Shown here one piece after another: positions 1 through 64,000 of a stretch of 64,000 bases of DNA. Origin of the DNA: Isoetes taiwanensis (taxonomy: Eukaryota; Streptophyta; Lycopodiopsida; Isoetales; Isoetaceae). The notes under the pieces are model-generated. The model made no database searches. It saw only the letters and a list, made by a program, of their open reading frames with translations, and was not told the DNA's origin. Position 1 is the stretch's first letter, and each line of letters starts with the position of its first letter. Location of the stretch: contig JAJEKV010000001.1 of the NCBI GenBank assembly GCA_021234155.1, positions 1,921,927 through 1,985,926 on the forward strand. Reading direction: 5' to 3'. Made by a program: the position numbers and the translations under genes.

Positions 1-2306
1 AAGGATAAAGGGAAGTGAATAATTATAGAAACTGTCTCTCTTTTGCGGGAAGGACAATTATTGCAAATTACGCCCTAGCTTCTTCTCATGTCTATTTCTC
101 CTCTGCCCTAGTTGCCCCTAAAGCAATTTATTACGAAGTTGGAGAAAGTAATCCGAAATTTCATCCGAATGGGTCTCATCCGTAAACTGGAACTCAATCT
201 CTAGACCTAAAAAATTTGGGAGGTCTTGGATGTAAAAATCTCCATTTCTGTGCTTGTTCTCCTCAAGGTAAATATATATGGAGAACAATTATGGGCAATA
301 ATTCTCCCGCCTCCATTTTCATTGCTCATTGTTTGAATATTTCCTATCCTTGGTCATCCTTCTATTAAGCATTCACTCCCCTGAATCTGCCTTTATTAAT
401 ATTCATCCTGCTCCAAATACTTCTCCTTTGATGAGGAATATGATTATGGCACGGAATAAAATCCCACCCCGAAATAAGAGAGATGATCTCCAAGATGCTA
501 CTATGAACACTAGCCTATTTTGGTCACCCTGATCCACATTCAAAAGTTATGGCTATCAAGCATCCAAAAATTTATAGCAGATGGGCCACTAAAGGGATCA
601 CTACTATCAAGGATCTTTATAGAAATAATAATTCCTTTATTTCTTGGATGCTTTAAAAATCCGGCTCGAGAGGGACTTCCACCGATAAGAAAATGTATGT
701 CTACTTTAAGACTATCCTAGCTACTTTCAATAATTTCAATGACTTCAATAACTTTTTGGTTGCACTATAAATGGGAAGTTAGTTTATAAGGTAAAGGAAA
801 TTTACTCTTTGATAAATATTTTTGATGCTCCTCTAAAAGCTATGATGAAATGGTCTTTGGATCATCCCCAAGTCCTTTCTCTTTTCAAAAATGTTTGGAA
901 CTCCCATCGCACTCCAAAAATCGATTCTTTGTTTGGTTAATTGCACAAAAGAGCCTCACAAATTTGATTTCTTTGTCTAGGAGAATTAATGTATCTACCG
1001 GCCTGTCACCGGGTTTGTTTTGAGAATGAGACTTTGGAGCATATCTTTCTTTGTCCCAAGCTTAGACCTTTTTGGATTTGGTTCATTGATAAAACTGGCC
1101 ATTACCTTAAAAAAGGAACTTTGATGACATTATTGACTTCGTGCAACAAGATGATATCTTTGCTAATACTCTTGTCCATCTTGCCTTATGGAACATTTGG
1201 AAGTCTAGAAATAGAATCCTTTATGCCTCTAAACCTCTTTCTACTTTACGGATTAAAATGCATTTCCAGTTAGATATTGAAGCTATTGCCACATGTCACA
1301 AGAGAAAAGTCGGAGATAAATACAACACTTGTTGGAATGTGATAGGGCTTTTAAGGGGGCCACTTTGACTTATTTGTTTCCAACCTCAATGTTATTGATT
1401 CTAATGCTCCATACTCGATTGTGACAGATTATCTTAAGTTTCTTAAAGGAGAAGGATCCACAAAAACTGAATCTGAGATATTGGACGACTATGAATTATC
1501 TCTCGCACCAAAATCGGGAGTCTGAAAAGAATTAACACCAAGCAAAGCTATGTGACATGACGGATGAATTTTACGAGGAGATAGAGAGATCTAAACAAAA
1601 GGAAGCAGTATGGGCAGCAATATACACCGGGGAACTCATGCAAATGCATATTCATTCCATTTTCTTGCTAATTCCCACTTTGCTACGTAAGAAGCGGTTG
1701 AGTAGTTATAGAGAAATGTATTACATCACAAGCTTACGGATGATTTACATGGTACTTCTTTGTTACTCATGGGGAAGGAAAGTCTGAATATGCTATTAGT
1801 ACGTAATGATGGGTGGTAAATACTTACTCTATGGGTTCGACAAACAGAATTCTACCAAAGACTACAATGAGTGGTTTGACAACAACCTTAATGACCAAGA
1901 CCAATCCTCTTTACTATTCTAAACCCTTCCCATGCACGCCAATCATGTTCATGATCCCTATTTCCGAATTCATTTTTTTTGAAGATCATGTTTGGTATTT
2001 TTGTTTACATTTACAGGAAATTTGAAGACTCTATTTTGAGGTGCTCAACACGGATAGTGACTTCTTCGCTGCTCGAAATATTTAACTCTCTTTTGAGATT
2101 CTCACTGACATTTGATATTACTCATTGTTGGTACCATTGATATTAGCTGGATTCTATCACTAATTGTTTTTGTTTCTCTCGATGCTCAACTCTTGTGAGT
2201 ATCAAATTTTCACCTTTGTCATGCTATCTTCAAGCTTGACAATTGGTTTGTATGGCTTTATCTAATTAATGAAAAAATCAACCCTTACTCAAAAAAAAAA
2301 AAAAAA
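1..2306 (+). mobile_element. 3' part of an L1-like LINE (family B), poly-A ended
   Basis: The left edge lies inside a decayed LINE copy on the plus strand. It shares peptide blocks, such as PNTSPLMRN, with the longer copy at 21873-24897, in the same order. It ends in a 16-base A run at 2291-2306, as expected of target-primed reverse transcription. Many stops and frameshifts show it is dead. The 5' end is outside the window, so a target-site duplication cannot be tested. Confidence 0.8.
329..1400 (+). pseudogene. LINE ORF2 C-terminal remnant with zf-RVT zinc-binding motif
   Basis: Short frames together give the region after the reverse transcriptase. The clearest piece (989-1273) reads ACHRVCFENETLEHIFLCPK and then FWIW. 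This is the Cys/His pattern of the zinc-binding domain (zf-RVT) found after the RT in plant LINEs, where C-x(n)-E-x-x-x-HIF-x-CP is diagnostic. Upstream (about 329-720) the same block order as in the 23122-24006 copy can be followed in switching frames. No frame is intact. From 1557 to 2290 lies the family's 3' region, with fragments only. Confidence 0.75.
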
Positions 2307-2398
2307 GAGTGAAGCTCGCCTCCAAGTTTTTACGTGTTCTTCGAAAGCTCCGGCTTTAGTGCAGCGTCCGATCCGGCTCCGGCATAATTCAAATTAAA

Positions 2399-2929
2399 AT
2401 GGATAAGGGGAAGAGGGTCATCAGCGATGGCGATGGGGATAGGCAGTCAGCCAGGAAGCGCCCAAGAATGGGGGTTCCGGGCAATCTCAGCGTGCCATGG
2501 AACCCAGATCTTGAAGATCTCAACCCGTGGTGCATTTGTGAGCCGGAATGTATATGTTTATATAAGGGTATGTCGTCATGCATAAGCTGTGGGCGCGTCC
2601 ATTGCTTGTTTTGTGATTGTATCCACCATGCGCAGTCGATGAAGGATGCAGGTTATAACCTTGGTCTTCTAGGAGTGCTTGGAGTTTTAGCAGACAAGAA
2701 CGATACAGTCTGGCGCCAAGACATGGACAGAGTGATGCAATGCTTTAACAGGCTCCAGATGCATGCAGCAATACAGAAGTCTTCCAGCTACCAACATAAT
2801 CTTATGATATTCGACTACGGCAAGGTATGCATATTCTGTTGTGAGAAAAACCCAGGGGATTTTATATGCCAGGCTTACATGCATAGAAATCTGGAAAAGG
2901 TCAAGAAGATAGGAGAGCCTTCGACATGA
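2399..2929 (+). CDS. Unrecognised Cys/His-rich 176-residue protein
   Basis: I do not recognise this protein. The ATG at 2399 opens a 176-codon frame that begins about 90 bases after the LINE poly-A tail. A basic stretch near residues 18-24 (ARKRPRM) could be a nuclear localisation signal. Residues 47-74 hold a dense Cys/His cluster: CICEPECIC, then CISCGRVHCLFCDCIHH. A second CIFCCEK cluster lies near residue 142. The spacing suggests metal binding but fits no family I can name. A GTATGC inside the frame near 2826 could be a splice donor, so the last third might be intronic. It may be a host exon, a captured fragment or a chance frame. The order of Cys pairs and the NLS-like stretch make chance less likely. 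Confidence 0.4.
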   Translation: MDKGKRVISDGDGDRQSARKRPRMGVPGNLSVPWNPDLEDLNPWCICEPECICLYKGMSSCISCGRVHCLFCDCIHHAQSMKDAGYNLGLLGVLGVLADKNDTVWRQDMDRVMQCFNRLQMHAAIQKSSSYQHNLMIFDYGKVCIFCCEKNPGDFICQAYMHRNLEKVKKIGEPST

Positions 2930-3429
2930 AAGAAGCAGAAGAAGTGAATCCATGGAAGAAAGCAACAAGGAAGGGACGGAAGGAAGGGCAGAAGTGGAGG
3001 GGTTTGAAGGGAATAGGATATAACCTTATGTTTTTCTTTTCTTTTGAATCAATCCTTTTTAGCTCATGTTTCATAGGTGGTCTCTATCAATTGCCAAGAA
3101 GAGTAATCCGTAGCAGCCCTTGGCTGAATATAATTATTTAACTGAAGTGGATGAAACCTTACAGAAAAGAGAACTGTGTTTCTTGAGGAAACACCAGGCT
3201 TTAAGCATGGCTGAATTAGCCAATGTTATCTTTGAAAAGAGAATTTTTGAATATAAAATTAAAATGTCGGAAGTTACTTGTAAAACAGCTTTATTGTGTA
3301 GCTTAAATCGCCTGCTTCTTGTGTGAATCGCTTCTGGTCTAAAGTATTATATTCTATAACGAATATGAACAATTGATTATGGAACTGCGAATACCTTCAT
3401 ACATTTATGTTATGACCATGCAAATAAGC
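2930..3429. other. No gene seen
   Basis: AT-rich DNA with two short frames (2926-3141 and 3120-3326) that show no recognisable motif. It could be 3' UTR of the preceding ORF. Confidence 0.4.
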
Positions 3430-3584
3430 ACCTCGGATGGCATATGATAACAGGAGGAAGAGTCTCAGGAGGTACACTTTGACCGGTATCACCCATGGAC
3501 ATATACATGGTAGGTCGGCATGCTAAACAATAACAGAATCCATTCAACAACAAAGGAAGGGGATAGCAGACAAATCAAAGGAAT

Positions 3585-4777
3585 ATGGACCACATCATGG
3601 TAGAAACCAATTCTGAACGCAGAAAAGATGGCGAAGATGGGAGAACCGGGAGAAACACAGGACAAAGGATGACAGGTAAGCAAATAGATAATAGACGACA
3701 ATACCAACAGCAGCCAGCAGAAGAGAGCAGATGCACGAGAGTGCCAGTGAGCCAACAGGACCTTAGGGATTTTTTGGCACAGATGGACAAGCAGTTAGAA
3801 TCGAAAATTCCGAGCATGGATGCACTCAACGACCGGCAAAACATGCAATCAGTAACAAATTAGCTATCTCCGGTATGGACGTGAGGATAGGAGGGTGGAG
3901 AGGACCTAACGAGGAAATGCTGGCATGAGAATGGGCCGAGATTGAAGAGGAGAAAGCAAAAATTCTGCAAAGGTTGGTTGAATTAGAGAAATCAAATGTT
4001 GAATTAGATGCATGGGAGTCATTTGATAGGATAAACCCACATATAATGGAATATGAGGAGCAGAGTAAAATTAAACATGATGTTAGGCTAATTGGAGTAG
4101 CGGAGAAACCTAACGAGGACATATATCGAGTTACTGCAGAGGTGATAGAGACAGTGTTCAAGGAATACAGGAGCGTCATTGTCAAAGCATTACAGTCAGG
4201 TCAATGGAGAGAGCGATCGAGACACATAAACCTGACATTGAGGGACTTGGCAACCAAAGAAAGAATATTGCGGATGGGATCCAGATTGAGGAACGGAATC
4301 AAGGTACAGGAGTCTCTAACAGTAATGCAGCGTCAAGGGCTACACAGAGAGCTAGCCAAAGCCAGGGAGCTGAACCAAGCAGGGATACAGGCGGGGGTCA
4401 GGAATGGCAAAGTCTACCTTCACAAGTGGGTAAGAGAGCAGGCTACCCTGTCGCAAGAACAGAATGTGGGGACACAGGGAGTAGCAAAATTAACAGAATT
4501 GGAGAAGGAAAACATAAATTCCCTGATGACTATACAACAGGGACAGGAGAGCAGAGTGCTGGGGGGAGCGCTAAGAGCGATAACATTGGAAGGGAATCAG
4601 AACAGAGGAGCAGAAAGAAGCGGAAGCGGGAGCGGGGGAGACGAAGACCGAACAACGCAAGCAGGGTTCGGGGGCCCAACCTCGACAATGAAGACCAGAG
4701 GAAGACCAAGAAGAACAGTCAACGGGACAGAAGGCACGGAGACCTCGAAGGAGCAACCTCGAGGGAAGAGACGCTGA
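3585..4777 (+). pseudogene. LINE ORF1 (nucleic-acid-binding, L1-ORF1-like)
   Basis: Two frames (3585-3863 and 3974-4777) form an ORF1-type protein. The N-terminal part is charged and Gln-rich. The second frame begins with a coiled-coil-like stretch. It then holds a block resembling the RNA-binding region of L1 ORF1: HINLTLRDLATKERILRMG, followed by GLHRELAKAREL and VRNGKVYLHKW. The C-terminal quarter is Gly/Arg/Glu-rich and likely disordered. In the family this protein coats the LINE RNA. A frameshift near 3870-3970 breaks it, and its end overlaps the start of ORF2 in another frame. Confidence 0.65.
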
Positions 4778-5900
4778 CAATATGGTACTGGAACTGTACC
4801 GGGTATCCGAGGGATGACGGAGAGAGACTGGAAGGTGCCCACAGCTGCGACATAGTATGCCTAGTAGAGACATGGGAGTATAACGTCAAGAGGCTGCCAG
4901 AGGAAGAAGGATATCAGCTGTTCACATGTTGGAAAGATAAGGATTTCAAGATAGGGAGGGGAAGTGCAGGCCTGGCCTGTTATGTAAAGAATAGTATAGC
5001 TAGCAGCGCATGTATTTTACATTCAGATATCAATAAAAAGATACATGGTGTTGAATGTTCAATTGCAAAACAAACAAGACATATTTCTGATAATAGCATA
5101 CTATCCGCCAAACAGTGACAAGCTAGAGTTGCTAGACCTAGGGGAAAGTATGATGAAATGGAAAGAACAGGGGCCAATAATACTAGTAGGGGATTTAAAT
5201 GCCAGAACCAGACAAGAACAGGCACAAAGCACGAACATTGATGAAACGGATGGTTAGATAATATATACAGCAAGAACACAGGAATGGCAGAGAGATACAG
5301 AGGATAAGGCGTAGGTCAACGCTAAAAAGGCTTAATTGTCTTTGGAAGTCTCTTGACGGCAAGGGGTAATCATAGCTAATGGAGTGAAAAAATGGAGGGG
5401 ATCGGGGGAGCTTTTACAGTGGGAATGCACATGGTAAGAGCATAGTAGATTACGTAATTTTGAACGATCGAGCAGTAGAAAGAGTAGTAGGACTAGTGCT
5501 ACAGGACTGGCCGACTGGAAAAAGGGAAAGTCATAGACCGATCAAATTAACACTCAAAGGGAGTGGGACGACACAGATCAATAACACAGGGGAAAAGGGG
5601 GAAGAGAAATCGAGGATGAGGATCCAATTTCAAGAAAAATACACAGATACATTCATACAAACGGTCAGGGAGGAAATGGGAAAATGGGAATGTGAAAAAC
5701 ACAATGCGAATGACAATGGTAATACACTCAATGACATCATGGTGAGAGTAGCAACAGAGGTATTCGGGAAAAAGAACAGAACCAGAAAGAACAGGGCCTT
5801 CAAGGCATCAGTATGGTACGATGATGAGTGCAGAGAACAAAAAAGAAAGACCAAAGAGCACATAGGGAAGGAGACATACCGCATGGAAAAAGCAAAGATA
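4778..5900 (+). pseudogene. LINE ORF2, APE-type endonuclease part
   Basis: Endonuclease/exonuclease/phosphatase motifs appear in order across three frames: WYWNCTGYP, DIVCLVETW, then YYPPN and ILVGDLNART near 5100-5215, IVDYVILND near 5445, and SHRPIKLTL near 5530. These match the Mg-binding and catalytic blocks of LINE endonucleases that nick the target DNA. Frameshifts near 5070 and between 5258 and 5440 inactivate it. The frame runs to 5900, where the gypsy LTR starts, and resumes in the RT half at about 19422. Confidence 0.8.
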
Positions 5901-7573
5901 TGTGACGTCCCCTACTGTGATTATCTGGCGACTCCGCAGGTATACAAGCAGGAGTTCATCCCCATACCAGCTCCATGCCATCTGTGGGGCCCTCCACATA
6001 ACTTCAAGAACCGCGGATCGGTTCCAGTGGGAAGAGTGAAGGGGTCATTTTACCCCGTCTCCCTCAGGGCCTACCTAGCTGCAAAAGCGTAAACATACAT
6101 GTCGTTATATAACATAAGCACATATCCACCTCGAAGGGTGGTCCATCCTATCTCTGCATAAACAAGGTGAGCACAATACATATGGGGAGTTCTACCCAAG
6201 GCTCGGACTCATGGGGATGACCGGGACGGCTTGGGTCTCGAGTTCCCTTGGGGACGTAATTCATGGCAATGGATTTGGCTGGCATATGAACATGGCATAG
6301 GGTTGTCCACTCCATCCGCCCCTCCTGTGCACACTTTGCAGAGTAGGCTGAAAAGTGTCGGGACCTGACTGTAGCCCGCCGGATGCATAGCCAAAAGGGC
6401 TATTCCTGGGTTTCATCCTCCCGGTTCGATGGGGCGAGGGAAGGGATCACTCCCTCCGAGAGATCTACATCTTGACTCAAAGGTGACTAGAGGGCCTTTG
6501 CCCGTGATTCGAGTGAACCCACTGGAAAGTGTATACCACTTCACGGGTGTCGAGTCCATGCCTCACCACTTTTCAGTGGTGAGCCATTAGACCTAGTCAC
6601 AATGATCCCTGGTAGGCCTTACACACCAGAGGGATCGTTCAAGAGTCAGGACATGAACCTCCTTCTTAGCCAGTCTGGCCCCTTCACCCACAACCAGGTG
6701 TGGTTCTTGTACCAAGGCGAATCTATAGTGTGCTAGAGAGGCTACTCTAGGAGCATCTACTACCAAGCTTTAGGTCTCTACCCCCTTCCCAATACAAGGA
6801 GTTCATAGAGATACATCATCCATATACATCACGTAAGAACTAAAGAACTATATCTAATCTACATCATAGAGTTAGGTTCTTTAGTTAGAGGTCGGGTATC
6901 TAAAGATCTAGAAGGCTGCTATGGGCAATTTAATAGGCTAAACCTACTGATTCTATATTTGAATTAGGGTTTTAGACTATCTAATTGGCCAAATACCTGA
7001 TCCTTGAGTGGCTCCTCGACTGAGCTCGACCATCCCTTTTTGGCATTTCGAATCGAGGGAAACTAATGGTGCAATTCTCTCGGCGAAGTGCGGGGGGCGG
7101 GTTTTGGTGTTGAGGCAGCCAAAAGCGGGGGTTCCAAAACCCTAGAAACGAAAATTGGGCAAGTTAGGGTTTCCCTCCCTTAATAGACAAGGGGTTGGCT
7201 AGGGTTTCCAATTATCCCCTTTAGGCATGTGGGATAATTGGTAATGGGCCCACTTGCCTTTAATGGCTAGGTGGCAAAATGTGCCCACATGGAAATGTGT
7301 GCCCACATTAATGTGTACATTGGAAAATGTGCACATTAATTGGTACCTATAGGTGTGGCCCACTTGGCATCAAGTGTCCACATGGAAATGTGTGCCCACA
7401 TTAATGTGTACATTGGAAAATGTGCACATTAATAGTTGCACATATTCGCACGCGTTGCCCCCTAGGGCTACCCACGGCTGCGTTAGCGTGTAACGTCGGT
7501 CGAGTGGCGTTAATGCGTGTGACGGCGATGCGATGATCGTCCCGGGACCGTATATCGCGTCCGGAACGCCACA
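5901..7573 (-). repeat. 3' LTR of the gypsy element
   Basis: Direct copy of 17756-19418, with small indels. On the plus strand it opens TGTGACG and closes CGCCACA, giving the TG...CA ends of an LTR. It contains an internal direct repeat near 7270-7435 (about 100-bp period) built on CCCACATTAATGTG. Confidence 0.92.
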
Positions 7574-7587
7574 TTCTCCCCACCTTG
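7574..7587 (-). other. Polypurine tract
   Basis: On the minus strand AAGGTGGGGAGAA directly abuts the LTR start TGTGGCG. This is the expected plus-strand primer of an LTR element. From 7588 to 8450 I see only untranslated sequence between this tract and the end of pol. Confidence 0.8.
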
Positions 7588-8450
7588 AAATGATCTTTGT
7601 CCGCAGCAGATCATTGGGCCTCCCCACCTTGGGATCATCCTGCAATCAACCTGATGCATACTATAACTACTATAATACTTACACATTTATTAAGATTACC
7701 TTAAGGTAATATTTTTAGGACATTATCACGCCGTTATATTATGAAATAACTTATCAATTCATAACATCATTAAAAGAGGTTACTCAATAATTCACTTAAC
7801 ATGACAATTAAGTTTATCAAATTAAAATTAACGTCCGAGGTACTCTTCATTCCTTGCAACACATTCCAACAAAATTTGTGTTGCAAGTCTTCGTAGCTCG
7901 ACCTCCTTGCCCTCCGGAGCGCTCTATTGGCCTGCAGGTCGACACTACGTTAGTACCATTTTAATTATTAATAAAATTTTGGTTATATGGTGACCAACCC
8001 ACCTATCTACATGGATGCATGGCTAATCTCCCGGCGTAGGAAGAGGGTGAATCTTCCATTATGGCCGAGGAGACAGCGCCTATATGCCTATATGCCGCTC
8101 ATGCCTACACCCTAGTTGCCCAGCGTGGAGGATAGGTCCTTCCCGTATATGGGGCGTGAAGGCCTGATTCCTCCTATCAAAGCATATATGGGGCTAGAGG
8201 TGCTTTTCCTACCAGTGCATTCCTTCATGACCTCCTTTCTCCGAGGTCGTCTACTTCGATGGGGGCAGTAGACTTTCTAGTCTACCTTCCACTTTCGCCC
8301 AGCGAAAGCGGTCATGCCTACATTGACATTATACCTGCGCCCTAGAGATCCGTAGTGGTCTCATCGCCAGTCACAACGCATGCGACCCATACCTAGCATA
8401 GGTTGCATCGTAGATTAATCTTAACTATACATAGAATTAATCTACACAAA

Positions 8451-8735
8451 TCAACATGCACGGGCGATTTCTTGGAGATGACCTTGCCGTCCCATTGCTC
8501 CATAAAGCGTGGGTGCTTGCTTCACTAAATCTTTCTTAAGTACCCATGTCGCGTCTTCCAGCGGTAAGTGTTTCCACTTGACCAAATCTTTGGAGGAATT
8601 CGATCTCCTCATTTTCTTGAAAGCTTTATCAAGAATCAATTGCGGAACTATTTCGGTTGCTCCTCCGTCATTTCCAACAACGTTGGAGAGTCCAAGACCG
8701 TGCGGATTTGGAGTGTGCTTCTTCAACAAACTCAC
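8451..8735 (-). pseudogene. Integrase C-terminal chromodomain
   Basis: The frame reads VPQLILDKAFKK, then KDLVKWKHLPLEDATWVLKKDL. The ILD...LVKW(K)xLP(x)E(D)ATW pattern is the chromodomain at the end of chromovirus integrases. In the family it steers integration to chromatin, in several cases through H3K9 methyl marks. Two Trp residues of the usual aromatic set are visible (VKW and ATW). The first aromatic seems to be missing, as in the divergent plant group. This frame is shifted from the integrase core upstream. Confidence 0.8.
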
Positions 8736-8966
8736 GTGGAAGACCTTATGAATCTTTAGGTGTCTTTGGCAAGTCTAGCTTGTAGGATTGATTACCTACT
8801 CTTGACTATTCGGAAAGGTCCGGCCCACCTTGGAGCAAGCTTCTTGCAATTCGGGTCGAAGCTTCACCGCTTCACCTTGATCTTGAGCCAAACATCCTCT
8901 CCAACTTTGAACTCTCTTAACGTTTCGATGCTTGTCGGCGATGCTCTTACGTCGACTTCTTTCTTG

Positions 8967-9700
8967 CTAGCAAATACCCTCGAACTTCTTCCACGAAGTG
9001 CCGCATATGGGCCAACATCTCGCTTGCCGAAACTTCCACTTTTTGACGGGGTTGTGCCAAGTGTCTGGAGTTAGGCACTGATAGCCGTAATTGATCATAA
9101 ATGGCGACATTTGGGATGATTCCTGCTTGGTGCTATTGTATGCAAACTCCACCAAGTGAATAAATTCTTCCCACATACCTTGCTTATTCCAGACATAGTT
9201 TCGTAGCATGTCTTCTAAAATCCTGTTGGTCCGCTCCGTTTGGCCATCCGTCTGAGGATGATATGCCGTGCTCATGGATAGCTTTGTCTGAATGGTCGCA
9301 AAGAGGTCTTGCCAAAAGGCGCTCATGAACTTCGGATCCCTGTCGGAGATAATCTCCCTTGGCATGCCATGAAGCCTGAAGATCTCTTTGGTGAAGAGCT
9401 TATTTGTATCCATAGCCGTATTCGTGGTCCCCGCAAGGCACAAAATGTGCCATTTTCGACAACTTGTCGAGCTACTACCATCAAAGCATCTTTCCCTCTA
9501 CGGTCCTTGGGAGTCCCGTGATGAAATCCATCTTTGATCAGCGGCTCTAAGGCCCCCGGAATTGAGCTGTTCCGCTTTGTCTGGCCGACATAGGCGGCAT
9601 TCCTTGATGTAGCGAGCTACTTGCTTCTTCATTCACGGCCAATAATAGGCTGCTGCGCTTTTGAAATATGTTTTCATGAATCGCATGGCCAGCTATTGGG
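8967..9700 (-). pseudogene. Ty3/gypsy integrase (zinc-binding and catalytic core)
   Basis: The core frame (8967-9443) reads GMPREIISDRDPKF and then MSTAYHPQTDGQTERTNRIL. These are the second Asp and the catalytic Glu of the D,D-35-E integrase. Upstream, in other frames (9560-9690), YYWP and CRLCRPDKAE mark the end of the H2C2 zinc-binding domain. Stop codons between the two blocks, and the frame change before the chromodomain, show decay. Confidence 0.88.
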
Positions 9701-9837
9701 TTGTTGTCGCGTGTCATGGATGATCAATTTCCTTACACGATGATTGAGGCACGCACAACTTGTTCTTATGGTATAACAGGTTGCCTTCCTTCTTATAATG
9801 TTTAAAGGCTTCCCGCTCCTTATCATTTCTAGCCTCC

Positions 9838-10267
9838 TTAGAGGCTTGCCCATACTTCCTTGAAGTCCCACATCCGTTGGCAAGGACTCTTCAACCTTCT
9901 TACCAAAGTCATTTGGAGGCGTCGAAATTGCATTGCAATGCACTCTAGTTGTCGGGGATGCCTTGAAAGCGCATCCGCTACCACATTGAGCTTCCACGGC
10001 TTGTAGACTATAACAAAGTCATACTCTTCAAGGAACTCCATCCACCTTCTCGCCTCGGGTTGAGGTGTGGTTGCGTGAATACATCTTTGGAGGCTCGATG
10101 GTGCGTATCCAACTGGAACTTCCTTCCCAAAAAGATAGTGCCTCCAAATTCTTAATGCCCACGACAACCTTAAGCAATTCCGATCGATGGGTGGGGTAAG
10201 CGCGTTCGGCGTCGTTCATCTTCCACGGAATCATCGCTACCACACGCTCTTCTTGCCAAACCCGCAC
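9838..10267 (-). pseudogene. Ty3/gypsy RNase H
   Basis: In overlapping frames, YPTHRSELLKVV, EEYDFVIVYKPWKLNVVADA and LSRHP follow the usual Ty3/gypsy RNase H order: the E/A..Y..H..ELLA block, then W..LEEYDF, then NVVADALSR. The enzyme removes the RNA strand during reverse transcription. At least one frameshift lies between the blocks. Confidence 0.8.
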
Positions 10268-10597
10268 TGTAGCTATCTTACTTCGCGTCTGTCGCTACAA
10301 GCTTGTCTTTCTCTGCAGGTCAGTGCGAAGGGGTTAAAGGCGGTTGTTAAAGCTTCCTTCAATAATTCAAACCACCGCTTGGGCTTTCTTGTGCCAATGC
10401 TCTTGCCCAATCTTTCACTTTCTCCGCCCTCATGAAGTCATTAGCGGGGGGCGCTATCTTAGCGAAGTTCTTCACGAATTTCTGTAGTACCCGCTAAGCC
10501 GAAAACTTCGGACTTCATGCACATTCTTCGGGCGCTTGGACCCCTTGAATAGCGGCTTCAATCTTGGTAGGATCCGTCGAGATTCCTTCTGGCGAGA

Positions 10598-11103
10598 TCA
10601 CATGACCAAGGTATTCCACCTTCTCCCGCGGAAGTGACACCCGACAACTTTGGCGCATAACTGGTGCCTCTTCAACTTCTCTAGCACTCTCCTTAAGTGT
10701 TGTGCGTGCTCTTCAAGGGATACGCTATACACGAGAATGCCATCAAAGAATACAATCACAAAGGTGTCTAAAACTCCCGAAGATGTCGATTTCATGAGCC
10801 TCATGAGCGTCGCGGGGGCATTCGATAAGCCGAAAGGCATTACCGGAACTCATAATGCCCATACCGCGTTCAAGAAGGGTCTTATGGATATCTTCTTCCT
10901 TTATCCTGATCGATGATAAACGACCTTAAGTCGATTTTGGAGAAGACCTTTGCACCTTGGAGTTGATCCATCAAGTCATCCCGATCCGGGGGCGCATATT
11001 TGTTCTTAATGGTATGCTTGTTCAAGCGCCTATAGTCTATGCACATCCTTAAAGCGCCTTCCTTCTTCTTTACAAAGAGAATGGGCTCCAAATGGCGAGA
11101 CAC
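10598..11103 (-). pseudogene. Ty3/gypsy reverse transcriptase, catalytic motif altered
   Basis: The first piece (10882-11103) reads [20 protein letters not shown], then [10 protein letters not shown] and KIDLRS. The second (10598-10840) reads MPFGLSNAPATLMRLM and VFFDGILVYS. The usual (Y/F)xDD catalytic pair is here FFDG: the codon at 10739-10741 reads Gly, so the second catalytic Asp is lost. A frame change separates the pieces. It could not have worked as written. Confidence 0.88.
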
Positions 11104-11239
11104 TAGGTCTAATGAAGCCTAGGGTCGAAAGCAACTCCGCAATTGCTTCTTCAGCTCGTCAACTCCTCGCGTCATTCCGTGATGGAGCCTTGCTTGCCCG
11201 CTTTGCTCCCGGTTGAGTGCTATCTCACACTCGACTTCC

Positions 11240-11965
11240 CTATAAGGCTTTAAGTCGCTTGATCTCGCCTCGGAAAGAGATCATGGAACTCGTGATCAGC
11301 TGAGCTATTTGCTTTGGCAACTTGCCGAGCACCGCCATCTTCTTTGCTTTCCTGCTTTCGTGCTCGTCAATCTCAAGCTTGAAGATGTATGCCACCTGTT
11401 CGCTCTTGATGCAATTTGAGCGGTACCGCTTAGAAGACATGCATCGCATGATGGGAACAACTTCTTTACCTCGCGTGATCTCGATGATCTTGCCGGCCGA
11501 AAGTGTTGGGAAGGTCACCTTCCGCTTTCCACAATCGATAATGGCCCCGCTGGTCCAAGGTACTCCATTCCTATGATCAAGTTGTACTTGCCAATGCCCA
11601 TTATACGCCCCCATCCGGATCTTAATCCCCGGCAAGTCGATGTCGGTTAATTCTCTTGGGCAGCCGCGCCTTCTTGCACCACTTGCTAAGACAACGGGCC
11701 TTGGCTTGGACTTTAGCGGTTTCAACTTCAACATTTGAACCATTCTGGGGGATGCAAAGTTATGGCTACTTCCCGAGTCTATCAAGACTATGAAGGACTT
11801 GGCCTTGGCCTTCCCTACTGTGGAGATTACTTTATACTGGCTCTCTGCTTGCTCTGTATCTATTGCGGCAAAGATATGACACTCACCCTGAATGTAGTCG
11901 CGGCCTTCCTCGCCGTCGTCGTCAGACAGGATGTCCCAATCTCCCAACTCATGCCGTATTTGCAC
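11240..11965 (-). CDS. Ty3/gypsy aspartic protease region
   Basis: A 241-residue frame carries the retropepsin active site LIDSGSSHNFASP (D-S/T-G) near residues 55-67. After it comes a Gly-rich flap-like region, and an IIDCGKRKVTF block that often precedes the RT in this superfamily. In the family it cuts the Gag-Pol polyprotein. It lies between gag (frame ends at 11991) and RT, as expected. A start cannot be chosen, since the domain is normally part of a polyprotein. Confidence 0.8.
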   Translation of the reverse strand: MQIRHELGDWDILSDDDGEEGRDYIQGECHIFAAIDTEQAESQYKVISTVGKAKAKSFIVLIDSGSSHNFASPRMVQMLKLKPLKSKPRPVVLASGARRRGCPRELTDIDLPGIKIRMGAYNGHWQVQLDHRNGVPWTSGAIIDCGKRKVTFPTLSAGKIIEITRGKEVVPIMRCMSSKRYRSNCIKSEQVAYIFKLEIDEHESRKAKKMAVLGKLPKQIAQLITSSMISFRGEIKRLKAL

Positions 11966-11990
11966 TCATGACGTAAGGGGCGTTCATGTT

Positions 11991-13136
11991 CTATGGCTTT
12001 GGCTGGAAGCTTTGAAGCAAAGCCGCTTTTCTATGCATTCTGTCTCTTTTCCTTGGGCATCGCTTTTGCAAAAGGATCGCCTTTGCTTTGGAGTAGTTTG
12101 ACCCCTCCTGCTTGTCCTTGAAGGACACCGCTTCTTCCTCCTGTTTCCCACAGTTTGCCACCACCATATGGGGCTCTATTTGGACACGGGTGGCTGCCCT
12201 AGGGCTATAGCTTCCTGTCGCCTTGCCTTTGTCACCGAAATGCCTGCTGCCTGGGCTATTCTGAGGTCCCGTCCCTTGCAAGCTTATAACCTTGGACTCT
12301 GCTTCTGATACTGTCTTAGGGTTTATTGCCCTCACAAGCTTGCGGATCTCCTCATTCAGCCCCTCAATATAGCTTTCTACCGCATGCTTCTCACCCAACT
12401 TTGGCACATACAGCCTCAGTCTCATGAATTCCTCTGTATACTTCTGGACAGATTTGTTGCCTTGCTGCAACCTGTAGAACTGCTGCATCATGCTGGACTT
12501 ATGTTCCCTCGGGACGTAATGGCGCTTGAAGGCTTTAGCAAACTTTCTGAACTTACAAGCATCCCTGCTTAAGCCATGTGCCTTTGCATAACCCTTCCAC
12601 CAAATCCGTGCGGCTCCTTTCAAGTTGGCTGTTGCCACTCTTCCTTTGTCTTTATCCTTCATGCCATAAGCATTGCCGTACTCACTCATTTCGTCCAGCC
12701 ATGCCTCTGCTTCTAATCCTGACCTGTTCTCCCCCGAGAACTGTTCCAGTTTCCGGGCCTTCCATACATTGCCCAACGCGGAATCTACTTTCTTCTGGTA
12801 GTCAGAGGCCCTGGTGTCTCTTTGTCGTCCATCTGGGGTGTTCCTCTGCCTTCCCTCTTCAGTGTTCCTTTGCCTTGCGTCTGTTCGGTCCTGGGCCTGA
12901 TCTTCTTCTTCCTCGGAGTCGGAGTCTGACTCTGAGCTTGAGTCGGAGGAGTCCGAGCTGGGGGATCTTCTTCTCTTGCTCCTCTTCTTGTCTCTTCCTG
13001 TTTTCCGAGCTGATGCTTGTGGCAATTGAGCATTGCCCACCGAACCCGCTCCTGCTTGTGCGGCTAACAGAGCCTTTATCTGCTCAAGGTCCGTCCTCAT
13101 CTGGGATATCTCCTCCTCTGGGGTCATGGGTTCCAT
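11991..13136 (-). CDS. Gag capsid protein
   Basis: An open frame of 381 codons from an ATG at 13136. The N-terminal 100 residues hold a Lys/Arg patch (RKTGRDKKRSKRRRSPSS) next to a Ser/Asp/Glu run. Residues 145-290 match the retrotransposon Gag fold pattern: AWLDEMSEYGNAYG, ARIWWKGYAKAHG, FAKAFKRHYVP and a QxxRSVxxYTxEFxxL-like QGNKSVQKYTEEFMRLRLYV. A CCHC zinc knuckle is not clear; the C-terminus (KRCPRKRDRMHRK) may be a broken one. This is the longest intact gene of the element, so it decayed less than pol. Confidence 0.85.
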   Translation of the reverse strand: MEPMTPEEEISQMRTDLEQIKALLAAQAGAGSVGNAQLPQASARKTGRDKKRSKRRRSPSSDSSDSSSESDSDSEEEEDQAQDRTDARQRNTEEGRQRNTPDGRQRDTRASDYQKKVDSALGNVWKARKLEQFSGENRSGLEAEAWLDEMSEYGNAYGMKDKDKGRVATANLKGAARIWWKGYAKAHGLSRDACKFRKFAKAFKRHYVPREHKSSMMQQFYRLQQGNKSVQKYTEEFMRLRLYVPKLGEKHAVESYIEGLNEEIRKLVRAINPKTVSEAESKVISLQGTGPQNSPGSRHFGDKGKATGSYSPRAATRVQIEPHMVVANCGKQEEEAVSFKDKQEGSNYSKAKAILLQKRCPRKRDRMHRKAALLQSFQPKP

Positions 13137-13404
13137 ATCTTCAAATAGGTTCCTTGCCGGGGGTGGTCAGGGATGCATTTCTTCCCTAAGGTCTTGGCGT
13201 TGTCGTTCCCCTGAGCCTAGGCCTCTAACTGCATACACAAGTAATTCATGGCTATATGGTTAGTTTTCCTTGTTCTCTTGCATTGTTTATGTTTGTTGGT
13301 ATAGTTGTGGGGCAAAAATACATCAACAAAACATTTAAAGTGCAACAGAGATTATATTCATATATTATATAATATTTTAGTACAAAAGTCTCGGGATCAA
13401 GAGT

Positions 13405-14258
13405 CTAACTAATCTTGAAATTGCTTGCATCTGACGGGTTGTCCTCAAGGAACTTCTTAACTTGGGCGTTCCTCTTGAATGACCCAAGTTCACTGAAGAC
13501 GCTGGCGGACGAGCCCGCTGCAAACTCTCGCCAAGTCCTCCACTCTGCGGTCGGATGTGAGGGGCGCGGCCCATAATAATCTGCCGCCGATGAGGTATGG
13601 TAAAGTCGAAGAGATCGAGTGCCATTGCTCTCTTGACTAGGACAGCATAGTGGAGCATTTGCCGCTATTGAGCATGCCTGCGAAGCACGAGAGTGCAATC
13701 AGCATGAACACTCCTTCCTGCGCCCACAGGGCTGAATTTGCGGTGTACCACCGCTATTCTCCCCGTCTAGCGGTGGTGTAAGGGTAGTACCTCGGCGACT
13801 TTGTCGTTGTGCGTCATGGATGATTCCCCGCTTGTTTGACCCCCTGTCTATGCCGCCCTGCATAATCGTCGACCTCGATCTCTGTAAGCTCCCGATAATC
13901 TTCAATTGTGGAGTCGACTCTCCTGAGGTCAATTCCTGCTCCTCTTGTTGGGGTGGTGTTGAGGGACTCGGCATCAGGATGCTAGTGGTCTTGCCTCGAT
14001 CCCCATCCGTTCACGAATGGCGAGGGAACTCTTCTTGGATGGGCGGTCTCGGTCTCCATGACTGCCTTATCTTTGCTGTATGCCTGGATGTCGGAAGTCG
14101 CTTCCCCTGTGTAGGTGTCGGCTTCCCTGACTTGAAGCGGGAAGTCTGAGACTCCCCGGACGATGAAGTCGTCCATGTCGGTCTGCCGCAGTTGGTGGAG
14201 TAATTCGTCCAATCTGAGCTCCCTCTCCACACTTTTCGGGGAAGGTTACGGATGTCAT
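13405..14258 (-). pseudogene. Broken downstream part of the acidic extra ORF
   Basis: Overlapping frames continue directly from the stop of the acidic ORF. Protein-like pieces are ERELRLDELLHQLRQTDMDD, then FIVRGVSDFPLQV and, near the end, ADYYGPRPSHPTAEW and SELGSFKRNAQVKKFLEDNP. They suggest that the extra protein was once longer, or that a second ORF followed. No family is recognised. Below 13404 lies AT-rich DNA (13320-13400), like a plant 3' UTR, and then a spacer up to gag. Confidence 0.45.
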
Positions 14259-15034
14259 TTGAGGAGCAAATACTCCTCTCCGTTGATGATAATTGGGGCT
14301 AGGCTTGTGATGCCTAGCCCGAGTGGGGGAGCAACTCTGATGTTCTGCCGGTTCTGCTCGAAGTTCATCATCTCCTGTTCTGCTTGTTGCCGTTCCTCCT
14401 CTGAGTCGAGCTCCGTGTACTTATCGTCGTCGGACTCCTCTTCTTCATCGTCTTCTCCTTCCTGCTCTTGCTGATACTGCAAAAGCATCTGCTCTTCTTC
14501 CTGTACTGCTATGGGATCCACCTCCATTGGAGGAATAGAGGTTGCCCCCATTGGGTTTTCGGCACGGTGGGATAAGAAAATGGCTAAAGCAGCGGTGTAG
14601 GAGAAGTACTTGGTCCTGTTAGCTGTCAGGACCATGTAGTCGGGTAGCCTCTGCGCTTTGTTGGTTAAGTACTTGGCGATGTTGGGGACATCACCCAAGG
14701 CTGCTTGAAGGGATTGGCGGGGAACAAAGTATCCTATGCAGGGGGGAACCTGGACAAGGGAGGGTTCTACCCTAGCTTGGAACTCTGCTAATACTTGCCT
14801 ATATGCTGGGGTTGCATTCAGCGTAGCTTGGATATCAATTTCCTTCCCGAAGACGCGGAAGATGTCATCGACATCTGCTTCGGCAAAGATGGGCACGGGC
14901 GGCGCACCATCACCCATCGGTGGCCATTGATCTAGCAAGGAAGGGAGTATCAAGCGAATCGCCAGCGCCGGGGATTTGGAAGATAAGCAAAGCAAAGGGT
15001 CGGGGGATTCACCTTTGATCACCGTATAACCCAT
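14255..15034 (-). CDS. Extra ORF 2: protein with acidic C-terminal segment
   Basis: ATG at 15034-15032; 259 codons to a TGA at 14257-14255. I do not recognise a family. The first two thirds look folded (FAEADVDDIFRVFGKEIDI, then FSYTAALAIFLSHRAENP). Residues 174-225 are strongly acidic and Gln-rich, with runs such as EGEDDEEEESDDDKY. The end is hydrophobic (IIINGEEYLLLK). Acidic tracts of this kind occur in histone-binding proteins, but that link is only inference. The ORF lies on the gypsy strand between the PBS and gag. It is preceded by a TATA box and by two palindromes, the same plan as extra ORF 1. Confidence 0.6.
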   Translation of the reverse strand: MGYTVIKGESPDPLLCLSSKSPALAIRLILPSLLDQWPPMGDGAPPVPIFAEADVDDIFRVFGKEIDIQATLNATPAYRQVLAEFQARVEPSLVQVPPCIGYFVPRQSLQAALGDVPNIAKYLTNKAQRLPDYMVLTANRTKYFSYTAALAIFLSHRAENPMGATSIPPMEVDPIAVQEEEQMLLQYQQEQEGEDDEEEESDDDKYTELDSEEERQQAEQEMMNFEQNRQNIRVAPPLGLGITSLAPIIINGEEYLLLK

Positions 15035-15285
15035 GAGAGTTCAACGGAGGGGTGTTTTTTGGACCATTTGTGTACGTATACTTAGGGGTTAGGGGTGTTT
15101 TTAGGCACTGATTTGGAGCAATATCTATACACAGAGGGGTCAAATTGCCTTTTAAAATTGCGTATACAAGGGGGTTTTTTTGCTACCCTCCGAACGCAGA
15201 TGCCATACCCCCCTTATGTATAAGTGCATCCCCCGGGAGCAGTGGAGAGCAAACTTGCAGGGTGCTAAATGAAAAATGATGGGCC

Positions 15286-15312
15286 TATTTATAGAAAAGG
15301 GAAAAACCCTAA
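15286..15312 (-). promoter_or_regulatory. TATA box and telo-box upstream of extra ORF 2
   Basis: On the minus strand TATAAATA (15293-15286) lies about 250 bases before the ATG of extra ORF 2. The telo-box-like TTAGGGTTT (15312-15304) lies just upstream. The pair resembles a plant pol II core promoter. Transcription is not shown. Confidence 0.5.
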
Positions 15313-15471
15313 TTTTTGGATGACCTAGAATTTGCTGGAGTTGGGCGATTCTGACCTATTAGGAGGTGCAATTGAGGGTTTGAAGGCTGATTTTTGGTTT
15401 AAAGCATGCTAAGAACAACTAATGAACCTATTGCAACAACCGGAGGTCATTTGGTGAAGAAAATGGTGCGA

Positions 15472-15737
15472 GGTCTCACCACGTTGCTTGAACCGATTTT
15501 GAGAAGTTCATTATCCGCCTGGGCGGCGTGTGAGACATGGGTCCTAAATGGGCTAAACTTAATCAATTTGGGTAATTTAAGGCTGTAATTCCACTAAACT
15601 CGTCGAGTTACGCAGAATTGACCCCTTATTTGGTCGATTTGGAGTAGCTTTGGGCACTTTTGGGCATGGTCTCACACGTTGAGCCCAGCCCGAAAATGAG
15701 AATCTCATTTTTACGTCCGGCGCGACGTGTGAGACAT
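15472..15737. repeat. Two copies of a nested-palindrome element (copies A and B)
   Basis: Copy B (15669-15735) has outer arms GTCTCACACGT and ACGTGTGAGAC, an 11-bp perfect inverted repeat. Inside it sits AAAATGAGA-A-TCTCATTTT. Copy A (15472-15536) keeps the outer GTCTCAC and GTGTGAGAC with a decayed centre. Copies C and D lie at 17279-17550. Each pair sits upstream of one extra ORF, on the far side of its TATA box. Confidence 0.75.
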
Positions 15738-16073
15738 CGTCTCAATTTTGCTCAAAACTCCAATTTTATCAAAACAAAAGCTAGAATTCTATATCTTAAC
15801 TTAATTAAGCTAGATTAGACATATTATTTATCCACAAAATTCTTTATATTAACAAAAATTTCTGTTATTTACAAAAATCTCAAGGCGTTCTCCCTTGATG
15901 TGCGGGCAAGATACATATCCACGCCTCATGAGGGTAACCCTCTTGGCGTGTCTTGGCGGCCGCCGAATCTTCAAAATGCTGCACTATTTTCGCCTCCGCA
16001 TTTGCCTCCCGTAGTTAATGCGGCATGACATCTCGTCGGTTACTCGCGATGTCGTGTTGTACTCTGCATGACT

Positions 16074-16922
16074 TCACCGGACCAAGCGTTGGAGGCGGTG
16101 CAGAGGGATCAAGAGTCCGTAACTCTTCGGAAGTGCGGATCTCCTTGAGAGCTCTCGTCCTCCGACTTCTTCTTCTTGCCGCTTCTTCCACGGTGCTTTC
16201 GGGGGAGGCTTGGGCTGGGTGGTGGCGGCTTCAAGGTTTGGCTTCTTGTGGGATGTCGCCTTGATTGTTCTCACCACTGTGCTCTGGTAATAGGCATTGT
16301 AGGCCTCCCGCCCGCCATGTAAGCGTTGTGCTCCTTGATCCTCTTCGATAGACCCTTACGGGGTCTATCACATAACTTTCCCGTTGCGGCGCGGGGCTTT
16401 GACTCTGTCCCGTCGGGGAATGGTGGGGGCCTTGCGGCTGTCCAGCTGCTGCCCATCGGCGCCACCGCTTTCGGGTACCTCCTTCTCCACAGGCGGGGTT
16501 TTGAAGAGCTCGCCCCTGCGGGTTGGGGGCGTAATCCTCGTCCGAATCGTCGGTGGAAGGCGGGGTCTCTTCGCCGATGGTTCGTTGATGGCGGGGCCCA
16601 CCGGCTCGCTTCCGGCCTTCACAACTTTTCTTACGCCGCGCCTTGATGCCCTTGGCCTTCCTCTTCGGACCCCGGCTATGTCTTCGGTTCTTAAATCCTC
16701 TGCTCCCGTGGCGCTCCTTGTCTTCATACTTGCGATGAAGGCGGAGGTCCGCTTCTTCAGCGGGGTAAGCTTTGGCGAGCTTTGCTCTTGTCTCTCCTCC
16801 TCCTCTTGCGAGGCCGGGCCTAAGCTTCGATTTGTTGTTCGAATGATCATTTGTCCCCTCTCGCTCCGTTCCTCCCTGCTTCTCCTTTCCTCCTCGTGAT
16901 CTCTTGAGGATTTCTTTTGCAT
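16074..16922 (-). pseudogene. Continuation of the basic extra ORF 1, frameshifted
   Basis: Three frames in turn (16922-16368, 16465-16271, 16277-16074) keep one character: rich in Arg, Lys, Pro and Ser. Examples are GRPRASRRGVRKVVKAG, the NLS-like AKRPRLPP, and KPPPKAPWKKRQEEE-type segments. The frame alternates between two registers, which fits two small indels in one long basic protein that began at 17101. No enzyme domain is seen. AT-rich DNA with AATAAT motifs (15760-15860) follows on the minus strand, like a 3' UTR. Confidence 0.5.
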
Positions 16923-17101
16923 GATGTCCGGGCTCCTCCTCTATGATCTCCGTCGATCGCTCCGGTCGAAGTCATCCCCCTCGCTGATGAAGATTCCCCG
17001 ATTGAGAAGGCATTCGAAGTGCCCTTTGAATGTTGGGGTCCTCTGGCGTTGGAGGATGTGCTTGGGCGAGGCTTTCTAGCAGTTTGTTTCGTAAGGGCCA
17101 T
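16847..17101 (-). CDS. Extra ORF 1: basic protein with a histone H3-like N-terminus
   Basis: The first ATG of the frame is at 17101-17099; the in-frame sequence upstream has no ATG. Its context is good (A at -3, G at +4). The protein starts MALTKQTARKPRPSTSS. Without Met this is A-L-T-K-Q-T-A-R-K-P, against A-R-T-K-Q-T-A-R-K-S of histone H3, so Lys4 and Lys9 fall exactly in place. The similarity stops at residue 9. The rest is Ser/Gly/Arg-rich, with no histone fold. The frame runs 84 codons and then passes to another register in a broken basic protein (16922-16074). It lies on the gypsy strand, just inside the primer-binding site. Capture of an H3 5' end or convergent mimicry are both possible. 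Confidence 0.65.
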   Translation of the reverse strand: MALTKQTARKPRPSTSSNARGPQHSKGTSNAFSIGESSSARGMTSTGAIDGDHRGGARTSCKRNPQEITRRKGEAGRNGARGDK

Positions 17102-17194
17102 GTTCGACGGTTCGCCGTCGGAGTTCGCGCCAAAAGATCGCCTTGGCAAGGAGGCGAATTTTTCTAAGCGGTGGTGAAAATGGGGGTCGAGGTC

Positions 17195-17202
17195 TATTTA
17201 TA
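17195..17202 (-). promoter_or_regulatory. TATA box upstream of extra ORF 1
   Basis: TATAAATA on the minus strand, about 94 bases before the ATG at 17101. It matches the octamer before extra ORF 2 exactly, including the leading C and trailing G (CTATAAATAG). Confidence 0.5.
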
Positions 17203-17278
17203 GGGGCAATTTTTAGGTCAAACTTGAAACTACCTTTTAGGTTATCTAGAGCACCTAAAACACCTTAATCTAAGCAAA

Positions 17279-17550
17279 GGTCTCACCGTTAAGCCCAGCC
17301 CGAAAATGAAAAGCCCATTTTCTGTCCCGGGCGGCGTGTGAGACATGGTGGAATCCACTATCAATTTTGCTACTTTTTAATTATGTAACTTGCTAATTTC
17401 TCTTTGATTCTTAGCTCTAATTTAGAATTATCAAGCTATTTTCTTGTAATTTACAACTTTTGGTGTGTTTAATTTGAATGTCTCATCAAGTTTGGCCCGG
17501 CCCAGAAAATGAAATTCTCATTTTACGTCTGGCGCGACGTGTGAGACCAT
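17279..17550. repeat. Two copies of the nested-palindrome element (copies C and D)
   Basis: Copy C (17279-17349) and copy D (17479-17550) share GTCTCA at the left, GGCCCGGCCC or AAGCCCAGCCC, then AAAATGAAA..TCTCATTTT-type centres and GCGTGTGAGAC or GACGTGTGAGAC at the right. All four copies point the same way. Outside the four copies I did not find this element in the window. Confidence 0.75.
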
Positions 17551-17743
17551 TCCTACTTTTGGATGTTGGCTCACCAATTCTTAATCTTTTTATGTTTTCA
17601 TTCATTTTAAGCTGTTACTAGCTTAGCATAAACTACAAAAATGAGAAAATTTTTTCCCATTTTTCGAGGTTTAAGAATCCTATCAGGTTAGTACTACTTG
17701 GGGACATGGCGATTGCTTTGCTCTTGGTCCCCAAGAACCTCGA

Positions 17744-17754
17744 CTCTGATACCA
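17744..17754 (-). other. Primer-binding site (initiator tRNA-Met type)
   Basis: On the minus strand TGGTATCAGAG follows the LTR end after one base. This is the usual PBS of plant LTR elements primed by initiator methionyl-tRNA. Confidence 0.85.
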
Positions 17755-17755
17755 C

Positions 17756-19418
17756 TGGATGGCCCCTACTGTGATTATACGGCGCACTCACCGTATACAA
17801 ACAGGGAGTTCATCCCCATACCAGCTCCATGCCGATCTGAGGGCCCTCCACATAACACCGCAACCGCGGATCGGGTTCCGAGTGGGAAGAGTGAAGGGGT
17901 CATTTTACCCCGTCTCCCTCGGGGCCTACCTAGGCTAAGCGTAAACATACATGTCGGTATATAACATAAGCACATATCCACCTCGAAGGGTGGTCCATCC
18001 CTATCTGCATAAAACAAGGTGAGCACAATACATATGGGGAGTTCTACCCAAGGCTCGGACTCATGGGGATGATCGGCTTGGGTCTCGTGAGTTCCTTAAG
18101 GACGTAATTCATGGCAATGGATTTGGCTGGCATATGAACATGGCATAGGGTTGTCCACTCCATCCGCCTCCTCCCAGGCACACTTTGCAGAGTAGGGTGA
18201 AAAGTGTCGGGACTGGATCCGAAGCCATGGGATGCATAGCCAAAAGGGCTATTCACGGGTTTCATCCTCCCGGTTTTGATGGGGGCAGAAGGGATCACTC
18301 CCTCCAGAGATCTACATGCCGACTCAAGGTGACTAGAGGGCCACCGCCGTATTCGAACGAACCTTTGGAAAGTGTACACCACTTCACGGTGTGTCGAGTC
18401 CATGCCTCACCCTTTCGGTGGTGAGCCATTAGACCTAGTCACAATGATCCCTGGTAGGCCTTACACACCAGAGGGATCGTTCAAGAGTCAGGACATGAAC
18501 CTCCTTCTTAGCCAGTCTGGCCCCTTCACCCACAACCAGGTGTGGTTCTTGTACACAGGCCGAATCTATAGTGCGCTAGAGAGGCTACTCTAGGAGCATC
18601 TACTACCAAGCTTTAGGTCTCTACCCCCCTTCCCAATACAAGGAGTTCATAGAGATACATCATCCATATACATCACAGAAGAACTAAAGAACTATATCTA
18701 ATCTACATCATAGAGTTAGGTTCTTTAGTTAGAGGCTGGTATCTAAAGATCTAGAAGGCTGCTATGGGCAATTTAATAGGCTAAACCTACTGATTCTATG
18801 ACTGAATTAGGGTTTAGACTATCTAATTGGCCAAATACCTGATCCTTGAGTGGCTCCTCCTGACCTGAGCTCGACCATCCTGCTGAAACGCTCGAATCGA
18901 GGGAAACTAATGGTGCAATTCTCTCAGGCAGAGTCGGGGAGGCGGTTTTGGCCGTTGAGGCAGCCAAAACAGGTTCCAAAACCCTAGAAACGAAAATTGG
19001 GCAAGTTAGGGTTTCCCTCCCTTAATAGACAAGGGGTTGGCTAGGGTTTCCAATTATCCCCTTTAGGCATGTGGGATAATTGGTAATGGGCCCACTTGCC
19101 TTTAATGGCTAGGTGGCAAAATGTGCCCACATGGAAATGTGTGCCCACATTAATGTGTACATTGGAAAATGTGCACATTAATTGCACCTATGGGTGTGGC
19201 CCACTTGGCATCAAGTGTCCACATGGAAATGTGTGCCCACATTAATGTGTACATTGGAAAATGTGCACATTAATAGTTGCACATATTCCTGGCACGTTGC
19301 CCCCTAGGGCTACCCACCTGGCTACACGTTAGCGTGCACGTCAGTCGGAGTGGCGTAATGCGGCGTGGCGGCGATGCGATAATCCCCACGGGACCGTGAT
19401 TACGTCCCGAACGCCACG
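17756..19418 (-). repeat. 5' LTR of the gypsy element
   Basis: Pairs with 5901-7573. Its plus-strand left end TGGATGG borders the PBS. Its right end is CGCCACG, where the partner has CGCCACA, so the terminal base is mutated. The same internal tandem repeat is present (19130-19275). Confidence 0.92.
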
Positions 19419-19421
19419 GCA

Positions 19422-21407
19422 TACATAAGACTACTGAAGTTAAAACGGAATAAGAACCTGCTGCAACATCAATGGGGTATGGCAAAATTGCTGAAGAAAC
19501 AGCCCCAAAGATTTTGGAGGGGATTCAAAGGGAAGGGAGGGGAGAATATGAAAACAGGGAATGAGCAGGACAGTATTGGAACAGCCGGATGGGAGAGATA
19601 CCTGGAGAAATTGTATAAGACAGGGGCACCCCCTGTATCAATACCAATGCTGCAGGATTCAGATAAACCATGCTTCAACATGCAAGAGGTAATGGTAGCC
19701 CTAAACAGGATGGCTAACCACAAAGCCCCGGATCTATACGGTCTGACCGTGGAATTACTGAAATGTGCTAAGACAGAAATTGGCAGACAGGTCATGGACA
19801 TTTTCAACGGCATAATACATACAGGGCTTCCAGATAGGTGGACATACAATAGAGTCATACCTCTACATAAGGCAGGAAGCAGGCAAGATCCAGGAAACTA
19901 TAGAACAATAATGGTGAGTTCCATTTTCGCAAAGTGGTTCGGAAAGGCACTGGATAACAAATTAAAGAAATGGGCAGAAAAGGGAAACATGAGAGCACAA
20001 GGGCAAGCAGGGTTCAGGCCGGAACACTCAACCATAGACCATCTAGTAACCCTTCGGATATTAACAGAATAGAACAAAACACAGGGAAGAAAGATCATCT
20101 GCTGTTTTGTAGATTTCAGAAAAGCATTCGACACAGTCCCGAGGGAGAAGCTATTACAAAGGTTGATGGACATGCAAGCCCCAAGAAACATGGTAAGATC
20201 GATTGCAAGACTATACCATAGGGTATATGCCAGGATAGAGCAAGAAGGACAGCCAATAAACTATGACATAGGCGTTAAATAGGATTGCCCGCTATCCCCA
20301 ACTCTATTTGGGATATACATAGATGCTTTGCAGGGCTACATAGCAAAACATCAAGGGGAAGAATACGCCCCTACGTTAGGAGACACGAAGGTACCGATTA
20401 TGCTATACGCTGATGATCTGAGTATGATGGCCACAAAAAATAAGGAGATGCACAGACTGCTAAAAATTCTAGAACAATTCTGTGAAAAAATCGGGCTAAC
20501 GGTAAATCTAGCAAAAACTAAGATAGTCATCTTTGGCCATAAGAACAGGCATAGACCCTTCAGATATAAGGAAACAGAAATAGAGGAAACTACGGAATAC
20601 AGATATCTAGGGTACGACGCACATGGCATAGGAAAATGGGCTAAGGGTGCAGACACCAGGTTCCAATCAGCTATAGGGAGTTATTTCAATATGAAGAATT
20701 TCTGCAGCAAAAGCAGAATAATTGATTGGGACATCAAATGCTACTTATTCAGTGCAGTAGTAGCTACTACCCAATTATATGGGGCAGAAGCTTGGGGGCC
20801 AGGCCTAACAGACAGAAAATGGGAAAAACAGGAAGGAATCCTAAGGCAATGGCACAGACAGGAATTTAAAGTACGGACAAATACGCCACTGACAATCATG
20901 GTCCTCGAAACAGGGCAAAAACCAATGGAGGTGAGAGCATGGGAGAGGGCCATAAGGTACCTGATTAGGGACAATGCAGGAGAACTCCAGGGGAAATTGT
21001 CTAGTATTGCAATCACCGAGTCAGCAAAATCACACATTCTCATAGGCAACGGATGGTTTAAAGATGTGGCAAATTGGACCAGATAGATGGGATTAAACCT
21101 GAGCGATCTAATAAACGAAGGGCAGTGGAATGAGGAGTGGGCAGACAGAGCCACAAGAGCATGGCTGCAAAAACACACAGGACCCAAGACAACCTGACTC
21201 ATGACAGTTTTTAACCCAGATTAGCAAATAGGACATCAGATGTATCGGGATAACATACTGGGAAAAACCAGAAGAGATATCTTGACTAGATTCAGGATGG
21301 GGAGTCATGATCTGAGAATCGAAAAAGACAGGTGGAGGGGAATAGACAAGGATGACCGGATATGCAGAATCTGTGACAATGGGAGAGTGGAGGATGAGAA
21401 CCCCTGA
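19422..21407 (+). pseudogene. LINE reverse transcriptase and zinc-binding domain
   Basis: One reading frame can be followed for 2 kb. RT blocks in order: NHKAPDLYGLTVELLK, GLPDRWTYNRVIPLHKAG, GQAGFRPEHSTIDHL, ICCFVDFRKAFDTV, DCPLSPTLFGIYIDAL, YADDLSMMA (catalytic YADD), TVNLAKTKIVIFG and YRYLGYDAHG. Near 21365 RICDNGRVEDENP marks the zinc-binding region. The frame is broken by stops, not by shifts: TAG at 20070, 20280, 21084 and 21222, TGA at 21195 and 21405. Several replace a Gln or Arg conserved in relatives; for example K-TAG-DCPLSP stands where RQGCPLSP is usual. Confidence 0.9.
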
Positions 21408-21800
21408 TTAACGATTGCCCGATATACGGAGACATCGAGACAAAATGTAAATATAAGATGGGGGAACCGGGTATATATTCCGATGACAAACGTAATCACC
21501 GAGATTTGGCGACGCGATCCGGTGGAATGATGATCGAGATACGAGAAGTACACAGTGAAAGAGGGTTTCTAATATGAACCGCACAAAAACGGATCATAAA
21601 CCCCATACAAATTGTTCAGTTAAAAGCTGATTGATAACGACGCATCACTGAAGTAAAGCGGGATGCTGGTAATAATAGAAAAAAGTCAGCCTTCAGAAAA
21701 GGCTATATCATAACAGCGTGATGTGCTAGTAGCGCCCTTTTAGGGAGCTCGCCCATGCTACACAAGTCCAGGGGCCTCAGGGCACAAGGGACGTTAATGT

Positions 21801-21872
21801 CTATTCTATTCTATTCTATTCTATTCTATTCTATTCTATTCTATTCTATTCTATTCTATTCTATTCTATTCT
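21801..21872 (+). repeat. (CTATT)n microsatellite at the LINE end
   Basis: About 14 perfect units. It separates the family-A LINE tail from the 5' end of the next LINE. It is read here as the LINE's own 3' tail, possibly expanded after insertion. Confidence 0.85.
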
Positions 21873-23008
21873 CTAGTCAGCAAAATATCAACAGGGATAA
21901 TGCTGAGGCAAAGGGATTCTTGGATATTTTAAACTCTTTGCCTATTAATATTGTTGATCCTTTAAGTGACCAGATTCTAAGAATGCCTTCAGAAGAGGAG
22001 ATCAAGCAAACTCTAAATATCCTGGCTAAAGGAAAGAGTCCAGGCCCTGATGGACTACCCCCTGAATTTTACATTAAATTTTGGGATATTATTAAGCATG
22101 ATCTGGTTCATATGATTAAAGGCTTTTGGTTCTCCAATCATCTGCACCCTGCCTTGTCCTCTGGATTTATTTCCCTTATTCCTAAAATTGATAATCCCGA
22201 GACTTTTAGTGATTGGAGGCCTATATCATTGACCAATACAACTTATAAACTCTGTGCAAAAATAGAATCAAAGGTTTTCTTCAAAAAAATATAAGCTTGC
22301 ACCAATCAGCTTTCTTATCCAATAGGTATATTCTTGACAACTATATAGCAGCTATGGAGGGCATGCATTGGGCTAGAATTTCAAATCAAAACCGTGTTTT
22401 ATTGAAGCTTGACTTTTCTAAACCATCGGCAAGTTGGAAATATTGAAGGATTATGTCTTCCTGATAATGTAAATCAATTATCTTTAATGCAATATGCTGA
22501 TGATTCCTTCAGCTTCTTGAAGAATGAGATTAATAATATTGAATTCTTCCTGAATACCATTAAGGGATTTAGTGTTGCCTCTGGGATCTACCTTAATCAG
22601 CAAAAATGCATCATCCTTGGAGAGTCTAATCGACCTGATATCTTTGGTATTAAATGTTTTGACTTCAGTTATCCTACTACTCTCCTTGGTATGCCTCTCT
22701 CTTTGGACACATCTGTTAAGAATCTCTGGTCTCCCATTGTCTCCAAGATTAGGAGAAAGCTCAATAACTATGGCAGTTGTTTATCTTTAGCTGGGAGAAC
22801 TATCATTGCTAACTCAGTTCTCTCTAGTTCTCATATTTATTTTTCATCTGCTCTTTTGGCTCCAAAATGTATCTATCAGCAGATTGAGAAAATAGTTAGG
22901 AACTATATTTGGAGAAAAAATCACATGGTTAATTGGAACTATGTTACTCAGAAAAAAGATAAAGGAGGGCTTGGTTGTAAAACTTGCTTCTTCAAGGTTA
23001 TGCTTTAG
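21873..23008 (+). pseudogene. Family-B LINE reverse transcriptase with internal deletion
   Basis: The first frame (to 22294) reads GKSPGPDGLPPEFYIKFWD, then FISLIPKIDNPETFSDWRPI and SLTNTTYKL. After a frame change come SAFLSNRYILDNYIAAMEGM and KLDFSK. The second frame (22409-23008) reads LMQYADDSFSFLKN (catalytic YADD), then GIYLNQQKCIILGES, LGMPLS and SLAGRTIIANSVLSS. This is the typical order of the plant L1 RT. The deletion and a stop at 22294 show it is dead. Confidence 0.88.
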
Positions 23009-23121
23009 CAGGAAAATATGTCTGAAAGACTTTATATAATCAGGGCAATCCAGCTACTTCTTTTATCAAGTATTAGCTCCAAAATAGTAGATTTGAAGGG
23101 CACCCCTCAGTCAATCATCAT

Positions 23122-24006
23122 TTGCCTCATTCTGCCTTCTTTGAGCTCAGGCCTGGCCCCAACACCTCTCCTTTAATGAGAAACTTAATTATTTCATGGA
23201 ACAAGGTCTCTAAAGCTTACTCTTATGATCCAATTCTTGATTCTTACCATAACTCTAGTATTTTATGGAATCCTAACTTAGCTTCTCGAGATCAAAGGCC
23301 TTTAGCTCTGAAACATCCCAGAATTTATAGAAAATGGTTGCAAAAAGGTATTTCTTGCTTAGAGGATATATGGCAGGATAATAAATGGATCTCCTGGACT
23401 AGATTCAAATCCAAAATTGGTGGCACTTCTTCTGACAAAATCCTTTTTGATCATATTATGAGATCTGTGAGAACTATTAAGATTGATCCTAATTCAATAT
23501 GTAATATTCATTGGTCTTGTGGAGGTAAGAAAATCTACAAAGTCTCCAACATCTATGCCTATCTAACTCGAGACTTTCCCAAATCTAAAGCTGCAAAGTA
23601 TTGGAATATTAATTCTGATATTGAATCTGTGCTATTTAAAAATATCTGGAGAAATTACTGCCCGCCAAAGGTTGCTTTCTTCACCTGGCTATTAGCTAAT
23701 AAAAGTATCCCTTGTTTGGATCTTATTCACAGAATCTATTCAAGCTCAGATCATGTTATATCTCAACTTTGTCCTCTTGATTGTAATTCCATTGAAAGTG
23801 TCCAGCACATTTTTACATGTCAAAAAATAGATATTCTTTGGGTTTGGATATTAAGCAATTTTGGCATTTCTAAGCCTAAGAATATAATTGATTTCATTTC
23901 CAATAATGAGCCTTTTAGAAATCCAGTCTGTTACATTATTTTATGGAACATTTGGAAACATAGAAACAGGTGTCTCCATGGTGGTCATCAAATTTCTATT
24001 GCTTAG
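23122..24006 (+). pseudogene. Family-B LINE ORF2 C-terminal part with zf-RVT domain
   Basis: A 294-codon open frame. Near residues 175-200, FKNIWRNYCPPKVAFFTWLL begins the zf-RVT domain, followed by DCNSIESVQHIFTCQK and ILWVWIL. The order (W..PPK..FF.W, then C..xE...HIF..C) is that of plant LINEs. It lies in the same order as the shorter remnant at 329-1400. Confidence 0.88.
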
Positions 24007-24068
24007 ATTAAATTTCAAATTATTTATGAACATTGAAATGATGGCTACTGCACACACAAAAAACAAAT

Positions 24069-24641
24069 ATGCTGAAAAATATGACAACAAATGGAATTTG
24101 CTTGGAAATTTTGCTGGTCCTTTTAATAGTTTTAAACTTTATTATCATGATCCTGCTTCTAATTTTGATGCTTTTGTTGCTAGATTACCTTTGGAATTGT
24201 AAGTACAAGCTTGATCTTCAGTATGATAAGGCAGAAGAGGATATAATGGCAAAATTGGAAAACAACAGGGTTGATACATTTCAGTATAATCATGATTATA
24301 GTTTCTGGACTGGCACAGTGAAAGGGCAACTAATGGACAGGCTGAGTGAAGTTCCAGCAAGGGAAATACAATGGGCAGAAGAGTTTTGTAAAGGCACTCA
24401 TCTAATGACTACACTATTCTGGTTCATTCATAGATATGGCAGGGAGATGACTGATTCCCAATTCGAACTCTACAGGGAGAGTTATTACTATCATAGGGAA
24501 AGAGCAGACTGCTTTGGGACTTTGATCCATCTAATGGCCACTTGTAACTCTGTTAGGCTTCTTGAGCTGGTGGACTGGGGGAGCAACCAAATCCCCATTT
24601 ATCAATCCCTCATCCGAGATCATTTCCATTTCCAGGTATAA
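24069..24641 (+). pseudogene. Family-B LINE 3'-region frame, function unknown
   Basis: A 190-codon frame from an ATG, lying between the zf-RVT part and the poly-A tail. Its second half looks protein-like: DRLSEVPAREIQWAEEF, FWFIHRYGREMTDSQF and SYYYHRERADCFG. The element at 1-2306 has a shorter frame at the matching place (1557-1787). It may be the eroded C-terminus of ORF2. I do not recognise a domain. Confidence 0.4.
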
Positions 24642-24900
24642 GGGCTCAATTCTTCTTTTTCTGCACATAGACTCAACTGCTTGGGATTTCAGGATTTCTT
24701 CTTGGACAAATCTCATCGGATCAAAATATCTTGATCTATATTATTTTGCTCATTTCCTGCTATTTTAAGCTACTCTTAAATCCTTATTAGCTTAAATTTT
24801 ATGGCTTATCATTTTGGATATGCCTATCACTATGTAATTGTTTTCTATAATTAATGACCAAAAAGCTTCTTTCTCTAAAAAAAAAAAAAAAAAAAAAGTT

Positions 24901-26790
24901 ACTTTAACCAAGTCGAACTTCCACATCCATAGAATCATTAACAGCAACTTGATCTGCTCCCTGGTGTCTCAATGCCACTGAATCAGGGACATCCACTGTA
25001 ACAATCGTAGCAGATACTAGAGCTACAGATTGAACTAACGCAGATTGAGGAGCCGAGCTATTTTTGCGACGTGCAAGCTTCTTCAAGCGTGGAGTAGACC
25101 ATCCTTCTTCCAATAATTCTTGCTTGTGAGCAATGTCTAGAAGGCGAGGAAGTGTTGATCCTCATTAAGAGGGTTCTTTGATATAGTGAGATGGAGATAC
25201 ACTCGAAGAAGGCGATGATGCGTAAATAGCTAGAGAAGAAGGCCAAGGAGCTAGTAATATCTTGGCCGGATTAACTAGTGCGAGAGAGGCAGATGAGGAA
25301 AAAAGATGATACAACCGACATTCGAAAGTGAAGTGGCTGCTATGTGATGGGGGATAGGAGCAATTGGAGAGGTAGAGACAAAAGTATGCCTAGACACATG
25401 TAAGTAGCGTAAGCGTCAACATTGGGAAACATCTTGGCAAGCTCGGGGTCCATTAAGCTGACGTAGTTTGTACTTGAAAAAAAGTGGGGCCACTTTTGAC
25501 CACTCTTGGCCCGAGGAATAGAAACACAAGTAGGAAGAGATACACAAATTCGAGGATCATTAACAATAGAATGGGCAAGATGCATACCCAATCCATTGGC
25601 TATAGCAATCATAAAATCGTATTAATTTGCGGTTCTAGTGGAAAATCCTCTAAGGCAAGCCAACAAGGCATGCGCAATGCACCAGACTTACTTGGTAACG
25701 AATCCGAAGAATACACAATACACGATATAGAAGATAATGTCCCCAAAGAGGATCAACACCACGCTCCACAAGCCCTGTCACCGCAAGTGAAGAGTCAAAC
25801 ATGACCAGGAAGAAATTATTATCTTTATCCAAAACTTTTAGAGACGATAGTGAGGAAAACCCGGTCTCGAAGGTGATGTTTTAGTTTTAATCCAACTCTC
25901 CTTAGATCCAAAAAGCGTCGGTGAAATGGCAAACAAGCGCATGAGACACAAGGTTTTTGAACACACTTTGCAAATGAGCATTATGATCAATTTCGACAAT
26001 AGGTAGGCCGGCACCGTAAACGATTTGAACACCTGCTGTGTCTCATAGAATACACCCTCGGAAGGCAAGCCCCGAACATCCATACGGTCATCTTGTGCTT
26101 GTAACTCATTTGAATCACGAGCTCACTTCTTTCTTGTTATTCTGTACCATAATATTCAATGCGGCGGACACACGGGCGTTATTGCTTTGGATGTCAAATC
26201 ATGTTTGATCCAATCGCTAAATCGTGTAGAAGGCGTCCTAGCCACGACATCGGAAAAAGAACCCCAAGGAGCGTAAGAGCGGACACACTCCCAGTGATAG
26301 ACAAACAAAAGCAGAAGCAATAGTAGAAGTATTTCTAAATGGTCTCTACTTGAGAAGTAGACAAAGGTCTTGATTTAGAAAGAGGGGAATTCGCAAGCTT
26401 GTACTCATATCAAGAAGAGAAGGGTCAAAAGCAAGAGGATTGAGGCGAGAATTATTGGGAAAATTAGGAAGCCGCAAAGGAGAATTCATATCATGCACAA
26501 AAGAAGAAGCAGAATCACCACCTACCACTTTCTTGGCTGACGAACGTGTTTCCGAAGCTAGCGAACTAGGGTTTGCCATGGTAGCCGAAATCTGTAAACT
26601 CCAAATCCGGCCCAAATAGACACTTTAAAACTGTATGAACTATACACCAATGGAAAGCTCACATCTCTAGCTTTCCAACGCACTAAAAAACACCCGAATC
26701 TGACACCCGAGCCAGAAGTTATGAAGAAAACCGCGTCGAGACCCTACATGGCGGCCATCACCCTATTAGGATTTTCGACATCTATAAAAT
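24901..26790 (-). pseudogene. Decayed LINE-ORF1-type (DUF4283-like) element
   Basis: Minus-strand fragments match the plus-strand element at 48976-50867 block by block. MANPSSLASETRSS (26578) is the start. Then FFLVMFDSSLAVTGLVERGV, NGLGMHLAHSIVNDPRICVS, NYVSLMDPELAKMFPNVDAY and, at the C-terminus, EEGWSTPRLKKLARRKNSS. The middle blocks follow the DUF4283 pattern of plant LINE ORF1 proteins: a V/FxxxxDVxxLVxRGxxPL block, an IPCWxxLPxL block and then a G(L)xxHxxHS block. The leader before the ATG contains GTTGGAAAGCTAGAG and other motifs also found at 44120-44250. Several frameshifts. The 3' end abuts the poly-A of the LINE on its left, with no poly-T of its own. Confidence 0.65.
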
Positions 26791-27484
26791 CTTCAAATGC
26801 TCAGGTTTCTCTTTCCTCCCTTTCTAAAAGAAACCATGTTCTTTAACATTTATCACGTTTATAGAGAGTGAACACTCTTGTTGTTGTATCTAATCTATTA
26901 TACAAAGTGCAGAACAAAAGCTGGACTAATGAACAACTTCTTCAAGTATTCTAACATTCATAGGAAATGCATGCATGTAATATGGCAATAATGCAATAAT
27001 GTCTTATATGCAGCTTTGTGAAAGCCTTTCCCAATGTAGTTTATACTCCATTGATCATCCTGGAGTAAAAAAACACGTCTTCTGTCTTTCCTTGTCACTT
27101 ATATTATGATCTATGAAACCTTTGATATAGCATCTTTTAGTGGCACCTCATGGAAGTACTTACAAATATTATCAGGGTCTTGCAATGAATGAAACTAAAT
27201 TATATAGTTGAGTTTGTATTGGAAAGTCACATATGAATTTAAATTAGCTTCTGTAATATTCATATTCGGATATATTTGTCATATGTTTCTTCTTTTTTTT
27301 TTTGTCATTTGTAAAGGATCAATGCTAACAGAAAAAAGAAGAGGTGTATTGTGTGAGTGCATCAGCAGAAATACTTGCATTGCTTATGAAGGTTAATTCC
27401 TAAAAGCCCTTTGCTCCCAACAGTTTATGTAATCTAACTGATAGTTTATAGTGTGCTAAATGTCTGAGTCAATCCTATAATAGA
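26791..27484. other. No gene seen
   Basis: AT-rich sequence with no coding signal or repeat that I can identify. Confidence 0.4.
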
Positions 27485-27515
27485 CTAGTAACGGGTGCCC
27501 GGCGTTGCCGGGCAT
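27485..27515 (-). mobile_element. Helitron-like 3' terminus
   Basis: On the minus strand a GC-rich hairpin GCCCGGCAACGCCGGGC is followed by ACCCGTTACTAG and then T. A short hairpin about 10 bases before a CTAG end, with T next to it, is the 3' end of plant Helitrons. Decayed look-alikes occur near 27795, 27840 and 27905. No 5' TC end or Rep/helicase gene is visible. Confidence 0.4.
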
Positions 27516-29030
27516 AAATACGTTTCTGTTCTGAGAATGGAACCTAATTCCTGTCATTTGTAGATGATGTTGCTTTTCAAAAATTAGTTGGATTTGCAAT
27601 TATTTCCTCTTCTAGATCTTTTATGGATTTCTCAATTATATGAGTGGATAATAAAATATATTAATATATAAAATGATCTTATTTAGAAACGAAAGGAGAT
27701 GCTTTAACTTTGGGATAGCCCTTTAGGCACAAAGTTAGAAAATTGTCACACAAACAAACTTTTGTCCTTGTATAATAAATCAATGTGCTCTTTGCACAGG
27801 CGTTGCTACGCATATACATGGCGCGTGCTTTTGTAGATGTTGTAATATTGCCGCGCATATTTTGGAGAGGCCAATAAGGACCTGGATTGTCTCATCATGT
27901 AGACGTGTGCCCGTCGTTGCCACATATATATAGGGCATATGTTTATATGGCTTTCAAAAAAAGATTGGATGTGATAGGATTCATCCGAAAGCAATTTTGG
28001 TCATAGCTCCACATGCATGGTTCCAACATGAAAGATGATTTTAATATTATTTGTTGTTCAATGGAGAGGTTAGATTAAGGCCACGTGTAACCAACAATGC
28101 AATGTAAATGTCGTGTATATGTGTTGTGTCTAGTTAAGTTTTTATGCATCGTGTCTCTCCATATAACCTCTCCAGGTATGTGCCTCCAACATGTCGTAAC
28201 TAAAAAAAATATAGCATCTGTCACGAACATTGCCGATTTGTCAATTGTCATTGCAAATGTGAAAATTGCTCAAACGAAAATAAAAGTTTTGTATTGTTAT
28301 GCACCAAAGTAATGCAAAGGAAACTTTGCGCCCAATCTTTTTTTACCAACAATCTATGCATCTATAACACACCCAATGCATGGGTGCCATTACACAGTCC
28401 GTTACTATTATTCGACTGGGCACCCATATGCCTCATGTTTGGGCACCCATATGCCTCATGTTGTCAGGCATAATCTTGAGATCTCTATTGAAATCTTTCA
28501 TTTAATTCCATTCTACAATATAAGTCTCTGTATAGCTGCAATGATTCAAATAAGCAAAGCTAGAACAACTTAAATAAGACCATTACATTGCACAACATCT
28601 CAAGAAATTTTTTTTTTTTGCAAGGAATACAAATCATTTAATAAGCAATTACAACCTAGGCAGAGACACACACTACAACAATATTCTTAGTCCATGAAGA
28701 TACACACTACAACAAGGCTTATGGCCATTTTGGAATGGAGTCTATAAAGGCATATATCAAAATTATAACCAAAACTCACGAAGCAATGCCAAGTTATTAC
28801 ATAAATTTTTTAATTTCAGACTTTAGTTAATGCCATTGAAATTGTTGGGTTTTGTCCACATGGGGAACTAACTTTTGCAAAGCAAGAGGGAGAGTTGTTT
28901 AAGGATTATCTAGCTTGGACTTTAGTTAATACTATTTTTTTAATTGTTGGGTTTTGCCCATAAGTTCAAAAAGTTAAAAGCATTTTTTTAAATTGTTGGG
29001 TTTTGCCCATAAGTTCAAAAATGAAACTAT
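27516..29030. other. No gene seen; short tandem duplication
   Basis: AT-rich, with no coding signal. A 25-base unit GGGCACCCATATGCCTCATG is repeated twice near 28416-28462. A T run at 28607-28619 could be the reversed tail of a minus-strand retrocopy, but I recognise no body for it. Confidence 0.4.
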
Positions 29031-31299
29031 CTATTTCAAAGTGTGCAAGGTCATGCCACAAATCACCAGCATATTTATTTCTGAGAAGTAGATATCCCAT
29101 TCTATTGTCACGTTTAGGGTAGGGATGTGAATGTTGCGTCCTCTGCCTTTCAGTTTCCAAACAAAATAAAGGAATTGGTCACATGAAAGTTTTTGACATG
29201 AAGGACTTGATGTCAACATGGATCCATTCCGCAGGTGGCAAAGAAAACATGGGACCTGCTCACAAATGATCTACCGTAACTTAAAATACCCCTTATGCAT
29301 TCTCAGGGCCACAGAATCAAATACTAAGGCATTAGCAAAGGGAAACCGTGGCATATAGTACTGGTGCAATAAGAATCAAATACTAAGGCCATTAAAAAAG
29401 GGAAACCCTGGCATATAATACTGGTGCAACATTGGAAAACTTACAAATGGAAGCGTCTGTTGATTCAGACGAAAGAATACCCAGCTATGTGCAGTTGGCG
29501 TGGGAGGATCAGTCTCCTAAACTTAGATATTCAAAGCTTTTGCAGTAATATGGAGTCCAGAGAATGCAATTAATGAAAGGATTATGAACACACAATTTAA
29601 GTTGTTAAATTGTGTATTACCTGATGGAGAAAATAGGCTGGCCATATCAAGCTTTGAAGCAAAACCTGAATGACGGATCACAGCTTTCTGGAAAAGAAAA
29701 TTAGAAAAACTTAATGTTAAAGAAAATTAGAAAAACTTAATGTTACAAAAAATAGCAGGCACACAAAGAAGTACCAGTCGTATTGAAGATAAAAGGCTCT
29801 ATGGACCAGAAGGCAGGATTTGAAGCATTTAAACTCACATTGTAAAGCTGGCTATTCTCGCTTGCTATATCATCAGTATGAGTAGACAAAATGGGAATTT
29901 ACAATGGCCACAATCAAGTGCAAAATCAAATGCTATGCTGGAAATTTAAAATGGCCACAATGAAGTGCACCATAAAATTAGAATGGCCACAATTACAAAT
30001 TTTCTAATGGAGCAGTCCATGAAGTCATCTTTAAATTTAACTTTCTTGTCTTGCAATTCATATCAATAAAAATAACTCCATTCCAACCATTGCATCTTCA
30101 TTCTTAGAAACAATAAGACCCAATCAAATTGCGAAAGAAAACATTGTCAAACATTTTCTATATAAGAATACCATATAAGGAATGAATGAATGCCTTCCTT
30201 ATGTAAACTTAGTAAACTATTGGACCGCTCTTTAGCACCTGCAAAAAAATTAAAAGGAAATTTTTGTAGCACACAATGCATAATAATGCACATAGATAAT
30301 CATATATACTTATGTGATTTCTGCGTAACCCATCTCTAAAGCATTTGTTGGACCAGAAATGTTGATTACACTGGACCCAAATGAGAAATTCAGATCATAA
30401 AAGATAGTGACCGGATAAACATATGCCAAGATTCATGGGACTATAAAGCAGGCAAAGGCTCCCATCCCGGGTGCATGCAAAAACCTGAGTACACAATATT
30501 GGGAACAACTAATGAAAAATATGAATCTGTAAAAATGATTGGTAACAACAAAAAAATGAAGCAGGCATTTACTTATTCATTCTTTAACCAACAGTATTTA
30601 TTTATTTATTTTTTATTATTTATTCTTTAACCAACGGTATTTCAGCTTTAAACCAACAGTAGATACTTTGATAAACAAAAACGAAATACCTGGAAATGGA
30701 GGTACACTTGATATAGCCTGCAAAGCATTCATAGTTGTATAAAAATCACAGTCCAAATGAAATAACAATGAAAGCACTCAGTTCTCAAAATCGACTAAGC
30801 GTCAACAATGGTGCAAATCATTTTGGAGCAAAATATAGGAAGTTCAGACATATGAAGCACAGAAACTTGCAATTCAAAATAGAACTGGCAACGGAAGAAA
30901 ACCCATGATCGAGCATTACCAGAGAAGAGTCTGCCAGAATAAATAGAAAACGTGTTCAAGACTCTATTCTCGGCATGCATACAAATAGGATTACAGATAT
31001 AATGGTTCATAAGGAGAAAGCATGCCTCAGCAGAGCTCAATCATTGCAACATCTTAGCCTGCACGAAATTACAAAACCTTAGCTTCTTAAGAAGCGAAAT
31101 TGGCACAAACCTCAGCTTCAAGCTTAACTGCAAGCCCACTTCGTTATTCCTGAAAGATTAACCTTGATATTTAGTGCTGGACTACAAAACTCTGATATTC
31201 CAACAATAAAAAAAATCTGAGCTTTGATACAGAACCCGAAATCTGGCTCCTCCTTATGGCCGCCCTATATCCTTCAATCACTGTAAACCAATCCCGGAC
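29031..31299 (-). CDS. Possible spliced host gene, incomplete model
   Basis: I do not recognise the product. Several minus-strand segments have good splice borders and protein-like translation. 31299-31231 has a strong acceptor (TTTTTTCTCAG) and reads VRDWFTVIEGYRAAIRRSQI. 30717-30690 reads AISSVPPFP. 29687-29621 has acceptor TTTTCTTTTCCAG and reads KAVIRHSGFASKLDMASLF. 29516-29445 reads ETDPPTPTAHSWVFFRLNQQ and is followed by GTAAGT. 29255-29031 continues in phase to a stop. The phases of the middle exons do not join, so at least one exon is missing or the model is wrong. Up to 33440 I see no other gene apart from a short ATG-led frame at 31583. Confidence 0.3.
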
Positions 31300-31639
31300 C
31301 TGAGAAAAAATAGGGAAATATACTCCGTTATCTGATTACGTTGAGCCCAAAGCAAAGCAAAAGTATAATATCCTATGCTAGTTAAGATCATGTAACAAAT
31401 CAAATACTGCTCTTCTCATGTGGACGAAAAGGCATCTGCTGCTCTCATGCGGACGAAAAAACATAGTATGAAAGATATGAAGCGGACCTTGGCCACAACA
31501 TACCGAATGTACAGAAGCAAAGCTATGCTGCTCAGAATTCCATAGAGATAAAGAAAAACTACTATTTTCTGTCTTCCACATGGCCTCCATGCCGCCCACG
31601 CCCAAATCTATCTATCTATCATATCTCGAAACCCAGAAA

Positions 31640-33439
31640 TCTTTCCAATTTTTGGAATTGACGGAAATATTTTCTGGTGATGAAAACCTTCAAAACCTTA
31701 GGAAACCAAACTAAAAAAAAATTCAAAAAGTTTCTCACTTATCGGAAAAACCAAATTTAAACAATAGATAATAACAAGGTCTTTCAGCCAATCCCATGGA
31801 AAACAACATGGCCTTTTAGCAATGTTTTGACATTTTTGGAATGAGATTTTGGATCTTGGTTTGTCTCTTCCTCTTAGCCTTTTCCACCATCCTAATTAAA
31901 TTTTTAGAATGCAACTAACTTAGAGTAATTGCAGCAATTTTAAAGCCTATTTTCATTTAAAGAGAGAACATAAAATCTACACATGATTGGATCAAGAAAT
32001 ATGCCTCAATAAATTTGTGCTTGTGGAGGTAAATGTGGTGTAAAGCGCTTAAGAACCCTTCTTAAACATTAGCATTCAAAAACAAATGCTATAAGTATGT
32101 TGTTCATCAAGTATGGAAGCTAGATCTTAAATCATGTGCTACTATTTATTTCTAGACTTTTGCTTTATCTTGAGGGACCATCATCAGAGTCACCATTTTG
32201 TACCATAAGAAATATTTAGCTTATATTGGTAACATTTCTTAAGCAATTGTCAATACCACAGCTACACAATGCACTACAACACATTGTTTAAAGTTCAAGC
32301 TTGACAACCTAAAAATAAAATATCAAATTTTCTCATTGGCACATGGTTATTAATTTGGTTTATATGTTATCTCAGATTTGAACGAATTCATATGTTATAG
32401 ATTTCAAATTAAGAACAATGACATTAGATTTTGAATTCAGAACTGTTTTACAACAGATATGGCAACTTTTGTGGAAATAGGTTTGTCTGGGTTGGCTTCA
32501 CAATACTATTGTTTGTGGTGCCTCTTCCTAATATTAATTTTGAAAGGACAACTCATTCTAACAGTTTGCTGGTTTACAACACTTCTGATTGGTCGATTAT
32601 AGAATTGGAGTTTTTCGTCATGATATAGAGCCTCAGAATGATTGTTGCCTAGATTTTCTTGGCAAGTAATTCCATCGTCCTATGAGAGAATGCCATGCAT
32701 ATTAGGATTTTTGACAAATCCTTATAATATGCAAATTTGAAGGCATAATTAGAAATATCTGAAAGAATGACTGATGGCAAAGGAATGCTGCTATTCTTGG
32801 CAAAGGACCATAAACAATGCATGTCTTCAATCTTGGTAAACACGTGGAAGTACAAGCCCTCCCCGATATATACAGGTTTCAATTGTTACCATATATATGC
32901 TTCTCAGATTGTCCTCAATAGTTTCAACGAGATAATAAGCTTAGCTTCTGTACCAAGACAGAGATTTGGAGATGACATGCAATTCTTCTATTATGCAAAG
33001 AAAAGCATGTCCTCAAATTTGAAGAACCCGTGGCATTACTCAACATCACCGCATCTCTTATATTGCCTCAGCATAGTGGTATTTAGTTGCAGATTGTAGC
33101 ATTTAGTACAACACGTTGTTTTTTTGCAAAGTTCGGTGCCTAATAGAACCTTGTATCTTCCAGCTGCAAATTGTGGTCCTTCATTCATGCATTCATAGAA
33201 TAGCAGACAAAGAAGCTTTGAATTTCCTATTATGATTGAGGCAATATGCTCAATCTATTTACATCCTAAATAGTTGCACTTACATATTTGTCACCTTTGA
33301 CCTACATTAACAAGTGTAAGGCCACATAGCAAAACTCCACTTGTTGCCAGTTACTCTAAACATGAGAGACTTCTCTCATAAAGCATTTGGTCATAACCTA
33401 TATGCACTCCATTCCAACTAAACAAGGTCTACAATTAAG
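31640..33439. other. No gene seen
   Basis: AT-rich DNA; short frames show no motif. Confidence 0.4.
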
Positions 33440-33905
33440 CACGAGTCCAAATTGCATGTGAAGCATTGCTTTCCTTTAGAGGATCTTGGGTTAAATCCAC
33501 CCTGTTGCTGTTGTTCTGCATTGCATAGAGCGCTTTCTAGCCTGCCGTCACCCTGAATCGCATGGATGGATGTGTCCCAACATAGTGAAGATGGAAACTC
33601 CACTCCCAAGTACTTGTAGATGGGTGTCATCTCCACAACTGTTCCCGATAGGTGAATGAAGGGGGTCTAGAGTGGCGTGCGGATGATATGAGGACCACCT
33701 TAGTCTTGGCGCATTGACGCCGCGCATGTCCGTGGGCCCCATTGCACGCGCCCAGAGCGTGTAAATCGATCGCGATATCCTCGGGAGTGTGGGCCAAGAT
33801 AGATGAGTTGCCCCGGGCGACTTGATGCAAAAAGCCCCGGTTATTGAGCGTGTTTTCAACTCGGGTCGTTGCATTCGCCGTAAACGACTCTCATACATCA
33901 CGTAT
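33440..33905 (-). pseudogene. Family-A-type LINE reverse transcriptase fragment
   Basis: Minus-strand frames give SSILAHTPEDIAIDLHALGA, then CAKTKVVLISSARHSRPPSF, TYRE and, one frame over, YKYLGVEFPSSLCWDTSI. This is the stretch after the RT catalytic block (N..KTK...F, then F.YRG...E....YKYLG) seen in the LINEs at 20500 and 54130. It is GC-richer than its surroundings, so probably a later arrival. Confidence 0.7.
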
Positions 33906-34439
33906 TAATCGCGATATCCACGGGAAGCCCGGTTAGCCTTGATCTTGCCAACAAACTTTTCCAGAAAATACAAAGACATATTGACAAAAAAAGAATTTAG
34001 AATTGAGTTGAATTGAATTGGATTTATCATCCATGAAGACTAAGAAGGCCTATGGACCCAAATAAAGAATATAGCAGACTTATTATAGCTCAGGATTTCA
34101 AACTCCCACCCCGAAGGCGTTTTGAGGGAAAAAATCTTAGCAGTAATATGCTTGTTAATAAACTGTACGTTTTATCGTAGTGATGTAGAGAGAGAATTCA
34201 AAACGCATAAAACAATCACAGTAGTGGATCGGCTGTTTTGAGTCATTCTTGTGTAGTTGTCACTAAAGCTTACTCACTTAAAGCATTGTCCAACATATGC
34301 AAACTAGCTGGAAAAAGACTCCAATCACTTTATATTGCATGTTATTTTGTGAATAGCCAATCGAGACCTATTCATATCTCAATATTGCCTCTATTCTATT
34401 TAATGATAGAAGGTTTGACCCACTGTTTTTGTGTTCCAT

Positions 34440-34612
34440 TGAAGTAGTAACAAGGATGAGCACTGGAAATAGGCACACCAACAGTAGCAAGGATGAGCAA
34501 GGATGAGCACTGGAAATAGGCACACCAACACTAGCCACGAAAATAGGCACACCAACACTAGCAAGGATGAGCAATGGGAATAGGCACACCAACACTAGCC
34601 ACGAATATATTG
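34440..34612. repeat. Degenerate tandem repeat
   Basis: Units built on AGCAAGGATGAGCA and ATAGGCACACCAACA recur about five times. It lies 350 bases downstream of the JAZ stop codon. Confidence 0.7.
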
Positions 34613-34957
34613 GATGATTTTAAAGTAGAGAAGAAGGTAAGGATAAGTGAGCTTCACTAAAAAAGAGAGAATTCGTCTTTTTTTGTCTACAGGGATTCCT
34701 TTAAATGTGAAAGAGACATGGTGTTAGGCCAATGTAATAAAATGTGGGACCCTTCATATAGACAAGTAATTGTGAAGAGGTTTTGGTATTTTGTAATTTT
34801 TTTTTTTTCTGAGAATCACAATGTACAGTATAATTGAATCCACTCGTTTTGGACCTACACGTTTTCAGTTGGTAGTGAAGAACATTCTTAATGTCTAACC
34901 AAAGACCAACCGGCACATGAGATGCACGTACCACTCAACATTGCTCAAATCATAATA

Positions 34958-36407
34958 TCATTCACTATCCTCGGTTAGATCCACAACCATTGTTGTCCCT
35001 GTAAGGTCTACTATGGCACTCGGGTTGGCTTTGCCTCGGTCTGCTATGGCACTGGTGTTGCCTTTGCCTCTGGACCTAGACATGCATTCTAGGCCTTCCT
35101 TTCCAGAGGGTCCTTCCTCGGTGTTCATCCCCTTTGCATAAGGTCCATGCTCTTTTATTCTGTGGAATAATCAATCCATATTAGTTAGTCTATCCGCAAC
35201 GAAAGTTTCTCGAGAATCTTAACTTTTAATGCCCATTGGCACTACTTTATCAAAAGTTTTGAATAACTTAGTTTTTGCATAATATTCATAATCTTAACTT
35301 TTAGTGTATGTTGACTCTGCTTAATTAAATCATAATCAATTTATTGACCCTAAGGCGAACTTTTCTAATGCCACCATAAATCTACTTCTTGTTCTTAGTT
35401 TATACAAAATTTATAGTAGTGTTCTAACCTTTCCTTCCGTTTCACCAGAAATCGTGCAAAAGATGCTCTTCTTGCGAGATTTATTCCTCCTGTATAATGA
35501 AATTTTCAGCAGAAAGATTAGGATCAATAAACTTCCAAATTATCTTTAAGGATTTGTAGATCTTTATAATAAAGACCTTGAGGCTGTGGATCTATGGTAG
35601 TTCCGGCAGGGTCATCATCCAATCTTTCTGATTGAGCAACAGAAGTTCTGCTTATGGGGGTACTACAAGAAACTGTTGGAGTAGCTACTGGACTGGCGAC
35701 TTCAGTTTTAGAAGCAGCAGCTTGTGCCAGGTGCATCACTGCTTTAGCCTAAAGAAATTGGAGAAATTTGGGTTAGAAAGAAGTTTGGACAATTCATCCT
35801 AACCAGATTTAAGAAACAAGGAAGTTTGGACAAAATAAACTTAGGAACAGGGAAGTTTGGACACAATCATCTAACCAGATTTAAGAAACTAATATGAAGC
35901 TAATCTCTGGTGGACTTACCGTGTCTTCCGATATATTTTCATATGTGCTGACAGACCCGTTGTAAAACAGGGTAAGCTTGTTCCGTGCCCCTTCATGGCC
36001 GGCTCTGTATCAGAATAAAATTGCTCTTTCTTTAATATGAGTCTTTTGCATAAACAGGGATGAAGCTTTATTAAGGCTTACATGTGTTTCGAAACATTTG
36101 CGGCTGGAATCTGCGCCTCCCCTGTTTGCTCTTCGGAGGTCAAAATTCTTTCAAAAGATTGCTTCCTCGCTGTTAAGCCTACTGAAAGACTAAGATCTAA
36201 GGGCATGAAACTGGAACTGGCTTCAGCGGCATTTTCATCCTCATTTCTGGAGCTGGTTGAAGAAGAACCTCTAAAAAAGTCATACATCTGCAGAATTACA
36301 GTTTCTTTTTTCAATTTCTAAACAAAGTACTCGAATGTAAGCCTAAAATGCGAAATCTTGAATCTTTTACTCACATTAAAATGGCGAGATTCTGCCCTTT
36401 CTTCCAT
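34958..36407 (-). CDS. JAZ: JAZ (TIFY/Jas) jasmonate-signalling repressor, six exons
   Basis: Spliced from 36407-36375, 36287-36082, 36004-35920, 35748-35577, 35489-35429 and 35159-34958. All introns are GT-AG, the phases join, and the product is 252 residues. Residues 41-45 are LDLSL, an EAR motif of the kind that binds TOPLESS. Residues 87-122 are the TIFY domain (NKLTLFYNGSVSTYENISED, then AKAVMHLAQ), which binds NINJA and other JAZs. Residues 170-193 are the Jas motif (LARRASFARFLVKRKERIKE, then HGPY), which binds MYC factors and COI1. The intron after KRKER is the conserved Jas intron. The degron loop reads INLARR, not the usual LPIARR. The C-terminus ends VVDLTEDSE, a SUMO-interaction-like motif, with IVDLTG before it. 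The frame is intact, so the gene looks functional. It acts in the nucleus as a repressor. Confidence 0.9.
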
Positions 36408-36682
36408 TTGTAAGCTATTAAATGCGCTCTAACTTGCGTTAAAGATCGCTTGAAGTATGGCTACTCATAACAGATCGGACCAGAAAGAACCTATTTGAAA
36501 TGGGGAAGAATTCTAAATGAAAGAAACTACCTATCGGCGTAAGAAATCGATCCGGAAACGATTCTCGAAAGAAGAGGATGGTCCAAGCACAATATTGAAG
36601 AGATGCGGCAGAGCTTTGAAATGGTAAAAGGATAGACAGATCAGAATTGTTATTCAATTCGGAAGCTATAACTTACGGCAAA

Positions 36683-37119
36683 CACGTGAAGACCGCATCG
36701 CCATCGCCAATGGTTTTGAAGACCTGCCATGGAAAAAGAACAGTAAGTCTTGCCGGAATATTCCTTCGCATATTCTGTCAGCCAGTGGACACGCATGTAA
36801 CTAATAAACTAATAAACTTCGGCGGCAAGGAATTTTGCACGTGTTTCACATTTCGATTATCATTTCGGCACGTGATCATTAGAATTTGCCATTTGCTTAT
36901 CATCCTCAAACTCCTTCATTCCCAATTTGCCCCCCCTTGCTGCTACATCTAGCCCTTCATTCATCATCTGCGCCTTGTCTGTTCCTCGGATTCTCGCCTG
37001 CGCCTTCCTTGGCATATGTCATTAGACTATTGTTCTCTGGATTCTCGCATCCCCCTCTCGAAGCATTTCCTGATGGGCCAAACACTCTGACAAAAGCATC
37101 AAGATTCTCTCTCCACGTG
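36683..37119. promoter_or_regulatory. Four G-boxes upstream of JAZ
   Basis: CACGTG at 36683-36688, 36838-36843, 36869-36874 and 37114-37119. MYC2-type factors bind G-boxes and switch on JAZ genes in known plants, so feedback control by jasmonate is likely here (inference). Confidence 0.55.
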
Positions 37120-38294
37120 TCTTAGGTTTTTGTCAAACAACAGTACAGTAACCTGAATCTGGTCGCTTCTCGCATGTCCACCTTCGTGTCGTTTAGTGTG
37201 TCCAGCTCATTGTCGTATGCCACTACTTCTCCATTCACCATTTCACTTTTCTTTTCATCGTACGTGCCTCTCAGTGGGCGTCTTACAATTATCAGCTCAA
37301 CTGCTTAAGTATACATTGGCAAACAACTTGATACTGTAATTGTCAGCTACCATCTGCCAGTTGTCTAAGCTGTATAGGTTGAACCTCTTTTGAAGCAAAC
37401 ACCAATAGGTTGAACCTCTTTTATCGATTGGGTGGCTATCATGTTTGTGACTATTCCAGCCATATCTGCGTTTGAATGGTTCGCAAACACTCAATGCAAT
37501 CAATGATATCTTTTGTGGATTTCTGCTAGTAGATTTTGTAGCCAGGAGAGTTTGGAGTTATTGTCTCAAAGACAATACAAAAATTGCATGTGGTAAATGT
37601 GCTCCTATTGCTTTGAAACATATCCTTCATCTGCATCCTGGACATAATGAATAGACTATTCATTATAGATATTCTTCCCACTGCCTTTTCTAAATTAATG
37701 GTAAAGGCTAGAAGATCCCTGCTCTATTTATCTTAAATAGTTCCTGCTCTATTTGTTTATTATCATTAATTAAATCTTTACTTACTTGTCGTGATTCAAT
37801 TTTAGACGTCTGCATTGTGGTTTTTTGCAGTGCCTTTTGCAAATTTGACTTCCTATATTCTCTTATTTTCTACTTTTCATCACACATGCCCTACTTGAAC
37901 TAGCCTTTACCAAAAGAAATGTCTAATTCCAAAGTACATTTTCTTATATAATTATCATTGTGCTTCACACTACAATATATGTTGTCATGCAGATTTAGAG
38001 ACATAAATCATGCTGGTTAACTACAATTTGTTGGACTATTATAGGGCAAGAGAACCACGCTAGGTAAGTAAATATGCATCTAGACAACACGGGATAGTCT
38101 GTGTAAATATTAGAGGAGACTTATTGTGATTATAGTTTCAAAAATATTTTGTAGTTCCAGAACATACAACATATTACTTGAAACTAATGAGAAAGATTCC
38201 CCCCTTTATTTTCAAATTAAAATGTACAACTTCTATATTTCTAAATTACATAATAATAGTCTCTCATGCCAACCGGTCTTTTTGGACACACAAA

Positions 38295-38468
38295 CACTAC
38301 TATAAAATAGGTATAAATGGCGCAAATAAACACAGAGCATAAATGCAGCAGAAATGACACATATATGCACAATGGCAGATTATGTGGCATTTATGCTGCT
38401 AACTATGCATATATGTGTCATTTATGCTCCGTCTATTATGCGACATTTATACCTTACTTGTACTAGTA
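38295..38468. mobile_element. Small MITE with terminal inverted repeats
   Basis: The left end CACTACTATAAAATAGG continues TATAAATGGCGCA. The reversed right end reads TACTAGTACAAGTAAGG, then TATAAATGTCGCA. Inside, ACACATATATGCA and its reverse recur, so the whole 174 bp can fold. The ends recall CACTA-type elements. No coding capacity. Confidence 0.55.
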
Positions 38469-38768
38469 TTATCAGGACTGACTGCATATGAACATGTTTT
38501 CAAACTCAAGTAAGTGTCCTCCAAACCAAGTGATCATCCCCATCGACCATAATATATCCATAGGCTAACTGCATATGAACATCTTGGACTCCAATGGATA
38601 AGGTCTAAAATTGAGTACTTTCATTAACAAGGAGGCAGAATTATACATACAACCGCATCATCCAGGTCACTCTATGATAACTCTCTATTGACATATTCAA
38701 CAAAATCTAGACTTATTCATACTTAATAGACAGCACTTCAAGGATGCCATTATAAGATTGTATGTATC

Positions 38769-41302
38769 GTTTAATCTTTCTTGATTTTAATAATTCTTAT
38801 AAGTTTTAATTATATAAGTTTATCTTTAAATTAAAATATAATAGTTTTCAATGCATAAAAATTACTTTTAAACTAATTTTATTTTAATCTAAACATTTCG
38901 AGAATATATAATTCCAATTTTCAGTGATTTAACATATTTAAAATTTGGAAATCAGGATAATTTGTGTATAAAACCTGAAGGCTATGTGGATTTCACAATT
39001 TATAAACTCCTAGCACTCTTAAAAATATTATAAAAAAAAGTTTAAGGTTGAAGTAAAATAAATGATAATTTTATGTTTTAATAACCATTCTAATATAGTT
39101 TATTATTGTTGAAGTATGTATTATATTAATTTCTAACATTTTTATAATTTACTTCATCAATACACTATTCAACCTGAAACTTCCTTTAAATATTTACTTT
39201 TAATTTAAAGATAATAAATTGATAAAATTATACAAAGTAACAAGAGTTAAAAAAGACATATGATCTTATCATGACATCCTTGAAATCTATCTATTAGATT
39301 TGAATAAGTTCATGTTTTATTAAATATGCCATCAGTATGCCCAAACTGAACCAAGTGCAGTAAACTAAAATATGACCTGAAAAAAACCCACACCCTAAAG
39401 GCAAGCTTGTCAAGGCACGAGGGCCACCATATCTTGGCACAAGGGCCACCACAATGCACATACAAAAGACACAAAGGCCTCCACAACCTACCCACTTGAT
39501 ACAATACTTGGAACGAGGGCCACCACAATAAGACAACAAGCGTGAGGGTCACTACAACAGAAACATAGGGACAAAGGCAACCCAAATACTTCTTGAATTT
39601 ACGTTTAATGATTTCTAGCACTCTTATAAAGGGGACACTAAGGGTTAAATTCAGTTAAATTAAAAAGATTTAAGTTAATTGGGCTCACACCTCTCCGTTA
39701 TAGACTACGATTAGACTTAGCCCCCTCCCCCCGGGGGTCTTTTCTTTTTTTGTTTTGAGGGGGAGTGGAGGAGGGGGTTATTTTAACAGATTTAGTTCCA
39801 TGAACGTTGTTGTTCGTACATGATTCCATTCTGTTAAAATTTTAAAAAATTCCTAAAAGCTATAATTGCTGTAGTGCAAATATTAAACCTTCCTTGAGAG
39901 CACACTTAATGGTGGTGGTGTTTCCCATACCCTTTGAGATGTAGGCTATTAGTGATATTTTGGCCTCAACGATGGAGATTGATCTTGAAGCCTGCTTTGG
40001 ACGGTTCATATAATTTCAACACCTGTGTAGGCAGCGTTACAAGTTGGCTTAGCTGCCGTCGATCTACGTTAGGGGTTTTGAAGATTCAATCTAGGTTCGA
40101 GCAAGCTTTTGGGAAGGCAATAAGGTAATGGTAAGTGCAAATAAAATCGACAAGTCTCCAGCTTCAATCTGAGCACATTTTTGCTTAGATTCGGGGAAGT
40201 TTTTGGGTTTTGAACTGCCAATAGTTTCTACCTAGATCTCCCGCGGCTTCCAATTCTGGATTCTTACTTAGCTTAGCTTTGGACATTTTTCTTTTGAGTA
40301 GAACAGAGCTCTCCGACAGTAGCAAAAAAAAGCCTTCCAATTCTAACCTTTGCAGTATCAACCAAGATTCTATCGCACTGATAGCATCATTTTCATGGCA
40401 GGATACACTCTTTAATCACTGTTTGACGAAGTAATATTTTTGGACAACCAACGGTGTGTTATCACATTTTTAAATCTGTTTATTCATTTTTTGACAACTT
40501 ATGTAGGAACCTAGATTAACGAAATCCATTATGCTAGTCACTAACTTGACATTTTGAGCGTGAATGTCCTTTTTCTCAAATCAGTTCTGTTAAATTTTTA
40601 ACGTAATTGTTGGTAATGGTTGGTGTGAACTGCAAGATAATTTAATCATAACAAGTAAGGTGTATAAACTTAAGTTTTAAAGATAAGTGTGAACCTCCCA
40701 AAAAAACAAGGAACATGAAAGGTAACCTTCAAGCGAGAGAAGAGCTTTAATACAAAAAGATAAATAGGGACTACATCAAATGTTGGTCGACCTCCTATTG
40801 TTCCCTTAACAAACAAACATGACAATTTGAAACAGATTAAGATTAACATAAGAATATGATTGCGCTATCACTACCTTTAGAAAATAAAGCAAGCGTTAGA
40901 CAAAAAAAGAATGGTAGAGAAAAGTGTACAACACATAAATTCCAAATGTACCACACCAAGTATCAAACCAACAGCCAAAGTGCCACTCTTCAAATTGAAT
41001 GTGCCACTCTTCAAATTGAATTGCATTCAACGCAAAACAATCAAATCTGGGAGCAACAAAAACCTCGAAATTTGTACACCAACTAGTCGAAATGACAATG
41101 ACAGAACTCAATGACAAAACTCGACAAGACTCGAAATGACAATGACAAAACTCGAGCAAGCAAATGAAAGTTCGAGGGAGCCGAAAAACAAAGCGAGAAC
41201 TAAGAAATATTGAACAAACGCTGAGATCGCGAGCTAACTTAATACAAGTCTTTGAGAAGAGAGCCTATGCACAGAACCACCGACTGTCAAAGCCACAGGT
41301 AA
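38769..41302. other. AT-rich intergenic DNA
   Basis: No convincing gene. At 39410-39560 the phrase GAGGGCCACCA recurs three to four times. At 40978-41018 a 22-base unit (GTGCCACTCTTCAAATTGAA) is repeated in tandem. 39914-40135 has a frame with no recognised motif. Confidence 0.45.
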
Positions 41303-41673
41303 GCTATAAGATACTCTCTAACTTGCGCTAAAGATTGCTTGACAGATACTCTCTAACTTGCTTATGGCTATTCATAACAGATCGGACCCCAAAGAACCTG
41401 TTTGAAATGGTAAACGAAAGAAAGAAACTGCTTAAGCATCGGCTTAGAACTCCATCCGGAAACAGACGAAGATGGAAGAAGAAGAAGAGATGCGGCAGAT
41501 CTTTGAATAGGTAAAAGAAAATAGACAGATCAGAGTTTTCATTCAACTCGGAAGCTGCATCTTACGGAAAAGCGCCTCTCAAGAGCTGCCTTTTCAAAAG
41601 AAAAAGAATAGTAAGTCTTGCCGGAATATTCGCGAGCATATTCGGGCCATTTTGCACGTTCCTCACATTATTC

Positions 41674-41973
41674 CACGTGTTTCACATTCCAATTCTTCAT
41701 TTCCCCACGTGACCATTATTTATTTGCCATTTGCTTGCATGTGGAACATCCCCACCATTTGCCATTTGCCCCCCACATCTAGCCCTTCATCAATCCTCTG
41801 TGCCTTCTTCGACATATGTCATTAGACTACCGTTTGTCGGATTCCTCGCCTGCACCTTTCTTCTTGTCATATCTAATTAGATTATTCTCCAAATTCTCGC
41901 CTTCCTCTCTCTCTCAGCATTTGCTTATGGACCAAAGACTCTGACAAAACCAAGAAGGTTCCTTCTCCACGTG
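41674..41973. promoter_or_regulatory. Three conserved G-boxes in the duplicated upstream region
   Basis: CACGTG at 41674-41679, 41706-41711 and 41968-41973. They match three of the four G-boxes of copy 1, with similar flanks (CCACGTGTTTCACATT, CCCACGTGA.CATTA and CTCCACGTGTCTTA). The one nearest the start codon is lost. Confidence 0.5.
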
Positions 41974-43143
41974 TCTTACTTTAGTAACCTCAATCCGTCT
42001 GCTTCTATCGTGTCCACCTCTGTGTCGTCTAGTGTGTCCATCTCATTGTTGTGTGCCACTGCTTCTCCATTCGCTATTTCACTTTTGTACTTTTCATCAT
42101 ATGTGCCACTCTGTGGTCATCTTTGCAATTATAAGCTCAACTGCATGGTGAAAAAAACTTCTGATACTGTATTTGTCAGCTACAATCTGCCAGTTGTCCA
42201 ACTTCTATAGGTTGAACACATTGTTGGGCAAAGTCCGCAGCATTATCCACATCGTGCGTCCATCTTTCGGTTTGACCGTCCAAAATGCCAGTGTGTCAGT
42301 TCTCTTTCCATTTAAAATACTCATACTGGCCGACATGATTTTTCCCAATTTGTAGGTTTCTATTGTGGCCCATTCTTTGTTTTATCTTAGCATATCGGAA
42401 TGGTGGGTTGAGTCCTGGGGCTGCAGCAAGATGATTCACACAGGCTTTTTGGTTTTGTGCTCCTAATTGTGCATCATGACTGCAGGTTTGTGGCAAAAAA
42501 GCACACAGAGCATTTGCCTATATAATCTTTGAAGAAGTAAATTTCAGTTCTTAATGTTCCGATTGACACATATAGTAGCAGGAAGTAGTCGATTAAGTTT
42601 TAGATATCCGATTAGATTGAGAAGGAGCAAGAAATTTTCTGATAGGGTGCAAAAAGTTTGCCCAACACAGTCAGGCTTGTGAAGTAACCACCAAGTACCC
42701 TTAGCGCGCTTTGCCTATTGACATTGCCATTGTAATGTACATACTATCAATGTTTGTGCCTATTATGATCGTGTCAGTATTTGAGTGATTCACAACCATT
42801 CAATGTGATCAACGATATCTTTGTGGGATTCTGCTAAGGGCTAGTGGTCTAAAAGTAATGTTAAATTTGGAGACACTAGAAAAATCTTCTTAGCAATCAT
42901 GTAGTTGCTATTTTAGTAAATTAAAAAAAAAAGTTTGTAGATATCGTCTCAAAGACCACAAAAGTTGCACGTGATACACGTGCTCTTAATGCTTTGAAAT
43001 CCATCCCTTCATCTGCATCGTAGACATATATGATTATGAATAGACTGTTCTTCAACAGATATTCTTCCACCTCTTTTCTTGAATTGGTGATAAAACGTAA
43101 AAGGTTTCTCTATGTCCTAAGTAGTTCCTATTGTATTTGTCAG

Positions 43144-43529
43144 TTAAACACAACTATTGGGTCCAACACATTTAAATTAAAATCCCCCTTAAACCCCCTT
43201 TGGTTTGGGTGCATATTCACACGGGGGGTGACTCCGGGCAACGAGAGTTGTTGGATAGGCATATTCACCCCTTATTCCTTAATCTACACCGTACGTAAAG
43301 TTCCTCGTTTGTGGGGTATGCAAGTACAAAATTTGCTATATATTGTATAACAAGATTCGCAAAATACTATAAAATTTCAAGCTTTAATACTATATGGTGT
43401 TGATTTTTGCGTGCAAAATACAATTATGAGGGCTCACGCCCCACGTCACCCCGTGTGAATATGCACCCAAACCAAAGGGGGTTTAAGGGGATTTTAATTT
43501 AAATGTGTTGGACCCAATAGTTGTGTTAA
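43144..43529. mobile_element. MITE/foldback element, copy 1 of 3
   Basis: Inverted arms of about 90 bp. The left arm reads AACACAACTATTGGGTCCAA, then CACATTTAAATTAAAATCCC and CCTTTGGTTTGGGTGCATAT. The reverse complement of the right arm is nearly identical. The middle holds GGGGGGTGACTCCGGGCAAC and the site CCGTACGTAAAG. Beyond 43529 the outer arm of the longer relative continues in degraded form to about 43690. Confidence 0.8.
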
Positions 43530-44119
43530 TTAATGTCAATGGTAGTTATGTGTTGGTTATTAATGTAAATGGTTGTTATGTGTTGGTTGTTATGTGTTGG
43601 GGATTTAATTTTTATATGTTGATGTTAATGGTTTGTGTTGCTAAAATTTTTTTGGCCCCTTTGAGGCCTTAGGGACCCCCCCCTCCCGGGTGACAAAAAT
43701 TTTAGAATTCAAACCAAAAAAACTAGAATTCATTTGAGGCTTTCATCAATTGTAGCTTTTGAATTTGATCAAAATAAAACAAATAGAACATAAGTAAAAG
43801 TTACTATAAAGATAGAGCGATTGATCCCATTATTTCAAAGTCATAAAGTTTGCAACACTCATACACAAACATTTTTCAACTGGAATTTAACAATGACCTT
43901 TGGCCTCCATGGATTCTTGTGGTGAGAAACCAAAGTGGAAAACTTTTCTACTTGTTAGCACAAGGATCTAGAAGCCTTTGGAATTTGCTTAATAAGCGCC
44001 TCAAAATCTAAAAAAAATACATGGTAATTTTTTGCAAGCTTCATTCGAATGATCCAATAAGCAATCCTCAGATTAATCACTTGGTAGGATGTGTTAGCCT
44101 ACCAAACCCGGCCGAAAAA

Positions 44120-44250
44120 TTGCTGTTTTAGCATAGATAACTAAACCAAACATATCCATATCATACACTATCAAAAGATCTGGGAGAGAGCTTTCCAACG
44201 CAATAAAAATCATCTCAAGCGAGCTCGGATCAAAAGTTATGATAAGAAAT
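44120..44250 (+). repeat. Leader fragment of the ORF1-type retroelement
   Basis: The motifs AGAGCTTTCCAACGCA and GCTCGGATCAAAAGTTATGA match the region before the ATG of the minus-strand element at 26600-26760 (plus strand CTAGCTTTCCAACGCACTAA, then CCGAGCCAGAAGTTATGAAG). Only this part is present. Confidence 0.5.
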
Positions 44251-44293
44251 GTGTTGCCGAAGGGAAACCGCACTCACATGCGCCCTTCAAGCA

Positions 44294-44559
44294 CTTCATG
44301 TGCCCATTATGCACCACACACACAAAAAAAAGGGCTTTTGTTGTGAGCCATTGGTTATTGGGCTAAAATCAATGGTCCTTCATGTGCCCATTATGCACCA
44401 CACGCACAAAAAGGGCTTTGTTGTGAGCCATTGGTTGTTGGGCTAAAATCAATGGCCCTTCATGTGCCCATTATGCACCACACGCACCAAAAAAAGGGCT
44501 TTTGTTGTGAGCCATTGGTTGTTGACCATTGAAAAAAAAGGCTAAAATCAATGGCTCAG
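44294..44559. repeat. Tandem repeat, three units of about 83 bp
   Basis: Each unit begins CTTCATGTGCCCATTATGCA and contains TTGTGAGCCATTGGTT.TTG and GGCTAAAATCAATGG. The units differ by a few bases. Not a CRISPR array: no spacers and a plant context. Confidence 0.85.
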
Positions 44560-45752
44560 AAATGGTGCACTCTAGATGTACGCATTAGTACATCCATTTG
44601 AATACATCACGAAATCATAGGAAAACCTTAGTGAAAAGCGTACAAAAACACAAAGAAAACCCCCTGTTATTATGCTACATATTCATCAATTGGGTCTTTA
44701 CTTAGTTGTCGTGATTCGAGTCTGGCTTGCAGATATGACTTCCTTTACTCCTTTATTTTGTCCTTTTCATCACAAATACCTGTATTCTTGTCTTACGAGG
44801 ATCCATTATTCAAATTTGCAATTAAAATGATCTTTGAGGCCCTACTGGAACTATGATTTGTTAAAAGAAATGTTTAACTCCAAAGTATATTTCTTCTGGT
44901 ATAATCAACATCGTGAGAAATTTTAGCCTCATAATTAACTACAATTTGTTGGACTAGTGTATTCTAAAGAACAACAAGTCGTATATTGTCTTATTAATTA
45001 TTAGATGAGACTTCTATGGTTTGTCTATAATTTCAAGTATATTATGTAGTTCTAGAATGCAATTGAGAATATAAAACTAAAATTAGAAGTAAAACTGCTT
45101 GTCCAATACAGAAATATAGAATTTTCGTATTTCTAAACTACATACTCTGGCCTTTTTGAGTGCACAAATATCGAAACGACTAACTTCATATGAACATCTT
45201 TTTGATCTCCAACAAATAAGGTCCTCCAACAGAACTTGTCATTCCCACTAAGTAGAATAAAACATTTCCATAGACTAACTACATTTAAACATCTCAAACC
45301 TCCAACGAGCAAGGTCTAAAACTTAATAAGTACTTCGACCAACAAGGAGACAAAGGCACATATATAAGCACATCATTTAGGGCATTCCGTGATACTACTC
45401 GCCGAAGAAGTCTAATAAAGATCCAAAACATGACCTGCAAAAGCCACATCCTACAGAAGGCATAGTTCCTCAAAACAGGAATGGATCGGGAATGTAGATC
45501 CAAAAGTTAGAACGGGAAAGTGAATGGTGGGAATGAGAAAGAAAGCTTCGAATTGTTGGATTTTGAAAACATTTTTGGAGTTCCTTTTGCACAAGGGATA
45601 TCATAAACACTTAATGAAAACGTATCGTATGCGGGCCTATTTGGAACACAAAACATGTAACTCAATAGTCATACCGTTGGTTGGTTTTCAACTTATTCTG
45701 GTTAGAAATGACATAGTACATGGCGCATGTAACTAGTGAAATGATGTACTAG

Positions 45753-46586
45753 ATTGTGCATGTACATCAATTCTTTGGCCTTGTTGGAGCATATAACTAT
45801 TTTTTTTTTTTTGCTATTTCAAATTCCTAAATAAACATTTGAACATATCGATAATATCATTACAAATGTTTTATACTCTCTTCATCTAAGTTTACCTATG
45901 TTTGCTTTTGTTAGGGCCCGAAGGGCCCAAATTTTTTTTGGATGTAACAACCAACATATAACTATCATTAACATTACTAACACAAACCATTGCATCCAAT
46001 GCATTTAAATTAAAATCCCCCTGAAACCCCCTTTGGTTTGGGTGCATATTCACACGGGGGGTTACTCCGGGCAACGAGAGCTGTCGGATGGGCATATAAG
46101 CCCTTTATTCTTCGATCTGGATCGTACATAGCGATCCTCATTTGTGGGGTATCCCTGTACAAGGTTTTATATACTGTATATTGAGGTTTGCAAAATACTA
46201 TAAGATTTGAAGGAATGTACTTAATGGTGTTAATTTTATACATGTATTGTAAGTTTTAGGGGCTCTCATTTGCCCTCATGGCTTAGATGTGAATATGCAC
46301 CCAAACCAAAGGGGTTTCAGGGGGATTTTAATTTAAATGCATTGGATGCAATGGTTTGTGTTAGTAATGTTAATGATAGTTATATGTTGGTTGTTACATC
46401 CAAAAAAAATTTGGGCCCTTCGGGCCCTAACAAAAGCAAACATAGGTAAACTTAGATGAAGAGAGTATAAAACATTTGTAATGATATTATCGATATGTTC
46501 AAATGTTTATTTAGGAATTTGAAAAAAAAAAAAAATAGTTATATGCTCCAACAAGGCCAAAGAATTGATGTACATGCATGCACAAT
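45753..46586. mobile_element. 834-bp foldback element with arms of about 300 bp, copy 2 of 3
   Basis: Left arm 45753-46053 and right arm 46289-46586 are near-perfect inverted repeats. They run from ATTGTGCATGTACATCAATT through AGGGCCCGAAGGGCCC to GTTTGGGTGCATATTCAC. The inner 45 bp of each arm equals the arms of the MITEs at 43144 and 52051. The only clear arm differences are a CATG insertion near the right end and single indels. There is no coding capacity, and no clear target-site duplication. Confidence 0.88.
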
Positions 46587-46829
46587 TTCGTGGCAAATGG
46601 GCTTTCTCCTTTGTTCACATATATCCTACAAAACACAAGTGTACATTTAAAAAAGATAAGGGTATTAATATATAGCACTTGACCACTTTCTTAACAACGA
46701 GACAAGCGGAGTTGTTGACCAATGAGCATTTGTGCATGATAGAAGAGCCGATTTGTCAAATGCAAACCTGAGGCGATAATATGTGGCTTTGGAAAAGCAT
46801 GTGTCTGGCAAGAACTCTTCCCATTGCCA

Positions 46830-47590
46830 TACAATCTGAACTGCCATTCAAAGGCCCACAGATGCGCATTCTCCTCACTAGAACAGAGCAGAGAGAAGCA
46901 AGAGAAAGCGTGGATCTATCATTTTTTCCATGCCCTTGATACAAATACAAAATGACATGAACAGAGGCCATTTGGAAAAGTAGAAGAATGTGATAATTTT
47001 TGAACTAAGATACCCTTGTTCCACAAAGTTTTCCAATGTAATCTCCTGCTGTGGCATAAGGCTACACTGGTTTTAGGAAAAATTTATCAACAACAAATCA
47101 AATTCTTACATTACCTTCCATCATTGAGCAATGTCGAGCTTCTCGCTGTCGGGAATGTAAATTGGGATAGCACCAACACAATCATAAATTATTATTACTG
47201 GTCTTGCAAGAAATCTTACCATTGCCATACAATCTGAATCGCCATTTCAAAGGCCCACGGATCGCATTCTCCTCACTACAACAGAGATCCATCATTTTTT
47301 CCCACGCCCTTCATACAAAAGGACATCAACAGAGGCAATTTGGAAAAGTAGAAGAATGTGATAATTTTTGAACTAAGATACCCTTGTTCCACAAAGTTTT
47401 GCAATGTAATATCCTGCTGTGGCATAAGGCAATACTGGTTTTAGGAAAAATTTATCAACAACAAATCAAATTCTTACATTACCTTTCATCATTGAGGAAT
47501 GTCCGAGCTTCTACTTTGTCGGGGAATGTAAATTCGGATAGCACCAACACAATATATTCATAAAGATATTACCTGCATATTTCATGTGCA
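46830..47590. repeat. Direct duplication of about 370 bp
   Basis: GGAAAAGTAGAAGAATGTGA begins at 46975 and again at 47340. Both copies continue through CTTGTTCCACAAAGTTTT, GGCATAAGGC and ATTTATCAACAACAAATC to a GATAGCACCAACACAAT end. The preceding AAAGGCCCAC.GAT..GCATTCTCC is repeated too. No gene is evident in either copy. Confidence 0.85.
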
Positions 47591-48115
47591 GATCCTTTCC
47601 AAAATTACCGTAGACATCATTGTAATGCAAGCCGAAGATGGCATGGAGCTGGTAAAATATATGAAACCCGATCCATGTCGAAGTATTTTCATGCGAAGAA
47701 AAGTTGCAATTGTATTCTAAAATTGAGCAATCGAGTTAAAAGATACGGGTGTGAACAAATGCAAGATACCGGTGCGTTGTTTTACCTAAAATAGGGCAAC
47801 ATATTGAAGCCAACAAATAGGTAGGAATAGCTTTTTCTACGTATGGGCGGATAGTATTGATGATCTAGGAAACAACTTGCATAAGGCAGTTCCCTACAAG
47901 ACAAGTTCTGCTTGCTTTGGCAGAGAGACATTTAAACGGGGTGAAGAATGAAGCAAGAACAGAAAGACTCTTAAATATACCGGAAGCAAAATTTGTACCG
48001 CGAATCTTGAACTGTGTGGATCGGCCGATTTGTACAAGACCATTGCATCGTTGAATGCTTTGCCGTTTAGCCCAGATGCACTGCCGTTTAGCCCAGATGC
48101 CTTTCATTGCCATCC
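47560..48115 (-). other. Possible but unresolved exons
   Basis: A minus-strand ATG at 48113 opens a frame with an internal 8-residue repeat (GIWAKRQC, then IWAKRQS). Further on, a segment ending in GTAATA reads FHIFYQLHAIFGLHYNDVYG. An in-frame TAG lies between them unless it is intronic, and the phases do not close cleanly. No family is recognised. Confidence 0.2.
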
Positions 48116-48959
48116 TGGCATCTCCTGTTTCGGCAACAAATGGAAACCCTAGAGTGCATATTGACTATTTGCATGTGTTAGGCTTGTAAGCTGTTTGATC
48201 TTGTCTTTTTTTAAGAGGGCTTTTGTTGTAATCCATTCGATCTTGATCATTAACGAGGGCCAAATAAAAAAATGCACAAGCTGCATGCAAATACTTGGTG
48301 CGCTCTAGATGTACCAATTAGTACACCTTATGCAATACGCCCACCAAATCATATGAAAACCTTAGAGAAAACTGTATAAAAATACAAAAAAAACCCCCTG
48401 TTATTATGCTACATATTTCATTCAATTTTGTAATAACAATACTATATTATGACAGAGGAAATTCGAGCTCTAAATCAGAGTTGAAAGTGAAGAGGGAAAG
48501 TATAAAAAAAGTTGTAGATGGTTGATTGTTTGATTTGAACGATGTAGCATGATCTTATATGCTATGATCTTATGGTATGGTAATAAAATAAATATAACAC
48601 TGTGCCTTCAAAAAAAAAAATATTTGAAGGACGAACAAAAAGTTTATTAACCAACAAGAAAAAGCACATGAACATTTCTCATCTAGTTGCGTAAGCATAA
48701 GATGGTTTCAGTGGAACACGGGCCTGCGGCACTAGGCACTTACTCCATGCTAGATACGTAAAAGGGGATACGACTCCTCTTAACAGACTAACCGCATTAC
48801 TTGTAATGGAGTCACATAAAATGCGACCATGGAATAATTTAAGGGCTAAACTTAGCTATTGGCAATTTCTTAGCACATTCTAAAAAAATGTTGGTTAAAG
48901 TAAATGGAAAAGATTAGAAAAAAAATAATTTTAATTTAACTTTTTTCATGCCTACATCA

Positions 48960-48975
48960 ACATTTGAGCTCTTTA
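48960..48975 (+). repeat. Target-site duplication, left copy
   Basis: ACATTTGAGCTCTTTA, identical to 50868-50883. Confidence 0.85.
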
Positions 48976-50867
48976 AATTCAACATGACATGGGCCGCCGG
49001 TGCTCGTGATGATGGCGCTTAGGGCTGCTGCCGTTTTTCCTTGTAACCATTGGAAAGCTTGTTTCGAGAGCTCTTTGTCAACATCGGTTTTGTTAAGGTT
49101 TGATGTCAGGTTAGGGGCCGGATTTGGGTCTGTTTAATTTTGGCCACATATAATAGGGATGGGAAAGACAGATATGGTTCCAGCATCGAAGGCAGCGACA
49201 AAACGGCGTGAGTCTATCACCAGTTTGGTGATACGTGATCCCCCAATTGCTACGCAAAAAGAGGTAAATAATTCAATTGGAAGCTCTTTGCCTTTGGTGG
49301 TGGCTACTCCAGTGGTTCTTGAAGAAAGGGATTTTCCTCCCTTGCAAGGCACTGTGAGTAAGGAAGCAGAGGTTAATGGGAATTTGCATCAAACATGTAC
49401 AGATTCCAGTGCTAATGTAGTTTCTCAGCCCAGGCAAATGATAGTGCTTAAAGATCATCTGATTTAGTTACAAAAGTTTCATATCAAAGAGTTAATGATT
49501 GGCTTTGTAAGGATATATCTAGTGCATCTAGAAAGGCAAGGGCTTTACAGGTATTGTCTGAAGGGAGTAAGGATGAGTTGTCGGAAATCTTGGACACATT
49601 GAAAGCCCGACAAATTCAACTTCAACAACAATTGCCTTCAGATGACATATTTTACCCGTCTGACTGTCAGAATATGCTTCAAGTGCGTCTGGTTGAGGTG
49701 GACCATCAAACTCATATTAAGTGTGCTGAAAACTTATCTTCCTGTGCAATTCTTGGGTATTTTACTGGTAGCTATTTAGATTTTTCACAGTTCCGTGTTT
49801 GGTTATCTCGGCTTTTGAGATGCCTTCAATTTCCTCCTTTTTAATCCATCAAGTTGTTGGCAAAAAACTTTGTTCTTATTATGTTTGAAAGTAGTGATGT
49901 AGTGGACTCTTTGGTATCAAGAGGGATTGATCCACTTGGTGGGGAATATATAATGTCCCAGTATTACTCTCTTGGCTTTACACCAGATACAGTTCGTGCA
50001 TTAAAGATCCCTTGTTGGTTCTCGTTACCTAATCTTTCTTCTGATCTAATGGCTCATCAATTTCTAGTTGCAATTGCAATGGGACTTGGGGTTCATATCT
50101 CACACTCCATCATGAAGGTCCAAGGATTTGTGTTTCTATGCCAGTGGACTCGCCTTTACCAAATTGTATAGTTGTGACGAGCGGGCCTTGGTATAAAAAG
50201 TTGGATCTTAAGCTTCTAAATGGTCCAGAATTAGCCAGTTTATTTCCTGATAAGGAGGCTTTTGCTAGCTTTCGTCGAAGTACTCGTGCGTCTCAAGCAT
50301 CTGTTCAACATTCTTCTCAGGTTCAAGCTCCTATTGTTATTTCTTCATCTATTCATGATCAACCTTTGCCAGTTGCTTTGGATTCCTTGGCTATAGAAGA
50401 TGCTCTACATACAATTCCGATGGTGTCGTCCTTAGCACCATCAGCTGCAGCTATAGTTCCTACTACTCTCCATGTTGTTGCTTCTGCTTCTCATGCTTCT
50501 GAGGTTGTTATGGCTGATGGTCCTAATCTTCAGTGCGCTAAAGAGTCATGGCAACATGTCAATTGGAAGAAGGCAGTGAGGAAGAAGTCTCTTATGTCAT
50601 CTCATGAGGCTATCCTGCCTCGTACTATTCAGTGGCATGATAACTTGATGTCTGTTGATGATCATCTCGATGTTGCAGAATATGTTGATTGTGATGAGGC
50701 CATTAAACGCCTCAAGGTGGCACAAGGATTATGATTATATACTATGTATGGGTGGTTTTGTTTAGTGGAATATCTCGTCCTCTCCCATGTCACAGATCCC
50801 TTGTATGTATCTTGATGTTCCTTGATAATACATTGTCGTGCTTCAAAAATAAAATAAAATAAAAAAC
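48976..50867 (+). mobile_element. ORF1-only LINE-type retroelement with target-site duplications
   Basis: It is bounded by a 16-bp exact direct repeat and ends in an A-rich tail (50844-50867, AAAAATAAAATAAAATAAAA). The body holds a GC-rich leader, an ORF1-type gene and about 110 bp of 3' UTR, but no endonuclease or RT. The tail and duplication show target-primed insertion. So it was moved as an ORF1-only RNA, by another LINE's enzyme. Confidence 0.85.
49159..50734 (+). pseudogene. LINE ORF1-type protein with DUF4283-like domain
   Basis: About 500 residues across three frames, with shifts near 49463 and 50115 and a TAA at 49842. The N-terminus (MGKTDMVPASKAATKRRESI) is basic. The middle follows the DUF4283 pattern: VRLVEVDHQTHIKC, NFVLIMFESSDVVDSLVSRG, IPCWFSLPNLSSDLMAHQFL and AIAMGLGVHISHS. 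In plant LINE ORF1 proteins this domain binds nucleic acid. Then GPWYKKLDLKLLNGPELASL, a long Ser/Ala/Val-rich linker, and a basic block ESWQHVNWKKAVRKKS near the C-terminus. A CCHC knuckle is not visible. The minus-strand copy at 24901-26790 shares all the middle blocks. Confidence 0.75.
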
Positions 50868-50883
50868 ACATTTGAGCTCTTTA
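50868..50883 (+). repeat. Target-site duplication, right copy
   Basis: ACATTTGAGCTCTTTA, directly after the A-rich tail. From 50884 to about 51490 I see no gene. Confidence 0.85.
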
Positions 50884-51499
50884 TTCAAACGCTAGAAAGT
50901 AAAAGAGTAGAAATTTGTGATGCTTAGCTAAACCATAGAAAATCTTGGAATGATTTCGGGCTAGCTTAGCTAAAAAAAAATCTAGGGAACAAGAAATATA
51001 TTTTCTAGAATCCATGTAATAATTTGAGGCCTAGAATTAGCTAGCTGGAATGTCTTTAACATGTTTGCATGAAGAAAATGACCAAAAAAAAGGGAACCAA
51101 GTAGGAAAAAAATATAATAATTTTTTACCACAGAAATTTTTTGTGAATTTCTGGCTAGTTTAGCTAATCTCTAAAAAGTATGAGATTTTATAGAGTTTAA
51201 CCAAATTACAAAAAGTTTTGGGATTAGTTTTAGGTAAGTTTAGCTAAAGTCATTATGGCTAATAAGAAATATGTGTTTAGTAATTTAGTTCTTGGATGCC
51301 ACTACTGGATCTCAGGGAAGCATCGCTAAAGTCTAAGACTCTTAAGTCGAAGCCAAGGTTGATCAATATGGCAAGTGGCGCAATTCGTCATACTAAAGGA
51401 AGGAGAGTCAATTTCGACATAGCCTTTAGTAACTAATAGTCTTTAGTGGAACTAAATACGTGCAGAAGTCATGGACAATAGGAAGATGGTATGGAGTTC

Positions 51500-51825
51500 T
51501 TGAAGCCGGCAAAAGCAATGGCTGACTGTGATAAGCATGAGATATCAGTCATGGCGCCCAATGGCAATCGTTTGGTCAAAGGTAAGGAAATTACTTCTAT
51601 AATGCAATGCATGTCATTAAAGCAGTAGCATAGATGCATCATAAAAGGATGAGGTTGAATATATATTTAGGCTAGAAGCCGTTGGCCCAAACCTTAAGCA
51701 TGAGAAGGAGGATGCAAATTCAAAGCAATTACCTAAGGCAATTGCTAAGCTAATTAAGAAATTTCAATACCTTTTTCCGGATGAAATCCATGAATCACTG
51801 CCCTATAGGGGCATGGAGTGTGATG
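51500..51825 (+). pseudogene. Ty3/gypsy pol remnant, left part
   Basis: Frames read MADCDKHEISVMAPNGNR (protease-end-like) and LIKKFQYLFPDEIHESLPYR, then GMEC. The second resembles the segment just before the RT in Ty3/gypsy (F...FPEELPxxLPPxR). It stops where an LTR starts, and the pol seems to resume at 57418. Confidence 0.6.
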
Positions 51826-52047
51826 TGACGCTCCCCACCAAATATACGATGCCCCATCCAGCACACCTGCCGCATGGGCCTTCCATCTATCCCGCATCTG
51901 GGATGGCCATGGTGCAGGAAGGGGACACGAAGGTGTCTTGTGCGCCCTTCTCCTATGGGCTCCTATAACAGCGAAAACATAAACATAAATATCAGCACTA
52001 GCAATAACAATACAATCGGCTACCTCGAAGGGTAGTACAACCTATCC
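51826..52047 (-). repeat. LTR fragment, left part, related to the 5901-19418 element
   Basis: It opens TGTGACGCTCCCC, like the LTR end TGTGACGTCCCC at 5901. It continues to ACAGCGAAAACATAAACATA and CTACCTCGAAGGGTAGTACA, matching LTR positions near 6085-6150 (CACCTCGAAGGGTGGTCCAT). It breaks off at a MITE, and the next LTR segment lies at 56736. Confidence 0.65.
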
Positions 52048-52050
52048 CCC

Positions 52051-52412
52051 TTAAAATCCCCCTTAAACCCCCTTTGGTTTGGGTGCTTATTCACACGGGG
52101 GGTGACTTCGGGCAACGAGAGCTCTTGGATAGGCATATTGAACCCTTAATCCTTAATCTACACCGTACGTAAAGTTCCTCGTTTATGGGGTATACAAGTA
52201 CACAAATTGGTATACCGTATAACAACATATGCAAAATACTATAAGATTTGAAGCAAAATACTATATGGTGTTGATTTTATACGTGGAAAATATAATTACA
52301 AATGTTGTTGATTTTATACGTGGAAAATATAATTACAAGGGCTCTCGCTGCCCTACGTCACCCCCCGTGTGAATAAGCACCCAAACCAAAGGGGGTTTAA
52401 GGGGGATTTTAA
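52051..52412. mobile_element. MITE/foldback element, copy 3 of 3
   Basis: The same arms as at 43144: TTAAAATCCCCCTTAAACCC, then CCTTTGGTTTGGGTGCTTAT. A 40-base internal direct repeat (TGTTGATTTTATACGTGGAA) is unique to this copy. On the right the outer arm continues to about 52510 (TTTGGGCCCTTCGAGCCCTA); on the left it is missing. Confidence 0.8.
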
Positions 52413-52689
52413 TTTGAATATGTTAAACCCAATGGTTGTGTTCATTAATGTTAATGGTAGTTATGTATTGATTGTTATACCAAAAAAAAATTTGGGCCCT
52501 TCGAGCCCTAAAAGAAACAAAGATCCGCAAAAACATGTAAAACATGGAAAACATGTAGGAATATGTGAAATCTAATACAAAAATAAAGGAAACCTGTTAA
52601 GAAGCCTGAATAACTAATATGTAGCATTATAATGCGCTACCAGCATGCCTATTATGGCTCCATCCAAACACTTTTCTCAAGGTAGAACT

Positions 52690-53460
52690 ATGCCTATCCA
52701 AGTTAGCAAATAATAAGGCTCCAGATGCTGACGGTTTATGCATGGAGCTCTTAAAGTGGGGCGGAGAGAAGACTCACGAAATCTTAATTAATTATGAACT
52801 TATGCCTCACCCGTGGACTGCCTCACGGTTGGAAACTAAACCGAGTACACCCAATCCATAAAGGAGGAAATCACAAGGTGGCGGCAAATTATAGAACAAT
52901 TCTTCTTGGCAAACATTTTCTCAAAAAATTCGGCGATCTTCTTGAGAACAAGCTTAGCGGTTGGCAGAGAACAAGCGAGAGGCTCGCTCACGATATGCAA
53001 GCGGGGTTAGATGTGATCATAACACCCTTGATCATGTCCTCACACTCGGGTGTGGATTGAGAAAGCTAAAACACCAAACTCTTCCTCAGATCTAGCATTC
53101 ATTGACTTTTCTAAGGCGTTTGATACAGTTCCTCGTGAAAGACCTTGGTGATAGATTGTTTCAACTTCTGAGTCCCCAAAGAAATTAGAGAGGCGGTATC
53201 CCAACTATATCTTTGAAGTTTCGATAACAATCTCCAGAGAGAGCAATTCAGTTTTGAAGAGCACGATAGGAGTAAGACAGGGATGCCCTTTATCCCCCAC
53301 TCTATTCGGCATTTATATTGATGAACTAGATGATTGGCTACGCCAGAGATCACTAGCAGGGACAAAACTGGGCAGCTACATCCTTCAGCTCCTCCTCTAT
53401 GCCGACGATGTAGTTATAATTGCCAGCAAGAAAAAAGCATTGCAAGAGCATCTCAATCAG
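52690..53460 (+). pseudogene. Family-A LINE RT, N-terminal part
   Basis: Frames with shifts read ANNKAPDADGLCMELLKWGG, GLPHGWKLNRVHPIHKGGNH and ANYRTILLGKHFLKKFGDLL. Then 53254-53460 reads GVRQGCPLSPTLFGIYIDEL and LLLYADDVVIIASKKKALQE, which holds the RQGCPLSP motif and the catalytic YADD, both intact. It ends at HLNQ, where the foldback element begins. Confidence 0.85.
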
Positions 53461-54063
53461 TGATGACTTTAAGGTGTGAAACTTCGTAAAGTTGCTATAT
53501 TTTACCGTTTTTTAAAATCTGGATTCGATGGTTTACTAGGATGTGTATGCTAAAGAACTTCATAAAATCGCCAAAATTTGATAATATTGCATTCCAGGGT
53601 GAAAGCATGTTAGGGTGTCCCTTAAAAAGTATTATTTAGTGACTAAAAAAGTACCTAAAAAGGTACCCAGGACTGGGTACTGGGTACTTGTGTAATATAT
53701 CAATAAAAGGTACATTTTAGAACATTTATATATATTTTTTGTTTAGATAGCATTATATTTATCTTAACTTTAAAAATTAACACGTCCTTGACTTTTATTT
53801 TGGACTTTTGTACTAGTTTTAATGAAAAGAAAAATGAGAAAGTACCCAGTTCTGAAATACCTAGTGTATGTACTTTTGCAGGTTCCAAAAGTGGTACACC
53901 TTAGCATGCTTTTACCCTCCAATTATAGTAAATTCGCTAAATTAATGGACATTTTATAGTAAAAAACTCAATTTTATGGTAAAACATCCAATTCTACTAA
54001 ATTCGTTTCTATAAAAATGTTGGAAAATGGGAAACAATCGCCACCATTTCTATAGTCTAGAAG
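53461..54063. mobile_element. Foldback/MITE insertion inside the LINE RT
   Basis: It interrupts the RT between HLNQ and LEDDKVITDL. CAG at 53458-53460 and 54064-54066 may be a 3-bp target-site duplication. Imperfect inverted repeats: GGGTGAAAGCATGTTAGGGT (53598) against the reversed GGGTAAAAGCATGCTAAGGT (near 53905), and CTGGGTACT-type motifs on both sides of the middle (53672, 53848). No coding capacity. Confidence 0.65.
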
Positions 54064-54066
54064 CAG

Positions 54067-55152
54067 CTAGAGGATGATAAAGTCATCACTGATCTCAATC
54101 ACTTAGCAGACTTCTGTGCAGCAAAGAAGATGACCATTAATCTGTCAAAGTCTAAAATTATGGTCTTTGGCTCAAGAGAAAGGCCAGATTTCACCTACAG
54201 GGGAGAGCTACTGGAAATAGTTGAGTCATATAAATATTTGGGGATTGACATGGCATCTAACTACAGTTGGAAAATCTGCATTAATAGAAGAGTCTCAGGC
54301 GGGAAAGCGGCACTATATAGCATGCTAGCTAAATGCAATAAGGCATCACTCACAGACTGGAATTTGAAGAAGCTTCTCTTCAAAACACTAGTACAGACGG
54401 TGGTGCTGTACGGTGCTCCAATCTGGGGTCCAGAGATCTCGGCCAAGCTGTGGAAGCAGATTGAAGCGATTCAAAAATCCTTCATAAAAGAAGAACTCGG
54501 CATTAGATCTCAAATCCCTTATCCGATTATGCTTGCTGAAGTAGGCCTGCTACCACTGGAGTTAGAAGGTTTATACCAGGCAATAAACTTCTTTAACAGG
54601 GTGAATGCTCAAGATACAACCCGATTATCTCACCATGCTTTGGAGAACTCAGAATGGAAGAACAAGTTATTAGCTTGGGCTGCTAGATGGGGGGTAACCG
54701 CTTGGCCACTCGAGAAAGATGAAATCCGAGCCATGCTAGAGAAGCAAGCAATGCAACACATGTGGGCAAACCCAGGAAAGAGAATGATACAGTACCAGAA
54801 AAATGTCAATCCCATGATAACAGGTGAAAGCCAACTCTATTTGATAGCGAATATACCTAAGTCTCAGAGATGCCTGCTGGCTAGGTACAGAACAGGGTCT
54901 CATAAGCTGGAAATTGAGACCGGGAGATGGGCTAAGATACAGGTAGAAGAACGCTTATGTAAAATATGTGAGACGAGACAGATTGAAGACGAAGATCATG
55001 TTTTCACATGCTTCCCGGAATACGCCCACATCAGAGATAGTTTTGGAATGCAAGCTACTGATTTTCTATCTTTGTTACAGATGCCACCAATGGCTTTAGG
55101 ACCCTATATTAGAGCTGTTGATACTCACCGCTCTTTTTTGTTAAAGTTGTAA
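54067..55152 (+). pseudogene. Family-A LINE RT C-terminal part with zinc-binding region
   Basis: One frame runs from LEDDKVITDLNHLADFC at 54067 to the stop after 55152. It reads MTINLSKSKIMVFGSRERPD, SYKYLGIDMASNYSW, then VQTVVLYGAPIWGPEI. Near the end LCKICETRQIEDEDHVFTCF is the Cys-Cys-His-Cys zinc-binding region of LINE ORF2. It is open over about 360 codons and so is young or little decayed. Confidence 0.88.
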
Positions 55153-55205
55153 ATAGCTTGTTCATGTGCTCCATGGTCTTTCGAGGCCCAAGAGAGCATC
55201 AGACA

Positions 55206-55206
55206 A

Positions 55207-55250
<44 letters not shown>
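55206..55250 (+). repeat. (AAT)n then (ATT)n at the LINE 3' end
   Basis: About ten AAT units followed by ATT units, making a small palindrome. It takes the place of a poly-A tail. From 55251 to 55610 I see no gene. Confidence 0.85.
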
Positions 55251-55615
55251 ATGATAATGTAATTTAATTGCATACGCTTTAAAAGCATATTATTTTAAAA
55301 TTTATTAAGTCATTGAAGATGGCAAGAGTATTATAGCATCCGTTCGTGATGTTGAGCCTGGACCTTGCCTGTTTCGTGCTAATCGTCTCATTGTAAGATG
55401 TTGAACTAATATCTACAATTTTAAGAAAAAAATTTGTTAATAACCACCTTTAGTAATAACTAGTAATTTGGACAATAACTAGTAATTTTAAAGATAATAT
55501 GAGTAACACAAGTAATAATATGAATAATATGGTAGATATTTTGAGGAAGGGTTACATTTTAATTCACCAAGGTTAAAGGAAGGTTGACATTTCCAATTTT
55601 AAACAAGAATAGATA

Positions 55616-55703
55616 AGGGTTAGGGTTTTCAACATTCGAAATGGCAGGGTTAGGGTTTCGACATTGGAGATGGCAGGGTTAGGGTTTCGACATTGGAGAT
55701 GGC
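55616..55703. repeat. Three tandem units of about 29 bp
   Basis: Unit AGGGTTAGGGTTTCGACATT, then GGAGATGGC. It contains telomere-like heptamers, but is not a telomeric array. Confidence 0.85.
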
Positions 55704-56191
55704 AGCTGAATGCTTCACGACATGCTTCTGAGTTCCGGATTTGACTATGGTGTTGCCAGCACATGGTGTAGATAGAGACCATTGTACAGCAGTTTCAAAG
55801 TGCTGGATCGATCTCTGAAGCCTGATTGCTACGGCCGATTTTTGCAGAGTTTTTCTTCTTAGGGTTTCAACCAAAGCGGGTATATACCATGAGTTCAGAG
55901 GTAAATCAGACAAATCAGAGGTATCCAAACTGATGGCAGCCTAAATATGTAGCACTAAGGGGTTGAAGACAAATCAGAGGCAAATCAGGGTTGAATATGT
56001 GCTACATATTCATGCTTCTGAGGTCATTTTAGAGCAGATCCAAACTGATGGCAGCCTAAACAAGGGGCAAATGCTAAACAGAGGAAAAATTAAGGAGGAT
56101 AAACAAAAAGAAAAGCCAGAAGATCTGTCTCCAATAATAATATCTGCTCATGCTAATATGAAGAACGGTTTCTGTAATGTGTAAAGAAGAA

Positions 56192-56352
56192 AATGAATGA
56201 AGCACGGTTTTTCTTCAAGTAATATCTGCTCATGCTAATGTATGACGAGCAAGAACAGAATATCTGTGCAAGAAGATGTATGACGAGCAAGAAGGTGTAT
56301 CTGTGCAAATGAATGAAGCACGGTTTTTCTTCAAATAATATCTGCTCATGCA
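56192..56352. repeat. Tandem duplication of about 116 bp
   Basis: AATGAATGAAGCACGGTTTT begins at 56192 and again near 56308, and TGTATGACGAGCAAGAA is repeated at 56240 and 56277. No gene from 55704 to 56735. Confidence 0.75.
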
Positions 56353-56735
56353 TGAGATTAACATAAGATTAACATTATGCTAATATCTGCATAAGATTAA
56401 AACTTAACACATCGTTAGCAAACAGAAAAGAGAAACCAAGCATACCACCACAACAGGACGGATCGAATACCACCAACAAGAACTTTTGAGAGAGAGAAAA
56501 GAACTTTTCTGGTTGCATGCATATGAATGAGGAGGCCCAAATAAGAATCGTTAGATTGTTGAAGCCAAAAAAGATCAACGATCCAAAAAAACTGCACTCT
56601 AGAAATACTATTTAGTATGGCCTAATAAATACAACACTAAAATCATAGGAAAACCATGCCAAAAAGCGTACAAAATCACAAAAAAAAAACCCTGCTATAA
56701 TGCTACATATTCCATCTATAGATCCTTCATAGACA

Positions 56736-57095
56736 ACAATACGCCATAAAGCGGAATAGCTCCTACCCAGGCTCAGACTCATAAGGAAGGTAGACTGACG
56801 GCTGGGCCTCAAGATAGAGCAGACTGAGATATAACAATGGTGGGGCTGGCTACAGACAATGGCTAGGGTTGACCACTCTATCTGCCCCTCTTGTGCATAC
56901 TTTGCAGATGGGCTAAATCGGGCTCTGGCGTGACTATACCCTGCCGGATACGCAATCTCATGGCATCACCCATGAAGACTTCTGGATTGCATCTCCCCGG
57001 TCCGATGAGGCAGGAAGGGTTGCATCTCCCCTTCCTGAAGTCTAGTGGCTCCATGGGCGACTAGAGAATCATGGTGACACATGAGCTGAACCCCC
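56736..57095 (-). repeat. LTR fragment, right part, related to the 5901-19418 element
   Basis: Follows LTR positions 6170-6520 in order: CTCCTACCCAGGCTCAGACT, GGTTGACCACTCTATCTGCC, TGTGCATACTTTGCAGA, CCTGCCGGAT-type and GGCGACTAGAG. It picks up nearly where the left fragment (51826-52047) stops, so the two are one LTR split by 4.7 kb of later insertions. Confidence 0.7.
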
Positions 57096-57263
57096 CCAAA
57101 ATAAGAGCCAGTCCGACACCTGCAACGCTTGAGAGCAAGAATAGGTTTTGTACGTACGAAATCTAAATTCCTGACATATAAAGTTAAAAAATATATATAT
57201 TTTTTGAAAAATATATTTTACATATTTTTTAGTCGTCGGCCGAATTTGTTTTTTTTCGTCGCG

Positions 57264-57395
57264 AGACCTTCTAAACGGCGTATGCAAAGTTTTTTCGCGT
57301 ACGGGAAACAGTAAAAACCACGTACGCAGAAAAAAAAAATCGCTTCCGCGTACGCGCTTTATACTGTTTCGCGTACGCGGTTTAGAAGGTTTCAT
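57264..57395. repeat. GC-rich imperfect hairpin with repeated CGCGTACGCG-like motifs
   Basis: CCTTCTAAACGGCGTATGC at 57268 pairs with GCGTACGCGGTTTAGAAGG at 57372. Inside, CGCGTACGGGAAACAGTA pairs with TACTGTTTCGCGTACGCG. The motif (C)GCGTACGC(G), itself a palindrome, occurs four to five times. It lies in an AT-rich setting (57180-57250). Confidence 0.7.
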
Positions 57396-57417
57396 GTAAG
57401 CAATTGTAGGAATTCTT

Positions 57418-57600
57418 CACATGTAGATCACTCTTGTACCGGATGCGAAGCTGACTAGCAAAGCTCCCTATAGGATGAGCACCCTAGAGCTAGCAGATCT
57501 AAAGGAGCAATTGTAGGAATTGTTAGAATTTGGGTTCATTCTTGAGAGGCAGGGCGACACCATCGCCCTAGGAGGTGTCGGCTCCATATCTGGCCCACTC
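57418..57600 (+). pseudogene. Ty3/gypsy pol remnant, right part
   Basis: ITLVPDAKLTSKAPYRMSTL, ELADLKEQL, a TAG, then ELLEFGFILERQG. This is the start of the Ty3/gypsy RT (PGAxPxxxxPYRxSPxELxELKxQLxELLxxGFI). It would follow the block at 51750-51825 directly, so one pol gene was split by the LTR and its contents. Confidence 0.7.
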
Positions 57601-57829
57601 AAAGTGACCGACTAATAGGCCTAGCCCGCTATGGATCCCAAGTAGCCGCGCTCAGCAGGGAACTCCATCCGCCACTAGCCTCGTTGTATGGTTCTAAGTC
57701 ACATCATAACCCCCATAGCTAGGTTGGTTCCTATGCACAAGCCGAAGATAATAGGATTTGCCACGTGGAGGCAGCAAACAAATTTAATAATCAATCTTAG
57801 ATTATTATATTTATACAGAAGAAGAATGT

Positions 57830-58815
57830 TTGGATGTATATGTGCCTTCTTTTCCTTATGGAAGTTGCAGCTATGGAGAGTTGCAGCAAAAATCAGCCAT
57901 AACAGCAAGTCAATCAGCATGTTTGAAGGATAAAGAGGTCTCACATAATGTTTTCAAAGTGCCTTCTTGCATGGATACAATTGCCAAATCTGATGTGGAG
58001 CAATTAAAGCATGTTGGCAGCCATGACAGTCCAAGATTTGAATGTTTTAGCTACAAAACACATGAGGCCAGCATATAGTTGAGGAGTTTGAGCATGTTCT
58101 CTTGCATGATATTGTTAAGTTTGAGCAGCCAAGTAGTTGTTGTCATGAAAAAGAGAGTGACAGATGCATGAGCAGCCCTGAGTTTGAGACTTTTCATGCA
58201 TGTGAAACTTTTTTGGATGATGATGAACCATTATTGTGTGGATTAAAAGTGGAAGTCATTGATATTTTGGCATTTGAGCAGTTTAGGGATATGTTACATG
58301 CTCTTGAATCTAGTGACAGTCATGACAACAGCCCTCTTTATGAGATTTTCAGATTTGAAACATGTACACCAGCTGGAAAGACAGATGAGTATGATCTTTA
58401 CATGCCTCAAATAGAGAAATTTGTTTGCTTTGATGATTTAATGCCAAACTATGAGCTAGAATTGATAGTTTTTGATGGTTTGATAAATGAAGTGTGCATA
58501 GAATGGATCAAACCTGAGTTTCAGCTTTGTAACAGTCCCAAAAAGTCTGAGAATCATGGAAAATCAGTCCCTTGCATGTTAGAGCATGGAAGTATGAAAA
58601 AATTGAGTAAGTTTGAGCATGAATATATGATGAGCAATGAGAAATTGGACATGGATAGTTTCTTATCTCAGTTTGCAGCAGCTAAGGATGTTCATAAAGG
58701 TTTGTCATCATCATTTGAGACTAGTAAATTGGCTGGAACATTCCATTTCAGCAGATATTATTATGTCACATCCAATTTGCCTCCGTTACATGCTGCTAGA
58801 GTCATTTTTGAGTAG
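57830..58815 (+). CDS. Unrecognised protein, two frames
   Basis: I do not recognise it. 57830-58078 and 58102-58815 (237 codons from an ATG) follow each other with a TAG at 58076 and a frame change. The protein is rich in Phe, Glu, Asp, His and Cys. It has loosely repeated phrases: SHDSPRFECFSYKTHEA, SHDNSPLYEIFRFETC, and FEHVLLHDIVKFEQ or FEQFRDMLHALE-like pieces. It follows a gypsy RT remnant on the same strand, so it may be part of a retroelement. It could also be a decayed host gene. Confidence 0.4.
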
Positions 58816-60480
58816 GTTATTAGCTTGTGGCATGTTTTTTGGCCACTATCCTTGATGATATTACATGTTATCAGCATCCTACCATTTGGAAAATGCATAT
58901 GTGACAGAGTTGGAGTTGGATGAAGCATGTACCATTCCATGATGTAGTCCAAAGCAAGACTTTACTTTAGCGCTACAGTAATACATGTGCTCATCATCAG
59001 AACATGTTTGCACATGTGAACATATCATACATTGCTCATTCTATCATAGTCCCATCATCCCATCATGTCCACACATGTGCACATCTCATTGGCCATGTTC
59101 CCACATCATTTTCCATCTCCACATCTCATTTGCCATGTACACATAAGTCCCATCATGTCCACACCATGTACACATCATTCCCAACCATTCATCTCAAGTT
59201 ACCATCATGCCTCCATATGGCACCTCTATTTTGCTAACTATACATTCATTTGTCATGCAGGTCCACCACATTCATAGTTCCATGATCATTTGCACATCAT
59301 TTGGCCTCCTACCATACTATCTTGCTCTTCTTTCTCATGAAAACCCATGTTGCCAACCATTTTTCCTCATTGGCAACCATCAAGGGCTCTTGTGAATTCA
59401 CATCTAGTTCAAGAGGTTGAGGGATCAGCCTGTCCTTCTTTGTTTGGCATGATGCTGCCACATTTTGGCAGCATAGAAGAGCCATGTGCATGAACTACAC
59501 CTTTGGCTAACATTTGGTTTGAGACATGTGTGCATGAGCTAATCAAGCAACAAAATTGAAGACATCTACCTTTGAAGACTCTTAGAAGACATTTGCGATA
59601 AAGAACCAAGGGAGAACATTGATTGGGTATCATACAAGTATGGCAATGAAGTTGAGATTCAAGCAAGAAGAATTGAGCTTAGTGTGAAGACCCCTCAAGA
59701 TTAAAGTTTGGATGATCCCTCAAGATTCATTGGTATGTGGCTAGATCCAAGTCCTTTTGGCATGAATTCTATTTCCCAAGACTTCTTTCATATTCCTACT
59801 ACCTTAATCCCATCCATGAGACACCCTACATGCTTCATGATTCACATTTACATGCTTCATCATCATCAGTATTGTCAGGTATGTTTTGTACGGTATGGGT
59901 ATTTTACGTACTTAACGTATTAATACCGGATGCATACCTCTTATTTAAAAAGTACTTTAAATACGTTTTTTGAAATTATAAAATACTTATTAAATATGTA
60001 ATGAGTTTGTCTTGAGATTCCTGCAACTAAAGAATACAATCAGCAACATGCTGCTCATACTCACACAAAGCTTGCCGAGAAGATTGGGGTGCACGATAAT
60101 GAACATCGTGAGGAATGGAAGCCCTGGAGTGTTGTTTGGGATCTGATGGAGTAGCCTTGGCTGAATGATGAGAAGAAGAGATAAATTATGGGAGAGGTCT
60201 TGTGTGGGGAGGGAGCCCAAACTTCTTCTTGAACAACATTAAGGTTCTGTGGCTGAGAAGTCTCTTCTATAAGCTCTTTGATAGCTGTGATCTTAGAAGG
60301 GACCTTTATAGAGGCATGTGAGAGAGACGTTGCTTGATACGTGGAAACTATACTTGGGACCGGAAGGCACTGGTTGATGAGAGCCTAAAAATGAGTACCC
60401 ATCGCAGAGTGAGGACTAGAGCCTGGTGCTTTTCGAAGGCAGTCAAGTTCTTTGAACATGCACTGCAGCAAAAGATAAGG
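58816..60480. other. No gene seen; CATCAT-rich tract
   Basis: 59000-59260 is low complexity, built on CCATCATGTCCACA and CACATCAT phrases. 59580-59960 and 60000-60480 show short frames with no motif. Confidence 0.45.
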
Positions 60481-60954
60481 CTAGTCAACAGACGTATCTG
60501 AATGAATAGCGACAATTGCTATGTTGAAGAAATATTTGTTGATGTGTGTGTTCTTGACAGAATATTCGAAAAACTTTCTCCATAGAAACTTAACAAAAGA
60601 TTCATAATACTTAGCAAAAATGGTCACTTTCATGGAAGTGGTAAAGTAGGAGATATCTATATACGGTGTAACATCATAGTCTTGCAAGTCTGACCATCCC
60701 AAAGAATTGGGTGTGCTGACAAGCTGAAAGACCTTTGAGACGTGTGTCTGATTAATAAGGAATTGAGTGCCATCCACCAGAGTCTGAAAACCCATGGGAG
60801 TACTAACCAGATGTGCGACAAATTGACGCAGTTGCCCTGGATTGGGAACAGGAAGTTCTTGGTCCGCAGAATTTGCAAGGCCTGCCCTAGCCATAATGAC
60901 ACAATTGATACCTTGCAAAGGCACAGGAAGAGTGGCAGTGGAGAAACTTACCAT
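60481..60954 (-). CDS. Unrecognised 157-residue protein
   Basis: ATG at 60954-60952, or a second ATG 20 codons in that reads MARAGLANSADQELPVPNPG. The middle (FQTLVDGTQFLINQTHVSKV, then DYDVTPYIDISYF) looks folded, and the C-terminus is hydrophobic and aromatic. GGTAAGTTTC right after the first ATG looks like a splice donor. It lies downstream of a gypsy integrase on the same strand and may be part of that element. Down to 62004 I see no other gene. Confidence 0.35.
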   Translation of the reverse strand: MVSFSTATLPVPLQGINCVIMARAGLANSADQELPVPNPGQLRQFVAHLVSTPMGFQTLVDGTQFLINQTHVSKVFQLVSTPNSLGWSDLQDYDVTPYIDISYFTTSMKVTIFAKYYESFVKFLWRKFFEYSVKNTHINKYFFNIAIVAIHSDTSVD

Positions 60955-62004
60955 GGAAAAAGCAGTAGCCGCTATTGGTGTGGGTTGTATGCAGAGTGCT
61001 GAAATGGAAAGAAGCAGCCATGGCGATGAGAACGTTGAGATGCTGAACGTGACTGGCAGTTTGTAGTGTAGTTTTTATGTAGATTCAGAGTAGAAATTAG
61101 TGACATTGAAAGAGACAGGTGGCAGGCATCGGTGAGACTCGGTGAGACTTGGAGAGTGAATGAGAATTTTTCTAAGTCCCAACAAGAGGCAGAGGAAGGG
61201 CACGATATCTGACGAGACAAGGCGGAGAATTGCTGACAGGACACTGGCATGAGGGGAGGGCAGCATAATTAACAGTGGCAACGTAGAGGAGCATAGGGTT
61301 TAATAGCACTCGTCCAGTCGGTGAAATAATGAAAGGTAGCAACGTTTGCGGCATGGTATGGTAATTTAAAAAATCCTTAAAAGGATGAGGAAGGGACGTA
61401 TGGAATGATGGCAAATGTGCCATTTGGTAGAGCGTTAAGCAGGTGGCCTATATAAGAGTAGACTGGGATGGAGTGAAAGGACCACCCGTCGAGCGCCATG
61501 AAGCTCCATAATGCTATGCCCAGCAACTGTATGGAATGACTGACCTGTCGAAGGAATAATCTAGACATCTGGAAGCGGGAGAATCATGGGATACCCATGG
61601 ATGGATGGCTAGAAGGGATGCAAAGAACCTCTGATTATCTGAATGTGATGATCACCTATGTTGGCATCCCGGATAGGAATATCATATCCTTTGCGTCTGT
61701 GCTGCAACAAATCTGGAATAAGGATTGAAGTTATATAATAGGTAGCGCCAGTAGATATAGAGGAAAAAACTATGTAAACCGTTGTTTGGAATATAGATGT
61801 TTTGCCTCAAATTGCTATGTCCCGTTTTATTGGTAGAGGAGAACAATCATTTGTGTGAAATTGTTTAAGACGAAATCCATTAACCAAAGATGGAAGTGGA
61901 ATGCCATCCAACTCGGTGACACCCGGGTATATGTCTATTTAATCTCATAAGATCCTAACCATTAAAGTTTAAGTTTGCCCGGATGGTGCACGTATCTAGA
62001 ATGA

Positions 62005-62820
62005 TTAAAGTAGAACTAAATCACCCTCCTTGAACTCTTTTGTTTTAATCTTGTGATCGTGCCATGATTTTTTTAACTGGTGCTTTGCCAGGACACAGAA
62101 ATAAGCATCTCCTCGAATTTCATCCAGTTGTTGAAGTTGATAAACACGTTCTCTAAGAATAGAATATAATAGAATAGATTTTTTTAACGTCCACGGAGAC
62201 CAATAGGTCATGGGACCCATACAATGGGCTAGTACGCCTCGAAAGGTTTTCAAGGGAAAAACCTTTGCAGTAATGATGATACTAGACAATCAGAGATAAT
62301 GACTACTGAGGGCTCAGTAATTGACGACGTTCATCTAGAACCTCAAGTATGTATAATGCCAAGTCATGTACAGATGGTGCTCTGAGAAGTTGTGGAAGCG
62401 TGGAATGGAACATGAGGATTAGATGAGGTAACTAACTGAAATCTTAGTGTTGGTAGAACGTATTCGAAAGGCATCAAGGCTTCTTGACCATAAACAAGTT
62501 TGAAGGATGTTTGACCGTAGCAATTTTGTAGGTAGTGTTGTAAGCCCATAGAACAATCGGTAGTTTTTTATGCCAATCTTTCGAGAAGCATCACAAATTT
62601 CCTTGAGAATAGATATGAGTGTTTTGTTGGTACTTTCTGCGAGACATTGCCGTAAGAATAATTGATGATGAATATGAAGATAATCGGTGAGCTCTTTAAT
62701 GATGTGATTGAAAAAATGAACACCATGATCATTAACAAGTTCCAACCAGAGTTATTGATGCCTCTTTGTTGCAGCTATATTATGTCCGGAAACACAATTT
62801 CAATCCGACCAAACTATCAT
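62005..62820 (-). pseudogene. Ty3/gypsy integrase remnant
   Basis: Minus-strand frames read ELVNDHGVHFFNHIIKELTD, then RQCLAESTNKTLISILKEI, which carries the second Asp and the catalytic Glu. In another frame YGQTSFKLVYGQEALMPFEY follows. At 62005-62289 comes RVYQLQQLDEIRGDAYFC and then EFKEGDLVLL, the C-terminal GPY/F-type region. Several frameshifts. It is a different family from the 5901-19418 element. Confidence 0.8.
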
Positions 62821-64000
62821 GCTGACAGACAGGAACTGGTGCATGAAAATAATGCGGGTGAGCCCCTCGACTGCTACAGGCTCGAAAGGAGACTGCAGAA
62901 GAGAGCTCTGCCTGCTTGTAAAGGAGACGGCCCCAGAATCAGCCGGAATTTACCAGCCGGGTATCTTGGTAAACATGAGGATGGTTAGCAAGAGCGGTCG
63001 CGATGATTGGATCCGGGTGGTCTGTGAGGACACTATGCAGCAGAGAATAATTGTCTACTATGTGGACTGGAAGTTTTATGATCCCACTGTGATGTCTGCT
63101 AGTATCGCAAATGTAGCTGGTTCGGCGAGGAAGCAAGGCTGGGCATTGCCATCATACAACAGCTTTGAAGAAGCTGACATCAAAGGTCCACAAGAAATCT
63201 TGAGGGGTTTTATGATTCTTCGCAATCGTTTGAACGAGTCGAAAAACTCGGCTTCATTCGTTGTCAAGGCATTAGCCCAGCAGAAACTACCCGTCATTGT
63301 GGACACGGCCTGGCTAAAAACAGTTAGCAGGAAGAAGACAAGACAAACTAGGGAGGCAGCTGCAGCTGCAGCCAAAAAAGACTCCTCATCTGCTACTGAG
63401 GATGTTCGCCAGGAAACTGAGCAAGGAAAGGCGGCGGACAAGGGGAAAGTTAAGAGAAAGGATCACGAAGATCCTGAGAAGGAAAAGAAAGAAAAGAAGG
63501 AAAAAGAAAGAAAGGAAAAAGAAAAGAAGGAAAAACAGGAAAAGAAAGAGGAAGGAAAGGAAAGAAAAGGTAAGGGACGGAAAAGGGCAGAAGGAAGGAA
63601 AGGTGGGACAGGAAAAGGAGGGAAAGGAAGTGGAGACAGAGGAAATGGAAGGGAAAAAGAAGAAGAAGAAGCACATGCTAGAGACCTCTGAGAAGGATAG
63701 GACACCTAAAAAACAAAGAAGACAGACTCAGAGTCATAGCCTTGCTGGAAGTCCAATACGGACGGAGAGGAGCGACGAGCAGGCCAGAAGTGGTGAAGTT
63801 CCTCCTAGCCCATCACATATCTAGAAGACTGCGGGCACACCGGCCAAAAGGATCACCATTCAGAAGCCAGAGCGTAAGCTTACATTAAGAATAGTTCAAC
63901 ACTTGCTCGAGGTGCCTGCAAATCTTAAGGTGGAAAGGTCTGAAGAGGAAAAGACGTCAGAGAACACACTGCAAAAAATCTTTGACCACCGGCATCTGTT
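62819..64000 (+). CDS. Unrecognised Lys/Glu-rich protein, cut by the window end
   Basis: An ATG at 62819 opens 290 codons, and a likelier start is the ATG pair at 62975-62984. The first half looks folded (GRDDWIRVVCEDTMQQRIIV, YYVDWKFYDP, GFMILRNRLNESKNSASFVV). From residue 185 it becomes Ala-, then Lys/Glu-rich (KEKKEKKEKERKEKEKKEK), a charged single-helix type tract. The frame shifts inside this tract. In the new frame it passes a TAG at 63822 and stays open to the window end (RITIQKPERKLTLRIVQHLL). It may be a gag-type protein of another retroelement. No domain is named. Confidence 0.4.

Follow-up and report, generated by a model that had tools for sequence, protein, structure and literature searches.

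A probable divergent H3-family histone gene, likely a 5′ accessory gene, in a chromovirus-type LTR retrotransposon of Isoetes taiwanensis

The nearest precedent found for the locus described here appears to be a set of hAT DNA transposons of Pyrenophora tritici-repentis, which carry transduplicated H3-like genes (H3L), with 26 copies in the reference genome (excerpts of PMC3538342). Among plant elements, chromoviruses of the Tekay type carry 5′ accessory ORFs (aORFs) with long disordered regions, a biased composition, a predicted nuclear location and an unknown function (excerpts of PMC11728184, where Vandal aORFs are also mentioned; review PMC7264820). Maize Grande has an accessory gene with its own promoter, there an antisense gene (excerpts of PMC7264820). 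Captured enzymes are carried by LTR elements of bdelloid rotifers, described in a paper whose main text does not contain the word "histone" (PMC5408684), and an orchid Ty3/gypsy lineage has been reported with an RNA demethylase in additional ORFs (excerpts of PMC12786077). No LTR retrotransposon with a histone fold was found among the matches listed from the open-licence literature. VANC proteins are anti-silencing accessory proteins of the VANDAL DNA transposons in plants.

The locus was analyzed as one copy in a 64-kb window, i.e. the whole stretch of 64,000 nucleotides under study. As in the fungal elements, an H3-like gene was seen beside the mobile element's own genes, its tail contains an insertion, its fold fully matches neither H3 nor CENH3, and a further ORF without known function is present, as in the long form of the fungal H3L (excerpts of PMC3538342). 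Unlike the multicopy fungal DNA transposon, the carrier is a plant-type LTR retrotransposon, the tail insertion amounts to ~900 nt, and a single copy was seen. With the Tekay aORFs the locus shares the position of an additional ORF in a chromovirus, after the 5′ LTR and before gag (PMC11728184), a likeness that rests on layout and not on a reverse transcriptase/integrase tree. It differs from them in starting with an H3 tail and ending with an H3 fold, whereas "histone" is absent from the main text of both PMC11728184 and PMC7264820. The likeness to VANC is one of description: both are accessory proteins of plant transposons and an anti-silencing action is proposed here too, but VANC belongs to DNA transposons and its protection from silencing has been reported, whereas the present carrier is an LTR element for which protection is deduced.

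The first-pass annotation of this DNA had assigned the ORF to an LTR retrotransposon. This assignment stood, as an LTR pair enclosed the order from gag to chromodomain and the ORF was additional to the element's normal genes. The following parts were located.

5904..19417, minus strand: whole Ty3/gypsy chromovirus-type LTR retrotransposon, ~13.5 kb (LTR pair; domains in order, some below Pfam cut-offs)
17758..19417, minus strand: 5′ LTR (blastn against 5904-7572, 90.9% identity; K2P 0.106)
5904..7572, minus strand: 3′ LTR (blastn LTR pair)
17744..17754, minus strand: primer binding site TGGTATCAGAG, which we take to be of the tRNA-Met type (sequence)
11991..13166, minus strand: gag (Retrotrans_gag E 4.1e-18, Ty3_capsid E 1.3e-15)
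11240..11965, minus strand: aspartic protease region (RVP_2 E 2.4e-4, 21.3 bits, cut-off 20.3)
10598..11118, minus strand: reverse transcriptase pieces (RVT_1 E 1.6e-10 for 10849-10598; E 4.5e-4, below cut-off, for 11118-10882)
9838..10215, minus strand: RNase H piece (RT_RNaseH E 1.3e-6)
8967..9497, minus strand: integrase core piece, broken frame (rve E 1.1e-4, 22.9 bits, under the 32.6 cut-off)
8451..8774, minus strand: chromodomain at the integrase C-terminus (Chromo PF00385 E 3.8e-5, 24.0 bits, just under the 25.1 cut-off)

Between the LTRs, gag, protease, reverse transcriptase, RNase H and integrase followed each other in the Ty3 order, with the integrase below its Pfam cut-off, and a chromodomain was found in the expected place at the integrase C-terminus, with a score just under the Pfam cut-off. 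Judged by its sequence, the element has the layout of a Ty3/gypsy chromovirus. tRNA-Met is the primer of most chromoviruses (excerpts of PMC6317226). An exact target-site duplication of 4 to 7 bases was not found at the element, and scans of the window for Rfam families and tRNAs gave no hits. LINE-type coding was observed on the plus strand at 3929-5903 and 19418-24641, with a weak endonuclease match at 4114-5118 (below cut-off), RVT_1 at 20283-21086 and zf-RVT at 23077-24003. Because this coding flanks the LTR element on both sides, the latter seems to be nested in a LINE. The type of LTR element and the zf-RVT domain of the neighbouring LINE both accord with a plant host.

The H3-like gene, accessory gene 1 of the element, lies between the 5′ LTR and gag and begins and ends as follows.

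17072..17101, minus strand: H3-tail start MALTKQTARK of accessory gene 1 (reading frame, pattern search, dinucleotide model)
15885..16158, minus strand: H3-type histone fold of the same gene (tblastn, frame-tolerant alignment; eight frame changes and one stop)

At its start, the letters are as the first-pass annotation had described them. The minus-strand ATG at 17101 opens a frame in which 17101-17072 (ATGGCCCTTACGAAACAAACTGCTAGAAAG) encodes M A L T K Q T A R K, followed by P, and which continues for 84 codons without a stop. In register with the H3 tail ARTKQTARKS, identity extends to 8 of the 9 residues that follow Met (A and the seven-residue run TKQTARK), so that Lys4 and Lys9 keep their H3 numbers; Leu replaces Arg2 and Pro replaces Ser10. 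The degenerate pattern MA-x-TKQTARK occurred exactly once in the window. Allowing up to three mismatches added no further hit there, and 100 dinucleotide shuffles gave none. The expected number of A.TKQTARK after an ATG was 9.5e-8 under a dinucleotide model for the 2883 ATGs on both strands of the window, a value that goes up if the reader is free to pick any famous motif across many windows. The match is not due to chance, because a second, independent H3 match downstream settles the matter.

This downstream match overturned two earlier statements, namely that similarity to H3 ended with the tail, leaving the rest of the ORF without a histone fold, and that the motif was a short H3-tail mimic on a retroelement protein. 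In a tblastn comparison of H3 with the window, residues 10-135 of H3 matched 16262-15885 on the minus strand in one frame (E 0.001), with filters and composition adjustment switched off and with two stops inside the match. As the stretch is broken, a local alignment was used in which frame changes are permitted but penalized. H3 from helix alpha-N to near its C-terminus was thereby aligned, over several frames, with 16158-15885 at a score of 101, with 46 of 89 residues identical and 16 of the 43 non-identical ones conservative; the alignment contains 8 frame changes and one stop in 274 nt. Elsewhere in the window (280 other overlapping 900-base chunks, both strands) the score of H3 did not exceed 43, and 300 shuffled H3 queries gave 52 at most (z 16.8). 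H4, H2A and H2B had their peaks elsewhere in the window, at 50, 47 and 42. All of these scores rest on a small panel of histone sequences. The H3-family fold was recognized solely when frame changes were allowed, and no continuous ORF runs through it.

Of the other H3-family queries, rice CENH3 scored 91, Arabidopsis CENH3 78 and human CENP-A 64 on the fold. With CENH3 and CENP-A the gene has in common an H3-family fold, a divergent sequence and a variable tail, but the fold is closer to H3 than to any of these three. Going by these scores, it would be a clear member of neither the H3 nor the CENH3 group, though H3 scores best. We take the strings LLIP and RVTLMR in the fold pieces to recall plant CENH3, and the start of the gene presumably reads as H3 rather than as CENH3. 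When the fold pieces were searched alone against Pfam and the PDB set, nothing significant was found; with 44 to 71 residues they may be too short. The best histone in these searches was H3.8 (E 1.3), ranked below an unrelated chain at E 0.21. Searches with the gene revealed no relatives in the protein collection, nor did a pattern search in viral contigs; both collections probably hold few plants. The protein collection seems to be without eligible H3: a query with three 5-residue words present in every H3 returned zero candidates. Queries with accessory gene 2 or gag did not gain relatives either.

Between the tail and the fold, and around the gene, the following features were recorded.

16159..17071, minus strand: long tail insertion of the H3-like gene, with alternative possible frames (GC, stop-free frames, composition)
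15745..15880, minus strand: AT-rich 3′ end of accessory gene 1, putative 3′ UTR (GC 0.21, no CpG)
17480..17548, minus strand: palindromic repeat r1, promoter block 1 (RNA fold z -1.20, not significant)
17278..17348, minus strand: palindromic repeat r2, promoter block 1 (RNA fold z -3.84)
15667..15739, minus strand: palindromic repeat r3, promoter block 2 (RNA fold z -4.98)
15471..15540, minus strand: palindromic repeat r4, promoter block 2 (RNA fold z -2.66)
17195..17202, minus strand: TATAAATA box, ~95 nt upstream of the H3-like gene's ATG, with a putative transcription start (sequence)
15286..15293, minus strand: TATAAATA box of accessory gene 2 (sequence)

H3 tail and H3 fold share a strand and mark opposite ends of a single GC-rich block (GC 0.58 and 0.55), the fold lying about 0.9 kb downstream of the tail, at the end of the block and about where the AT-rich stretch begins. 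Because the block that opens with the tail ends in an H3-type fold, descent from an H3-family gene is preferred over mimicry for the tail. Its sequence suggests that the tail probably forms the N-terminal end of a divergent H3-family histone whose tail contains a ~900-nt insertion, and that the motif belongs to an H3-family gene can be taken as nearly assured. To our knowledge, ~0.9 kb between tail and fold is far beyond the length of any H3 tail. The inserted part is basic: three stop-free stretches contain 20, 21 and 25% Lys plus Arg, two of them reading one piece of DNA in different ways. It gave no credible family match. The longest stop-free sense frame of 17101-15885 has 246 codons; 6 of 500 shuffles had a frame at least as long. 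When a codon model was trained on the element's open stretches, gag among them, it classed solely 16940-16414 as coding within the gene, and neither the tail start nor the fold stretch. An intron between tail and fold was also considered. Plant introns are usually AT-rich, and the interval has a GC content of 0.58 (17101-16159), compared with 0.40 in promoter block 1 and 0.21 in the 3′ end; an intron is disfavoured because the interval is GC-rich.

Upstream of each accessory gene a block was found that contains two palindromic repeats of ~70 nt, ~200 nt apart (17548/17348 and 15739/15540). The two blocks are alike, with 65.5% identity between 17278-17547 and 15471-15735, and below each of them lies one TATAAATA box; the element's minus strand has no others. 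From their sequence, the two blocks and TATA boxes look like a duplicated internal promoter. Repeat r1 is not special by folding, since its z was -1.20. As a separate observation, the four palindromic repeats before the two accessory genes are putative binding sites for a regulator made by the element.

As read, the frame of the H3-like gene is broken and no translation is possible. The two LTRs were used to examine the cause. Their alignment differs in 203 of 1685 columns, and 186 of these differences lie within 3 nt of CG, CAG or CTG (744 columns marked), a number that was not attained in any of 1645 rotations. The difference rate falls from 36% on CG/CHG sites to 23% at 1 nt, 15% at 2-3 nt and 4% at 4-6 nt, and beyond 6 nt, where 7 of 704 columns differ, the LTRs are nearly identical. 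The changes comprise 85 transitions, 77 transversions and 25 gap events, a mixture that disfavours deamination of methyl-cytosine as their source. Because the differences cluster at CG/CHG sites and are of types unlike deamination, miscalled bases at methylated cytosines, in an assembly from long reads, are the likely main cause of the broken frames, and the element would accordingly be young. The fold stretch holds 23 CG and 11 CHG sites in 274 nt and would thus be struck hard by such errors. Because of this heavy error load around CG/CHG sites, the actual genome probably has the gene in largely intact form. The same context undermines the effects that had been ascribed to the two deviating tail residues, i.e. 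loss of the R2 contacts through Leu2 and loss of the Ser10 switch through Pro10. Their codons lie 2 nt and 1 nt, respectively, from a CG/CHG site, distances at which 15% and 23% of the LTR columns disagree, and therefore neither residue is to be interpreted. CG/CHG-centred errors would also bias the dating of LTRs and the calling of genes in this assembly.

Error by itself does not account for the fold. Canonical H3 was subjected to simulated sequencing error at five settings with 150 runs each. Near the LTR error rate, the simulated genes scored 306 to 358 with a mean of 2.6 to 3.8 frame changes, whereas the values observed were 101 and 8. Over the five settings, 0, 0, 0, 0 and 1 of 150 runs scored 101 or less; the single run had a substitution rate of 0.30 near CG/CHG, compared with ~0.125 per copy if all LTR differences are counted. 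A canonical H3 blurred by sequencing error alone was ruled out by these scores, and because simulated H3 never came near 101 at LTR-like error rates, the histone was deduced to be truly divergent from H3. The 8 frame changes exceed the simulated 2.6 to 3.8, and thus some of the breaks may be due to real decay or to freedom of the alignment; decay may also have contributed to the broken frames.

The best overall explanation, with a probability of roughly 0.6, is that a plant-type chromovirus carries an H3-family histone gene as a 5′ accessory gene. That this is a regular accessory gene of the element family, and not a passenger of one copy, appears somewhat favoured. The steps from expression to nucleosome assembly and effect are deduced from the anatomy of this copy. 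The H3-like protein would be made from its own internal promoter and would then pass to the nucleus, where the kept H3 fold could pair with host H4. It would enter nucleosomes as an H3 variant whose basic tail is very long and has an H3-like beginning; as far as the sequence tells, such a use in nucleosomes has a little less than an even chance. The N-terminus could be treated as H3 by H3K4/K9 enzymes, and methylation or binding of the tail by these enzymes is possible. Nucleosomes of this kind on element copies or at insertion sites would change how H3K4/K9 marks are read or written, and the element could profit through weaker H3K9me2-linked silencing or marked insertion sites. A bolder version is a long shot: a plant LTR retrotransposon lineage would have domesticated an H3 gene and would build its own nucleosomes, the variant would mark element chromatin or insertion sites and evade the H3K9me2 silencing loop, and it could be the ligand of the integrase chromodomain, i.e. 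a self-made landing mark.

The gene could instead be a mere passenger: the element would have caught a host gene for H3 or CENH3, or a retrocopy of one, which now drifts without a role in the element's life cycle. This is rather unlikely, and it accords with a frame broken more often than simulated error alone gave and with the single observed copy. In plant LTR elements, transduced genes are usually restricted to one or a few copies (excerpts of PMC11963269), and drift was held possible for the fungal H3L by its authors (excerpts of PMC3538342). A recent capture of ordinary H3 misfits the simulations, in which 0 of 150 runs fell to 101 or below at either setting close to the error rate of the LTRs. 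Away from CG/CHG sites the two LTRs hardly differ, yet the gene is divergent from H3, and capture of a fast-evolving CENH3 or H3 variant is possible. Moreover, the duplicated promoter block is common to the second accessory gene, which points to a settled arrangement. The preferred reading as an accessory histone gene also has to be weighed against a decoy role of the tail, whereby the H3-like N-terminus, with or without entry into nucleosomes, would draw H3K9/H3K4 methyltransferases, demethylases or readers off chromatin. The free N-terminus with Lys4 and Lys9 in the H3 register would suit such a role, but a whole fold down to the H3-like C-terminus is needless for a decoy; Arg2 of H3 is a contact for most H3K4 readers, and Leu2, if real, would take this contact away. 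We consider the decoy distinctly unlikely.

A convergent H3-tail mimic on an unrelated retroelement protein would agree with the 84-codon tail frame, which itself has no fold and whose 84-residue product gave no match to the PDB set by sequence at E up to 10. It is made very improbable by the H3 fold downstream in the same block; the motif does not sit on a protein without a histone fold, as a mimic should. A chance match of a short peptide gains a little from the circumstance that any famous motif in many windows could have been picked, but it would have to produce both a tail expected 9.5e-8 times per window and, independently of it, a fold match that follows on that strand as in H3, and its probability is next to negligible.

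If other copies keep the gene, this would be a retrotransposon that encodes a core histone variant, a situation that we found described for one fungal DNA transposon only (excerpts of PMC3538342). If the accessory-gene reading is true, at least some 5′ accessory ORFs of plant chromoviruses would acquire a concrete function, and mobile elements would have a new route to act on host silencing, via the changed nucleosome itself. Noisy assemblies can hide such genes, as errors at CG/CHG sites break frames and folds then escape ordinary annotation.

The second accessory gene was located downstream of promoter block 2.

13400..15034, minus strand: accessory gene 2, with a provisional start; stop-free over 15040-14255 and broken thereafter, with an acidic stretch (reading frames)

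No family match, relative or confident fold was obtained for it, and an AlphaFold prediction without alignment for 218 of its residues had a mean pLDDT of 43.5, too low for use. Another histone is not indicated, as none of the five best H4, H2A or H2B chunks fell there, and paralogy of the two accessory genes was rejected on finding just short or weak matches between them. As speculation, an acidic partner beside a basic histone would suit a chaperone. Elsewhere in the window, CGCGGATC, which we take to be the plant histone-promoter octamer, occurs on the plus strand at 6012 and 17865, the only two in the window and one per LTR, which may be chance. An inverted repeat pair with 236-nt arms, 97% complementary, was observed in 45806-46535 and 43147-52531; with related copies nearby, these repeats apparently constitute another repeat family.
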